Assembly (NCBI RefSeq): GCF_004379255.2
Contig: NC_056052.1
Location: forward strand, 11,649,708 to 11,713,707
Length of the DNA: 64,000 nucleotides
DNA from: Salvia splendens
Taxonomy: Eukaryota; Streptophyta; Magnoliopsida; Lamiales; Lamiaceae
Reading direction: 5' to 3'
The position numbers and the translations under genes are program-made. Position 1 is the stretch's first letter. Each line of letters begins with the position of its first letter. The notes under the pieces were generated by a model. That model did not search any database, was not told the DNA's origin, and was given only the letters and a program-made list of their open reading frames with translations. Positions 1 to 64,000 of this stretch are shown here, piece by piece.

Positions 1-496
1 CACCCCTGCATCTGTTTTTCTCCCTCTCTAAGGGTGTTCTTGAAATTATGCTGATCCAAAAAACCAATTATTATGCCAATGTCTTCCAAATTGCTCTCTC
101 ATACTGTTGGCTAATTTAATTCCCTATTCAGATATTGTTCCCCTTATCTTCTGTCCTAAGTTGGTAGTTATGTTTTAAGACATATAAATTGATTTATGTG
201 CTCTTGCTCCCATACTATTGGCTATTTAAATTTGCATTCCAGTTTATCGTTCCTCTCACTCTGTCAGCTTCTATCATAACTTGGTACTGCATTTGAGAGA
301 GAGAGAGAGAGAAATAGATTTATGTACTTTTTTTCTTTATTGTGATATAATGGTATGGAAGTGCTTTAGATGTGATTTAGCAATTTAGCACATGACTTCC
401 ATTTTTCAGGAGGTCTGTATGTAATCTTCATCAAAGGTAGTTGTCCTTGCTACTGAAACTAACCGTGATTATCATACTAAATGCTTTACTATGCAG
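1..496 (+). other. intron 1 of the BBX gene (3' part)
   Basis: No reading frame of note is present. The stretch is T-rich and ends in a pyrimidine-rich tract and CAG directly before the coding exon at 497, so it is read as the 3' part of an intron. The first exon of the gene, with the first B-box, would lie outside the window to the left. A short (GA)n run sits near 296-312. Confidence 0.6.
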
Positions 497-1340
497 GAAA
501 CTGTTGGCTATTTCTTTTGCTTAGAGGACCGAGCCCTACTTTGCAGAAAATGTGATGTTGCTATACACTCAGCAAATTCCTTAGTATCAGGGCATCAAAG
601 GTTTTTACTCACAGGAGTTAAGGTAGGCCTTGAGGCTACTGAAGCTCATGCCGAACCATCTCTAGGAAAGGCAAATAATGCTGAGAAAATTTCAGAACCA
701 GAACCTCATTCTCTTCCGAAGAAGGCCTCCCCAGCATCATCACCTGCTCAATATGGTAAAGGCATGCCTGTTCAAGCTAGCGGATGTGGTGATTTTCCAT
801 TATCAAAGCTGTCCTTCTCTGGAGGTTCCGCTGGAAGTATTTCGCAGTGGCAGTTTGATGAATTTCTTGGATATGGTGATTTCACTCAGAGCTACAATTT
901 CATGGATAAGGAGTCATCTAAGGTATATAACACATAGAGCCTCATATCTTCAGAACACATTTGTATTCACTTTACCAGCTTCAAATTTACATAGAGATTC
1001 TGCATCATGTTCAACTTATTTATCGGATAACCTACACAATCATAACCCTTTTATGAACGTATTTTACCAGGCAGACAGTGGGAAGCTTGGAAGTTCAGAT
1101 AGCTCCCAAATTCTACTAACTGCTGATGGTGAGTTAGAGGGTGATGATTGCCTGGGTCAGGTGCCAGACACATATTGGGCAGTGCCACAGATCACTTCTC
1201 CGCCCACATCATCCGGGCTTTACTGGCCTAAAAGTTTTCAGAATCCACCGGAATCTTCTGCGTTTGTGCCTGACATAAGTTCCCCACCCCTGCATAATCT
1301 CCGTCATGCTACCAACTCAAAGCGGAGGAGACACTCTTGA
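497..1340 (+). CDS. B-box zinc-finger transcription regulator, 3' partial (BBX20-25/LZF1 type)
   Basis: Two exons are seen, 497-922 and 1071-1340, joined in phase 0 over a 148-bp GT-AG intron. The N-terminal first B-box is outside the window. The visible protein starts within the second B-box, with the zinc ligands in FFCLEDRALLCRKCD and the downstream H...HQRFLLTGVKVGLE block. It ends in a conserved C-terminal stretch (YWAVPQITSPPTSSGLYWP) and a basic tail KRRRHS. In the family this second box plus C-terminal motif marks the double-B-box group with BBX20-25, nuclear cofactors of HY5/COP1 light signalling. An acidic run followed by VPD (near ELEGDDCLGQVPD) resembles a COP1-binding VP motif; that is inference. 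The closest match I recognise is Arabidopsis BBX22/LZF1. There is no CCT domain, as expected. A likely polyA signal AATAAA is at 1556. Confidence 0.9.
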
Positions 1341-2242
1341 TGTATCCTATGCTGTTCACAGTCAGAGTCTTGGACGACATAGCTCGTCAGGATTAGGATA
1401 GATGGCGTTACACGTTTTATATTTGTTGTGTGATTTGTATTTTATGCGGTTCAGCTGTCGGATGATTAGATACCCTAGAATGTTGTCGATGGCTCAAGGC
1501 AGAGATGATAGAATTTGTATCTTGGATTTATGATTAGCTGAATCAAAGAGTGTATAATAAAGTAGAATAGTAATCTTGTAATTGTTTATGCGAATTTAGA
1601 AAAATGATGGGTTTTGTGCAAATGGAATACTGGCCAGTTTTCTCTCCTGTTCTGTTTTGGAGGAGATTGAATGATATCAGAGTTTTTATGAGGTCAGGTT
1701 TGTGAGCAAGACAATTCGTTTGGAATTAAATAGAGTTTACCTCGCCAAAACTAACCCATTTAAATCCTTTTTTCTCTTTCTCTTAGGGTGTGTTCAGTTT
1801 TTCAGTTATAGCAATTATTTCTTGCAAAGCCCTAGAAATTAACAAGGCCCGCACTGTTTTCTTTAGAAAACCTCAAAAACAATTCTTCCAAAATAGGTGG
1901 TTTTCAATTCTGGACCACTTGCTTGCACCAAGAAATAGAAGCCTAGTTACTCATTTACCCTCCAAACTCCTCCTCTCCTCATCCCTCAAACTCCTCACAT
2001 CTTGGCAGTAGTTTCTCACGGCGGCAGCGGCGGGATGGGAAATCCGATGACGGGAGATGCATACCGGTACAAAGCCGATAGTTTCTGATACCGCGACGGC
2101 GGATTTCTCTGAAGTGCGGGGCAGCCGCTTCGAAACAAAGGGAAATTCGAAACAAGACACCGGAGAAGGCGGCTGCGAGATTGTCTTCACTTATTTTAAC
2201 AGAAACAAAGCGGCTCTAATCTTCGATTTCGGTGAACGTCAG
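1341..2242. other. BBX 3' UTR and spacer
   Basis: 1341 to about 1600 looks like 3' UTR with AATAAA at 1556. From about 1787 a sequence beginning AGGGTGTGTTCAG resembles the generic start of a plant MITE and the inner ends of the inverted repeat at 2243-4239. Short ORFs here have no recognisable product. Confidence 0.5.
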
Positions 2243-4239
2243 GGCCAGAGCGAGGCAAACTCCCTTCAATTTTCGTTTCCCCCATCTGTGCAGAGAAACA
2301 CCCGCGGCGGCAGTGGATCGTACGGTGGCTACAGAGGAGGAGGTTAATTGTTTTTTTTGTTCCGATGCTTGATTTTATAGGAGTATTACTTGTTTTTTTC
2401 GTTTGGGGGAAGGAGGCGGCGGATTGTGTTTCTGGGTGGTGTTGAAATCGGAAGAGATGCATTACATATGAAAAATTTCACCAAAATACAAACCCCCTTC
2501 TTCAATTCAACAAAAAGGGAAGCCACGATTCCTTCCAATTTCAAAACTTTCTCCCTCTTTCTTGATAATTGATAATTGAAATTCAACAGCTATGTTTTGA
2601 AATTATGAAGGTGGGTGTATAAATTGTATCTATATATGGAAATGGGGATTTAGTGTGTGTGAGAGGTGAAGAAGAAGAAGAGATACAATGAGAAGAAGAA
2701 AGGAGCGATGAGTGTGATGAGTTAATGGTGAGACTGAGATGAATATGAGAGCAAAGGCGACCGGCCACCTTCAGAGGTTGGGTCCTAATGCAAGAATTGA
2801 GTTGGGATGTCGATAATGATGATGAGGAGGAAGATAATGGTGAAAGCAGGTGTTGAAATATGTGGAAACAGATGTGGAAACTGCCCTCTGCTGCATGGAC
2901 CAATTCTTGATCGTGATTATTGATTCATCTTCAACAGCAGATTTAGAGATAAGTTGAAGGAGGGTGAGGTTAAAGTGGGCAATTTGTTAAAATAGCAGGG
3001 ATAAAACAGTCTTTGACTTGTTAACAGTGATGTATGAACAGTAATTCGGGTCCTAATCTAGCACTGAAATCTTGAATACTAAACACAGACTTTGCTCACT
3101 CTATCTCAGGTCAACAGTAACTCAAATCTTGGCGGGCCTATATCTTGTAAATAGTGAAACAAGCAAGGTGAACACGCCCTTAAAGAGCACTGCCATTTAT
3201 ACTCTCGGGTCTTAAGATAAATAAAAGATCAAAAAAACTAACCTGGTCACTAGAATTTTAATATTAGGGGTCTAAAATATTTTTAACAGTTAGTGGATTT
3301 TTGTTGTTTTTATAAGTGATTGGGACATATACTCACTATAAGGGCGTGTTCACCTTGCTTGTTTCACTATTTACAAGATATAGGCCCGCCAAGATTTGAG
3401 TTACTGTTGACCTGAGATAGAGTGAGCAAAGTCTGTGTTTAGTATTCAAGATTTCAGTGCTAGATTAGGACCCGAATTACTGTTCACACATCACTGTTAA
3501 CAAGTCAAAGACTGTTTTATCCCTGCTATTTTAACAAATTGCCCACTTTAACCTCACCCTCCTTCAACTCATCTCTAAATATGCTGTTGAAGATGAATCA
3601 ATAATCATGATCAAGAATTGGTCCATGAAGCAGAGGGCAGTTTCCACATCTGTTTCCACATATTTCAACACCTGCTTTCACCATTATCTTCCTCCTCATC
3701 ATCATTATCGATATCCCAACTCAATTCTTGCATTAGGACCCAACCTCTGAAGGCGGCCGGTCACCTTTGCTCTCATATTCATCTCAGTCTCACCATTAAC
3801 TCCTCGCGCTCATCGCTCATTTCTTCTCCTCATTGTATCTCTTCTTCTTCACCTCTCACACACACTAAATCCCCATTTCCATATATAGATACAATTTATA
3901 CACGCACCTTCTTAATTTCAAAACATAGCTGTTGAATTTCAATTATCAATTATCAAGAAAGAGGGAGAAAGTTTTGAAATTGGAACCCATTTTGTTGAAT
4001 TGAAGAAGGGGGTTTGTATTTTGGTGAAAATTTTCATATGTAACCCAGAAACAAAATCCGCCGCCTCCTTCCCCCAAACGAAAAAAACAAGTAATACTCC
4101 TATAAAATCAAGCATCGGAACAAAAAAAAAACAATTAACCTCCTCCTCTGTAGCCACCGTACGATCCACCGCCGCCGCGGGTGCTTCTCTGCACAGATGG
4201 GGGAAACGAAAATTGAAGGGAGTTTGCCTCGCTCTGGCC
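2243..4239. repeat. large imperfect inverted repeat, arms 2243-3180 and 3341-4239
   Basis: The left arm read on the minus strand matches the right arm read on the plus strand along nearly its whole length, with small indels. The arms run from the inner ends GTGAACACGCCCT / AGGGCGTGTTCAC outward to GGCCAGAGCGAGGC / GCCTCGCTCTGGCC. The spacer is about 160 bp. Both inner ends abut TAA. The arms include 5' flanking sequence and the first codons of the ORF at 4197. The paired ORFs of about 105 residues in each arm (2583-2903 minus, 3618-3935 plus) are Ser/His-rich with no known domain and are probably not genes. Transcription through this region would give a long hairpin. Confidence 0.85.
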
Positions 4240-4541
4240 TTAGCCCCGTCGCGGAAGTCGAAGTGGAGCTACATTCCGGTAACGACGGGTCTATGTCAAA
4301 CCCTAATTCTTCGAAGGCTGACCGACGACCTTTGACTGACGTTGATTTTCCCAAAGTAGAGAGGAGGACGAAGATGAGACTCGACCGCTCGGTTTCTCTT
4401 AAGCCGCCACTTCCTCCGAAGGAGAAGGCTGCTGCTTCTTCTTCGAAATCCAATTTGAGTTCGCCAGTTGAAATCCTCAGAGATAAGCCGCCATTTGAAA
4501 TTCTAGTTCCACGCCCTCGAAATCCACTTCGAAAAGTTTAG
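4197..4541 (+). CDS. small unrecognised protein, 114 residues
   Basis: A single uninterrupted frame starts MGETKIEGSLPRSG and ends PRPRNPLRKV. It is basic and rich in Pro/Ser/Lys, with a block RRPLTDVDF and a run PPLPPKEKAAASSSKS, no membrane segment and no signal peptide. The block is loosely reminiscent of short phospho-regulated chromatin proteins, but I cannot assign a family. The first 14 codons are also present in the left arm of the inverted repeat (minus strand, around 2300), where the frame diverges at once. This may be a real small gene, the first exon of a longer one cut off by the LTR at 4843, or a transposon-captured fragment. Confidence 0.4.
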   Translation: MGETKIEGSLPRSGLSPVAEVEVELHSGNDGSMSNPNSSKADRRPLTDVDFPKVERRTKMRLDRSVSLKPPLPPKEKAAASSSKSNLSSPVEILRDKPPFEILVPRPRNPLRKV

Positions 4542-4842
4542 TTTCGAACTGAGCATATGAGTTATTCGTTGCATGTAAAAACTAGGGTTTGCAATAATTG
4601 GAATAGATTGAATTGTGGTCCCATAGAATATGTATGTAAGTGTGGTCCCACCGAATATAGATTGAATTGGTGGTGGGGAAAACAAGTGGATGGTCTGGTT
4701 GTAGGGAAACCAGAAGACAGGGATGAATTTTTTTGTCTTGATATGTGTTGGTCTAATAGGGGTTGTTGTGTATAAATGTTGGACCACTTTATGTTTATAT
4801 TGTTTACTTATGGTTGACACCTTTGCTTACAGATGATACATT

Positions 4843-6308
4843 TGAAGGGGTGGGCAGCGGAAGCATGCGTGCAATATCCGATCACATGAATTTGATCTAT
4901 TTAGCAGATTATTTAGACAAATTCTATTCGCGCAATTTTCACATGTATCATGCTCATAACTTGAATTAAAACATGCTTTAGCATATAAAATCCCTAAAAC
5001 ATGCTTACTACGGAATTAGCCAGTTTACCTCGTAGATTCAATAAAGAATCGATGATGGCTTGCTCCGTCTCCACGTGAAAATCTTCAATACAAGACCTCA
5101 GATCTTCTGACTGGTGTCCCGGACTATACGCTGATATTTGTGTGGGCAAATCTCACCAACGTACTAGGACTCGAATAATGGAAGACAGAAACTGCTCACG
5201 GAGGAAGCTCAAATTTCGAGCTCTCTCTTTCTAGAGGGGGACAAAAATTTTGTGTATTCAAAAGTCTATTTTCTATCTCCTTTATTCTCCTATTTATATA
5301 AGTCACATATTGGGCCCAGTCAGGGATCTAAGGAAGAATTTGGATCAGGCCTCACCCAATTAGCTTTTTACTAATTAAATTGAACCCACAATTTAATATA
5401 AGCTTATATTGAAATATTACAAGCAGCCACTACAGAAGTAATATTGCACTGTCTTTCCAAATCCGAAATTACAAGTATTCCGGGTTTCCTTTATTAGCGT
5501 TCAATTTATTTCCCGTGCTTAAGATAGAAACATCCATTAATTAATTATTGTCTGCTATGGACTTAATTAATTAACATATTTTATTCTCCAAGAGTGGACT
5601 CAGCAAGAAACTCTTATTTATTATTCATAGAGTAATCAAACTCCAACTAGCTAGGTTCCGAATAATAAAACCTCGTTTCGAGCTCCTCTTGTGGATGTTA
5701 TCAAACGAGACTCTCCTCGCGCACGTTTCAACATAATAGCAATCCTAGCACCTCTAGATAATGATCACCACTACCCAATATACCTGGATCGTTGGGTTAC
5801 GAAAAACCCGCACCTTTGGTAAGTCAAAGTAGTGGATACTCAATATCGTATGCTCAATGCTAACGTACATTGATTAAGAAATTAATTATGAAGACCTCAT
5901 CTTTCAGTAGATAGCATAAAGACTCGTCTTGCTGTTAGATCCATTCAGTGCTATACCACACCAACGTCATCTTATTTCAATAAGGTTTAGAAATAATCGG
6001 ACTGACATTGCAACCTTTCGCGATAGGTAGTCTAGGCCTATCTAGGTTGTGAAATTCTTATTTTTCTTTGTTTAGAACTGACCGTGTTACCTTAAATTGG
6101 ACGACGCCCACAACCGGTCTACTAAAACAAAGACTTAGACTTTGTTACGTTTGCTCATACATTTAAATATGCAATAAACAACCATTAAATGTAAAACATA
6201 ACAACATTATGACAAAAATAATCTGTTGCATTTATTGGAAAATAACCATTAGAGTTTTACAGTATGCAATCACTCGAAAGGTGATTTCTAGTATACAAAA
6301 CCCTAACA
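4843..6308 (-). mobile_element. solo LTR of a Ty1-copia element
   Basis: On the minus strand it starts TGTTAGGGTTTTGTATAC at 6308 and ends ...CCCCTTCA at 4843. It is homologous over its whole length to the LTR at 38899-40340. It is flanked by a perfect 5-bp target duplication ACATT (4838-4842 and 6309-6313), which proves that the ends are correct. No internal domain is left, so it arose by LTR-LTR recombination. Length is 1466 bp against 1442 bp for the other copy. Confidence 0.93.
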
Positions 6309-6313
6309 ACATT

Positions 6314-7425
6314 CACTACAAGGATCCACTACAATGGTGTTTGGAGACATTGGAAGGGGGTGGAAAGCGGTATGTAAATGGTGAGTGTGATTACATTCAT
6401 AAATGGATATGGACAAGTGGTCAAAACTGGAGGTTGATGATGCTCTGGAGAAACGGGGGGTAGATGTCAGTGGTTTGGAGTACTTCTACCTGTGGCCAAG
6501 GATGACCTTGGAGAATGGATTGGTGCGGCTGTTTGACAACCAGTCCGCAATTGACATGGCAAATTTAGGAGTCAAATATGGAGTCGTGGATGTTTATGCT
6601 GTTCATGTTGGGGGTATGGTGATTGATGCTCCTGAGGGGCCAGAAATGCCTATGAGTCAGTTAACACCAGAGGAAGTGCAAAATGAAATGGAAGAGGAGA
6701 GATGGGACTACAACGAGAATTTGAGTCCGGTTAGGGTTACATGAACAGGAGCAAGAATGGAAGACGAAGAGTTTGATGATGAGGTGGTGGCCACAAAGAA
6801 GGGAAAAAGAAAGGTTGATGATGTTGAACAGTCTCTACACCCAAATATTGTTCCACCGGACCTTAGAAGACTACCAGGACGGCCTAAGGGATCAAGGATG
6901 AAGTCGGTTCAAGAGCAGGCCGAGATACGCAAAGCCAAAGCAAAGACAACACGATTAGCCTGTCGCATTGTTGAATTCCGAGAGGAGGATGATGGAGGGA
7001 AGAAAATGTCTAAGAAGGGCCTGATGGCAGATTACAGTTGCCGTCTTTGTGGTGAAAAAGGACACAACAAGAGGATATGTCCCCAAGCCACTGGTGCTGC
7101 CGATGCGCCTAATGGTATTTCACTAACATTGACTCTTCTTGAATTCTGAGTTTTTTATTTGTTGTGCTATAATCTGTTCACAAAATTAGTTTGATTCATT
7201 GATTATTGTTTTGTAGAGCTAACTGTGAGAAAGAAGCGGAATCGTGCCGAGAAACAACCAAAGTGCAGTTTGTGCCACCAGCCGGGACACAATAGGGCAC
7301 GTTGTCAAAGTACGATCGCGAACATGCTTCCCGAAGGCGGTGCCTCGTCCTCTAACCCTCTCAACAAGAAACGTGGTTCATCCTCACTCACTCGGAAGAA
7401 GAAAGGAGGGAAGAAAACAAATTGA
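6314..7425 (+). pseudogene. MULE (MuDR-type) transposase remnant: N-terminal domain plus zinc knuckles, catalytic core missing
   Basis: The N-terminal part (from about 6316, then 6403-6741) resembles the PB1-like domain that opens many plant MuDR transposases, e.g. YFYLWPRMTLENGLVRL followed by VVDVYAVHV. The reading frame changes between RYVNGECDYIH (frame of 6209) and the block starting MDMDKW, a frameshift. An in-frame TGA at 6742-6744 separates this from the C-terminal part (from 6757): PPDLRRLPGRPKGSRMKS and a zinc knuckle CRLCGEKGHNKRIC. A GT-AG intron (7115-7216) leads to a second knuckle CSLCHQPGHNRARC. The MULE catalytic domain and SWIM finger, several hundred residues in intact relatives, are absent. 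The solo LTR at 4843-6308 lies directly upstream and may split the 5' part. Confidence 0.7.
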
Positions 7426-7550
7426 TGAAGAAAACAGATTGATTTAGTGTGATCGGTTTTTTGTCATGTAACATATACAATGAATACTTATTGGTTTTCT
7501 TGCCTGTTGCTGGATTGTTAGTTTTTGGATTTGAGTGTTGTTTTATTTTG

Positions 7551-8004
7551 GTATGTGAAGATGCAACCAGCTGCAAGTAACGTAACGTTTGTTTAGGACC
7601 AGTTTGAAGTACTTTATGAATATAAAGGATGGCTTTCGCATGTATATTTTTTGCATAGTTATGCCCCAAATTCCAAACCCAATTTCGAATAAGAACAGGT
7701 TCGAATGCCAAAGAAGAAGAAGCAAGCAAGCTAGCTCAAAAATGCATCGAACTCAAAATACAAAATTCAGACAAAACGGTATGTGAAGATGCAACCAGCT
7801 GCAAGTAACGTAACGTTTGTTTATGACTAGTTTGAAGTACTTTATGAATATGAAGGATGGCTTTCGCATGTATATTTTTTGCATATTTATGCCCCAAATT
7901 CCAAACCCAATTTCGAACAAGAAATGTTCGAATACCAAAGAAGTAGATGCAAGCAAGCTAGCTCGCAAATGCATCGAACTCAAAATACAAAATTCAGACA
8001 AAAC
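7551..8004. repeat. tandem duplication, 228-bp period
   Basis: Copies at 7551-7778 and 7779-8004 both begin GTATGTGAAGATGCAACCAG and differ by a handful of bases. They follow the MULE remnant and hold no gene. Confidence 0.9.
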
Positions 8005-8046
8005 TAGGATTTTCATCAAATTAATTCACCATACAAAATAACCCAA

Positions 8047-8200
8047 CAATAACTACAAAACATAGAGCATATACAACAACATACACTAATTTCTCCAATT
8101 TTGCCTTCATTTATGCTTTAATTCAATAACTACAAAACATAGAGCATATACAACAACATACACTAATTTCTCCAATTTTGCCTTCATTTATGCTTTAATT
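8047..8200. repeat. tandem duplication, 77-bp period
   Basis: Two near-identical copies (8047-8123, 8124-8200) begin CAATAACTACAAAACATAGAG. The second runs into the 3' end of the minus-strand ORF at 8188. Confidence 0.9.
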
Positions 8201-8427
8201 CCGTCCAACATCAACTCTACAGCCTCAATGTTTTCATTAATTTCTGCTAAAACCAACCCTAAATCAGAAGCAACAACTGAGGTTGACGAAGAAGAGGCTT
8301 CGCCTTGATTAAAGTCGCTATTGACGATTCGGAGTGCCACTACCTCCTTACAAAAGCAGCGCAGTGTCCTAAATCGAAGATCGGTCAACCGCCGTTGTCG
8401 CCGGAATTGCCGCTGGAAGTCGACCAA
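8188..8427 (-). CDS. short ORF, possible broken GRF-type zinc-finger protein
   Basis: The 79-residue frame contains CFCKEVVALRIVNSDFNQG, which is weakly like the first half of a plant GRF zinc finger, then jumps to EASSSST and a short helix-forming C-terminus (AEINENIEAVELMLDGIKA). The second half of a GRF finger is not there, suggesting deletion. Such proteins are common near MULEs. The assignment is weak. Confidence 0.25.
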   Translation of the reverse strand: MVDFQRQFRRQRRLTDLRFRTLRCFCKEVVALRIVNSDFNQGEASSSSTSVVASDLGLVLAEINENIEAVELMLDGIKA

Positions 8428-9253
8428 TGCATTTCAAACGGTTTGTCGGTGTGTTGCAGGGATGGGGGAAACCAGACGAAGAATTAGGGTTCTTCGCTGA
8501 TTGTGTGGAGAAGAAAGAGAGTAAGAGTAATACAAGAACAAAATGTTAGTGTTTTTTATTTTTTAATACAATTAATAAATGTTAGTGTTTTTTAAGAAAA
8601 AAAGATAATTGGTGTTTTTTAAGAAAATAATTAGCAAATTATTTAGTCACTAATAATCTAGTTTTTTGTTTAATTTAGTCAAACTTTTGCTAAGTAACGG
8701 TTGACTTGCGTATTTTAACGGAGCCGTCTAAAAAGGACCTAACCGAGAGCGATTTTCGTATGTTATGGACCCGAAAACCTGAAAATGAATGTTATGGACA
8801 AAATTCGTAATTTGATCATATGTTTTGGACCAAAAAGGAGTTGTACTCTTTATAAAAATAAAAAGCAAAAGTTTAAATATTAAATATATTTATAAAGCTC
8901 AAGAAAATGTAGTTAGATATCATCAAGATTCAATTGCCAAGATCCAAGGCCCACTGCCCTAATTTGCGGCCACGGGCTCGGCCTCACCGAGCCGGATGGG
9001 CGGCTATTCCATGACTATTAAAAGTAGTGAATTAAACCATAATTTTTGTACCTTTCACAATTTTCTCATGCACTAAAATTATGATGAAATGTGTACTTTT
9101 ATACCTTTTCTCATTATATCTTCACCACAAAAATTATGATGAAATGTGTACTTTTATACCTTTTCTTATTATATCTTCACCACGTATATAATAATCATCT
9201 AGAAATCGACAATCATAATGTAAAACAATGTTAAATTTGTTAATATTCTGATT
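8428..9253. other. AT-rich spacer, possible MULE end
   Basis: No gene is seen. The segment 8650-8840 (AAAAGGACCTAACCGAGAG, then GTTATGGACCCGAAAACC and TTTTGGACCAAAAAGGAG) resembles terminal sequence of plant MULE-like elements, but I found no inverted partner upstream. A short direct repeat (AAAATTATGATGAAATGTG) occurs at about 9075 and 9128. Confidence 0.35.
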
Positions 9254-9985
9254 CAGTGGCGGACGTAGGTGGAGCATGTGAGGGGCTTAAGCCCCTCCCA
9301 AACCATTTTTTTTCAATAAATTTCTATTGCAAATTTTTTTCAAAATTTTCGAACCTATAGTCAGCCCTTGCCAAGTTAATAGCTTTGATGTCTAAATTAT
9401 TAGAGGTTTAATGGAAAGGAGGGGCTGAAAATATAAATTACACCTCAAAACTTTACAACCATGGAGTTGAGAAGAGGAAGACGATGAATAGTAAGAGCTA
9501 TTAAATGTAAGAATAAAATGGTAAAAGCAGAAAAAGTACTGCCTATTCATACTGCAAGTCTGCACACTATTTGAATAAATAATAATAAAAAGTAATGCAC
9601 TAAACTTACAATAAACTAAATGAATAAAATAATAAAAATTGAAAAGGTACTGCCCTATTCTGACTGCAAGGGTTAGGTTTATGGCAGGTATATTAATTAA
9701 AAAATTAAAATATTTGTCTTTATCTAGCCCTAGTTCATTCACAGCGTTCCACACGGCAGAAAAAAAATCGAAACTTCTCCCACAAATTCCAAAAGAGAAT
9801 TACTTGTCTTCTTTACAACTTTAATTAGTAGAGTAAGGTCAGTTTTTCCTTTTCCTTTGTCATAGTTTACACAATGTGTTAGATACTTTAAATTCATTAT
9901 TCATAACTTTTATTTACATAGTATTTTGTGATGTATTGAACTAATTTGCTAAATTGCTAATACAGAAGAACGTTACTTTAAAAAA

Positions 9986-12345
9986 ATGCAAAGTGGTGGT
10001 TCTTCATCTTCTTCAAGTGCTAGAATTGTTGAATTAGTAGAAAATCAGTCTGCAACAGAAGTTGAATTGGATTGGAATGATATTGATGCTGATCCAGGAA
10101 AGCGAAAGTCAATAGAGGCTTTTGATGTTGCTATTCGGGATAGAGTACGGAGAGAGTATTTGGTTAAAGGTCCTTGTCAACCAATTGGGAATACATATCC
10201 GAAAAAGAAATATGGTATTCAAGAAAGAAGTTTTCAAGATGCTTGGTTTACAAAATTTCCATGGTTAGAGTATAGTGAATCAAAAAATGCAGCCTTTTGC
10301 TTTTGGTGCTATCTTTTCAAGCAATCAGATAAAGGAGGTCGATATGCAGAAGATGCTTTTACAAAGACAGGCTTTAACAATTGGAAAAATGCACTAGAAA
10401 AATTCAATCAACATGTTGGGGCTGCAAATAGTTGTCACAATAATGCTCGAATTCAGTTTGAAGCTTTTCAAGATCAAAGGCACAGTGTGGCAAATGTATT
10501 TCGAGCAAATACTCGTAAGGCGGAAGTTGCATATCGTGTTCGGTTGACTGCTTCATTGGATGTGACTCGTTTTCTTTTAAAACAGGGTTTGCCTTTTCGT
10601 GGACACGATGAATCAAGTAGTTCTTCAAATCTAGGTAATTTTCTTGAGTTGCTTCAATGGCTTGGTCAACATAATGTCGATGTTTCCAAAGTGTTGGGTA
10701 CAAATGCTCCTGCTAATAATCAGATGACTTCTCCACGAATTCAAAAGGAATTAGCAAATGCTTGTGCTTCAGAAGTCACACTTGCCATAGTCAAAGATAT
10801 TGGGGATAGAGTTTTCAGTATCTTGGTTGATGAGGCTCGAGATGTTTCATTGAAGGAACAAATGGGTGTTGTTTTAAGATACGTGAATAGTGAAGGATAT
10901 GTGATTGAGCGATTTCTTGGGATTGTACATGTAACTGACACTTGTTCTCGTTCTTTAAAAAATGATATTGATGCTTTATTAGCGAAGCATAATTTATCTC
11001 TATCCAGAGTGAGAGGTCAAGGATACGATGGAGCTTCAAATATGCGAGGTGAGTTCAATGGATTGAAATCTCTAATATTGCAAGAAAATCCTTATGCCAT
11101 GTACATCCATTGTTTCTCTCCCCAACTCTAATTAATAATTGTTGCTATTACTAAGGGTGTTAGAGTTGTGAAGGATTCTTTTAACTATATCTCTATGATT
11201 GTGAATATGGTTGGAGCATCTTGTAAGAGAAAGGATCAACTTAGGAAGTTGCAACATGAAAGATTAGTTGCACAACTTAATGATGAAGAAGTGACTAGTG
11301 GAAGAGGTCAAAATCAAGAAACTACTTTGGTAAGACCAGGAGACACTCGTTGGGGCTCGCATTACTCTACATTGCTTCGTTTATGCTCTATGTGGCCTGT
11401 GGTTGAGAAAGTGTTGGAAATTGTTAGAGATGATGCCACTATCCTTGATAATAGAAGTACTACTGAAGGCTTTATCGAAAGGATGGATAATTATGAGTTT
11501 GTTTTTACTTTGCACTTGATGAAACACTTACTAGGAACTACAAATGAATTGTCTCATGCCCTACAACGGAAAGATCAAAACATTGTACAGGCTATATCAT
11601 TGATCCAAAGTGTGAAACATCAATTGCAAAGTTTTAGGGAGGATGGATGGGAAGCCATGTTAGACCAAACAAATAGATTTTGTGAGTTGCACAATATTTC
11701 ACAAGTTAATATGGAGGACATCATACCACCCCCTGGTCGAAAAAAACATGGAGCAGAGTTGATCACAAACTTACATCATTATCGGGTAGAGATTTTTTAT
11801 CAGGTAATCTAATATTGTTATTCATATTTTATCGATATATTTACTTGTCATTAACTTATTGTGGCTGCAATGTTAAGGTTGTTGATTTAATTATACAAGA
11901 GATGAATAATCGGTTTTCTGAAGCTAGCACCGACTTGCTAAAATGCATAGCGTGTCTTGATCCAAGAAATTCTTTCTCTGAATTCAATGAGAATCAAGTC
12001 ATTCATATTGCTACTTTATATCCCGAGGACTTCTCTGCGAGCGAATGTTTACATCTTCCACGACAAGTTAGTAACTTTATTGTTAATGTGCGGTGTGATC
12101 CTCAATTTGTTGCGCTTAGTGATTTGGGAAGTTTTGCTATGAAAATGGTCAAAACTAAGAAGCATTTAGTTTTTCCATTGGTCTATCGGATTATTGAGTT
12201 GGCCTTGGTTTTACCTGTTGCTACTGCTTCTGTTGAGAGAGCATTTTCTGCAATGAAGACTATCAAGACTGATTTACGAAATTGAATGGGAGACGAGTGG
12301 ATGAATGACAGTCTAGTTGTGTACATTGAGAAGGATATTTTTTAA
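9986..12345 (+). pseudogene. hAT transposase (zf-TTF / DUF4371 / dimerisation domain) with two nonsense codons
   Basis: The frame runs 9986-11803 and, after a GT-AG intron (11804-11877), 11878-12345. In order: a Ser-rich start; a TTF-type zinc-binding region (FTKFPWLEYSESKNAAFCFW then CYLFK, residues about 85-115); a DUF4371-like core with the acidic catalytic region ILVDEARDVS (residues about 280-290) and GQGYDGASNMRGE; a block DTRWGSHYSTLLRL; and the C-terminal dimerisation domain LVLPVATASVERAFSAMK. An in-frame TAA interrupts the protein just after HCFSPQL (11129-11131) and an in-frame TGA follows TIKTDLRN (12283-12285). Each can be explained by one C-to-T change (CAA and CGA are what relatives lead me to expect). 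The protein is otherwise well preserved, so inactivation is recent. Confidence 0.9.
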
Positions 12346-12537
12346 CGATTGATAACGAGCCGATCCTGCAGCGTTTTCAATCAATGAAAACACGTAGAAT
12401 TCAATTGCCGCCGCTTTAGCAAACTGTATTATTCTTTTCGTCAAACTTGTTTTGGATTAATTTTATGTATTAGATATTTATTTATTTTTAGAATTTTTAT
12501 TAATTTTTTATAATATATATATATATATATATATATA

Positions 12538-13268
12538 GAGTCTCATTATTCACAAATCCACTCTTAAAGACCGAACCACCGAACCATACCAAATTAGGGT
12601 TTTTTGATCTAGTTTTTTATGGATGAGAGGCACAAATTTATAATTTATTTTCACCTTCATCACGAGCCTATTTTAATTCATCCGAAGGTAAATAAGTCAT
12701 ACAAACGTGTTACAAAGATTTAAATTCATTCCAGTAGGTTTTTACTTCATTCCAGTAGGATTATTACTTCATTCCAGTACGTAAATGCGATTTCGCCGTC
12801 GCGTGTCGTTCTTTCTCTCTACAATATCTATCATCACCGCCACAACGCTGATATGATGTAATAAACACATGGAATGATGCAATAAATTATTGGAATGAAG
12901 TATGTGAAGTCCTACTGGAATGAAGTAAAAACCTTATCCGATGAAGTAATAACGTTTCTGAATGAAGTAATAAACGCACTTGAATAAATTGCATTTTTTA
13001 ATGTAAATAAAGTAAAACTCAGGTCAATGAATTCAAATGAAACATATGTTGAATCATTTCAAAACCTACTGGAAGAAAGTAAAAACATGTTGTAGTTTCA
13101 AGGTATTACGTACGGAATGAAGTAATAAATCTATACAATGAAGTAAAATGGGCTTGTAATGAAGACCGAAAAATTTACACAGCAGCACATCTCATCAAAA
13201 AAACTAGATCTAATGGCCCAGATTTGGTCTCTAGTTCGGTCTTTAAAATTGGTTCGACATTGATCACA

Positions 13269-13272
<4 letters not shown>
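12538..13272. mobile_element. (TA)n-flanked non-autonomous element, family H, nested in the hAT element
   Basis: It lies between (TA)n tracts at about 12510-12537 and 13273-13326. Its ends are imperfect inverted repeats sharing TTAAAGACCGAAC and GATCTAGTTTTTT. The interior is an array of ACTTCATTCCAGTAGG-like words and their complement (GAATGAAGTAAT...). The same family recurs, larger, at 61870-63868. No ORF. Confidence 0.8.
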
Positions 13273-13299
<27 letters not shown>

Positions 13300-13330
<31 letters not shown>

Positions 13331-13543
13331 GTGTGTTTTTTGTCAAGATTTTTTAATGAAGCCCCTGCCAAGATTTATTCCTGCGTCCGCCACTGTTCTG
13401 ATTTAAATAACTAAATTTATCGAACTTTTAATCGTATGGAATAATTGCGAAAGGTACAAAAATGAGTTTGATTCATTATTTTTGAAAGTTATAGATTGAC
13501 TAGAAAATAAATAAAATTTTTATTTAAATAACAATATTGTGTC

Positions 13544-13578
<35 letters not shown>

Positions 13579-13796
13579 GTGTGTTTTTTGTCAAGATTTT
13601 TTAATGAAGCCCCTGCCAAGATTTATTCCTGCGTCCGCCACTGTTCTGATTTAAATAACTAAATTTATCGAACTTTTAATCGTATGGAATAATTGCGAAA
13701 GGTACAAAAATGAGTTTGATTCATTATTTTTGAAAGTTATAGATTGACTAGAAAATAAATAAAATTTTTATTTAAATAACAATATTGTGTCTATTT
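13300..13796. repeat. tandem duplication of the hAT right end plus flank, 248-bp period
   Basis: The TA tract, the last 70 bp of the hAT element, its target duplication and about 150 bp of flank are present twice, offset by 248 bp (TTCTGATT at 13396 and 13644). The second copy therefore carries an orphan hAT right terminus. Probable unequal exchange or slippage at the TA tract. Confidence 0.9.
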
Positions 13797-15072
13797 TACT
13801 ATCATGTTGTGTGGAAACAACCTTTTACTATCCTTTCATTCCTCTTCCCATACTAAGCTAATTATTACTCCACCCTTCTTCAAAATCAGACACACTTTGT
13901 TAATTTTGTTATCCGCGATTTAAAGACACAATTACCTTTATTTTATTTTTAATATGTGAGACACATACTCTACTAACTCATTACAATCATATTTTACTAT
14001 TCTCTTCGTCTCAGTTCATGTGATTGATTTCTTTTTTGCCGTTGTTTTGAGAAAAAAATAATAAATAGTTAAAGTGTTGAAAATGTAAATAAGAGAGAAT
14101 AACTATTTATTATCATTTCCACCAAACACGTGCGGAAAAAAGTCAATCTTGAGCTAAGAGGGAGGAAGTGCAAGACTTACATTCTACTAATTTTTTCACC
14201 TATTTCTTTTATAAAGTCATACAATATCTTAAATCACATACGAAGTCAAAACGTATTTTTAAATGACGAACGGAGAGAGTATGGTACTATTACTCAAAAT
14301 AGATTGATCCTCTGCGGTGGCTATATGCACACAATGTTGTGGCCTAAACGCAAGCTTTGATGAATTAAACGCAAATGTTGTGATATCATATTTATTTTCT
14401 TTATTTTGTCCACATCTTTTTCGTACCTCATTTTATGCTTTTAAATACAAAATTACATTGTAAACGATATTTGCGCAATTGGAGTTTTTTGTTTTTTATA
14501 TAAGATTGATGACTTGCGCAGTTAATTAGATATAGTACTTTAGTTTAATTCAATTTATAAATTAAAGTACTCACTCTCCTTCTGAGTCCTATATCTTTTT
14601 AAGTTAATCCATTATAACCGGGTCATTTTCTTTTATTTACACAAATCTCATTTATCTTACTTTACTCTTTTTTACTTTATTTTTTCTCTATCTCTCTATA
14701 TTTTATCTTTCTACTTTATTCTCCCTCTACTTAACTCTCTTAAAACAATTTTTTCTTAAACACTATACCGAAATAAACTTCTCTAATACAAAAGGACAGA
14801 TGGAGTACTTATTATGATGATCATTCCTAAAATACAAAGATTAGGTTAAATATAATGAAAAGTAAAGTGAACACATTAACCAATTTAGTAAATATTACAG
14901 AAAACAAAAGTAATGTAATTTGTAGTATTTTAAAAGAATAAAATGATGTGGACAAAGTAAAGAAAATATACCTCCATGCGTTTAATTCATAAAAGCTTGC
15001 GTTTTGGGCGAGAACAAACACCTTATCTGCTTCAACAAGCAAAGCAAGAGCAGAGAGTAGAGAGAGGCAACA
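13797..15072. other. AT-rich intergenic DNA with Stowaway-like MITEs, and RPL13 upstream region
   Basis: Two MITE-like segments show Stowaway-type ends: about 13985-14282 (TTCTCTTCGTCTCAGTTC ... GACGAACGGAGAGAGTA) and about 14569-14814 (CTCTCCTTCTGAGTCC ... GGACAGATGGAGTA). They hold no genes. The last 80 bases before 15073 are probably the RPL13 5' UTR. Confidence 0.55.
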
Positions 15073-16930
15073 ATGGCAATGGCGCTTACCACGTCTTCTT
15101 CACTCTTCATATCCAAATACTCACCCTCCTCTTCCTCTCCCTCTCCAAGGACTACGCCCTTCCTCGGATTTTCACTCTCCGCTTCCACCAACAAACCTTC
15201 CCTTCAATCCAACCGACTCTTCTACATCTGCTGCCAAGACAAATCCTCTGCTATACCGGCCGAACAGCAGTGGATGTTTGATGATCTCACTGGTCCCGTC
15301 AGTATTTCTCCGCTCTTTAATTTTCTACTTCTCTTAATTTGGGGAATTTTATTTTTCTTAAAGCATAAATTGTGTAGTCCTAACTAATGCTAAATTTCGT
15401 TTTAACATACACTAGTGAGTATAATTGGGCGTATTTGTTTTCAAATTGTTCATATATATATATATATATATTGTTTCACATATGAATAAGTAAAAATTCA
15501 GTAATCTCGTAATGCACATATGCGGTTGATTGTTAAACATGTCCGTGGGGTTGCTAATTCGACTGTCAGATGATTTGTTCATCTGTGAGGAAGGAGAAGG
15601 GGGGGTTATGCTCCATACCCCTTCAGACAGTCTAGTTGTTTAATAGTACTATTTGTGTTAAAATCATCAGATTGCTCATTGTTTTTTGTATGTTTCAGGA
15701 TGTGTGGAATAAAACATGGTATCCCAAGGCTAAGGACCATATTCCTACCAGCAAGACTTGGTACATAGTCGACGCTAGCGACAAGATTCTTGGAAGACTA
15801 GCATCCACAATAGCCATTCATATCAGGGGAAAGAATCTTGCTACTTACACTCCCAGTGTCGACATGGGAGCTCATGTTATAGTGGTAACCTGATATTTTT
15901 CTCAACACATGTTTTCTTCTTGTCACAAATCACTTTAATTAGGTTTGGTTGCTTGGTCGGCACAGCAGGATATTAGAAAATAGTGGAAGTGTGACATCTC
16001 AAGTCTTAGAAAATCAAAATTAAAGATAAGTAATTTCGAAGAAAAAATTGTTTGATTCAATTCTACTAGGAGGGACAAAATTTATAAAATAGTATTATTA
16101 ATTTTTAATAGTCGGGGATATTAATAGAAACATGCATGGCCTGCCTCCTTACCTTGCTCTTGCTGTATTAACAGATCAAGCTGTTGCAATTAATCTACTT
16201 TGATGATTTGGCAATCTCATTGCTTCATTTTCTTTTTGGTTGTTTTGAACTAGTATTGTTCCACAAATATTGCTTCATTTCCTTTTTATGTTCTGTATAT
16301 TCACAATTTATATACTCCCCAATGGCATACAATAGGTGAATGCTGAGAAGGTCGCTATATCTGGAAAGAAGAGGACACAGAAACTCTACCGGAGGCATTC
16401 AGGAACACCTGGTGGCATGAAAGTGGAAACGTTTGATCAGCTTCAGAAGAGAATTCCTGAAAGAATCATCGAGCATGCTGTACGCGGGATGCTTCCTAAA
16501 GGGCGGGTAAGTTTACTCTAGTTCATTGCTACTTCAAATGATAAAAAATTGAGTATCCACCGCTTAGTTATTGCATAAGAAAATATGTTCTAACTAGAAT
16601 AGTGTTCTTTCATTTTCATGTTCCGACTTTCTGAAAGAGCAGTTTCCTAGTGCATCTATTTCAGATTTATTCTGACAACTAATGCTTTAGTCTGAACATG
16701 CTGGCAGGCAATACTTCTACTCTAGTTAATTACAAGAATCAGAGAGTAACGGAAAGTAATCAAACATGATTTCCTATTTGTTGTGTTTCTTATGTTCCTT
16801 ATACGCATTGCAGCTTGGCAGATCATTGTTTACCCATCTTAAGGTTTACACTGGTCCAGACCACCCTCATGAAGCTCAACAACCCAAGGAATTGCCTATA
16901 AGGGATAAGAGGATAACAAAGCAGACGTAG
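15073..16930 (+). CDS. RPL13: plastid large-subunit ribosomal protein L13 (uL13c), nuclear gene, complete
   Basis: Four exons are seen: 15073-15297, 15699-15884, 16336-16506 and 16814-16930. All joins are in phase 0 with GT-AG introns, giving 232 residues. The first ~50 residues are rich in Ser, Pro and Thr with few acidic residues, a chloroplast transit peptide. The mature protein has the L13 fold signature: [17 protein letters not shown], then [35 protein letters not shown] (the classic L13 signature), [17 protein letters not shown], and [15 protein letters not shown]13 is an early assembly protein of the 50S subunit; the Arabidopsis counterpart is embryo-essential. The start was chosen because it follows the 5' UTR and opens the transit peptide. 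No defect is seen. Confidence 0.97.
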
Positions 16931-18383
16931 GTGTTTACGTTTCTTTGAGGAAATCGCTTAGAGACAACATTTTCAGATGTTTATATGGATTCCATCCTTC
17001 ACTTCAGCTCTCATGTGTCTGGGAGCACCCTCGTAACCATTTTCCCAAGGCATTTAAGCACAATCAGAATTGTTATGAAGCTCTTTTGACTAAACATTTG
17101 CATGATTATGTATTTTTGTACGTTTTGTCAGTCTATATTATCATTATTATCATGATTATATATCGCATAGAATTGTTGTTGCTTTACTAAACAAGCTGAG
17201 GGATCTCAAATCATCAGAAAGGAAAGCCATAAAGCCAGTTAAGAGTTGTGTATAAGAGTTGATTCCAGGTATAAGGATAACCAACAAGGCTGCAGTCAAG
17301 CCTGCCTCCATACGTTGATAGATGGCCATCCTTCCTCATCTGAGTCAGCAAAAGTATGTTGAGCAGAGTTGCAGGTTTGTCCATGTTGTTCAGTACAGTC
17401 TTCACCACCGCCTCTCCTGGAGGTTTGCTTCCCGGGTAAGTCGCTTCTTCAACGGGCTTTTTTGTGGAGTTGCTTCCCAGAGTTGCAGGTTTTTTTTTTG
17501 TGGAGTTCAGACTGTAATAGTTAAAAAAATCTAATTTTGAAAAGCAGAGAATTAAGTTACAAATTATTAAATTCTTAAAATCAAATTATTAGTATATCGT
17601 ATATCAAATTTAATTTGTTTTGTGATATAGTGAGTAAAGCTAAGAACTCTTATTTTATAAAGCAAAGGAGAAAATATTAAATAAATGAGTTAGGAACATG
17701 TGATTATTTTTTTTAATCTAATTTGAGTGTAAAGTTCCAAAAACAATATTTAAAGAATTAAATTTGTAACGAAAAGTAAAAATGATAAATTTCTTAAAGT
17801 CAAAACAATAAATTATATTGGTATTAATATATCACACGTATCAAATTTTAATTTGTTGCATGATATACTGGATTGAACTAAAAATTCTAATATTTTATAA
17901 ACAAATTTTTTTAAATATATAGGTTTAAAATATTAAATAGATGATAAATGGTTTTATTTCTTTTTATCCCATTCATCAGTTAGAATTTACAAATAAGATT
18001 TTATTTCACTCTATCCCGTTCATCAATTGGAATATATTCATATACTACTGTTCGGGTTAACTCAACATCCCACTTTTTTTTAGAGTTGTGATTTTGGTAC
18101 ATAATGTCTATGCCATAATGTCTTTATGTTTTTTATAATTAAATTTTATATCTTAACTAATATACCCTAATGTTATTTATTCTTATCTAAATTCCATAAA
18201 TTTAAATTTGGTAAATTGATGTGACAAATATCTATTTTTCATTGCTAAATATCATCGAAATTTGTGAGATTAAATCTTGTAAAAGATTATATATTTATTC
18301 AATATATTAAAGTAAGAGATATCTTGCATAAAATTTTAATTAAATCAAAGTAAGATGCAACACTATATATATATATATATATA
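16931..18383. other. RPL13 3' UTR and AT-rich intergenic DNA
   Basis: After the stop come a 3' UTR and sequence with no convincing ORF. Segments near 17630-17660 and 17870-17940 repeat a theme (TTTATAAA...AATATTAAATA, ATATATC...CAAATTTAATTTG), an old duplicated AT-rich repeat. A (TA)n tract closes the region at about 18364-18383. Confidence 0.6.
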
Positions 18384-19635
18384 GGGATGTAGGAGTGCCC
18401 TCTTATCACCTTCTAATATAAAACATATATATATAGGGATGTAGGAGTGCATTACCCTCTTATCACCTCCTAATATAAAAACATAGGACTAATATAACCC
18501 ATTGGATTTATTAATCTAATGGCTTTGATTAAAAGCATCGCCGTACAATATTATAATATTTTCGTACATTAAAGGGCAATTTGGGTATATTACTGTTACA
18601 TCATTTATATTGACATCATTCGTAGTACATTAACTTAGTGTATACATTAATGTGTCAATAATGTAACATTAATGTGTTTTAATGTATATGCCACTTCTAC
18701 GTAATGTAGATTATAATTATTTTACTAAGTGACGAAAGTTATATCCATTCCCCAAGGGTTTAGCACTCCATGAGGCTAGGTGTAGTACCGACTCAGTAAC
18801 ACAACGTTCACTAGGGTAATCTTGTGGATACTATACCCTAGCCCTATGGATAAGTTAACCATAGGGGACTGGATCTAACTTCCTCTGGTTAGTGAACGTT
18901 ATGTTAATATGATGGTACTACACCCTAGCCCCATGGACTACTTAAACCCTTGGTGAATGATGTTAACTTTTGGCCCAATGTGTAATACGATGCTACATTA
19001 TCATGGGTATTTCGTACATTATCGTGAGTATTTCGTACATTACTTTCAGTGTATGAATTTGTGGATTCTATAGAGTATAGCTTTCATCCACAAATTCATA
19101 CGACGGTACATTATCATGGGTATTTCGTACATTATCATGGGTATTTCGTACAGTACTTCCGTCAGTGTATGAATTTGTGAATTTGTGGATGCTATATAGT
19201 ATAGCTTCCATCCACAAATTCATACACTGCTACATTATCATGGGTATATATCGTACATTATCATGGGTATATCGTACATTATCATGTGAATTTCATACAT
19301 TACTTTCTGTCAGTGTATGAATTTGTGAATTTGTGGATACTATATAGTATAGCTTCCATCCACGAATTCATAAAATGCTACATTATCATGGGTATATCGT
19401 ACATTAATGTGTGAGACTTGTACATTAAAATACAATTTTCATACATTAACATCATGTACAAATATAACTACATCATGTAGCGAAATCATGTATAATTGTG
19501 CTTTACCATTTTTACCCTTTTCGATTATTTTATTAATTTTTAAATTCCAAGTGGCTTCCATATCAACCATCAGATCACACCTAATCAATGGATTAAATTA
19601 GTTTTCCTTTTTAACAGTATTTTACACATTAACCT
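18384..19635 (+). mobile_element. (TA)n-flanked non-autonomous element, family A, copy 1
   Basis: The left end GGGATGTAGGAGTGCATTAC begins at 18436 directly after (TA)n. A second, truncated copy of the same end lies at 18384-18425 after another (TA)n. The interior is packed with TACATTA/TAATGTA words (GTACATTATCATGGGTAT repeated) and three CCCTAGCCCC-type blocks (about 18751, 18829 and 18915). The right end matches the end of the larger copy at 48247-51669, which is in the opposite orientation. No coding capacity. Confidence 0.7.
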
Positions 19636-20693
19636 GAATACATCCCTAGGGATGTATTCATATCCTTTTCTAATTATTGTTCATTTTTCCAACCAAATCT
19701 CACCCCACGATTGGGAGATCTGATGGCCAAAAATTAAGTTTTTTTAATTATTTATATTATTAAATTAATTGGAAAAGGGCAATGTTGGGAGTGATTTTTT
19801 GCAGCGGTTATTTCACTTCTTTAATTCTCTCCATTAAGTTTGGTAATTATATTTGCTAATTTATTTTCCATATTTAATTCTTCTCTCCCCCATCTTTACG
19901 GTTTACATTGCTGCAAATCACAAAATTCAAATTCCATTTGTCTGCCATAATTTTGAGAAGTTACTACCGATTTCCTTCATAAGTTTTGGTGTTTTCAATT
20001 ATGGAAGAAGGTTTTTTAGTTTGTTTTTATTTCGTAATACTCAAACGTTAGTCGCTAGGATTTATTCCAGTTGAACTTACATGATGTTAATGTATGAAAA
20101 TTGTATTGTAATGTACAAGTCTCACGCATTAATGTACGATATACCCATGATAATGTAGCAGTGTATGAATTTGTGGATGGAAGCTATACTATATAGTATC
20201 CACAAATTCACAAATTTATACACTGACAGAAAGTAATGTACGAAATTCTCATGATAATGTACGATATACCCATGATAATGTACGATATACCCATGATAAT
20301 GTAGCAGTGTATGAATTTGTGGATGGAAGCTATACTACACAGCATCCACAAATTCACAAATTCATACACTGACGGAAGTAATGTACGAAATACCCATGAT
20401 AATGTACCGTCGTATGAATTTGTGGATGGAAGTTATACTATATAGAATCCACAAATTCACAAATTCATACACTGACGGAAAGTAATGTACAAAATACCCA
20501 TGATAATGTAGCATCGTATTACACATTGGGCCAAAAGTTAACATCATTCACCAAGGGTTTAAGTAGTCCATGGGGCTAGGGTGTAGTACCATCATATTAA
20601 CATAACGTTCACTAACAGGATGAAGTTAGATTCAGTCCCCTAGGGTTAACTTATCCATAGGGCTAGGGTATAGTATCCACAAGATTACCCTAG
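18811..20693. repeat. inverted repeat, arms 18811-19459 and 20079-20693
   Basis: The two arms are reverse complements over roughly 615-650 bp with few differences, including the CCCTAGCCCC blocks and the repeated CATGATAATGTAC words. The spacer of about 620 bp contains the family A right end and the family B left end. Confidence 0.88.
19636..20693 (+). mobile_element. (TA)n-type element, family B, copy 1 (right end lost)
   Basis: The left end AGGGATGTATTCATATCC matches the end of the element finishing at 48189 and the ends of elements at 55129 and 57112. At 19636-19659 two such ends meet back to back as a perfect 24-bp palindrome centred on CCCTAGGG, with no TA tract between them. The right side stops at 20693 where homology to the family A arm ends. 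Confidence 0.65.
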
Positions 20694-20894
20694 AATCAAA
20701 ACACAAGACTCAAAACAAAGACACATATTCACATAGACGCATAAAACCGAATAAACTTCCAACAATCATACCCGAGGTTGAGGTCAATCCATTTGCCAGC
20801 AGCTTTTGTTTCCACCCTTTCGCGTTCACTTGATCAAGGTGTCAGTTCGTCAAGATAGCTCAAATTTAAACCAACTATTGGATTCACCCAGTGA

Positions 20895-21746
20895 TGTGAA
20901 TCCGGGTATTCACAATCATAGGATACAACGACATCGAGGGCCATGGGTTGATTGAGGTCCGAGAAGAAGGTGGAGACATGGCAAGGAGCCACTCCGGATT
21001 TGGAGGTCTGATTCAAACCAGAATTAGCTTTTTAAGATAAAGTCCAAATCCTCTCCTAATACTACCATTGTTTTCATCGTCGAAATAGCTTCGCGTGAGT
21101 ATCTTGCACTCCTCAATCGGATCCCGGATGAGGAAGCTATGGTCGTTTTAAGAAAGCTGCGCAATGCAAAACGAAAAGCGCAGGCAGGCGATTTTACAAG
21201 GGGAAAACGACCGACCGGGCGTTTTGACAGCTTTTGGTCGCGAACTCCAGAGAGTTCGCCCGACCGGGCGTTTTGCATGAGGAAAAATGCCCGACCGGGC
21301 TTTTTGCGCGACTTGCGTTTTTGGACTCTTTTTGTGTCTTTTATTTAGCACTTTTTTTTCTCTTGTATAAATACCCATGTCTAGGGTTTTTGTGAGCTGA
21401 CTTTGAACATTATTAAAGAACAAAGACTTCATTGTGAACACCCATCTTCATCATTGAAGATTTATCCAAAATCCCTTGTGGTTGCATTTAATCTATTGCC
21501 ATGCTTAGATTATTTGTTAAGGTATGCTTGCTAGTTCTTGTGTTGCTAGTTGGTGGAGCCATTAGATTTTTATTTGTGAATATAGTCATTGGGTTTTCTT
21601 TCTTGAGCTTGAATCTAAATCATAACACTTATTATCTTCTTCTTCTTTTCCATCTTTTTATTGTCATATTTCTTGTTTGGGTTATTGGATATTATTGCAA
21701 GAAAAAATCCGGGCAACATATGTTTCTTGAATCCTTAAGATTCACA
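20895..21746 (+). repeat. 5' LTR of the LARD-like element
   Basis: 852 bp. It contains a GC-rich run at 21190-21310 in which the quasi-palindrome GCCCGACCGGGC recurs three times (once as GACCGACCGGGC), each followed by a T-run, and TATAAATA at about 21366, a likely promoter. Confidence 0.85.
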
Positions 21747-22311
21747 TTATTTGGTATCAAGAGCTATTGGTTCTTGTTCTTGTAAGTTTGAACAAAAAAA
21801 AACAAAAAAAAAATTCTAAAAAAAAAAAGAGTCATACTTCAAAATATATCCATGGGCTTTAGCTATAAATTGTTGTATGTGTCATTGGGTATGTCAATGT
21901 GATTTTTCCAAAGTTGTAGACTAAAATTGCATCAATTGTTGGGTCTATTGTTGTTGGGTGAAATTGTGCACACAAAGTGTTTGTTGATTTGTCCCATTGG
22001 CCTAGCACCTTACTTTCACTTATCTTTTGGCTTCTAGAACTAGTAATTAATTCCCTTGTTGCATATCTTGTTTCTGAATTGTGCTACCCTTGTGGATTAT
22101 CATCATTGAGAGCAAGTGAGGGAGAGTATCCTAGCCACAAAATTTCTAAGTCTTCCGAGCGACATTGGGAGTGAGTTTTGGGGAAAGGGGTACATATTAT
22201 GGGAAGTGAGCTCCTCACTAAATTCTCCATTCTCGGGTGTGTGTGTTGTTTGTGTTACTAAGAAAAAGGGACTTGTCCATAGTCTTGTGCAATTTGTTTT
22301 GTAGGTACTTG

Positions 22312-22484
22312 AAATGGTGAACTCTAGGCATGACTCGCCTATAAAGGAAGTTGCCTCATCATCCGATGTTACTATCGAAGAGATGTTCTCCTCAATCATG
22401 AAGGAGATGCACGAGGTGCGGGACAATGTGAATGCTATGCAAGGAGGATTTACGGCGTTTCATGAGGATATAAGCATTCTTTGA
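22312..22484 (+). pseudogene. gag-like N-terminal fragment
   Basis: A frame MVNSRHDSPIKEVASSSD... leads into a helical segment (EEMFSSIMKEMHEVRDNVNAM) and a TGA after EDISIL. Its position just inside the 5' LTR and its helical composition suit the start of a gag. It is short and broken. Confidence 0.4.
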
Positions 22485-22805
22485 GATAGAGTTAGGCATA
22501 ACCATTCCATAGCACCTAGTGACCGAGAGAGACATGGTAGGAGTGGCTAAAAGTCAAGGTACCATGATGATGAACTTGTTAGAGGGATTAGAAGGGAACG
22601 AGTCTCATGGCTTTATGAAGAGCCTCCTCATAGAAGCAAAAAGGGAGAGTTTTGTAGAATTCCGGGGCTTGAGAGGGAAATTGAAAGAGAAGTTCCATGT
22701 AGTGTATGGATTAGTCCTTTTGATCGACGTGGTGGTGGGGACATAAACCAAACATGCACCTCATTAAGTTGTAAGGGCACCTCATCTTCTTTCCATACCC
22801 CAAAG

Positions 22806-23810
22806 GTGCCTCATGGGTTGTATCCGGATGCCTCATCTTCATCGATTTTAATCCAAAGTGAAAGAAGAAAGAACCAAGAGAGAGAAAAAAGGCTTGAGAG
22901 TGAAAGTGAGCCTAAAAAGCCAAGAGAGTGTGAAAAAAGACTTGAGTGTGAGATGAAAAAGTCAAGAGAGAGTGGAGGGGGTGAGAGAAAAAATAAACAC
23001 CAAATGAGAGAAAAACCACAAGCACAAGTGAGTGAAGGGTGCTTGTTAGATACTAAGGCCAACCTTGGGTGGGCCCTAAATAAACCTCTACCATTTGTCC
23101 TTGGTGAGGAATATAAGCTTTTACCCACTAACACTTCTCATATGTCTTTTTATGGTGATGAATTTGTAGAAAGCAAAAGTGAAGGCACGGACGTGGAGCA
23201 TCATGTTGCACTTGGCTTGGAGACTACGCTACCGGTATTAGATCAAGAGGAACAAGGGCAAGTCGAGGAACTCCTTGCCCAAGGTTCAAGTACACTTAAC
23301 TTATCTCCTTGTGATGCCCCATTGAATATGGTTGGATTAGAGAAGTCTATTTGTCTTGATAAATTTGTCATTGTTGATGTGTATAATTTGTGGCATCAAG
23401 AGTTTGAATTGTTAAGTCATAAACCCATCTTTACATCATATGTAGATCCTTTCTTGAGAAATTCAAGCATTGATAAGCATAATATTTGTATTGTGGATTC
23501 TAACTTGAAGGATAGATTGCATGCTAAGATGTCTAAGCTTTCGTTTGTTGGTAATATTGTGCTTCATAAGTATGGGGATGAGAATAGTAGAACCACGAGG
23601 AGTGAAATTGTTGATGAGTTTAGAACTTGGAGTTTGCTTTGTTTTCATTGCAAAATGGTTAAACCCTTCAATGGGATTGGAGTGTTTTATGGCCGTTTTG
23701 TGAAGGATTTTTCCACTCATATGGCTCTTGTGGATTATGTTATGGATAATGGTATAAAAATGTCTTGTTCTCATATTTGTGCTCATGTTATTTTGATAGG
23801 AATCTTATGA
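22806..23810 (+). CDS. 334-residue ORF of the LARD-like element, unknown function
   Basis: The first ~110 residues are highly charged with a repeated REKRLESESEPKKPRE-like theme. The rest (LGWALNKPLPFVLGEEYKLL onward) is mixed, with no zinc knuckle, DTG, YVDD or other polymerase motif. It lies between the LTRs where pol should be and keeps a long open frame, so it may be expressed, but it could also be a chance survivor of a gag-linked region. I do not recognise it. Confidence 0.45.
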   Translation: MPHGLYPDASSSSILIQSERRKNQEREKRLESESEPKKPRECEKRLECEMKKSRESGGGERKNKHQMREKPQAQVSEGCLLDTKANLGWALNKPLPFVLGEEYKLLPTNTSHMSFYGDEFVESKSEGTDVEHHVALGLETTLPVLDQEEQGQVEELLAQGSSTLNLSPCDAPLNMVGLEKSICLDKFVIVDVYNLWHQEFELLSHKPIFTSYVDPFLRNSSIDKHNICIVDSNLKDRLHAKMSKLSFVGNIVLHKYGDENSRTTRSEIVDEFRTWSLLCFHCKMVKPFNGIGVFYGRFVKDFSTHMALVDYVMDNGIKMSCSHICAHVILIGIL

Positions 23811-24229
23811 TAGTTGTTGTTTCTTTTTACAAGTTTCATATGCATAGTGTTGTGCTTATTTTTCATGTTAAGCATAAAGGTTTATGGATACATTGTTCCC
23901 ATATTTTTTTATCATTTCTTGAAATTGTTGGGGCAATTGAGTGAAATACTTTTTGATAAAATTGATTTGTTGATTGATATATCTTCTTGCAGGCTTGATG
24001 TGAATTGTCATGATCCTACTCTATGTGATGGACAAGAGTTTGTGTCAATTTGTGGAAGGGTATTCCTTATTTGAGCAAGAATGATGTGTTAATGGTTGTT
24101 GATGGTCTTCCCTTGTATGATCTTGAGGTTAGAGTTGGAGGTTGTTGTGGTCTTCAATCCTTTTATCTCTTTTATCGTCCTATGATACTTGATATGTTTG
24201 TGTTTACTCTTGTAGGTACGCGCGGACTG

Positions 24230-24360
24230 GATTTGAGGACAAATCCTTCAAAAGAAGGAGGGGATAATGTGAATCCGGGTGTCCCACAGAAGGATTGAAG
24301 AACCGGATTTGAGGACAAATCCTTTCGCAAAGAAGGAGAGGATGATGTGAATTCGGGTAT
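24230..24360 (+). repeat. duplicated polypurine tract and LTR start
   Basis: GGATTTGAGGACAAATCCTT, a purine run and GTGAAT(C/T)CGGG occur twice in tandem (about 24230-24281 and 24305-24357), so the 3' LTR has a partial extra start upstream. Confidence 0.8.
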
Positions 24361-25149
24361 TCACAATCATAGGATACAACGACATCGAGGGCCATGGGTT
24401 GATTGTGGTCCGAGAAGAAGGTGGAGACATGGCAAGGAGCCAATCCGGATTTGGAGGTCTGATTCAAACCAGAATTTTCTTTTGAAGATAAAGTCCAAAT
24501 CCTCTCCTAAGACTACCATTGTCTGCATCGTCGAAATAGCTTCGCGTGAGTATCTTACACTCCTCAATCGGATCCCGGATGAGGAAGCTATGGTCGTTTT
24601 AAGAAAGCCGCGCAATGCAGAACGAAACGCGCGGTCGGGCGATTTTGCAATGGGAAAACGCCCGACCGGGCGTTTTGCATGAGGAAAAATGCCCGACCGG
24701 GCTTTTTGCGCGACTTGCATTTTTGGACTCTTTTTGTGTCTTTTATTTAGCACATTTTTTTTCTCTTGTATAAATACCCATGTCTAAGGTTTTTGTGAGC
24801 AGACTTTGAACATTATTGAAGAACAAAGTCTCCATTGTGAGCACCCATCTTCATCATTGAAGATTTATTCAAAATCCCTTGTGGTTGCATTTAATCTATT
24901 GCCGAGCTTAGATGATTTGTTAAGGTATGCTTGCTAGTTCTTGTGTTGATAGTTGGTGGAGCCATTAGGTTTTTATTTGTGAAAGTAGTCATTGGGTTTT
25001 CTTTCTTGAGCTTGAATCTAAATCATAACACTTGTCATCTTCTTCTTCTTTTCCATCTTTTTATTGTCATATTTCTTGTTTGGGTTATTGGATATTATTG
25101 CAAGAACAAATTCGGGCAACATATGTTTCTTGAATCCTTAAGATTCACA
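24346..25149 (+). repeat. 3' LTR of the LARD-like element
   Basis: 804 bp, homologous to the 5' LTR apart from small indels. It is shorter mainly because one GC-rich hairpin unit present in the 5' LTR is missing. Confidence 0.85.
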
Positions 25150-26667
25150 TTACTCAGTCACTCATTTCTCACCTGAGATGTTAGAACTGTTCACTCAGTA
25201 ATTGCTGCACATTTAAAACTTCGAGTCTGACTGCACAAGATAGTTCCTTAAGGTCTTTGTTTTGGTTGTAATGGGGCTTAGGGTAGTAAAGTGTTTAGGT
25301 AAGGTCCTAGGGGTTCTAGGTTAAAATTTAAAAATATAAACTGGAAAAAGAAAAATGAAAAGCACATGAGTCAAGAGACCAAGATCTGAACAACTTTACA
25401 AGATCAAGCTGGGTTTACTTCTTTGCCACTTGGCAGCTCACTTGGTCAAGCTACGACCTTAGCCTTTAACTTCCTGGCTTATTTCTTAACTATCGACTTA
25501 CTGGGTCAGGTTAAAAACTTCTTTCCTGCCCTTTTTCAACTTTTTCAACTTTTTTTAATCAACCTAACTTATTAACTTGATCAACCTGACTACCCATTTA
25601 TTTCGACCCCTCTATCGCTATTCCCTTTCCTTTTGAAATAGTCCATCTCTCGACCCCTTTTTCTCATGTGCTTATGAAATGTAAAAATGTGGGTTTTAGG
25701 TTTCAAAAGACGGGTAAAATTATATATAGGTTCAACTTAGTTAACTAGGGGGTGCCTTGTTTGATGAGGCGGGTTTGAGAAACGAAGAAAAAAGTGGCTC
25801 AAATGGTTAAGTCCTAATGCCTTTAGTCCTTACTACTTGTGCAATTTTCATCTAAATATCAAAAGGCATCCTCTTTTTTTTTAGTAAAAATAGTAGAAAG
25901 TATTCTACTTTAGCTTATAACTCACATTTTAGAGAGGCTTTACATAAGGATTTAAATTGAACATTTCCATCATACTTACGTCATCCAAACTGATCAAGTT
26001 AAGAGAAATTAAGTTTCCACATATAAACATGTTGTATCCTTTTTCTAACTCTTGCTCAGGCATTCATATCTTTCATTTACTCAATTTCATTCATATTGCC
26101 CTAATTAATTCTATCTGTTTGTTTGGTTTTTAAATCTGACATATGTGATTTCAATTTGGCAAACCCTCTCCCCTCCCACTGTATTATAGCTCTCCTTCGA
26201 GCGACTTGATGAAGTGGAAAAAGGGTTAGGCAACGACACAGGTACATCAAAAACCAAGTAAAACTTCTCACACTTAGACCAGAACCTGGGCTAAGTGGGA
26301 GATAGTTCCCAAATCAAAATCATGCCGAAAACAAGAGTAAAAAAACACAGAGTTAAGAAAAAGAACAAGAAATCCATAAACTTCTCACACTTAGACTAGA
26401 CACTGGGCTAAGTGTGAAATGGATAAAAACACGGTAATTACAGACCAAAAAAAAACAAAAATAAAAACAAAGATTGTTTTAAAAATTGAAACGAGCTGGG
26501 GTAAGATGTTACTGCTACTTCATCCTTGGTGGCTGGGCAGCTTGAGTAGCGGTAGGCTTGGTTGGAGTAGTGGCATGCCTTGCTATGGGCATATGTTGCC
26601 CTGAACACGGTATATACAGTTAACTTGAACACGCAATTCTAAAACATAAGGTAGCAAAGAGGAAAAG
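25150..26667. other. spacer and 3' flank of the minus-strand gene
   Basis: No gene is seen. At 26258-26420 a phrase CTTCTCACACTTAGAC...GGGCTAAGTG occurs twice. 25160-25620 has several GATCAA phrases also common at 37300-37700, hinting at fragments of one old retroelement. Confidence 0.45.
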
Positions 26668-29600
26668 TTAAAACTCAATTCCACTGTTTAACTGAACAGA
26701 GAAAGAAGGTCTGCCAAAATGATCGAGCGGAGTTTCAACTTTCAAAACTACCCCTGCGCTCCCAACATTCCCGTTCCACTTGGACCTCCCAACCTACATC
26801 CATTTTCAAGGAAAATAAATCAGAAAATATATACTAAGGAGGTAGACGTAGGACAAAGAAAGGAAAAAAAGTTGTTGAAATATCAGTAGATAGTGACATC
26901 CACATCATTAGTTGATAGATACAACTCAACTTGGACACATACCTATAACAACTACATTAATCATGCTAATCAAAATTAGCAAATACAACCCACAGCCCAT
27001 ACCATCAAATGTCTAGCTTATATATACTTACACCAGCCCATACCATCTTCCATCTCAATCCATACTACTACCAAACTCATCAGGGTATAGTTGTCCAAAA
27101 TGAATAAAATGGTTATAAACAAAGAAATTTCAATAAGTTGGGTAAAAAAAATGGAATGGGTATATTTGAGAGCATAATCAATAATAATCCCTCCGTCCAC
27201 GAAAAATAGTCTCATTCGTGGATGGACGAGATTGAATGTGTAATTGGTAAAACTTGAGAGAGAAAGAGAATAGGTTGGTAAAGTAGAAGGGGAAAGAGAA
27301 AAAGTGGTGACAAATTTTTTCTGTAAATAGAGTAATAAGACTAATTTTGGTAGTGGATGGAGTAATAAATAGAACAAAACCAAGATAGCCATCAACCACG
27401 AGTACTTACAGATGCTGATGCAAAAGCAGAAGGATGATTCACAAGAGCACAGCCACAGCTAAGATTCAATTCATCCTTCACGGAGTGGGTAACTTCCATA
27501 TGTACTCCAGGACAACATCCACCAAATGTTGGACATAAACTGAAGCCAAAGAAACGTAAAAGAATTGTAAGGGCAAAGTTCTGAAGGCTGTAGATCAGAA
27601 TCAGAAACAATGTGAAAAAGGTCCATGGACCAAAACAAGGGAATAGAGTAAGTACTGCGGCACAGCCTAACAAAATGATTCCTAATGGCCCTATGCAGAA
27701 CAATAAGCATATCTGTAACATAAGACAGTTTTGCAGCAAAACCTGAACAATGACTCGTACCGGCTACATGAAAAACAATAAGCATGACTAGATAGATATT
27801 CACAAATAGAGACCATAACTGTATATAATAAGAACTATTAGTGGCATTTGAAATTGGTTCCCTCAAATAAAGCAATCACAGTTACCTTAATTGGACTGTT
27901 GGCCTCACCATCAGACCAGATCTCTTCCAGGCCAATGCCTGCTCCAACCTTAAGGCAAAAGCTTTGTCGGGCCACTGCCATGTAGGCGTTATGCGTGTTC
28001 CCCACTTGTTCTGAATGATTAGAATATTAATGATAGTGTTCAAAGAGAAAGACAAAGGCAGCACCATTGATATATATAATGACTGTCCAGAGCAATAACT
28101 TAAGGGAATAAATATCATGACAGAAAATTGCAGTAGCACCTTGCAAGAGAAACTAAGCTTCATTTCTCCTGGATATTGACCCTGTGCTTGAATCAGACCA
28201 CCACAGAGGGGCAGAAATGCACTGGTTGATATCCCTTCACCAGATACATAGGTTACCTGGCCATTAGGAAACTGCACATCCATGAAAGACTGCACAGAAC
28301 AAACAAAATGTTAGAGCTAAGCTAAGTTAGAAAATTCTAATTTTTAATTAAGAAAGGAGAAGAAAGAGTTTAGGCATTCAACATGTATATAGACATCCCA
28401 GGAAGCAGTTATTGACAACAAATCAGATATGAACTGATCAGAAGTAAAAAAACATTAAAGATTTTTTGTACATGCACATACTTAGAAAAATGCAACTATG
28501 CACAAGTGCATACATAATACATATTTTTCTCCTCCCTCTTTCCATGGAGATTTTCTACATTCAAATTACATTAGTTAAACAAATGACAGGTTCAGACTTA
28601 CACAAGCAAAAGGGTTGAGGCAGATCATTGACATTAACAGCCACCTCCTATGCTTTGACCACACAGCTGGACAAAGAGAATGCATTCCGTTCTGTGCAGC
28701 ATAAACCACTAAACTGATTAAGTTTTCGACAAAAAACACATTTAAAAGAACCTTCATGAATATAATTTCAACAATAGTGCAGAAAAAGTAATCTACACAA
28801 CACAAGTATCAAGTCAATTGGTCCATGTGCCTCTTTGCCTGTTCATGTTCTTCAGATAGTTTCCAGGTACATTACTGATAGCTCATACCTCATGGGTACA
28901 TAGCATGGAGTTAGTTTACACATGGTAGTTCCAGACTTCCAGTCAGCCACTATGCATGCGAACTAATCTCCCTACTATTTTCTTTCAGTTTCTTAAGAGT
29001 CTAGACTCCATAAGAGTATCAGTGAGTCTGACTTTATACAAGCTAAGCATGTAACACCAAATTATTTTCCAGTCAGCCACTATGCATGCGAACTAATCTC
29101 CCTTTGATTTTCTTTCATTTTCTTAAGAGTCTAGACTCCATAAGAGTATCAGTGAGTCTGACTTCATACAAGCTAAGCACGTAACACCAAATTATTTTCC
29201 TTTACAACATGGAAAACTCATCCACCCGTTGAACTAATCAAAATTCTTGCACATCTTAAACAAAAGTTCGATGATCATTAGATTTGACGCACAAGTCTAT
29301 TTATCAGTCATTCAACTAGAGTTGGCCCAAATGATAAAATCATTTGTTACCCTTTGATTGATGAAGATATAAATCTTGCTATAATCAGCATGCATATCAA
29401 ATTGAAATTCTTCCTATCACCTATGGTCCCAACTTTACATTAAAATGGGAAGTTAAGAGACGGGAAAAACAAACCAGATAAGAGAAAAACAGCAACCTTT
29501 AGTTAACAGAGAGTACAATTGAGAAAACAATGAACTTGGCTTTATTAAACACACACACAAACTTATATATAGATACATATGATTATGTAATTAAACAATA

Positions 29601-31395
29601 ATTGACAGGCATACTGACTACACCCACTAAGAATAAAGATGAGAGAAACATTTCGACTGACCAATTAGGACCTCAGCTATCGTCCACGTTGTTTTAGTAA
29701 TGATCTAAACAAGCTTACCAGGATAGATATAGCTGTATAACTGAATATTATCATAAACAAGCATTATCATCATCATCAGTATCATTATCATTAGCATTAT
29801 CATTATCATTTTCATTACCATTACCATTATCATTATTATTATCATTACCATTGTCATTATCAATATCCTTGGGAATAGGAAGTACAAGCCAAAAAGAACA
29901 AATTGATGAGTTTGCCTTACCTTCCTATCATACCCATACCACAGAAGGTGCTGCTTTGACAAATGAACAGGCAAAAGAAGAGTGGAATCCCGAACAAATA
30001 GTACAGGCCCAAGCTGGACAAGGAAAAGAGAAGAATTATTATTGCCTGATGTTGAACTGCCTTGTGATGCCTCAACTCGCCATAAATCTCCTCTGGCAAC
30101 CAGAGAGCTCTCTACATTTCTGGTTCTACTGTCATACGTTGATGTGACATTGATAGTACCCTGCGTTCAGGGAATTTTTCCAACGTGAGGCATAAAACAG
30201 ACACAAGTTGGTTGGCACAGTAAACGGATGGAAAGCAAAGAGACAACAACGTTATGCAGAGACACAGAGACAAACAATAGTAGAGTTTCAGCAGTTCATA
30301 ATACACCTATTTTGTGAACTTCGTATAAAAATTCCAAATATTGAAAACACAAGAACCTGGGACGCTATACAGTCTTCTATTCATTGTGAGACAGATGAAC
30401 TGGAAACCAATTCAATGATTACCAATTTCAGTATAAGAATGAGACCTACATGCCCTCAATATGAAAATTGTTTCCAATGCTCTTTACTAAAATCAAACAG
30501 ATGTGCCTTCATGATTCTGAAATTCTTGATGCCGAAGCCTACTCTAGCCTCTCCGCCAATTACCAAATCATAATCCAAAAGGGTTGTACTAGTACTACTG
30601 CCAAAAATCACAAACCATATATGTGGGGGTTTTATTAGTCTATTAGTGAAACGTTTCAAGTGCATATGTCAACTATTTCTCAAGTCTACTTATAAATCAT
30701 AAACTGCAAATAGCACTGATAATATTATAGTCATCATTTCTGAGAAGCTCATGCCGAATCTGGCCGTTGACAGCCAACTTAATCAGGACATTTTCAATCA
30801 TAAACCAAGGTTCATGAAGTTAATTCTTTACCTGTGCTCGGCCCAACTTTTTCAATGCTTTTGCAGTAACAGCCAAAGTATCGTCCTCAGTTGAACCCTC
30901 CACCACTGCAGCACCATTTTCAGGAATCCCATAATCTTTAAATCGTTCGGCCAGAGACCCCAAATCCTCCTGCAGGGAAATTCCCATACTCTCCGCCCTC
31001 CGGCCGTGACCCTCTGCCACCAACGACACCCCAGCGCTCTCCTCATGCCGGAACGGCAGCGGCAGCCGCCTAAAGAATTGCTGAACCACACCATTAAAAC
31101 TCGCCCCAAAATCAGCCCCCGCCTGTCCTATCCTGTTCCCGACGTCGAAAATAGCAGTCACGCCGTTTATCGTGGACTTATCCAAAGACAGTCCAAAGTC
31201 ATTCTTCATAAAACTCTGCGTCGGAAACTCGACTTCAAACAGTTTCGGTGTGGGGGGATTCGGCCACGCGAAGGTCAGCGGAGTTATGTGAGACTGAATC
31301 AAACCTGTAAAGCCCTGCGCAAGCTTATCAGCAAAGTCCTGACCGTGCTGCTGAACCTCCTCCCACGCTTCAAATGATCTCTCCACAGACATCAT
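26668..31395 (-). CDS. conserved-looking seven-exon gene of unknown function, about 474 residues, beta-rich C-terminal half
   Basis: Exons on the minus strand: 31395-30832, 30160-29921, 28691-28602, 28289-28140, 28010-27886, 27539-27410, 26793-26668. All have GT-AG borders and the phases agree (the fifth junction is phase 2, the rest phase 0). The start MMSVERSFEAWEEV is preferred; an in-frame ATG lies 60 bases upstream. The N-terminal third is soluble-looking (QQHGQDFADKLAQGFTGLI, PPTPKLFEVEFPTQ). The C-terminal half alternates polar and hydrophobic residues, with Gly-rich turns (FPNGQVTYVSGEGISTSAF, GEMKLSFSC, GSAGVVLKVETPLDHFG) and ends in ...SVQLNSGIEF. A terminal aromatic after amphipathic strands suits an organelle outer-membrane beta-barrel, but that is inference. 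No named domain is recognised. Intact splicing and frame argue for a functional gene. Confidence 0.8.
27188..27364. mobile_element. Stowaway-like MITE in intron 6 of the unknown gene
   Basis: Ends ATCCCTCCGTCCAC and GTGGATGGAGTA form the inverted repeat typical of Stowaway (Tc1/mariner) MITEs, flanked by TA. About 175 bp, no ORF. Confidence 0.7.
28939..29198. repeat. tandem duplication in intron 2, 130-bp period
   Basis: Two copies contain AGTCAGCCACTATGCATGCG and end in AACACCAAATTATTTTCC. Confidence 0.9.
29758..29872. repeat. imperfect (ATTATC)n / (ATC)n microsatellite in intron 2
   Basis: A run of CATTATCATTATCATT-like units interrupted by single substitutions. The Met-rich minus-strand ORF over it is an artefact of the repeat. 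Confidence 0.9.
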
Positions 31396-32464
31396 TTTCA
31401 ACGAATAAAAAAATCTCAAATCGCAGCTTTCAATCGACACGCTACTATCAATCAAGGAAACAATAGCACGCTAGGTTTACCACAATATTATCATTTAAAA
31501 AAAAAGAGAAATGGCTCCGATTCTTCAATTCAACGGCAGAGTTCCGATCAGAAACCCTAGATTCAACGATTCCTCATCCGATTTGCCGGTAAATAATTCA
31601 ACTTAAGAATCAGGAGATACAGTTCGATTGAGGCAGAGAAAGAGAATCAACGAAGCAACAGTCGTTTAATTTAACGAAAAGCTTTGAAACTCAAAAATAT
31701 CAGGGAGGGCTTGTCAATTAAAGTGTTAGTATGCGTATTGAAGAAATGGATCGAAGGAATACGTTGTGCGTTGACGAGACACGTCGGTGTTAAAATCCCG
31801 TTTGGCTGCGGCTACGACTATCAAGATACGAATAATTAATATCCCAAGATGGAAAACGGGTTTGAGATCATATTGACTCAACAGTAGATCATTCAAACAT
31901 TATTAACCATATAAAGCCCAGAGTGATCCACCCTAACATTATCAACCATATCAAAGCTAAGGTACAATTTTCTATTACTTCCTTCGTGCCTTTAAAATTA
32001 GAAATTATATTTCATTTTGGTCCATCCCTTAATATTAGAAATTTTCTTTTTTAAGAAACTTTTTTTTCTCTAATGAGGTGATAGTTATTCTCCACTAAAA
32101 ATACTCCAATCACTTTTTCATTTTTTTTTCTCTTTTACGTTACGAATTGTACATTAAAACTCATGTCGTTTCAAAATTTTATATTTTTAAAGGATAGAGA
32201 CGTATGATTTATAACATAAATAGATTAAAAGCTAATAACTTCAGATACATTCATGGCATACGATTCAGGGACAATTATTTTTTGCTATACAATTCAAGAT
32301 AGATAAGTTTTATCCATCATAATATTACAAGTAATAAATTAATCTCCTTTACATTTTTAAAAATTAATTAACACATAATACCAGTAGATTGATCATCCCA
32401 TAAATCATATTCATATTCATATTCATATTCATATTCATATTCATATTCATATTATCATTATTAT
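31396..32464. other. upstream region of the unknown gene, with a possible divergent first exon
   Basis: At 31511 an ATG on the plus strand opens a 26-codon frame (MAPILQFNGRVPIRNPRF...) ending at CCG|GTAAAT, a possible donor at 31589. No matching downstream exon was found, so it may be 5' UTR of the minus gene or a truncated neighbour. The rest is AT-rich; 31976 onward resembles a MITE (ACTTCCTTCGTGCC). A (CATATT)n microsatellite lies at 32406-32453. Confidence 0.35.
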
Positions 32465-32637
32465 ACTTCCTTCGTTCTATAAAAATAAGAACATTTTTCA
32501 TTTTGGGATGTCTCATAAAAATATCCCCTTCTATTTTTAATAACTTCTTTCTCTTTACTAACAATACTATAATTACTTTTTTTTATATCTCTTTTATTAT
32601 TCTGCATTAATTCTCATGTCATCCCAAATGTCCATAA

Positions 32638-34277
32638 GAGCATCCGCAGCGGTGGCGGTTGGCGCCACCGCCGTCCGTGCCAGCGGCAAGGCGAAGGACC
32701 GCCACCGCTGCAACCGTGCCGCTGGCACGGCGCTGCTCGATGTATCGAGCACGTCCGTGCCAGCGGACGCACACGTGGCGGTCTCCCATTCGCCAACGGC
32801 ATAGCCGTTGGTTTCAAACTTTTTTTTATTTTTTATTTTTTAAAAATCGGATTTTTATTAAAAAAATCGATAAAAAATAAAAAAAAAAAATTTCACTTCC
32901 CCAAAAATTTATATCCGTTTATAACCGTTTTTCCCCACTTTTTAATTTTTTTTATTTTTTTTACCCCAAAAATACACACTTTCATCTATAAATACCCCCA
33001 ATTTCACTCCAAAAAATTCACACTTTCACTACACAATTCTCATCATCAATCTCTCATATCCATTTTCATCTTCCTCTCACACCCTACAACACCACTATGT
33101 CCGGTAACGACGACAACCCAAGCGGCTCTCACGGTTGGAACCCCGAATGGTTCGGTTCGCAACCGTTTCATAGTCCGGAAACGGAATATTCGGCCCCTCC
33201 TCACACCGTACACCGTACTCACCGGCGGAGATGGAAAGATTGTTCAAGGCGTACTTGGAAATCTCCGAAGATGCGGTGGTTGGAACGAACCAATCCGGCG
33301 ATCACTTTTGGTGGCGCGTCTCTAGCCGGTACAATGCACACCGGCCGCCGGGAACGATCGAGCGCAACGAGAGTATGGTGCGCAACTGCATCGGCCGAGC
33401 CAACGAAGAAATTGGCAAGTTCAACGGCTATTTCATCCAGGAGTCCCGGAATGCCGGGAGCGGCCGAAGCGAGGTCGACATCATCACCGCCTCGCTGAGC
33501 ACCTACCAATCCATGAACGGTAAGTCGTTCAAATATCTTAACGTTTGGCAGGAGACGCGGACGCACCCGAAGTATAAGGGAGGCATAACATCCTCCTCTA
33601 GCGGCTCCTCCAAACGCTCACGGTCGGCATCCCTATCCGACGCCGGCGAAGCTAACTTGGGTAGCCCCGATGCCCAACCAAGCGGTTCCCGACGCCGACC
33701 GCAAGGTAGGAAGAAGGCGGCGGCCGAACGACGTCGCGCCGCGACTCCATCTGCCCCTGCTCCCGAACCCGCACCCTATGTTCCACCTCCACCCCCGAAC
33801 AACTCGTTGTGGGCCCTTTTGGCCCAACTCAATTTGGCCGATAGGTCAACTATGACCCCCACGCAACTTCAAACGCACGAGTCCATGATATTGGGTCTCC
33901 AAAAACAATTGGGGTTGGTGCCGCCGGATGCGTAGTCTTCCTCGGGTTATATTAGCCAATAATTATGTAATTTTTAATTTTTAGGAGTTTAATTATGTAA
34001 TTTTTAATTTTTAGTATTTTAATTATGTAATTTTTAATTTTTAGGATTTTAATTATGTCTTTTTATTTTATTTGTAATTTGTTATTTTTATTGTGGTTTT
34101 TTTAATGAATTTTAGTATTATGAAAATGTTTTTGTGTAATTGAATTTTATATTAATTGTGCTCGTCCTTGCGGAAGAGCACAGTTGTGGGTGTTGTGCTC
34201 TTGCCAGAGAGCAGGCATGAATAGTACCGCCCGGGCCCACAACCGTGCCGCTGGCAAGAGCACGGTTGTGGATGCTC
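32638..34277 (+). mobile_element. PIF/Harbinger element carrying only ORF1
   Basis: The ends GAGCATCCGCAGCGGTGG and CCGTGC...GTGGATGCTC form an inverted repeat. The 3-bp duplication TAA (32635-32637 and 34278-34280) is typical of PIF/Harbinger. Length 1640 bp. It holds ORF1 at 33097-33935 and no transposase. The first ~180 bp are GC-rich. Confidence 0.88.
33097..33935 (+). pseudogene. Harbinger ORF1 (SANT/Myb-like, NAM-associated C-terminus), frameshifted
   Basis: The frame from 33097 (MSGNDDNPSGSHGWNPEWFG) shifts near 33200 into the frame with ERLFKAYLEISEDAVVG. The latter continues GDHFWWRVSSRYN, IGRANEEIGKFNGYF and a long Ser/Arg/Pro-rich linker to 33935. Order and motifs fit the ORF1 protein of plant Harbinger elements (often annotated as glutathione S-transferase T3-like or NAM-associated), which binds DNA and helps the transposase. 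The linker is Ala/Pro/Arg-rich. One frameshift makes it non-functional as read. Confidence 0.75.
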
Positions 34278-34663
34278 TAAATTTATGAGACGGATGGAGT
34301 ATCTTTTAACAACTATACAAATAAGGTAAATAAGTTATTGTCGAGATATTGTCTGATAGGTGTACAATATACAAGTTGGCTAGGCGAGCTCACCTATAGC
34401 TTCAATGACTCAATACAAATACATATATTTGATATTTAATTTATGATATAATATACATACCTGAATATAGTGCTCTAGTTGTTTCAATAAATATGAAATA
34501 TTTAAATTTTGATACAAAATTTTATGTAGTGTTATTTTATGAGTTAATGAAGAGAGAGTAAAACAAGAGAGATAAAAAATAGATATAGTATTATTTTCAT
34601 TTTAAAAATTATTTTACTTTTAAATTTTGTGTATTACTATAAATTTTGAAGTTCTAGCCCTAA
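34278..34663. other. 386-bp spacer between the two Harbinger elements
   Basis: AT-rich. It starts with the right half of the split Stowaway MITE (to about 34303) and ends in TAA, the left target duplication of the next element. Confidence 0.7.
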
Positions 34664-36584
34664 GAGCATCCGCAATAGAGGCGAGCGCACCGGCTCGCCG
34701 GTCCGCTCGCCGAACTATTGCAGCCGGCGAGCGCCGAATCGGCGAGAATTTCGGCGAGCGCACGCCGATTCCCATGCGCTCGCCGATTAGCTCGCCGCTA
34801 TTGCAGCCTCAGATCGGCGAGCGACCGGCGAGCGCAATTTTGTTTTTTGTTTTTTATTTTCGAAACTCTATATATACGTGATTTGAACTTCATTTTCATT
34901 CGCACCACTTGTTTTAACGAGTACTCTCTCTATCTTAAATTCTGTACAAGATCAACAATGCGAAATGAGTAACGCGGGTGGTAGTAGTAGTCGTAGTGGT
35001 GGGGATGCTGAGGAGTACGAACGGCGTTTGAACGAACATTTGGATGCATGTACGTCCCGAGAGATAGATCGGCTGCTACAACGGTCCTTGCAGCCGACGG
35101 TACCTCAACCTCGACCCATTGTCCACCGCCGATCATTGATTGAGCGGGATCACGTAGCTGCACATCAGCGGCTATATGCCGACTACTTCGCACCGGAGCC
35201 GCGGTTTAACGCCAACCTTTTCAGGCGGCGTTTTAGGATGAGCACGGCCTTGTTTATGTGTATTGTTAACGCTTTGGAGCATCGATATTTGTGTTTCCGC
35301 TTCAGGCACGATGCGTCTAGTAGACCCGGCCACACACCTATTCAAAAGTGCACTGCGGCAATCAGGCAGCTGGCCTACGGAGGCACGACAGACATGTGGG
35401 ACGAGTACCTCCACATCGGCGAGTCGACTGCCCTTGAATGTATGAAGTATTTCTGTCAGGGCGTGATTGAAATATTCGGTGAGCAGTACCTTCGAAGCCC
35501 TACCCCCGAAGACTGCTAGGAGTTGATGCAGATGCACGGGGCGAAGCATGGGTTCCCGGGTATGTTAGGCAGCATAGATTGTATGCATTGGGAGTGGAAG
35601 AACTGCCCCGCTGCCTGGAAAGGGTTCTACACGACCGACTACAAGGCAAAGAATCCCATGATGATCCTCGAGGCCGTAGCTGATTACCGGCTGTGGATTT
35701 GGCATGCATATTTTGGGGTAGCCGGGTCGAACAACGACCTCAACGTCCTCAACTCGTCGCCCCTTTTCAACGAGCAGTGCCAGGGCGTTGGTCCGGCCAT
35801 CAGTTTTGTCGCCAACGGGAACCAGCATGATATGGGCTACTACTTGGCGGATGGGATATACCCTAGGTGGCCCGTCTTTGTGAAGACGATCAGATGCGCA
35901 TCGGATGAGAGGAAGGCCTACTTTGCGGAACGCCAGGAGTCGGCGCGCAAGGACGTGGAGCGCGCATTTGGTGTGCTCCGGGCTCGATGGGCGGCAATTA
36001 GGGGTCCAACGCGTTTGTGGCATATCGACTGCATTGCTGATATAATGTATGCCTGTATTATCATGCACAACATGATTGTCGAAGATGAATGTGTACAACT
36101 GACTAGTTGGGCCAACGACGATAAAGAAGCCGGTCCAAGCCACGGCGTGGCCACCCCGAACGTACGAAGTGGGGTACCTCACGATGAAGTCGGCCGCATC
36201 CAAGCACATGCCGACATGCGCCAAGTGGAAGCTCATATTCGACACCAAAAGGATTTAATTGAAGAGTTGTGGACGCGGGGGACTGCACGACGTTAGGGGT
36301 TTTTTTAATTATGTAATTTTTTTAATGTACCTTTTTTTAATTTAAATGAAATTAATGCATTTTCCCGTATTTGTGTTGTATGTTGAATTCCGTATTTTGT
36401 GTGATTGTTAATTATTTGTTTTTAGTGCTGATGATGTGGCTAGGCTATGGTTGGGCTATTGCTTGTCCAGTTGCTTGTCCTGATGATGTGGCAGGAGGGC
36501 TTTTAGTGCTGATGATATGGCAGAGGAATTTGTGACTGGGCTACGACTGGGTTATTGCTTGTCCAGTTGCTATTGTGGATGCTC
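34664..36584 (+). mobile_element. PIF/Harbinger element carrying only the transposase
   Basis: The ends GAGCATCCGCAATAGAGG and CTATTGTGGATGCTC are inverted and nearly the same as those of the element at 32638. TAA duplications lie at 34661-34663 and 36585-36587. Length 1921 bp. It lacks ORF1. Confidence 0.9.
34965..36296 (+). pseudogene. PIF/Harbinger DDE transposase (ALP1-like) with one in-frame TAG
   Basis: One frame of about 443 codons with a single TAG at 35517-35519. The N-terminal half has the helical DNA-binding region (FRRRFRMSTALFMCIVNALE, AIRQLAYGGTTDMWDEYLHI). The catalytic half has the DDE triad in its usual settings: GSIDCMHWEWKNCP (first D), GSNNDLNVL (second D) and DVERAFGVLRARWA (E), ending in ADIMYACIIMHNMIVED. 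The TAG lies where a Gln codon would be expected, again one C-to-T step. The rest is intact, so read-through or very recent death are both possible. Confidence 0.92.
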
Positions 36585-38898
36585 TAAGGCATAGAAAATG
36601 TGAAGTCATAATTGTGTACCTTATTCAGGCGGTCACGTGTAACCTTTATCCTATATTCGAATTATGCATTCTATGTTATTTTGTAGATGTACTCATCCAT
36701 TTTATATTGACAAACAATATAAAAGTAGTGAATAAAATATCTAATAATACGAGTGATACTAGAAATTTCTGTGGTCCAATTTTATGTTTGCTTGTGAAAT
36801 TAAATATTTATTTTATGTGGAGTGGCAAAAACTATTGTATATAAAAGTTTTTCAAAGTATGATTGACGCCAGTTCCTTTTCAATCATTATTATCATTTCC
36901 ATAATCATTTCCATACCTACTTAACAATAATGGATTCTCTTAACACATATGCTCTATATAATACTTCTTCCTTTTTGTTTCACGTTAAGAAGTCACATTT
37001 ATTACAAGAATAAGTTTTAAAAATATAAAGACAGTGGATCGAAAAAATAAATTGAATATAAAGTCCATTTTCTTATATTGATTTTATAATAAAATGTGAT
37101 GAAGTGAGTTAGTGGAATGTGAGACCTAATTAGTATTTATAATAAAAATAAAATGTAATTCTTATTGTGGGATGAACCGTAATGGCAAAATGCAACTCTT
37201 ATTAAGGGACAGAGGGAGTAGTATAATTTTGAGTGAGCGAAAATGTAGGTGACAATATATAAGTGAAAGTTCCTTCCTATTCTGTTGTAATTCCGCAATA
37301 AGAGGTAGAAATTCATGCAGATTGATCAAGAAAACGTTGACCAACTGATCAAGACAAATCCTAAGCAATCTACTCATCATCGGGTGCGTGAACCAGAAGA
37401 GGGAGCTTTCAAGACCTTAACCCACGATACTAGTAACTAGTAAATGGAAGTAAGAGTTGAATCCCACAGAGATGAAGGTGTATTGACTTGTGTTAGAGAC
37501 ATTTTGGGGGATGGCTGTTGCCACGCTTTGAGAGTGGGTTAGGATTAATCTACTGGACTGGACTACTTAACTGACTTCTATCTAACTGATCAACTTAAAC
37601 TAGACTATCCTTGAACTTGACTGATTATTACTCTCAACTGATCAACTGAACTCACAGTTCAAAAAGTACACTGCAGAAAGTAATCGGGACCACTGACTTA
37701 AGAAAAGCGTTGCAAATAAATCTGAAACATGCAAAAGGTGTCAGAGACTGCTACACTAACTAAACATGATCGTCTTCTTCTCCAAACAAATCAAAATAGA
37801 CTAGCTAATCAACTACGGAAGATCTGAAACATAGTATATAGCGGAAAAAAATAGGAAATCAACCGATCAGCACTAGATCCATGCAATTTAAACGAATTAA
37901 AAGCAGATCAACAGAAACTACTCTAGTTTCATGCAAGCTAACATACGTAAGTTTAGATTCGACGTAAATCTAACTAAGAACAACTAAATCTAAAACATCA
38001 AACAAAGATCATAACATTATGAACCTAGATCTAAGCAATCGAACGACAATCAAACATAACCGAGCATGAACAGAACAAAGTCAAATGCTGAAACTGCAGA
38101 TCCAACCAAACATCCATCAGAAAACTTCATTCCACTGAACATTTCTCAAAATTCCAGAATCAAACAACAAATCGAAACTCGGATTCAAGATTCAATGACA
38201 AAACAAACTTGCAACAAAGATTTAACTAAGAAAAACTTGAAAATAACAGTAGATTAAAAAGTGCATCATGAAAACAAAACGAAAACAAAATGAAACGATT
38301 GTATCAACTCCTTGGAGCTTAAGAACACATGAACGAACATGAACTTCTATCTAGACTAAGCTTCCTCCCTCCAAGTGCGGACGAAGAGAGTGTTACTTCG
38401 GTAGAACTGCGATACTTGCGGCTATCTAACCTCTTTTCTCCATGGTTGCTGCTAACTACGTGGTGTGTGAGTGAAAGATGAGTTTCCCTCCCAATCTTAG
38501 ATGATCCAAGGCGAAAGATGATGATTTCTTCAAAATTTCTTCCTCTCTTTATAGGACGGCTTGGGCACCAATCCCTAGGGAAAGATCCTCCTGATTTGGC
38601 ATTAATACCCCTTGCAGAAAAGGGTAATCCTTCTTTCTCACTCATCTGACTCATCCGTTCGCAACTCCATTGTGTCTGGACTCTCTTGATCAAGTTGCAA
38701 TACTGCTCGGCATGGTCATTTCACTCTCGCTCTCTTGATCAGTTTGTCCCAATTCTGGGTCATTTTTGCCTTCCGCGTCCAGTTGAGTACGACACACTCC
38801 CACTTTGTTGCTTTTCATTCCTACACACTTAACTTCCACTATTTCTAACATCAATGCCCCAATTAGTATATTAACCACCATTAAACCATGCTTGAAAC
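36585..38898. other. retroelement debris and MITE, no gene
   Basis: About 36961-37222 looks like a Stowaway-type MITE (ACTTCTTCCTTTTTG ... GGGACAGAGGGAGTA). From 37270 on, A-rich sequence with many ACTGATCAAC phrases and AGTTGAATCCCACAGAGATG resembles untranslated parts of plant LTR elements. The minus-strand ORF 38319-38693 shows no domain. Confidence 0.5.
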
Positions 38899-40340
38899 TG
38901 TTAGATTTTGTATACTAGAAATCACCTTTCGAGTGATTGAATACTGTAAAACTCTATATGTTATTTTCCAAATGAATGAAATAGATTATTTTTGTCATAA
39001 TGTTATTGTGTTTTACATTTAATGGATGTTTATTGCATATTTAAATGTATAAGCAACGTAATAAAGTCTAAGTCTTTTTTAGTAGACCAGTTGTGGGCGT
39101 CGTCCACTTTAAGGTAACACGTTCAGTTCCGAACAAAGAAAAATAAGAATTTCACAACCTAGATAGGCCTAGACTACCTATCGTGAAAGGTTGCAATGTC
39201 AGTCCGCATATTTCTAAGCTTTACTGAAATAAGATGACGTTGGTGTGGTATAGCACTGAATTGGATCTAAGAACAAGACGAGTCTTTATGCTATCTACTG
39301 AAAGACGAGGTCTTGATAATTAATTTCTTAATCAATGTACGTTAGCATTGAACATACTGTATTGATTATGCACTACTTTGACTTACCCAAGAATCCTGGT
39401 ATATTGGGTAGTGGTGATTAATATCTAGCGGTGCTAGGATTGCTATTATATTGAATCGTGCGTGAGGTGAGTCTCGTTTGATAATGTCCACAAGAGGAGT
39501 TCGAAACAAGGTTTTATTATTCGAAACCTAGCTAGTTGGAGTTTGATTACTCTATGAATAATAAATAAGCGTTTCTTGCTAAGTCCACTCTTGGAGATAA
39601 TAATATGTTAATTAATTAAGTCCATAGCACACATTGATTAATTAATGGACGTTTCTATCTTAAGCACGAGAAATTGATGACAAACAAATGGAAACCCGAA
39701 ATACTTGTAATTTCGGAATTGGATGGGCAGTACAATATTACTTCTGTAGTGGCTGCTTGTAATATTCCAATATAAGCTTATATTAAATTGTTGGTTCAAT
39801 TTAATTAGTAAAAAGCTAATTGGGGGAGGCCATATCAAAATTTTTCCATAGATCCCTGACTGGGCCCAATATGTGACTAAATATAAATAGGAGAATAAAA
39901 GAGACAGAAAATACACTTGTATTTTCTTCCAAAATTTGCGTCTCCCTCCTTATTTATACAGGGGACGATTTCCCTCTCCTCCGGGAGATAGGATTTCTGT
40001 CTTCTTTATATAAGTCCTAGTTCTCTGGCGAGATCAACCCACACTGATATCAGATTACAGTCTGGAAACCAGTCAGAAGATCCGTGGTTTAGTACTCAAG
40101 ATCTTCACGTGGAGAAGACGCGAGCCATCTTCGATTCTTCAGTGAATCAACGAGGTAAATTGGCTAACTCTGTAGCAAGCATGTTTTAGGGATTGTTTGT
40201 GGTAAAGCATGTTTAAAATCAAATTATGAGCATGATACATGTGAAAATTACGTGAATAGAATTGGTCTAAATAATCTGCTAAATAGATCAGAATTTCATG
40301 TGATCCGTTAGAACGCACGCTTCCTCTGCCAACCCCTTCA
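38899..40340 (+). repeat. 5' LTR of the copia element
   Basis: 1442 bp, bounded by TG and CA, homologous to the solo LTR 4843-6308 (opposite strand) and the fragment 44349-45110. Confidence 0.92.
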
Positions 40341-40342
40341 AT

Positions 40343-40354
40343 TGGTATCAGAGC
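40343..40354 (+). promoter_or_regulatory. primer-binding site
   Basis: TGGTATCAGAGC, two bases after the LTR, complementary to the 3' end of plant initiator tRNA-Met, the usual copia primer. Confidence 0.9.
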
Positions 40355-40499
40355 CAAGTTTTGACTCTTATTATTTGGATTTAAATTTTGCGAAATTCAT
40401 GTATGCATGTGTTATTTGATTGCGAAGCATGTTCTTGGTGTTTTTGTTTAATTTTTATGCATGATGAACTCAAGAACTATTGAATCAAAGAACTTGAAT

Positions 40500-42317
40500 T
40501 TTTCGATCGTACGAGACGTGCGATCCGTCGGCGCTCGCGCTGAGACGGATCGCACCATGCGCGATCGAGATAGGGTCACCGAATTGTGTGGGAGCCAAGG
40601 AATTCACGAGGAATTCACGATCACGGGGCGACGTGCAGACGAGCGTGGGCTGGTACGCGCCGCCGACCGAGACTGCGAACCCTAGGCGGTTCTCGCCCGG
40701 AAACCTCGACAAGGCGCCAGCTAGGGCGGCGTGGCGTTCATCCGAGAACTGCCGAGACACCACGAGCCGCCAGGCCGAGAACCCTAGGTGGAAGGTCCCG
40801 GCCGTCCGAACCTGCCTGGCCGAGAGCGTCGCGCCTGTGTGCGCGTCGCTGGCTCAGGTAGTGGGGGCATCGGGTCTCGGGATGCCGAGACGAGGCGATG
40901 CGATGCCAGGCCGAGAACGGTCACGCCACTAGGCGAACCGCTGGCCGAAGAGTCGACGCAGCCCGACGCGCACGGTTGCTCGTCTTACAGGCCGAGCCAC
41001 CAAGACGGGCAGCGAGCAATTGCGCCACTCGACGAGCCAGGCGGCCAACAGCAGGCGCGCTACCGCGCGACCTGCTGGCCGAGAGCTAGCGACCACCTGT
41101 GCGTGGCTGGCCGAGATGACGTGTCCGTAGTGATCCGGCGATGTATTCGTCGGGTATTCGTCGTTCATCGTTCGTGCAAACCTCGTGCGATGAGATATTG
41201 ATGATGGATTATTTTAATGATTATTTAATTCATTAATCAAAGGATATCATTAAAATATTATTATTTAATTGAAATAAAATATTTTGGAAAGATTTCCCCA
41301 GATTTTTGGAATATTTGAATTATTGACTATATCTATGGAAATGAATAATATTATTTTGATTCCTAGATGATATAGACAAGAATAATTTAATAGATTCCAA
41401 ATATTTATATATCTAGAATCCTAACAAGGATAGATATATAGGAATACATTAAATAATACAATAATATAATTTCTCTTCCTTATCTTGAACATGGAAATAA
41501 TATGAATTTAATTTTTCATGTCTAATTAAGATTTAAATAATTCCTTTATTTTAGAATATCTTATAGAAGACATGAATAAGAAATAAATTCTAGAATAATT
41601 AATTTCCTAAAGTAAGATACTAAAAGATAACGAAAGATTTAATTATCCAGTAATTAAATGTCAACATAATTTAATTAAGCATTTTTTCTATCTCACAGCT
41701 AAGGATAATTAAAGAAAAACCATAACCCAAATATCTAAGCTATAATTACGAACTTAATGTTTGTATATGGTCTCTATCGATTGGCCTGCAATTTGTGAAG
41801 CTAATTTCTAATATTATCGTCACCCATTATGTGGGGACAATAATCCTAAGAAATACTAAGTTCATGAGGGCGGACTTCTCAAATATGAATAGTACGAACT
41901 GGAATGTGGTTTCCAATATTATCGCCATCCATTATGTGGGGACAATAATCCTAAGAAACTACGAGATTCAGGAGTTTAAACAGAATTTATGAGATAGCTT
42001 GATTTTATTAGCAGCACATGAACATTTTTACGGGAGTGTGTTGTAGAAATAAGATATTGTAATGCTAAATCTGGTGGTCTTGCTTAGGCAACATTAGGCG
42101 ACCATGCCATTATGTGGTCTCTGGACTATTCGTCGGTGTTATGACCAGTAAAATTGTAAGATTTTAATGCGTATTGACCTCTTATGGAGGGTACAAAATT
42201 TTAATTTTACAGTTGTAAGATTTTGAAAAGTTTTATGGTTAATCTACTCAAACTTCTTACATAAGTTTATGACAAATAGTAAATATTATTTTTGCAGTGC
42301 AAACTAAATCGTCAAGA
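40500..42317 (+). other. copia leader: GC-rich block then AT-rich block
   Basis: 40500-41200 is strikingly GC-rich with about nine GGCCGAGA-like units (40770-41120); overlapping ORFs on both strands are by-products of composition. 41215-41760 is very AT-rich. 41795-41980 holds a tandem pair around CATTATGTGGGGACAATAAT. No gene product is supported. Confidence 0.6.
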
Positions 42318-43291
42318 TGTCATTCAATCCTCTTTCTGCAATTCTTAAAGAAAACAAACTCGAGGGCCAAATTTACATATAATGGAAACAAAACTTAGAC
42401 ATCGTTCTCACAGCGGAAGAGTACAACTTTGTGCTCACAACCCCACGACCTCCAGTGTCGGCGGCTAACGCCGGGGCAGGAGTTAGAGATGCGCATAGAC
42501 GATGGCATAAGGCGAATGAGATGGCTAAGTGCTACATGTTGGCTTCTATGTCTTCAGTACTCAAGCATCAGCATTCTGCCATGGCGACTGCCACCGAGAT
42601 TATGCAAAATCTCACAAATCTTTTTGATACTCAGAATCGAACGGCTAAGTCTCAAGCCTTTCAGAGTATCATGACGAAGACAATGAAGAAAGGCACGTCT
42701 GTGCGGGACCATGTCCTCGAGATGATGGGCCACCTCAATCAAATAGAGGTTTTGGGAGGGACGATCGATCCTGAGTCCTAAGTAACAATTATCCTTCAGA
42801 GTCTTCCCCCTAGCTTCCAGCAGTTCAAGCTCAACTTTGAGATGAACAAAATAAATTACACCTTGGCAGAGTTGTTGACTGAACTTCAGTCGGCGGAGGA
42901 CCTTATGGTTCAGGCTAAGGCAGCCATGATGACTTTGGCGCCCCGATCCTCTGACTGTAAGCCTGGCGTAGGAAAGAAGAGGGCACCGAACTCTGTTACG
43001 GCTAAGATTGATAAGGGAAAGAAGAAGAAGAAGGCTAACAAGAAGCCTTCGGGGAAGTGTTTCAAGTGTGGAGAGAAGGGGCATTGGAAGCCAGATTGTC
43101 CTAAAAAGGGCAAAGCTACAGGTATGCACCAAGCTCTAGTGGTAGAGTCATGCTTGACTTCGACATCTACTCACACTTGGGTTATTGACACTGGAGCCAC
43201 TTATCATATTTGTTTTGATCCTGACTTATTGCAGGTGACAAGACGGCTATATGATCGTGAGATCGAAGTCCAGCTAGGCGATCATTGCTAA
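42318..43291 (+). pseudogene. copia gag and start of protease
   Basis: Begins MSFNPLSAILKENKLEGQ. In-frame TAA codons occur near 42380 and at 42779-42781. It carries the gag helical region (LASMSSVLKHQHSAM, RDHVLEMMGHLNQIEVLGG), then a zinc knuckle CFKCGEKGHWKPDC and the protease start with the active-site Asp in WVIDTGATYHICF. The frame ends at 43291, where integrase should follow but is missing. Confidence 0.85.
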
Positions 43292-43303
43292 TGGGTGAAA
43301 GCA

Positions 43304-44348
43304 ATGGATTCAGAACTACAATCTATGATAGACAAATACGTGTACGATTTGTCCGTCCTACCCGAAGGCTGTACTGCCATTGGGAGCAAGTGGATATACA
43401 AACGTAAACGTGGACCCGATGGACGAGTTAAAGTCTTTAAGGCAAGACTAGTGGCCAAGGGGTATACCCAAAGGGAAGGTATCGATTACGATGAGACCTT
43501 CTCCCCGGTGGCCATGCTCAAATCGATCCGGATACTTTTGTCTATTGCAGCTTACATGGATTGGGATGTATGGCAGATGGACGTTAAGACTGCGTTCTTG
43601 AACGGGAGTCTTGAGGAGACCATCTACATGGAACAACCCGAAGGATATGCCATGAAGGGCAAGGAACACATGGTTTGGAAGCTTAAGAAGTCCATTTATG
43701 GCCTCAAGCAAGCATCTAGGTCATGGAACCAGTGTTTCGATCAAACTATTCATAAGTTTGGATTCGAAAAGTGCCCAAATGAAAGCTGCGTTTATAAGAA
43801 GGTTGAAAAGGGGAATGTTGTCATCAGTACGAACTTGGTTGTCGAACCAGTTCGAGATGAAGGATATGGGAGACGCGGGACACATCCTCGGGATCAAGGT
43901 TCTTAGGAATCGTGAAAAGAGGATGTTGTGCTTATCTCAAGAACCCTACATCAATACTGTACTTAGTCGCTTTAGCATGCAAGATGCCAAGAAAGGTTTC
44001 TTACCTTTTAGACATGGCATCCATCTATCTCAAGAGATGTGCCCCAAAACGCCATCTGAGATAGAAGAGATGAGAAGGATTCCATATGCTTCGGCAGTTG
44101 GAAGTCTCATGTATGCTATGCTTTGTACAAGGCCTGATATTTGCTTTGCTGTTAGCATGGTGGCAAGATATCAGTCGAATTCGGGCTAAGGACATTGGAC
44201 TGCTGTAAAGAACATACTCAAGTACCTTAAACGGACTAAGGACTATGCTCTAGTTTACAATGCAGTCGAGCTCTGTCCTTTGGGATATACTAACTCAGAT
44301 TTTCAATCTGATCTAGACTCGAGAAAATCTACTTCTGGATATGTGTTC
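43304..44348 (+). pseudogene. copia reverse transcriptase and partial RNase H
   Basis: The RT begins MDSELQSMIDKYVYDL and keeps GSKWIYKRKRGPDG, ARLVAKGYTQ, DYDETFSPVA and the first catalytic Asp region WQMDVKTAFLNG, then KSIYGLKQASR. Near 43830 a small deletion with frameshift removes the YVDD box. The frame of 43698-44189 continues with SNQFEMKDMGDAGHILGIK and ends at a TAA after YQSNSG; RNase H remains to LDSRKSTSGYVFT at the junction with the LTR fragment. Catalytically dead. Confidence 0.88.
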
Positions 44349-45110
44349 ACGTTAGCATTGAACATACGGTATTGATTATGCACTACTTTGACTTACCAAA
44401 AGGTGCGAGTTTTTCGCAACCCAAGAATCTGGGTATATTGGGTAGTGGTGATTAATATCTAGTGGTGCTAGATTACTATTATATTAAATCGTGTGCGAGG
44501 TGAGTCTCCTTCGATAACGTCCACAAGAGGAGTTCAAACAAGGTTTTACTATTCAGAACCTAGCTAGTTGGAGTTTCATTACTCTATGAATAATAAATAA
44601 ACGTTTCTTGCTAAGTCCGCTCTTGGAGATAATAATATGTTAATTAATTAAGTCCATAACAGACATTGATTAATTAATGGACGTTTTTATCTTAAGCACG
44701 GGAAATTGATGACAAATAAATGGAAACCCGGAATACTTGTAATTTCGGAATTGGATAGACAGTGTAATATTACTTCTGTAGTGGCTGCTCGTAATATTCC
44801 AATATAAGCTTATATTAAATTGTGGGTTCAATTTAATTAGTAAAAAGCTAATTAGGGGAGGCCCTATCCAAATTCTTCCATAGATCCCTGACTGGGCCCA
44901 ATATGTGACTAAATATAAAGAGGAGAATAAAGGAGACAGAAAATACACTTGTATTTTCTTCCAAAATTTTCGTCCCCCTCCCTATTCACACAGGGGACAA
45001 TTTCCCTCTCCTCCGGGAGATAGGATTTCTGTCTTCTTTATTTAAGTCCTAGTTCTCTGGCGAGATAAGCCCACACTGATATCATATTACAGTCCAGGAA
45101 CCAGTTAGAA

Positions 45111-48100
45111 AAACCGATTGCTCTATCGTTATCGCCCTAAAGAGGAAGTGAAATATGCACTAGTTCGTCCTCTCTGTATATCACATCAGTCTGCAATGTT
45201 TTTTGCGAGATCGAGCAAACAATTGACCGACGTTTCTACAAAAGGCAAACAATCGACCGGCGTTTTATATATTCTGGTATTTTTTCGACCGACAATGTTT
45301 TAAAAAGGTCTATTTTCAAAAATTAGTGGTCGTTCTATTCATTATTGAGGTTGTTCTGTTCATTATTGCTATGCATTGTTCATTACTTACATTATCACGG
45401 TCGATTTTTGCTGTTAAAATATCCCAAAGTCGACGATTCGCAGTTGTTTAGCGGTCGACGGTTGATTTGCCATCGTCAACAACCCATGTTTCAAAAGTCC
45501 CGATTTTTGGTAAGAGATGTTTCAATTTTTTTTGCCTTAACAATGTCACATTTTTCACAAACCAGTGTTCGATTTTTCCGTAAATCTGCAAATCGTGTTC
45601 ATTATTGTTAGCTTTCTATTCATTATTGGCGAATTTGGTTTAAATGCTGCTTTAGATTTGTGTATTGGTCAATTGTGTTGAGGAATTAGTTGTATGACCT
45701 TATGGTTTTTGATGGTGATGTTACGTTTTTCATAAACCAGTGTTCGATTTTTCCGTAAATCTGCAAATCATGTTCATTATTGTTCAATTTTTGTATACTG
45801 CTTATTTAACATCGTTACTGTATGATCCCGTGCTACATTATAAGTTCCAATTTTTACATGATTTAAGAACATCTGTTTATGTTACATTATGTAGGCAGTT
45901 TAGTACATGAACAGCTTCAGATTATATGTATTTTTTCGTGCTACATCATGGTAGCTTATCTGTACATCATTGGTTAATACATTATTCTTTGATAAATGTA
46001 TATTATTGTAAATCAAATCTGCTAATTTATTCCTACTACCACTGTACATTGTTTCTGTGTTGTACTTTGGTTAAAAAGCTACATTTATGGGTTGTATTAG
46101 TACATTATTTCAGTAGGAAACAATGCTACATTATAGATGTATATTTGTAGATGACTTTAAAACATCATTTACTGTTACATCATTTAGATAGATTAGTACA
46201 TCATTTGATGTTAATTTTATGCATCATGTTCTGTTACATCATGTAGCTAGATGTGTATATCATGTTCTGTTACATTATTTAGGCATAATTGTACATTAAC
46301 TGATACTGCATTGTATGTTTTTCTGAATAGGTTCAACAAGTGCAAGAATAGATTCGAGGATGACTTTGACGATGATATGCTCATTGCATTAACGCAACGA
46401 CAAGCTTTAAAGATGTTCAAAGATGTGCTACATTATTATTGTGTTGCAAATTATAATGTGCGAAAATTGTATTTTAATGTAGACTATAATTTGTATGATT
46501 AGTGGTAGAAGTTATATCCATTTCCCAAGGGTTTAATAGTCCATGGGGCTAGGGTGTAGTACCAACCCAGTAGCACAACGTTCACTAAGGGCAAGAAGTT
46601 AGAGCCTTTCTTGTAGAATTCAATTATGTCTCTGTGGTATTCTTACACTTATTAGGTTAAATTATTTACATTATTTGCTACTAATGTACTGTACATTGAA
46701 ACCATAAATATGTACATTACCAAAATGACTAAAACCAAATTGGCGGAAAAAATATACATTAAACTACTACTTTCGTACATTATTCACTGTAAGGCATATA
46801 CATTATAAGACTATATTCGAACATTAATTCCTGTATAAAATCCAAAACACACATTAGAAAGCGAAATTTTATGCATGTTATGGTACTATACCCTAGCCCC
46901 ATGGATTGCTAAACCCTAGGGGAATGATTCAAACTCCCTACACTTGGTGATGATTTCATTTCATGTGTGGGTACTACAACCTAGCCCCATGGATAGCTAA
47001 ACCCACATGATGTGGATTCAACGTGTTGCAAGACGTTAAACTACTTCTTATGTATTATTATACCGTTTTTGTACATTATTATACCGTTTACGTACATAAA
47101 AAACATACAATAAAAACAAAAAGTATAGGTACATTATTCACTGATACGAATGTACATTATTAGATACTATTGGTACATTATTTACTGTACCAAATCTAAA
47201 ACACACATTAAAAAATGAAATTTAATTCATGTGGTGGTACTATACCCTAGCCTTATGGGTTACTAACCCCAACGGGAATGATTCAAACTCTCTGCCCTTG
47301 GTGATGGTTTCGTTTGTGAGTGGGTACTACAACTTAGCCATATGGATTGCTAAACCCAAATGGCATGAATTCAAGTTCCTTTCAAAATTATACTCTTCAA
47401 TCTGTACATATTCACTCCTACAAATGTACATTATTAGATACTATTGGAACATTTTTTACTGTACCAAATATAAACACACATTAAAAAAAAATTTAATTCA
47501 TGTGTTGGTACTATACCCTAGCCCCATGGGTTGCTAAACCCAAGGGGAATGATTCAAACTCCCTACCCTTGGTGTTGGTTTCGTTTGTGAGTGGGTACTA
47601 CAACCTAGCCTTGTGGATTGCTAAACCCAAATGATACGAATTCAACTCTCGCCAAACATTAAATACTTACACAAGTACATCATTAAGTATTACGCATATA
47701 CATTAAAGGCCACTTGGCGTACATTATTTAGTTATACTTAGCCTAAACATTATCCCCTTAAACACGTACATTATTTAAATTCGGACTATACATTATTAGA
47801 CATTAGGCGTACATTATTTCTTGTAAGAGACATATGCATTACTCAGAAACTTACGAGAATATTGAACTCATATTTCTCCAATATTTTTTAGCGAAAAAAT
47901 AGTTAGAATTGGAGTAAAATCGATGAATCATAGAAAGAAATAATCATATTGTGATTTAATAAAGGAAAAGAAATAAAAGATAAGTAAATATGCAATAGCA
48001 GGCGTGAATTATGGAAATGCAATAACTGCCGATTTTTTACTACTCCCCTAAATGCCCTTTTTCGAATTTTTTTTATTAATTTATTAAATTCATGTGGCAT

Positions 48101-48188
48101 AAAAATCGGCCATTAGATCTTCAAATTGTGGGGCTGAGATTTAGGGAGAAGGTTGAACAATAATTAGAAAAATGATATGAATACATCC

Positions 48189-48189
<1 letters not shown>
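45111..48189 (-). mobile_element. (TA)n-type element, family B, copy 2
   Basis: The minus-strand start is AGGGATGTATTCATATCA at 48189, next to (CT)n(TA)n. The other end is not defined; homology to copia stops near 45110. The interior is filled with TACATTA/TTCATTA words and CCCTAGCC-type blocks at about 46513, 46886, 46975, 47240, 47330, 47515 and 47600. A conserved exon-like block lies at 46331-46440 (+). The family is otherwise non-coding. Confidence 0.7.
46331..46500 (+). other. exon-like block shared by families A and B
   Basis: After the acceptor-like TTTTTCTGAATAG the frame reads FNKCKNRFEDDFDDDMLIAL, continues through TQRQALKMFKDV and stops at 46500. The same block, degraded, is at 50243-50340 on the minus strand with the same TTTCTGAATAG before it. 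It is unlike the motif arrays around it, so it is either a captured exon or a remnant of the parent element's own gene. Function unknown. Confidence 0.4.
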
Positions 48190-48246
<57 letters not shown>

Positions 48247-48251
<5 letters not shown>

Positions 48252-51200
48252 AAAATCTGTTAAAAGGGAAAACTAATTCCATCCATTGATTTGGTGTGAT
48301 CTGATGATTAATATGATTGCCACTTGGTATTAAATAAATTAATTAAAAAATCGAAAAGGGTATGAATGGAACAGCAAAAAAACACTAGTTATGCACAACC
48401 CATGATTCAAGGTATTTTTTTTTGGTAATGCTTGAAGTTGCAGCACACAGTTTTCAATGTATTTTTATGTTTGCCTCGTACACAATCCTTTCCCCTAGGA
48501 TTTAGCAATCCATGGGGCTAGGTTGTAGTACCCACTAATTAATGAAAACTTCACCAAGGCTAGGGAGATAAATCCATTCCTTATGGTTTATCAATACATT
48601 TGGCTATGGCATACTACCAACACTTTCATGTAATTTATGTTTTTACTTTTGTGTTTCTGGTTTCATACAAAATTTGATGTACGGATACAGTTTGTTAATG
48701 TATAAATCCCACACGTTAATGTAGGGAAATGACTAAATAATGTAATAGATCATGATGTACGGATATAGCAACCTTATGTATATGCCCTTCTTAATAATGT
48801 ACGAAAGCAGTGTTTAAATGTAATGGAGCACTTATTTTTCCATAAATTTTTATTGAATCCATCCCCTTTGGGTTAGCAATCTATGGGGCTAGGTTGTAGT
48901 ACTGGGGCTAGGTTGTAGTACTCACTGATTAATGAAAACTTCATGTAGGGCATGGAGATAAATCCATTCCCCTAGGGCTTAGCAATCGCTTTAGCTAAGG
49001 CATATTACCAACACTATTCTATAATTTATGCTTTTATTATTCTGTTTTTGGTTTCATACAAATATTGATGTACGAGTATGGTATTTTAATGTATGAATCT
49101 CAATATTAATGTACGGAAATGACTTAATAATGTAATAGAACACGATGTAGAGATATTGGTACATCGTGTAACAATGTAGGATGTTATGCAGTCATGTACA
49201 TTTATGCTTGTATAATGTAGTACATAATTTAACCTAATATATTTGTTTTTGTTTACAGTTTTGGTTGTACCCGAATGTACTTAAGAGTTGAAGTCGGTTG
49301 TTGGTCAGAGGTTCAAATCACTTTATTTCGCTGTTGCTTTTTACGACGTGTATGCTAGCGTTGTTGGTTTTTATACATGAAGGCAAGGACTGAACAAGGT
49401 GGGCAATGTTGCTACTTTGCATTACGGATATGAATGTAGAGATACTAGTTTTGATACACGAATACTGTATTGTAATTTATGAACCCTACACATTAATGTA
49501 CGGATATGAATGAATAATGTAATTGACATGATGTATACGTAAATGATATTTTGAAGTCATGTACAAGTATGCATGTATAATGTATCATTGTTTTAAATCC
49601 ATTCCCCAAAGGATTTAGCAATCCATGAGACTAGAGCATGTTACCAACTCATACATTAAAATTCATTCTTGAATTGTTAGAATTAATACTGAATTTAATG
49701 TACGATTATGGTAGTTTAATGCATATTATAATGGGTTTAATGTGTTGCGGAAGTTAAATCCATTTCCCAAAGGGTTTAGCAATCCATGGGGCTATGTTTT
49801 AGTATTGTAATGTATATTTTTATTACTAAATAATGTACGAATGTAGTAGTTTAATGTATATTTTTTCGGTCAATTTAGTTTCAGCCATTTTGGTAATGTA
49901 TATATTTATGGTTTTAATGTACTGTACATCAGAAGCAAATAATATAACAATTAACTTGAATAATGTAACCTAATAAATGTAAGAATACAACAGAGACTAC
50001 TACACCAAACAATAAATAATTGAACCCTACGAGAACGACTCTAACTCCTTGCATTTACTGAACGTTGTGCTACTGGGTTGTAACTACCCCCTAGCCCCAT
50101 GGACTACTAAACCCTTGGGGATTGGATATAACTTCTGCCCCTCATGCAACGAATTATAATCTACATTACTCAGTAGGTACATATACATTAAAATACAATT
50201 TTGGTACATTGCGTACTACAACACAATAATATATAATGTAGCACATTTTTGAATTCTTTAAAGCCAGTCGTTGCGCTAACGCAACGGGCATGGTATCGTC
50301 AAAGTCGTCCTTGTAATCGATTATTGCAATTGTTAAACCTATTCAGAAACACATACAATGCAACATCAGTTAATGTAAATCTATGGCTAAATAATGTAAT
50401 ATAACATGATGTACAGATCTAGCTACATAATCTAACAGAACATGATGCATAAAATCAACATCAATTGATGTACTAATCCATCTAAATGATGCAATAATAA
50501 ATGATGTTTTTAAGTCTTGTACAAGTATGTGTTATGTAGCATTGTTTTTACACACTAATGTACATATTTTTTGTATGCAAAATATGTAAATAACGTCTAA
50601 TATATCATGTCATTTTATAAAAAAAATACAATGATGTAACATCAAAGTGAAATAATGTGTTCATATAAATTAATTTCATAGATGAATAATGTACTTCTGG
50701 GACTATATAATGTAGCACTTCTTAGCAACATAATGTACGGAAAATAATGTAATTACAGAACCCCTTAATGTAGCATTTTTAATAAAATAATGAACAAAAA
50801 TAGTGTACAATGACAACAGCAGTTAATGTACAGATTTTGGTATACAGTAATGTACATATTTGAATGAATAATGTACTAAAATATGATGTAGAGAACTGCC
50901 TACATGATGTAGCACGAGACCATGCCTAAAATCAGCAGCTATTCATGTACTAATCAAAACATTGGAATCCTCAAAACTCAAAAATTGTACAGATCAGAAC
51001 GAAATTGCAGAGCAACAGAAAATTACAAAAGCTTGAATTTAGAGCACAAATAGCCCTCTCAATTAGTGACAAACCCTCTTGAACATAAACTACAATACAA
51101 ATCAAAATTGATATCAAATAATGTACATAAACTATGAAATACCGGTTCCAGGAGTTTAGAATAAACTTAAATTTGAGGATTTTTTTTTGCTTTTTGGCTT

Positions 51201-51667
51201 TACCTTTAATGCCGCCGTCGGAGCTCTAGATAATCAACTAATTCGACGTCGTCGGAACCGATTCTCCGTTATCTACACCGTGAGAAACGCTTCGTGATAG
51301 GGACTGATTCGCCATCGACTACGACTTGAGAAATGCGTCGAGAGGAGGAGAGAAGGTGGAGTGAATCAGCGGTTAGGGTTCCTGAGGAATAACGATTAAT
51401 GAGGGAGAAGAGAAGGTGGAAGGAATGGTGAGAGAGAGAGAGTGGGAGGGAGTTGTATCATCGTTGAAATTAAATCCCTGAAATCTCGTACCTGCATTTT
51501 TTTAAAATGAACCGCCTCATTATTTAATGACTAATTTGCCCTTTAATGTAGGTTAACACCAACATAATGTACCGACTCAGAATTAATCTAAGCCATCAGA
51601 TTAATATATCCTATGGATTATATTAGACCTATGTTTTACACTAGAGGGTGATAATGGGGTAATGCAC

Positions 51668-51669
<2 letters not shown>
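48247..51669 (-). mobile_element. (TA)n-flanked element, family A, copy 2
   Basis: Bounded by (TA)n at 48209-48246 and 51670-51714. The minus-strand start is GGGTGCATTACCCCATTATC at 51669 and matches copy 1 at 18436. The other end GTACAAAAATCTGTTAAAAG also matches copy 1. It is full of AATGTAC/TACATTA words and CCATGGGGCTAGG blocks (48490, 48870, 48960, 49600, 49760, 50090 approx.). At 51180-51430, minus strand, lies gene-like non-repetitive DNA with a 25-codon frame beginning MANQSLSRSVSHGVDNGES, perhaps a first exon or captured 5' UTR. Confidence 0.75.
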
Positions 51670-51718
<49 letters not shown>

Positions 51719-52079
51719 CATGATCTATGGCAAACACCTCTTAACCATATAACTAGAGAACAAATAATAGCCACAAGATCAAAAAAATCAAGGGCTAGTA
51801 TTAATTTTTGAATTTAAGGAGAAATTAGTTCCCTCAATCACAAATTTACTCTACAATAACAAGGCAGGGGTATAATGGTCATTGCATATCCAAAAATAGG
51901 ATACGTCGGCAAATTAGAATTCATCTCCTCTTCTTCTATTCTCCATCCTCATCACCGCCTTGTACCTGCCGTTGTCGCAGCGGCGGCAGGAGATTCAACC
52001 TCATTGTGCGATTCAACCTTTTCTTCTCTCTTCTGCAAAATTCGCGCGATTCAACCTTCTCGTCGATGTTGGCGTCGCC

Positions 52080-52352
52080 GTCGTCACGTTCTGCAGGAAT
52101 CGGACGCTGAATTGGAGGAAAAAGGCGTCGCTGATGGTGGAATTGGATGCTAGAGATGAGCGAATCCAGGTTTTGGAAAGGATTGTGGAGAAAGTAGAAT
52201 CGGAAGATTTGGCAGAGTAGGAAATGCAGATGTGCTTTGATGAGAAGGAGATGGTGATTAGGGAGATCGGCGGTGGAAGGAGGTGGATGGTCACAGCCAT
52301 TGCCACTGCTGCTGCTGTCATATTCTACTTCCATGCTCACAGAAATCATTGA
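52080..52352 (+). pseudogene. captured gene fragment: coiled coil plus C-terminal hydrophobic tail
   Basis: The frame NWRKKASLMVELDARDERIQ continues VLERIVEKVESEDLAE, is cut by TAG (52218-52220), and goes on with EMQMCFDEKEMVIREIGGGR and a hydrophobic segment RWMVTAIATAAAVIFYFHAH before TGA at 52352. The layout, a coiled coil with a short C-terminal membrane anchor, is that of a tail-anchored protein. Upstream 51930-52080 is G+C-rich 5' sequence. I cannot name the source gene. Confidence 0.5.
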
Positions 52353-52549
52353 TTTTTGTTGATTAGAGTTTCAGTTTTGGATAATTGTTGCTAAATAATG
52401 CACTTAATTTGCTTCAATTTTGTGTTTGCTGCACTGGCATATATTTTTTATCACTACTATTATGAGAATTTGATTTCTTGAATCTTGATGGTGCTTGAGT
52501 TTGGAATTAGATCACTTCATATTTATGAGTTGTTCTTTGTGTTTTGTAA

Positions 52550-53545
52550 ACAAGAGTGAAGTAAAATAAGAATAAGAGTGATGTAATTTGTAAACCAGAG
52601 TGAAGTAAAATCATATTAAGAGTGATGTGTTTTGTAAACAAGAGTGAAGTAAAATCAGAATAAGAGTGATGTGTTTTGTAAACAAGAGTGAAGTAAAATC
52701 ACAATAAGAGTGACGTGTTTTGTAAACAAGAGTGAAGTAAATTAACAATAAGAGTGACGTGTTTTGTAAACAAGAGTGAAGTAAAAGAGTGATTTGTTTT
52801 GTAAACAAGAGTGAAGTAAAATCGGAATAAGAGTGATGTGTTTTGTAAACAAGAGTGAAGTAAATCAGAATAAGAGTGATGTGTTTTGTAAACAAGAGTG
52901 AAGTGCTTTCTGAACAAGAGTGAAGTGTTTTGTGAACAAGAGTGAAGTAAAATCAGAATAAGAGTGATGTGTTTTGTGAACAAGAGTGAAGTAAAATCAG
53001 AATAATAGTGATGTGTTTTGTGAACAAGAGTGAAGTGTTTTCTGAGCAAGAGTGAAGTGTTTTGTGAACAAGAGTGAAGTAAAATCAGAATAAGAGTGAT
53101 GTGTTTTGTGAACAAGAGTGAAGTAAAATCAGAATAAGAGTGATGTGTTTTGTGAACAAGAGTGAAGTGTTTTGTGAACAAGAGTGAAGTGTTTGTGAAC
53201 AAGAGTGAAGTAAAATCAGAATAAGAGTGATGTGTTTTGTGAACAAGAGTGAAGTAAAATCAGAATAAGAGTGATGTGTTTTGTGAACAAGAGTGAAGTA
53301 AAATCAGAATAAGAGTGATGTGTTTTGTGAACAAGAGTGAAGTGTTTTCTGAACAAGAGTGAAGTGTTTTGTGAACAAGAGTGAAGTAAAATCAGAATAA
53401 GAGTGATGTGTTTTGTGAACAAGAGTGAAGTAAAATCAGAATAAGAGTGATGTGTTTTGTAAACAAGAGTGAAGTAAAATCATGCTAGGAGTGATGCGTT
53501 TTGTAAACAAGAGTGAAGTAAAATCATGCTAAGAGTGATGTATTT
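52550..53545. repeat. minisatellite, 44-bp and 22-bp units
   Basis: About 25-30 units built on GTTTTGTGAACAAGAGTGAA with or without GTAAAATCAGAATAAGAGTG. The core AGAGTGAAGT recurs throughout. Long minus-strand ORFs here (HSCLQNTSLL... repeats) are products of the repeat, not genes. Confidence 0.92.
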
Positions 53546-54406
53546 CAGGGTTATGTTGGAAGGTATCGAAATCCATTTACCTTTGCTGAATAATTAAGCT
53601 ACTTTTTGCCCGATTCCTCTTAATTTGTGCAATTTTTTTTAGTTTCATCTTCATAATCTTGCAAATATACAATTCACAAGTGCTTACCAAACTGCGAATC
53701 TTGCAAATCATACAATTCACACGCACACAAATTCCTACTTGTATTCCAATCAAAACATACAATTTTCAGCTGCGTAGATCAAACAATACCAAAATAGTTC
53801 ATACTTACAATTTACAATAATCATCCAATGAAATTATAGCCATGTATCACAAACTAGAATCACCATTAACGAGGTGCTATCACAAACTAGAATCGATCAA
53901 AATGTTCGATTCTATGAACAGTGCAAATGATCAATTTCATAGTAATCTTAATTTGAATAGCATAAATCGCATGAATCCACCATAGTTCTTTCTTATTGAG
54001 ATCAGATCTTGCAGATGCGATCATATAATTGACGAAATATGGTTGAATTGCAATTGCTAACTGCCGCTGTAACGTGGCGAATGCGCCGGGGAGCCTTGCG
54101 CCCGCTGCACAGGTTGAAGGTTTGAGCGTGGTGTTGGTAGGGTGGAGGCGGATGATGAGTTCGGCGGCGGAGCCTACATCGTCGCCGCCTTCATCGGTGA
54201 AGAACAGCGAGTCGCCGGGGGAGAATGTCGTTTTCATAATGAGAATGAAAGGAATCTGCGTAATTCATTTAAATTTGATAATTTAATATCCAAAAATACC
54301 CTTGGCCTATTTTACATTATTAAAATAATTAATATTTATTTCATTAAGATGTGTGGCTGAGATTTGTTCTCTAGTTATACACTTAAGATTAGTTATACCT
54401 TGATCA

Positions 54407-54442
<36 letters not shown>

Positions 54443-54445
<3 letters not shown>

Positions 54446-55099
54446 GAATGATCAATTGCTAACTCACTCTCTAGTTGCTAACTACAACTAATTTAAGACC
54501 ATAAGATTTTAGAAATCTAGTGGTCTAAAATTTGCCACGTGTAATTTTCGTTTTTATTAATTAAATCAAAAAAGATAAAAAAAACTACCAAATTAGGGTT
54601 TTTGATGAAAATGTCAATATAGTGTTTTGAAAATATCAACACAATGCTTTGAAAATGTCAAGACATTGCTTATGTCAACACATTGCTTTAAGATTGATAT
54701 TATACATGTATTATATTGACATATTTTATATACTATGCTGACATTTGTTGGTGTATGAAAAAATTGAAAATTTTTGAATTTTTTTTCAGATTTTGACATC
54801 GGAACATATGCAAGTGAGATCTCGTTAGAATCCTTATGAAATTATCTTTAATTTGATATATGTTGTTCGAAAATATAATTTAAATCGAGAAAGTTATGCG
54901 TTTTAAAGTTATGTGATATTTTTCAAAAGTTAGTTACAACTAATTTGTTGTAAATTAACCTTAATACCCTTATTGACTTTTTTTGTTAATCGTATTGACA
55001 TTTCGAGGTTGGTGATATAGACCATTGATTTGAATATTTAAGGGCTATTATTTAATTGTAGTTAGCAATTAAGTATTGAGTTAGCAATATAACACTCCC
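54443..55099. mobile_element. (TA)n/(CA)n-flanked element, family F
   Basis: 657 bp between (TA)n and (CA)n. Ends GGGGAATGATC...TTGCTAACTCA and TGAGTTAGCAATATAACACTC are imperfect inverted repeats, both with GTTAGCAA and TAGTTGCTAACTACAA-like motifs. The interior carries repeated ATGTCAACACATTGC. No ORF. Confidence 0.82.
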
Positions 55100-55128
55100 A
55101 CACACACACACACACACACACACATATA

Positions 55129-55445
55129 GGGATGTATTCATTTCCTTTTCGTATCTTTTGTTCTTTATTCTTTTTAATCTCAGCCCCACGATTTTGTCAT
55201 CCGGCGGTTAGATTGGTGCCACGTGTCATTTAATAATGCAGATTTTCATATGAATAATGCACACCGACTAATAATGCACCATTATAGTGTAATAATGCAG
55301 ATTTTCAGTTGAATAATGCACACCGACTAATAATGCACCATTATAGTGTAATAATGCAGATCATCTGGACCGTTGATGAATGAGATCTAACGACCCATAT
55401 TAAGAAGAATAAAGGATCTAAGGGATGAATAGGAGAATAACGCTC

Positions 55446-55448
<3 letters not shown>
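55129..55448 (-). mobile_element. short (TA)n-type element, family C (320 bp)
   Basis: It has the same two ends as the next element but in the opposite order: GGGATGTATTCATTTCC at 55129 and GAGAATAACGCTCCCC at 55448. The interior has two near-identical segments with AATAATGCACACCGACTAAT. A deletion derivative. Confidence 0.82.
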
Positions 55449-55488
<40 letters not shown>

Positions 55489-55491
<3 letters not shown>

Positions 55492-57109
55492 GGAGCGTTA
55501 TTCTCCTTTTCACATCTTAGATCCTTTTTCTTTCTTAATATTACGTGTTAGATCTCATTCATCAACGGATCAGATTGATTCTATAAAACTGGTTCCGTGT
55601 TGCATTATAGAAGGTGGTTGTATGCATTACAGGGTTATTATTGACATTTGACGGAAAAGTAACTGCCACATTTTGGTATCTGCGAATAATGCACCACATG
55701 GTCACGAGTAATGCATATAATTGACTATATAATGCACAATATGTGAACTGCAATGCATACGAATAAGATGTACCATGTTATGATGTTTGGACACACGTTT
55801 CTTGTTTCCCCTAAGGGTTTAATAAGCTTAGGGGCTAGGGTATAGTACGTAGACACGTATGTAATCTTCACATGGTCACGAGTAATGCATATAATTGCCT
55901 ATATAATGCACAATATGTGAACTGCAATGCATACGAACAAGATGTGCTGTGTTATGATGTTTGACACACGTTTCTTGTTTCCCCTAAGGGTTTAATAAGC
56001 TTAGGGGCTAGGGTATAGTACGTACGCATTAATAACTAATTATAAAACGATACGAATAATTCATCAAATTGTCACGAGTAATGGATGTTATTAACTATAT
56101 AATGCACAATATGTGAACTGCAATGCATACGAATAAGATGTACCATGTTATGATGTTTGACACACGTTTCTTGTTTCCGCTAAGGGTTTAATAAGCTTAA
56201 GGGCTAGGGTATAGTACGTAGACATTACTAACAAATTGTTGTTATTGGAATATACGTATGTGCATTATTTGGTTTAGGTAGTGCATTATGTAGCTGTTAA
56301 TTGTCATTATCTCAGTATATTATGCACTATTAGAGGTATTGTGTATATGGGTTAATCAACGGATTGAAGAATACATACGTGCATTTAGTAATGTCTACGT
56401 ACTATACCCTAGCCCCTAAGCTTATTAAACCCTTAGGGGAAACAAGAAACGTGTGTCAAACATCATAACATGGTACATCTTATTCGTATGCATTGCAGTT
56501 CACATATTGTGCATTATATAGTTAATAACATCCATTACTCGTGACAATTTGGTGAATTATTCGTATCGTTTTATAATTTGTTATTAATGCGTACGTACTA
56601 TACCCTAGCCCCTAAGCTTATTAAACCCTTAGGGGAAACAAGAAACGTGTGTCAAACATCATAACACAGCACATCTTGTTCGTATGCATTGCAGTTCACA
56701 AATTGTGCATTATATAGTCAAATATATCCATTACTCGTTACCATGTGAAGATTACATACATGTCTACGTACTATACCCTAGCCCCTAAGCTTATTAAACC
56801 CTTAGGGGAAACAAGAAACGTGTGTCAAACATCATAACACAACACATCTTGTTCGTATATATTGCAGTTCACATATTGTGCATTATATAGGCAATTATAT
56901 GCATTACTCGTGACCATGTGGTGCATTATTCGTAGCGGTTTCCAGCCATTATTAGATTACTATTGTACCCTCATAATGCACAAAATAGGACAAATAATGC
57001 AACACGGGATTAATTACCCAATGTTGATCTTGACCGTCCATTTCTCTAATCTAATGGCTGATATTAAGAAGGAAAAAGGAGGAAATATAGGAAAAGAAAA
57101 TGAATACAT

Positions 57110-57112
<3 letters not shown>
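55489..57112 (+). mobile_element. (TA)n-flanked fold-back element, family C (1624 bp)
   Basis: Ends GGGGGAGCGTTATTCTCC (55489) and GAATACATCCC (57112). Almost the whole element is an inverted repeat: 55500-56240 pairs with 56385-57110, so it is a fold-back structure centred near 56310. The interior has TGCATTA/TAATGCA words and six CCCCTAAG...CTTAGGGG blocks (55807, 55980, 56175, 56402, 56602, 56775 approx.). The ORF at 56862 crosses into TA repeats and is not credible. Confidence 0.82.
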
Positions 57113-57154
<42 letters not shown>

Positions 57155-57753
57155 CATGTTAAAGTCCTTTTCTATCATTAGATTTAAGTTCCAATTTGAT
57201 TTGGATCATTGGATCTGCTAGATGAACGACCCGGATTTGATGATTAGTTAAGCATTCCGTAGTTCATTATTTGGTTTATTTCGTGCATTATGAGGGTGAA
57301 TTAGTAATTTTATTATCTCAAATCTGAAGAATACGAGGAGCCGCGAGTTTAGCGGGATACACTCACAGCTTTCCATCTACCGCCTCATTCATCATAAACC
57401 GTATTTACTCCCACTTCTCTCTCCACAATCGTTCTCAAATTCCATCCAAACAGCAAAACCCTAGCCGCCAAAAGGGTTGTTTTCGGCGATAATTCTGAAG
57501 TTCAACCGGTTTTTCAGTCGATTTTCATTCTTCCTTGCTGTGCTGAACAATACTCCACCGCATTCTAAGAAGAGGTAGGTTTTTCCGATTGTTAATGGAC
57601 TGCTTCAATTTTCGAGTTTGAACAACCCTTTTCCAATATTCGCTAGTAACGCAACTTCCACACCACAATGCACCCGATTACCACCAATCGACCGTATTTG
57701 TTAAAACAGTCTAACCCCCTTTTGTTTGGTTGAATTTCTGCGTAGATCTTAAA

Positions 57754-59086
57754 ATGACAAAACGAGGACGACCCACCAATTCTAAGCAATCCCAGCTAGA
57801 GGGTGAGCTCCTATTTTTTTGTGCAATTCGAATTGCTTTGTATGTTTGGATTGTAATCCCACATGGTGTAACATAATTTGTACATTATTTTTGTAATTGT
57901 GTGAATTAATTCAAATACTGTATCCATTATTCGTATGGTGGTTGATTTTAATTGTATAAAATAATTCAATGTTGGCTTGTTCACAACTGTAATGAATATG
58001 CACATTATATGTGTATTTTGTTTTCCATCCAACTATCATGTACTCTGCATCATACAACTGGAGTTTGAATTTATCCAAGAATAGGAGTAACATGTATATT
58101 TGCATTCCATGTTATGATAAATGGTGTACAAAATCAGTTTGTTCATTACTTGATATAAACTCTTCATTATTTGCCAATGTGACTACATTATTTTCATATG
58201 TGAATGTAGTTTGCTCATGTCTCTTTTAACATGTCAGATAACGAATGTAATATTTGTATATTCATTTAATCATATAGTCTATGCATTATTTTAATATGTC
58301 AATGCATTATTTTTCCTATATGTGTACATTGTGAATGTTATTGATGTGGTTTTAGATTTTGAAAGAGTAAATTGAAAATGTGTTTGTTCATTACATGTCA
58401 ACATCTATTCATTATTTTACAAATGTGACTACATTATTTTAATATGTGAATGCATTATGGTCATTTCTGTTTAAAATTGGCAGATAACAAATGTGATATT
58501 TGTTTATTCATTACTTCATATAAACACTGCATTATTTTCAGAGGGTGGTCATTGTGGAGATAGTGGATGCAGAGGTGTATTTGTCATTAATAAAATTAGT
58601 TTGTTCGTTAATTTGTATTCTATATATATCTTGTATCATGCATCATGCCAGTGTTAGGATTGCATTATTTGAATATGTGATTACATTATTTGCTTATGTG
58701 ATTGCATTATTTGACTATGTTAATGCATTATGTTGATTTCTGTTTTAAACTGTCAAACATTAACTGGAAAATGTTCATAACTAGCCTGAATCTGTACATT
58801 ATGTAGCTATTTCTATGCATTATTTATCTTGTTTTATGCATCATTTGACTGCTGTTGTACATGAGTCTAAGAGTGAATGGAATATTTTTATCTGTTCATT
58901 ACTTGAGTGATTTTGTTCATCATTTGGCTATTTGAATGCATTATTTATCCTGTTTTATGCATCATGTGACTGCCAGTAGGAATTGCCCAGAAATTCCGGG
59001 AGCGATTATCAGAGGCCGGGACTAGTACAGCTTCGGAAGAGACGGAGGATAGGAAACCAAGGGGTAGGAACGTCGACCATCTGTAA
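57754..59086 (+). CDS. possible two-exon small protein of the family D element
   Basis: Exon 1 (57754-57802) reads MTKRGRPTNSKQSQLE and ends at a donor GTGAGC after a leader resembling a plant 5' UTR. Exon 2 (58980-59086) follows CAGTAG and reads GIAQKFRERLSEAGTSTASE, then a charged tail with RKPRGR ending NVDHL and TAA. The phase matches across the 1.2-kb intron, giving about 51 residues, basic at both ends (GRP-like AT-hook-type RGRP at the start). The intron is full of TGCATTA words. It could be the cut-down reading frame of a transposase or a captured host gene; expression is unproven. Confidence 0.35.
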
Positions 59087-60823
59087 TTTAGACGAACCCC
59101 TACCGAATTTCTGAATTGTATAAAGAGTTTAACTCCACGATAGAAGGAAGTCGTCACGGAACTTGTACATGAGTCTAACAGTGAATGCAACATTTGTACA
59201 TTATTTAGCTATTTCTATGCATTGTTTATCATGTTTTATGCATCATTAGATTGCTATTGTACATGAGCCTAAGAATGACTGCAATATGTGTATGTTCATT
59301 ACTTGATTGATTCTGTACATTATTTGGCTATTTGAATGCATTATTTATCTCGTTTTATGCATCACGTGGTTGCTGTTGTACGTACTAGACCCTAGCCCCT
59401 AGGCTTGTTAAACCCTTAGGGAAAACAAGGAATGTGCGCCAAACATCGAAACACGGCACACCTTAAATGAAACGGGGCTGGATAAATGTTCATTACATAT
59501 CATAAATAATGCATTACAGAAACTAAAACCACACATTACACTACATAATATGTACATTATGTATATCTGTTTTAAAAAATGCCTACGCGCTATGCATGTG
59601 CAACCTCCGAGGAATTACTGCAGCTCGTGTATTTGGACAATGTTTTTTAGACTTAGCATATACTACACCCTAGCCCCTAGGCTTGTTAAACCCTTAGGGA
59701 AAACAAGAAACGTGGGTAAAACATCGAATCACGGCACAACCTAAACTAGGGGCTAGGATAAATGTTCATTACATACCACAAACAATGTTCATTATAGAAC
59801 CTAAACTAAACGGGTAAGGATAAATGTTCATTACATACCACAAACAATGCGTTACAGAAACTAAACTACGCATTATACTACACAATATGTACATTATGTA
59901 TATCTGTTTTAAAATATACCCACGCGTTATGCATGTGCAACCCCGGACGAATTACTCCAGCTCGTGTATTTGAATAACGTTTTTTAGACTTAGAACATAC
60001 TACACCCTAGCCCCTAGGCTTGTCAAACCTTTAGGGCAAACAAGAAACGTTCGCCAAACAACGACACACGGCACAACTTAAATTATAATATTGTCAAGGA
60101 GTTGATCGAATATTTGTTTGTTCATTACTTGGTATAAGTTGTTCATTATTAGGCGACGTGATTACATTATTTGCCTATTTGCATGCATTATGTTCATTTC
60201 TGTTTTTAACTGTCAACAGCCAAATGGAATATTTGTTTATTCATTACCTCACATAATCTCTGCATTACGTTCATATGTTAATGAATTATTTTCTTATATG
60301 CATGAATTGCTGTTGGTCATTGTTGAAATAGCGGAGACAGAAGTTTTATGCTCATTAAGTAAATGATTTTGTTCATTAATTTGTATATTTGTATTCATTA
60401 TATGTTATGTATCATGCATCATGTCAAAGTTTTTTTATATTGTCAAGGAGTTGATCGAATATTTGTTTGTTCATTACTTGGTATAAGCTCTTCATTATTA
60501 GCCGATGTGCTTACATTATATGCCTATGTGCATGCATTATGTTCATTTCTGTTTTTAATTGTCAACAGCCAAATGGAAAATTTGTTTATTCATTACCTCA
60601 TATAATCTCTGCATTACGTTCATATGTTAATGAATTATTTTCCTATATGCATGAATTGTTTTTTCTTTTGTTTTATATAGTCAAAGTGTAAAGGTATCAA
60701 TTGTTACATTGTTTGTATTATAACTATATATAACTGCATTATATGAGGTATACTATACATTACCAAACACAAAGAATGCATTATATAATCATCCTTAAAC
60801 ATTACATTTATAATTTCGTCCAA

Positions 60824-61222
60824 CTATGAATTCAATATTAAACCAGACACTATACGAATGGCTCCAATTCGCGGACATACATACATGTCTTCGTCTTCAT
60901 CGAAATTTCGATCGAAAACCTCGTGGTTGACGTGAGGATTTTGATTTTTCCTCTGATAATTCCTCAGCAGATCCCTCGCCACCTCCTCGACGCGGCGGTT
61001 TTGATCCATGACGGGCGCCATGAGCTCTTCGTTGATCACGCTTCTGATGCTGTTCATGTTGTTGTGATTCTTCGTGGAAACGTCGCGATTTGGTGATGAT
61101 TTGTTGATGATTTCTGATTGTAGTGATTTGTGGCGGCGATCGTCGTCGACAATCACACTGGCCGGATAGAATCTCACGGATCTCTTTGCGCCGGTGGAGT
61201 GGTTTCCTCTAGACGACGGCAT
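60824..61222 (-). pseudogene. gene-like fragment at the right end of family D
   Basis: A frame of 132 residues, MPSSRGNHSTGAKRSVRFYP onward, contains MDQNRRVEEVARDLLRNYQR and an acidic FDEDEDMYVCPR. It is hydrophilic, without membrane segment or known domain. Codon use and composition resemble a host exon rather than the motif arrays beside it. Origin unknown. Confidence 0.4.
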
Positions 61223-61798
61223 TTTGCTGAGGCAGGATCGGGAGAACGACGAAGCGGAGGAGCAACAACAAAACCATGAAACGTCAAAAATGTTTCAATA
61301 AACCAATACAGAAGCACAACAACAGGAAACACAAATTTGCTGATCTAAGACGATTGGGGCATTCGACTGAATTACAAATAAAAATTGACAGCAACCAAAT
61401 CAATACACATAGGCGACAATTGCATTATTACCTTCTTCCATTGATAATCGAAATTGCGAGGAGGAACCGTATGCGTAAGATTTAGATACAATAAAGCTGT
61501 TCAACACCAATAATCGGCGATTTGCAGTATGCTGATAAGGAGAAAGAATTAAGGAGAAAGAATTAAACTAAATCAGGAACAAATTTACTGAGAAACTGCA
61601 ATAATCCTCGACGGAGGAAATCACGCCTCATTCCATAACTAACTACAATATAGAATATCTATTTTACCCTTATCACGTTAACAAAGCATGCAATCTGATA
61701 ATTATATTAAATTATTTAATTCATTGGATCAGCTTAAATACACGGTGGAGATTAAGAAGGAGATTGGATTAAATAGGTGAAAAGGATTTGAATACAAT

Positions 61799-61871
<73 letters not shown>

Positions 61872-62311
61872 AGTGAGAGAGTCTCATTATTCACAAATTC
61901 AGACTTAAAGACCGAACTAGAGACCAAATTAGGGCCCTTAGATCTAGTTTTTAATGGATGAGATGATGTAGTGAAAATTTTCGCATTCTAGGTAGCCAAA
62001 TTACTTCAACCGATGGTATTTTTGTCAAATTACATTTATAGTTTATTACTTCATCCCGTAGATTTATTACTTCATTCCAATAGTTAATTACTTCATTCCA
62101 GTAGATTATTACTTCATTCCACTTTGAATTTGAATTTGAATTTGTTTAACCTTTTTACAAAATTTAAAGCGAATAGACCGTGTGAAGTGTTTTCAAAATG
62201 GAGCGTTTATTCTTTATTATGATGTATGTCAATGTTGATGAAGTTATAACCTCATTTAATAAGGTAATGAACTGAAGTAATAACCCAATTGAAATTCAAG
62301 GTAGTTCAAAT

Positions 62312-62793
62312 CAGTGGCGGATCCATGTGAGAACAAATGGGAACAACTGTACCTCCAAAACAAATTCGTATATATGGTGTAGTGGTGTATTTCTCCGGCT
62401 TTCATAGTGGAGGCTAGGGTTCGATACTCATCACTAGTAGCGAGCGCCTTCTTCATTTTCCAACATATTTGTATCTTCAAATCTTGCATTTTTTATATCA
62501 TTACTTGTCTTTTTAAATGTTCTAAAATGCTTTTGAAAAGGGAAATCTATCTACTGCAGTATATATTTAATTCTTCTGTTTACAAATATTCGATAGGATT
62601 CAAAACCAACACAATTCATGCACATTCATTTTTCTATTTGTTTCAAAAAATTGGACGCTTTTTTTTTTACAATTTTAGTTTTTTAATATTTAATAAATTT
62701 TGATTCTCTTCTCGTGCATGTTTTTAATAAATTTTGACGCTCGTTATAATTATTTATCGTACCCCCAAATGAAAAATCCCGGAGTCGCCACTG
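62312..62793. mobile_element. hAT-type MITE nested in the family H element
   Basis: Ends CAGTGGCGGATCC and GGAGTCGCCACTG with a perfect 8-bp target duplication GTTCAAAT (62304-62311 and 62794-62801). 482 bp, related in its termini to the hAT element at 9254. Confidence 0.9.
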
Positions 62794-63134
62794 GTTCAAA
62801 TTACTTCATTAAATGTGGTCGTAACTTCATCAATTACGTTATTTAGTTCATTACAACTATAATTCTTCACGAACGACACATACAACACAGTTCAGTTCAT
62901 ATAACTTCATTACTTGAAATTATAACTTCATCAAGTACGTTATTTTGTTCATTACAATTATAATTCTTTGCAAACTATGCATATACTCCATCTATTCTTT
63001 TCCACTCAGAAATTCCTTCAATTAACCACGACGATTTCCACCAGAAATCGTCCAAAATCAAACCAGACCCGACAATATATGCATTTCTTTTTCGAGCAAT
63101 TCTCCCAAGTAGTATTATATTTTCCACTGTATAC

Positions 63135-63726
63135 AATTTTCCGATCTGGAACTCGTGGATTTCCTGACATTGACATGAAGCTTCCCACCCTCGCCAACTT
63201 CAACCTGCGTCTCCAGTGGCTCTTTCCCATCCAGCGAAATGACATCCGTGTCGACGAGAAAGGAGATGATTGAAGCAGTGATGTCGGGGAAATGCTCGGA
63301 GATTAAGGATCGGGCGCCGCGGTACTCGAAGAGGAAGAGCTTGAGCGTGTACCAGATGATGCACTGGAGGACGACGATCTGGACCATGAGGCTGCCGGAG
63401 TCGGCGCCGTACATGCCTTTGAGCAAGGGGTTGCCCATGACGAGGGTGTTGGGCTGGGTGGAGAGGGAGAAGAGGGTGATGGACAAGTCGAGGGAGGCTC
63501 GGGCGCTGATCCTCGACCAGACGGTGAGGACGATGAGCTTCTGGAGCGTGTCGGTGGCGATGAAGTGGTAGTTCATGGCGTAGGGGTTGTTGGTGGAGAT
63601 GAAGTGGAAGGAGAGGAGAGGGACGGCGAAGAGGGCGACAAAGCGGTTGACGCCGGAGCACTGGTCGGGGGTGAAGATTTTCTACCATTTGACGGAGCCG
63701 TAGGCGAGGATCATGGCGACGTAATT
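63135..63726 (-). pseudogene. captured fragment of a PIN auxin-efflux carrier, exon 1
   Basis: Minus strand from 63726: VAMILAYGSVKW, a TAG at 63684-63682, then [89 protein letters not shown] and [20 protein letters not shown]. This is the N-terminal membrane domain (about helices 2-5) and the start of the central loop of a long PIN (PIN1/3/7 type). The first ~18 residues and everything after SRSE are absent. A few residues are missing after LTVW. The TAG replaces a Trp of the conserved KWWKIF. It has the high GC of a host exon inside an AT-rich element and cannot encode a carrier. Confidence 0.93.
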
Positions 63727-63868
63727 CCAAAACTAACCTTTTGGCAATTTGATTGAATAAAAAAATAGATAAGTTTTAATTTTTAATAACCATTAAATGT
63801 GATTAATGGGTGAATGAGATTTGGTCTCTAGTTCGATCTTTAAAATTGGTTCGACATTGATCACAACT

Positions 63869-64000
63869 ATATATATATATATGTGTGTGTGCATTATAAT
63901 GATAACCCAATTTGTGTGATAACACTATAACTAAATCTCCACCACACATTTTTCAAATATGTGGTCTAGATTTAATCTAACAAAACTATCATTTTATCAA
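63869..64000. other. start of another TA/TG-tract element
   Basis: After (TA)n(TG)n a new sequence starts (GCATTATAATGATAACCC), with AAATCTCCACCACACATTTT like the subterminal parts of neighbouring families. It is cut by the window end. Confidence 0.4.

Follow-up and report, generated by a model that had tools for sequence, protein, structure and literature searches.

Micron and TAFT elements target TA microsatellites, and the VANDAL elements of Arabidopsis are Mutator-like. Arrays of SaTar (Satellite Targeted) elements were described in 2018 from guayule, rice, sorghum and citrus (PMC5907723). They consist of families with imperfect terminal inverted repeats (TIRs), mostly flanked by (TA)n, which are stacked via microsatellites without nesting and with mixed families per array, and empty TA sites are found in sister rice. 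In pineapple, two families located in (TA)n, Ac-mMITE and mt-MITE, were reported in 2021, and 46.1% of their full-length copies are in non-nested clusters (PMC8449440). The MuTAnT and AutoMuTAnT elements of Medicago also target TA microsatellites, have variable GGGG/CCCC tips and show fewer TA in empty than in filled sites, but long mixed chains are not described in the accessible portion of the report (PMC4486113). Of the TAFT papers listed, this one alone was relevant, going by title and opening of the abstract. In VANDAL elements, non-coding arrays of a short motif, present in one orientation and different from family to family, are bound by VANC; the excerpts consulted state no motif spacing and describe no TA targeting (PMC5735166, PMC10398659).

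The locus studied here lies in a stretch of DNA of 64000 nucleotides (the window). It has dinucleotide microsatellite flanks, mainly (TA)n, and TIRs (in E, F, C, G and H) like the SaTar arrays, and family-specific short-motif arrays in non-coding DNA like the VANDAL elements. TA-tract stacking itself is already known from other plants, and the first-pass annotation, which knew of no description of chains of several families, is corrected on this point by the SaTar arrays (PMC5907723) and the pineapple clusters (PMC8449440) already in print. The present elements are bigger, carry gene fragments, have one end type and mostly contain short-motif arrays about two helix turns apart. SaTar elements measure ~0.2-1.9 kb (5.3 kb for the autonomous copy) and the largest array named in the available text holds 8 elements (PMC5907723), whereas 14 elements of 0.3-9.1 kb span ~40 kb here; the pineapple clusters comprise only two MITE families of 210-570 bp (PMC8449440). 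The present chain differs from SaTar arrays also in its fragments of host-like genes and in its motif arrays with a 21/22-bp period. The MULE status of SaTars rests on 10-bp duplications and a TIR match to transposase-bearing elements (PMC5907723), while MULE membership is a prediction here. A limited literature search gave no precedent for eight unrelated-looking families with a common terminal-repeat profile, nor, in TA chains, for family-specific arrays with a 21/22-bp period in most elements.

Layout of the chain and its junctions

The chain of elements joined by dinucleotide tracts that had been recognized in the first-pass annotation was found again, with its tracts in place, and is even longer: 14 elements, coupled by brief dinucleotide tracts that are mainly (TA)n, extend from position 45117 to ~21.7 kb beyond the window end, which corresponds to C21:11694824-11735397. 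The first element, B2 (45117..48188), contains a TAATGTAC-type 21-bp array and has the right end GGATGTATTCAT.. (plus the C of the CT tract). Its left end is truncated, without a tract, against a dispersed repeat that is also present at 38899-40350 and 4834-6308. The ~266 bp by which those copies continue were not found rightward up to 104 kb, and therefore insertion of the whole chain as one piece into the repeat is without support; a deletion probably produced the left boundary.

The junction B2/A2 (48189..48246) reads (CT)9(TA)20, in which the CT part may derive from slippage of a CC/CT junction. A2 (48247..51669) carries a TAATGTAC-type 21-bp array in an interior that is partly an inverted copy of B2, and has a right end of the shared TIR type and a left end that has no GGG and does not pass the profile test given below. 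Following a TA tract (51670..51714, CCC/AT..TA/GGG), E1 (51715..54412) has a TIR of 70% over ~100 bp and a 22/44-bp array of AGAGTGAAGT/AGAGTGATGT at 52538-53545. A (TA)15 tract (54413..54442, CCC/TA..TA/GGGG) leads to F (54443..55098), with a TIR of 79% over 75 bp and 22-bp ATGTCAACACAATGCTT repeats, and (CA)13 followed by TATA/GGG (55099..55128) leads to the 320-bp C-short (Cs, 55129..55448), which has TAATGCA repeats with a top lag of 59, lag 21 being raised too, and of which more copies were read elsewhere. Cs is separated by (TA)20 (55449..55488, CCCC/TA..TA/GGGGG) from the 1624-bp C-long (Cl, 55489..57112), a fold-back element with 6 other near-full-length copies at 97.6-98.1%, and Cl by (TA)19 (57113..57150, CCC/TA..TA/GGG) from the 4.65-kb D (57151..61800), which contains TAATGCA-type 21-bp arrays and a fragment like BIG GRAIN 1 proteins (60824-61294, minus strand). 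After (TA)34 (61801..61869) comes H2 (61870..63867), with a TIR, a ACTTCATTCC-type 21-bp array and a Mem_trans (PIN-type) fragment (63115-63681, minus strand), and after (TA)7(TG)5 (63868..63891) the left end of G1 (63892..64000), a 9.1-kb element running 8990 bp past the window, with a TIR of 87% over 89 bp, a 21-bp AATGATAC array and Ulp1 (C48) fragments. Beyond 64000, G1 is followed by E2, E3, C3, E4 and a truncated G2, and the chain ends at ~85690 (counted from the window start).

TA chains are thus able to reach some 40 kb. Several chain elements carry host-like gene fragments (BIG GRAIN 1-like in D, Mem_trans in H2, Ulp1 in G1), so stacked elements can be large gene-fragment carriers and bring parts of host-like genes with no relation to one another into close neighbourhood.

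Of the 8 chain tracts inside the window, 5 are bordered by CCC at one end and by GGG at the opposite end. The exceptions are B2/A2, D/H2 (CC/../TGG) and H2/G1, GGG being absent from the left end of A2, the right end of H2 and the left end of G1.

Probable insertion into TA tracts and growth of the chain

Two ORFs of the chain have their nearest proteins in Salvia splendens. In the genome of 805.9 Mb, (TA)7GGG ends numbered 8,594 (4354+4240), whereas the pattern in reverse occurred 101 times (45+56). Strict junctions of the form CCC(TA)n..(TA)nGGG numbered 675 versus 0, indicating that tract-joined element pairs are common. Among the first 100 ends listed, 10 opposite end pairs lay <=150 bp apart against a permutation mean of 0.03, with pure TA between the ends in 9 pairs and other DNA in 1. 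Chance as the cause of tract-joined neighbours is ruled out by the pattern counts and the permutation, and mixed-family arrays joined by microsatellite are above chance here: different families were joined at 10 of the 15 junction loci read, and one family or close variants at 5 (L039, L041, L044, L046, L048).

The ends of other copies coincide with TA tracts as well. Tracts were present at both ends in 6/6 other near-full-length copies of Cl and 5/5 other full-length copies of the family X, and these copies align unbroken, only these two families having been checked; a second H copy outside the chain (H1, 12537..13272) also has a TA tract at both sides, while one side of a 94%-identical X copy (L012) ends without TA. 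Among the copies read, no complete copy outside TA and no 9-10-bp target duplication were seen. TA on both sides, as seen in most copies read, would also be expected if the tracts were part of the elements, the microsatellite joins only apparent and the chain a case of ordinary clustering. This is very improbable, since the copies read stop abruptly at GGG/CCC while their tracts vary in length, and since paralogous empty sites of one host repeat on C1 already contain (TA)4 or (TA)8.

The same host repeat was found with one element (43 bp, Cs, 34 bp) and with two elements (40 bp, Cs, 67 bp, X, 89 bp). The flanks of the (TA)8 empty copy are 91-95% identical to the filled copies, and TA is more abundant in the filled than in the empty sites. 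The Cs of the one-element and two-element sites are 94.7% identical, no closer to each other than to Cs elsewhere, and may therefore be separate insertions; the one-element copy may also be a two-element copy that lost X. These paralogous sites provide a usable system for studying the route of such elements to TA tracts.

The chain is, with high probability, a modular array of mostly non-autonomous, putatively Mutator-like elements that insert into (TA)n and grow by adjacent insertion. That elements insert into TA and keep a tract at either end, as proposed at the outset, is well supported by the tract-bounded copies, the excess of junctions and the empty, one-element and two-element sites, and the proposed growth by further insertions is supported too; the same insertion behaviour is in print (PMC5907723, PMC4486113, PMC8449440). 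An element would insert into (TA)n and split the tract, so that TA stays on both sides in flanking tracts longer than the empty site, and the next element would therefore be likely to land beside the previous one, lengthening the chain. A MULE transposase would be the enzyme, working in trans on a shared ~75-bp terminal repeat. The CT, CA, TC and TG runs would represent slippage of dinucleotides at element/tract junctions and not other targets; slippage has been proposed for GA/TC runs in pineapple (PMC8449440).

The longer TA in filled sites would equally fit circular intermediates that carry TA filler between the element ends and enter genomic TA tracts by homologous recombination, giving arrays without classical target duplication, a model put forward for SaTars, many of whose flanks misfit simple duplication (PMC5907723). 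Of 101 G-run ends at the loci read, 75 are preceded by ..TA, a dominant phase as from even-length target duplication, for which circles are unneeded; 22 show the other phase (..AT) and misfit a single rule. Circular intermediates are thus considered unlikely here.

A second A/B pair lies at 18436..20693 (A1 to 19646, B1 from 19649, junction CCC/TA/GGG, right end of B1 not defined), with the same pairing of A-end and B-end as at 48.1-48.4 kb. This pairing, seen in the window at 19496-19728 and again at 48108-48379 between families whose interiors match in part as inverted copies, could reflect joint movement and has no explanation in independent insertion. Movement of chains, or of parts such as A/B, as one composite unit is nevertheless quite improbable, given that no same-ends pairing recurs among the 15 junctions read (by eye) and that one site exists in one-element and two-element forms.

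Terminal repeats and motif arrays

TIRs scored above shuffles in E1, F, Cs (28 versus 24 for the best shuffle, barely), Cl (best match subterminal), H2, G1, E2-E4 and C3, and none did so on their own sequence for B2, A2, D, A1 and B1. Imperfect TIRs, which had been assigned to every element, were thus recovered in E1, F, Cs, Cl and H2 and not in B2, A2 and D. An end profile links the eight families: in a leave-one-family-out test on 31 ends with 1500 genomic controls, 25 ends beat all controls and 6 failed, with 2 of 4 ends passing in the A family, and the terminal-repeat likeness of B and D is seen only through this shared profile. Plain pairwise comparison leaves five groups of ends (E, G and H; B, C and D right; A; F; D left) and is insufficient as the sole proof of common ends. 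The families, initially called unrelated-looking, are so only inside the elements and not at their ends.

The top lag was 21, 22 or 44 in 16 of 17 elements and, with lag 42 allowed too, in 147 of 1000 control windows. The density of 21/22-bp repeats exceeded 30.4 per kb, the 95th percentile of the control windows, in 11 of 17 elements and did not do so in A2, B2, Cl, C3, H2 and E2. Among four named control stretches, 1-7 kb has a top lag of 21, weakly, and 86-100 kb has 21 among period-3 lags. The array motifs differ by family with a spacing of ~two helix turns, and such phased arrays may be protein-binding arrays. Tentatively, and with more doubt than confidence, all chain families may be variations of a single terminal repeat on which one transposase (or closely related ones) would act, family identity residing in the motif array (TAATGTAC, TAATGCA, GGAATGAAGT, AGAGTGAAGT, AATGATAC, ATGTCAAC) two helix turns apart, which would dock a family-specific element-encoded factor (a VANC-like anti-silencing or an accessory transposition protein). 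If so, the elements would form a guild with common landing sites (TA chains) and ends, rivalling one another via private motif codes. With shared ends and family-specific phased arrays, it can be tested directly if the families diverge under the influence of anti-silencing or of transposase docking.

One core motif common to all arrays was rejected, AATG not being universal: among 136 4-mers it ranks 1st-6th in A1, A2, B2, Cs, Cl, C3, D, G1 and H1, 13th in H2 and 37th in B1, and in E1-E4 and F it falls below the 100th place. In E3, a trinucleotide run is possibly part of the source of the periodic signal.

Composition of the chain

The window covers C21:11649708-11713707, and for two ORFs of the chain the nearest proteins belong to Salvia splendens. 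The chain of elements starts at 45117, where dinucleotide tracts join B2, A2, E1, F, the short and long family C copies Cs and Cl, D, H2 and the left end of G1 (letters denote families). In the 40 kb beyond the window (L009, L010, L011 and L029), the remainder of G1 (to 72990, counted from the window start) is followed by E2, E3, C3, E4 and G2, whose similarity to G1 ends at about 85690. The first-pass annotation had described at least eight end-to-end elements from 45.1 kb; the tract-joined series was confirmed, and the chain was longer than claimed, with 14 units in about 40.6 kb including the DNA past the window. It is truncated at both outer ends, and its left end adjoins a dispersed repeat. 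Three copies of this repeat, 85-90% identical, lie at 38899-40350, 44349-45116 and 4834-6308. Two of them are direct repeats about 5 kb apart and could possibly be retroelement LTRs, and the chain begins at the break-off point of the copy at 44349-45116.

Families A and B are neighbours at two places (18436-20693 and 45117-51669), each time with the same pair of ends turned towards each other; their interiors are in part inverted copies of one another, and the A/B junction at 19.64 kb is a palindrome (..GAATACATCCC TA GGGATGTATTC..). Besides TA, the chain contains the runs (CT)9 following CC, (CA)13 following TCC, (TC)7 following a terminal TGATCA and (TG)5 preceding CATTATAATG. All of them sit where an element meets a tract, and slippage of the dinucleotide at that boundary could have produced them, the same explanation as that in the consulted portion of the pineapple report for GA/TC runs (PMC8449440). 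At 13299-13798, adjoining the outlying copy H1, a unit of 248 bp, TA tract included, is present as a tandem duplication (99.6%), possibly produced by recombination between two TA tracts.

Probable insertion at TA tracts

A host repeat on contig C1 has four readable copies sharing one TA site, two empty and two filled; L018, a fifth related locus with a short TA tract but a differing right flank, was left out of this count. The empty copies read cttttgac(TA)4aatttctccc and cttttgac(TA)8aaaatttctccc, the one-element copy has Cs between 43 and 34 bp of TA, and the two-element copy reads 40 bp, Cs, 67 bp, X (a 289-bp element absent from the window) and 89 bp. The flanks of the (TA)8 copy are 91-95% identical to both filled copies, and those of the (TA)4 copy 73-87% identical to the other copies. 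These paralogous empty, one-element and two-element sites support the proposed insertion at TA tracts with a tract on both sides, and stepwise lengthening through later insertions. They indicate that elements enter a short tract already in place, with longer TA flanks at the filled sites. The one-element copy could also have been derived from the two-element form through loss of X. The Cs copies of the two filled sites are 94.7% identical, a similarity no higher than that of either to Cs copies at other loci, and may therefore have inserted separately.

Regarding insertion at TA tracts, the first-pass annotation had named ends not coinciding with tracts in other copies as a possible refutation. 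Among the loci read, TA tracts were found at both ends in 6/6 other near-full-length copies of Cl (97.6-98.1%), in one of which the tract had taken the place of the last bases, and in 5/5 other full-length copies of X (97.2-99.3%). On the right side of the X copy in L012 (94%) no TA was reached, and three further, more diverged X-type matches were present. No target duplication was seen in the copies read.

Over the whole genome (805.9 Mb searched), (TA)7GGG occurred 4354+4240 times against 45+56 for the reversed control, and the palindromic pattern CCC(TA)n..(TA)nGGG was found at 675 places against 0. The 675 junctions account for about 1350 of the 8594 ends; since the pattern requires near-perfect tracts on both sides, this figure is a rough minimum. 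In all 15 of the 675 junction loci that were read, two GGG-type ends faced away from one tract, with partners from different families in 10 and from one family or close variants in 5. On C1, the 100 ends that came first in listing order (a non-random sample) included 10 opposite end pairs within 150 bp against a permutation mean of 0.03, with pure TA between the ends in 9 and other DNA in 1; both this and the junction count place neighbouring elements well above chance. Inward-facing neighbour distances below 10 kb (n=26) were 299-300 in 6 cases and 1632-1634 in 5, and these recurrent distances are defined families.

The first-pass annotation knew of no description of chains of several unrelated-looking families with internal arrays. 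Mixed chains joined by tracts are described: in the consulted portion of their report, SaTar arrays (PMC5907723) agree with the chain in the testable respects, apart from nesting, which was checked for two families. As far as the consulted portions describe them, MuTAnT (PMC4486113), the pineapple Ac-mMITEs (PMC8449440) and the carrot microsatellite MITEs (PMC8227079) are of the same kind as the chain elements.

Shared ends and phased arrays

The families had been called unrelated-looking, and pairwise comparison did place the element ends in five groups, but a profile built from seven of the families and scored on the one left out linked ends of all eight. Of 31 ends, 25 outscored all 1500 control genomic 80-mers, at least two in each family, while the left ends of H1, Cl and A2 and the right ends of Cs, C3 and A1 (a copy outside the chain) failed. 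Against 1500 tip-preserving shuffles, 6 of the 25 passing ends were equalled by 1-4 shuffles. This similarity suggests that the eight families may be served by one transposase type.

The strongest self-similarity lag in the 10-60 bp range was 21, 22 or 44 in 16/17 elements, the exception being Cs (top lag 59, with 21 raised too); top lags of 21, 22, 42 or 44 were found in 147/1000 control windows. The density of 21/22-bp repeats exceeded the control 95th percentile in 11/17 elements. The motifs were TAATGTAC in family A and B2, TAATGCA in C and D, GGAATGA/ACTTCAT in H, AGAGTGA in E, AATGATA in G and ATGTCAA in F, although other 7-mers ranked above these in F, in B1 and B2, and in some of C. 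With a spacing of 21 bp, equal to two B-DNA turns, the array sites would share one face of the helix. Among described systems, the closest parallel is found in VANDAL elements, whose VANC-bound arrays the consulted portions of the reports present as family-specific tandem repeats with motifs in one orientation and at high density (PMC5735166, PMC10398659). In a limited open-access search, no title or abstract opening mentioned subterminal or 21-bp arrays in TA-microsatellite elements.

In the window self-comparison, families A, B, C and D have a module in common (CCCTAGCCCC..TTAAACCCTTAGGG..), about 85 bp long and present in A2, B2, Cl, D, A1 and B1 (e.g. 55764-55850 and 59379-59465); no match of this comparison joined it to E1, F or H.

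Gene fragments carried by the elements

With host-like gene fragments inside them, several of the elements are of the Pack type. H2 carries a Mem_trans fragment (63115-63681, minus strand, E 1.9e-43), which reads as a putative PIN-type auxin carrier, and E2 an LRR fragment. The bulk of G1 is a 21-bp array, and three Ulp1-like fragments lie within it, two direct and one inverted (L009:3524-3775 minus, 4529-4897 plus and 6527-6895 plus); the Pfam scan covered the second only, and the Ulp1 C48 match of G1 (E 2.4e-4) is just above the family cut-off. In D, a fragment like BIG GRAIN 1 proteins (60824-61294, minus strand) is 46% identical to a Melia protein so named, and 5/14 of its database relatives are Salvia splendens proteins. 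E1 and E3 contain a related short ORF, for which the database holds 3 relatives, each of them from Salvia splendens.
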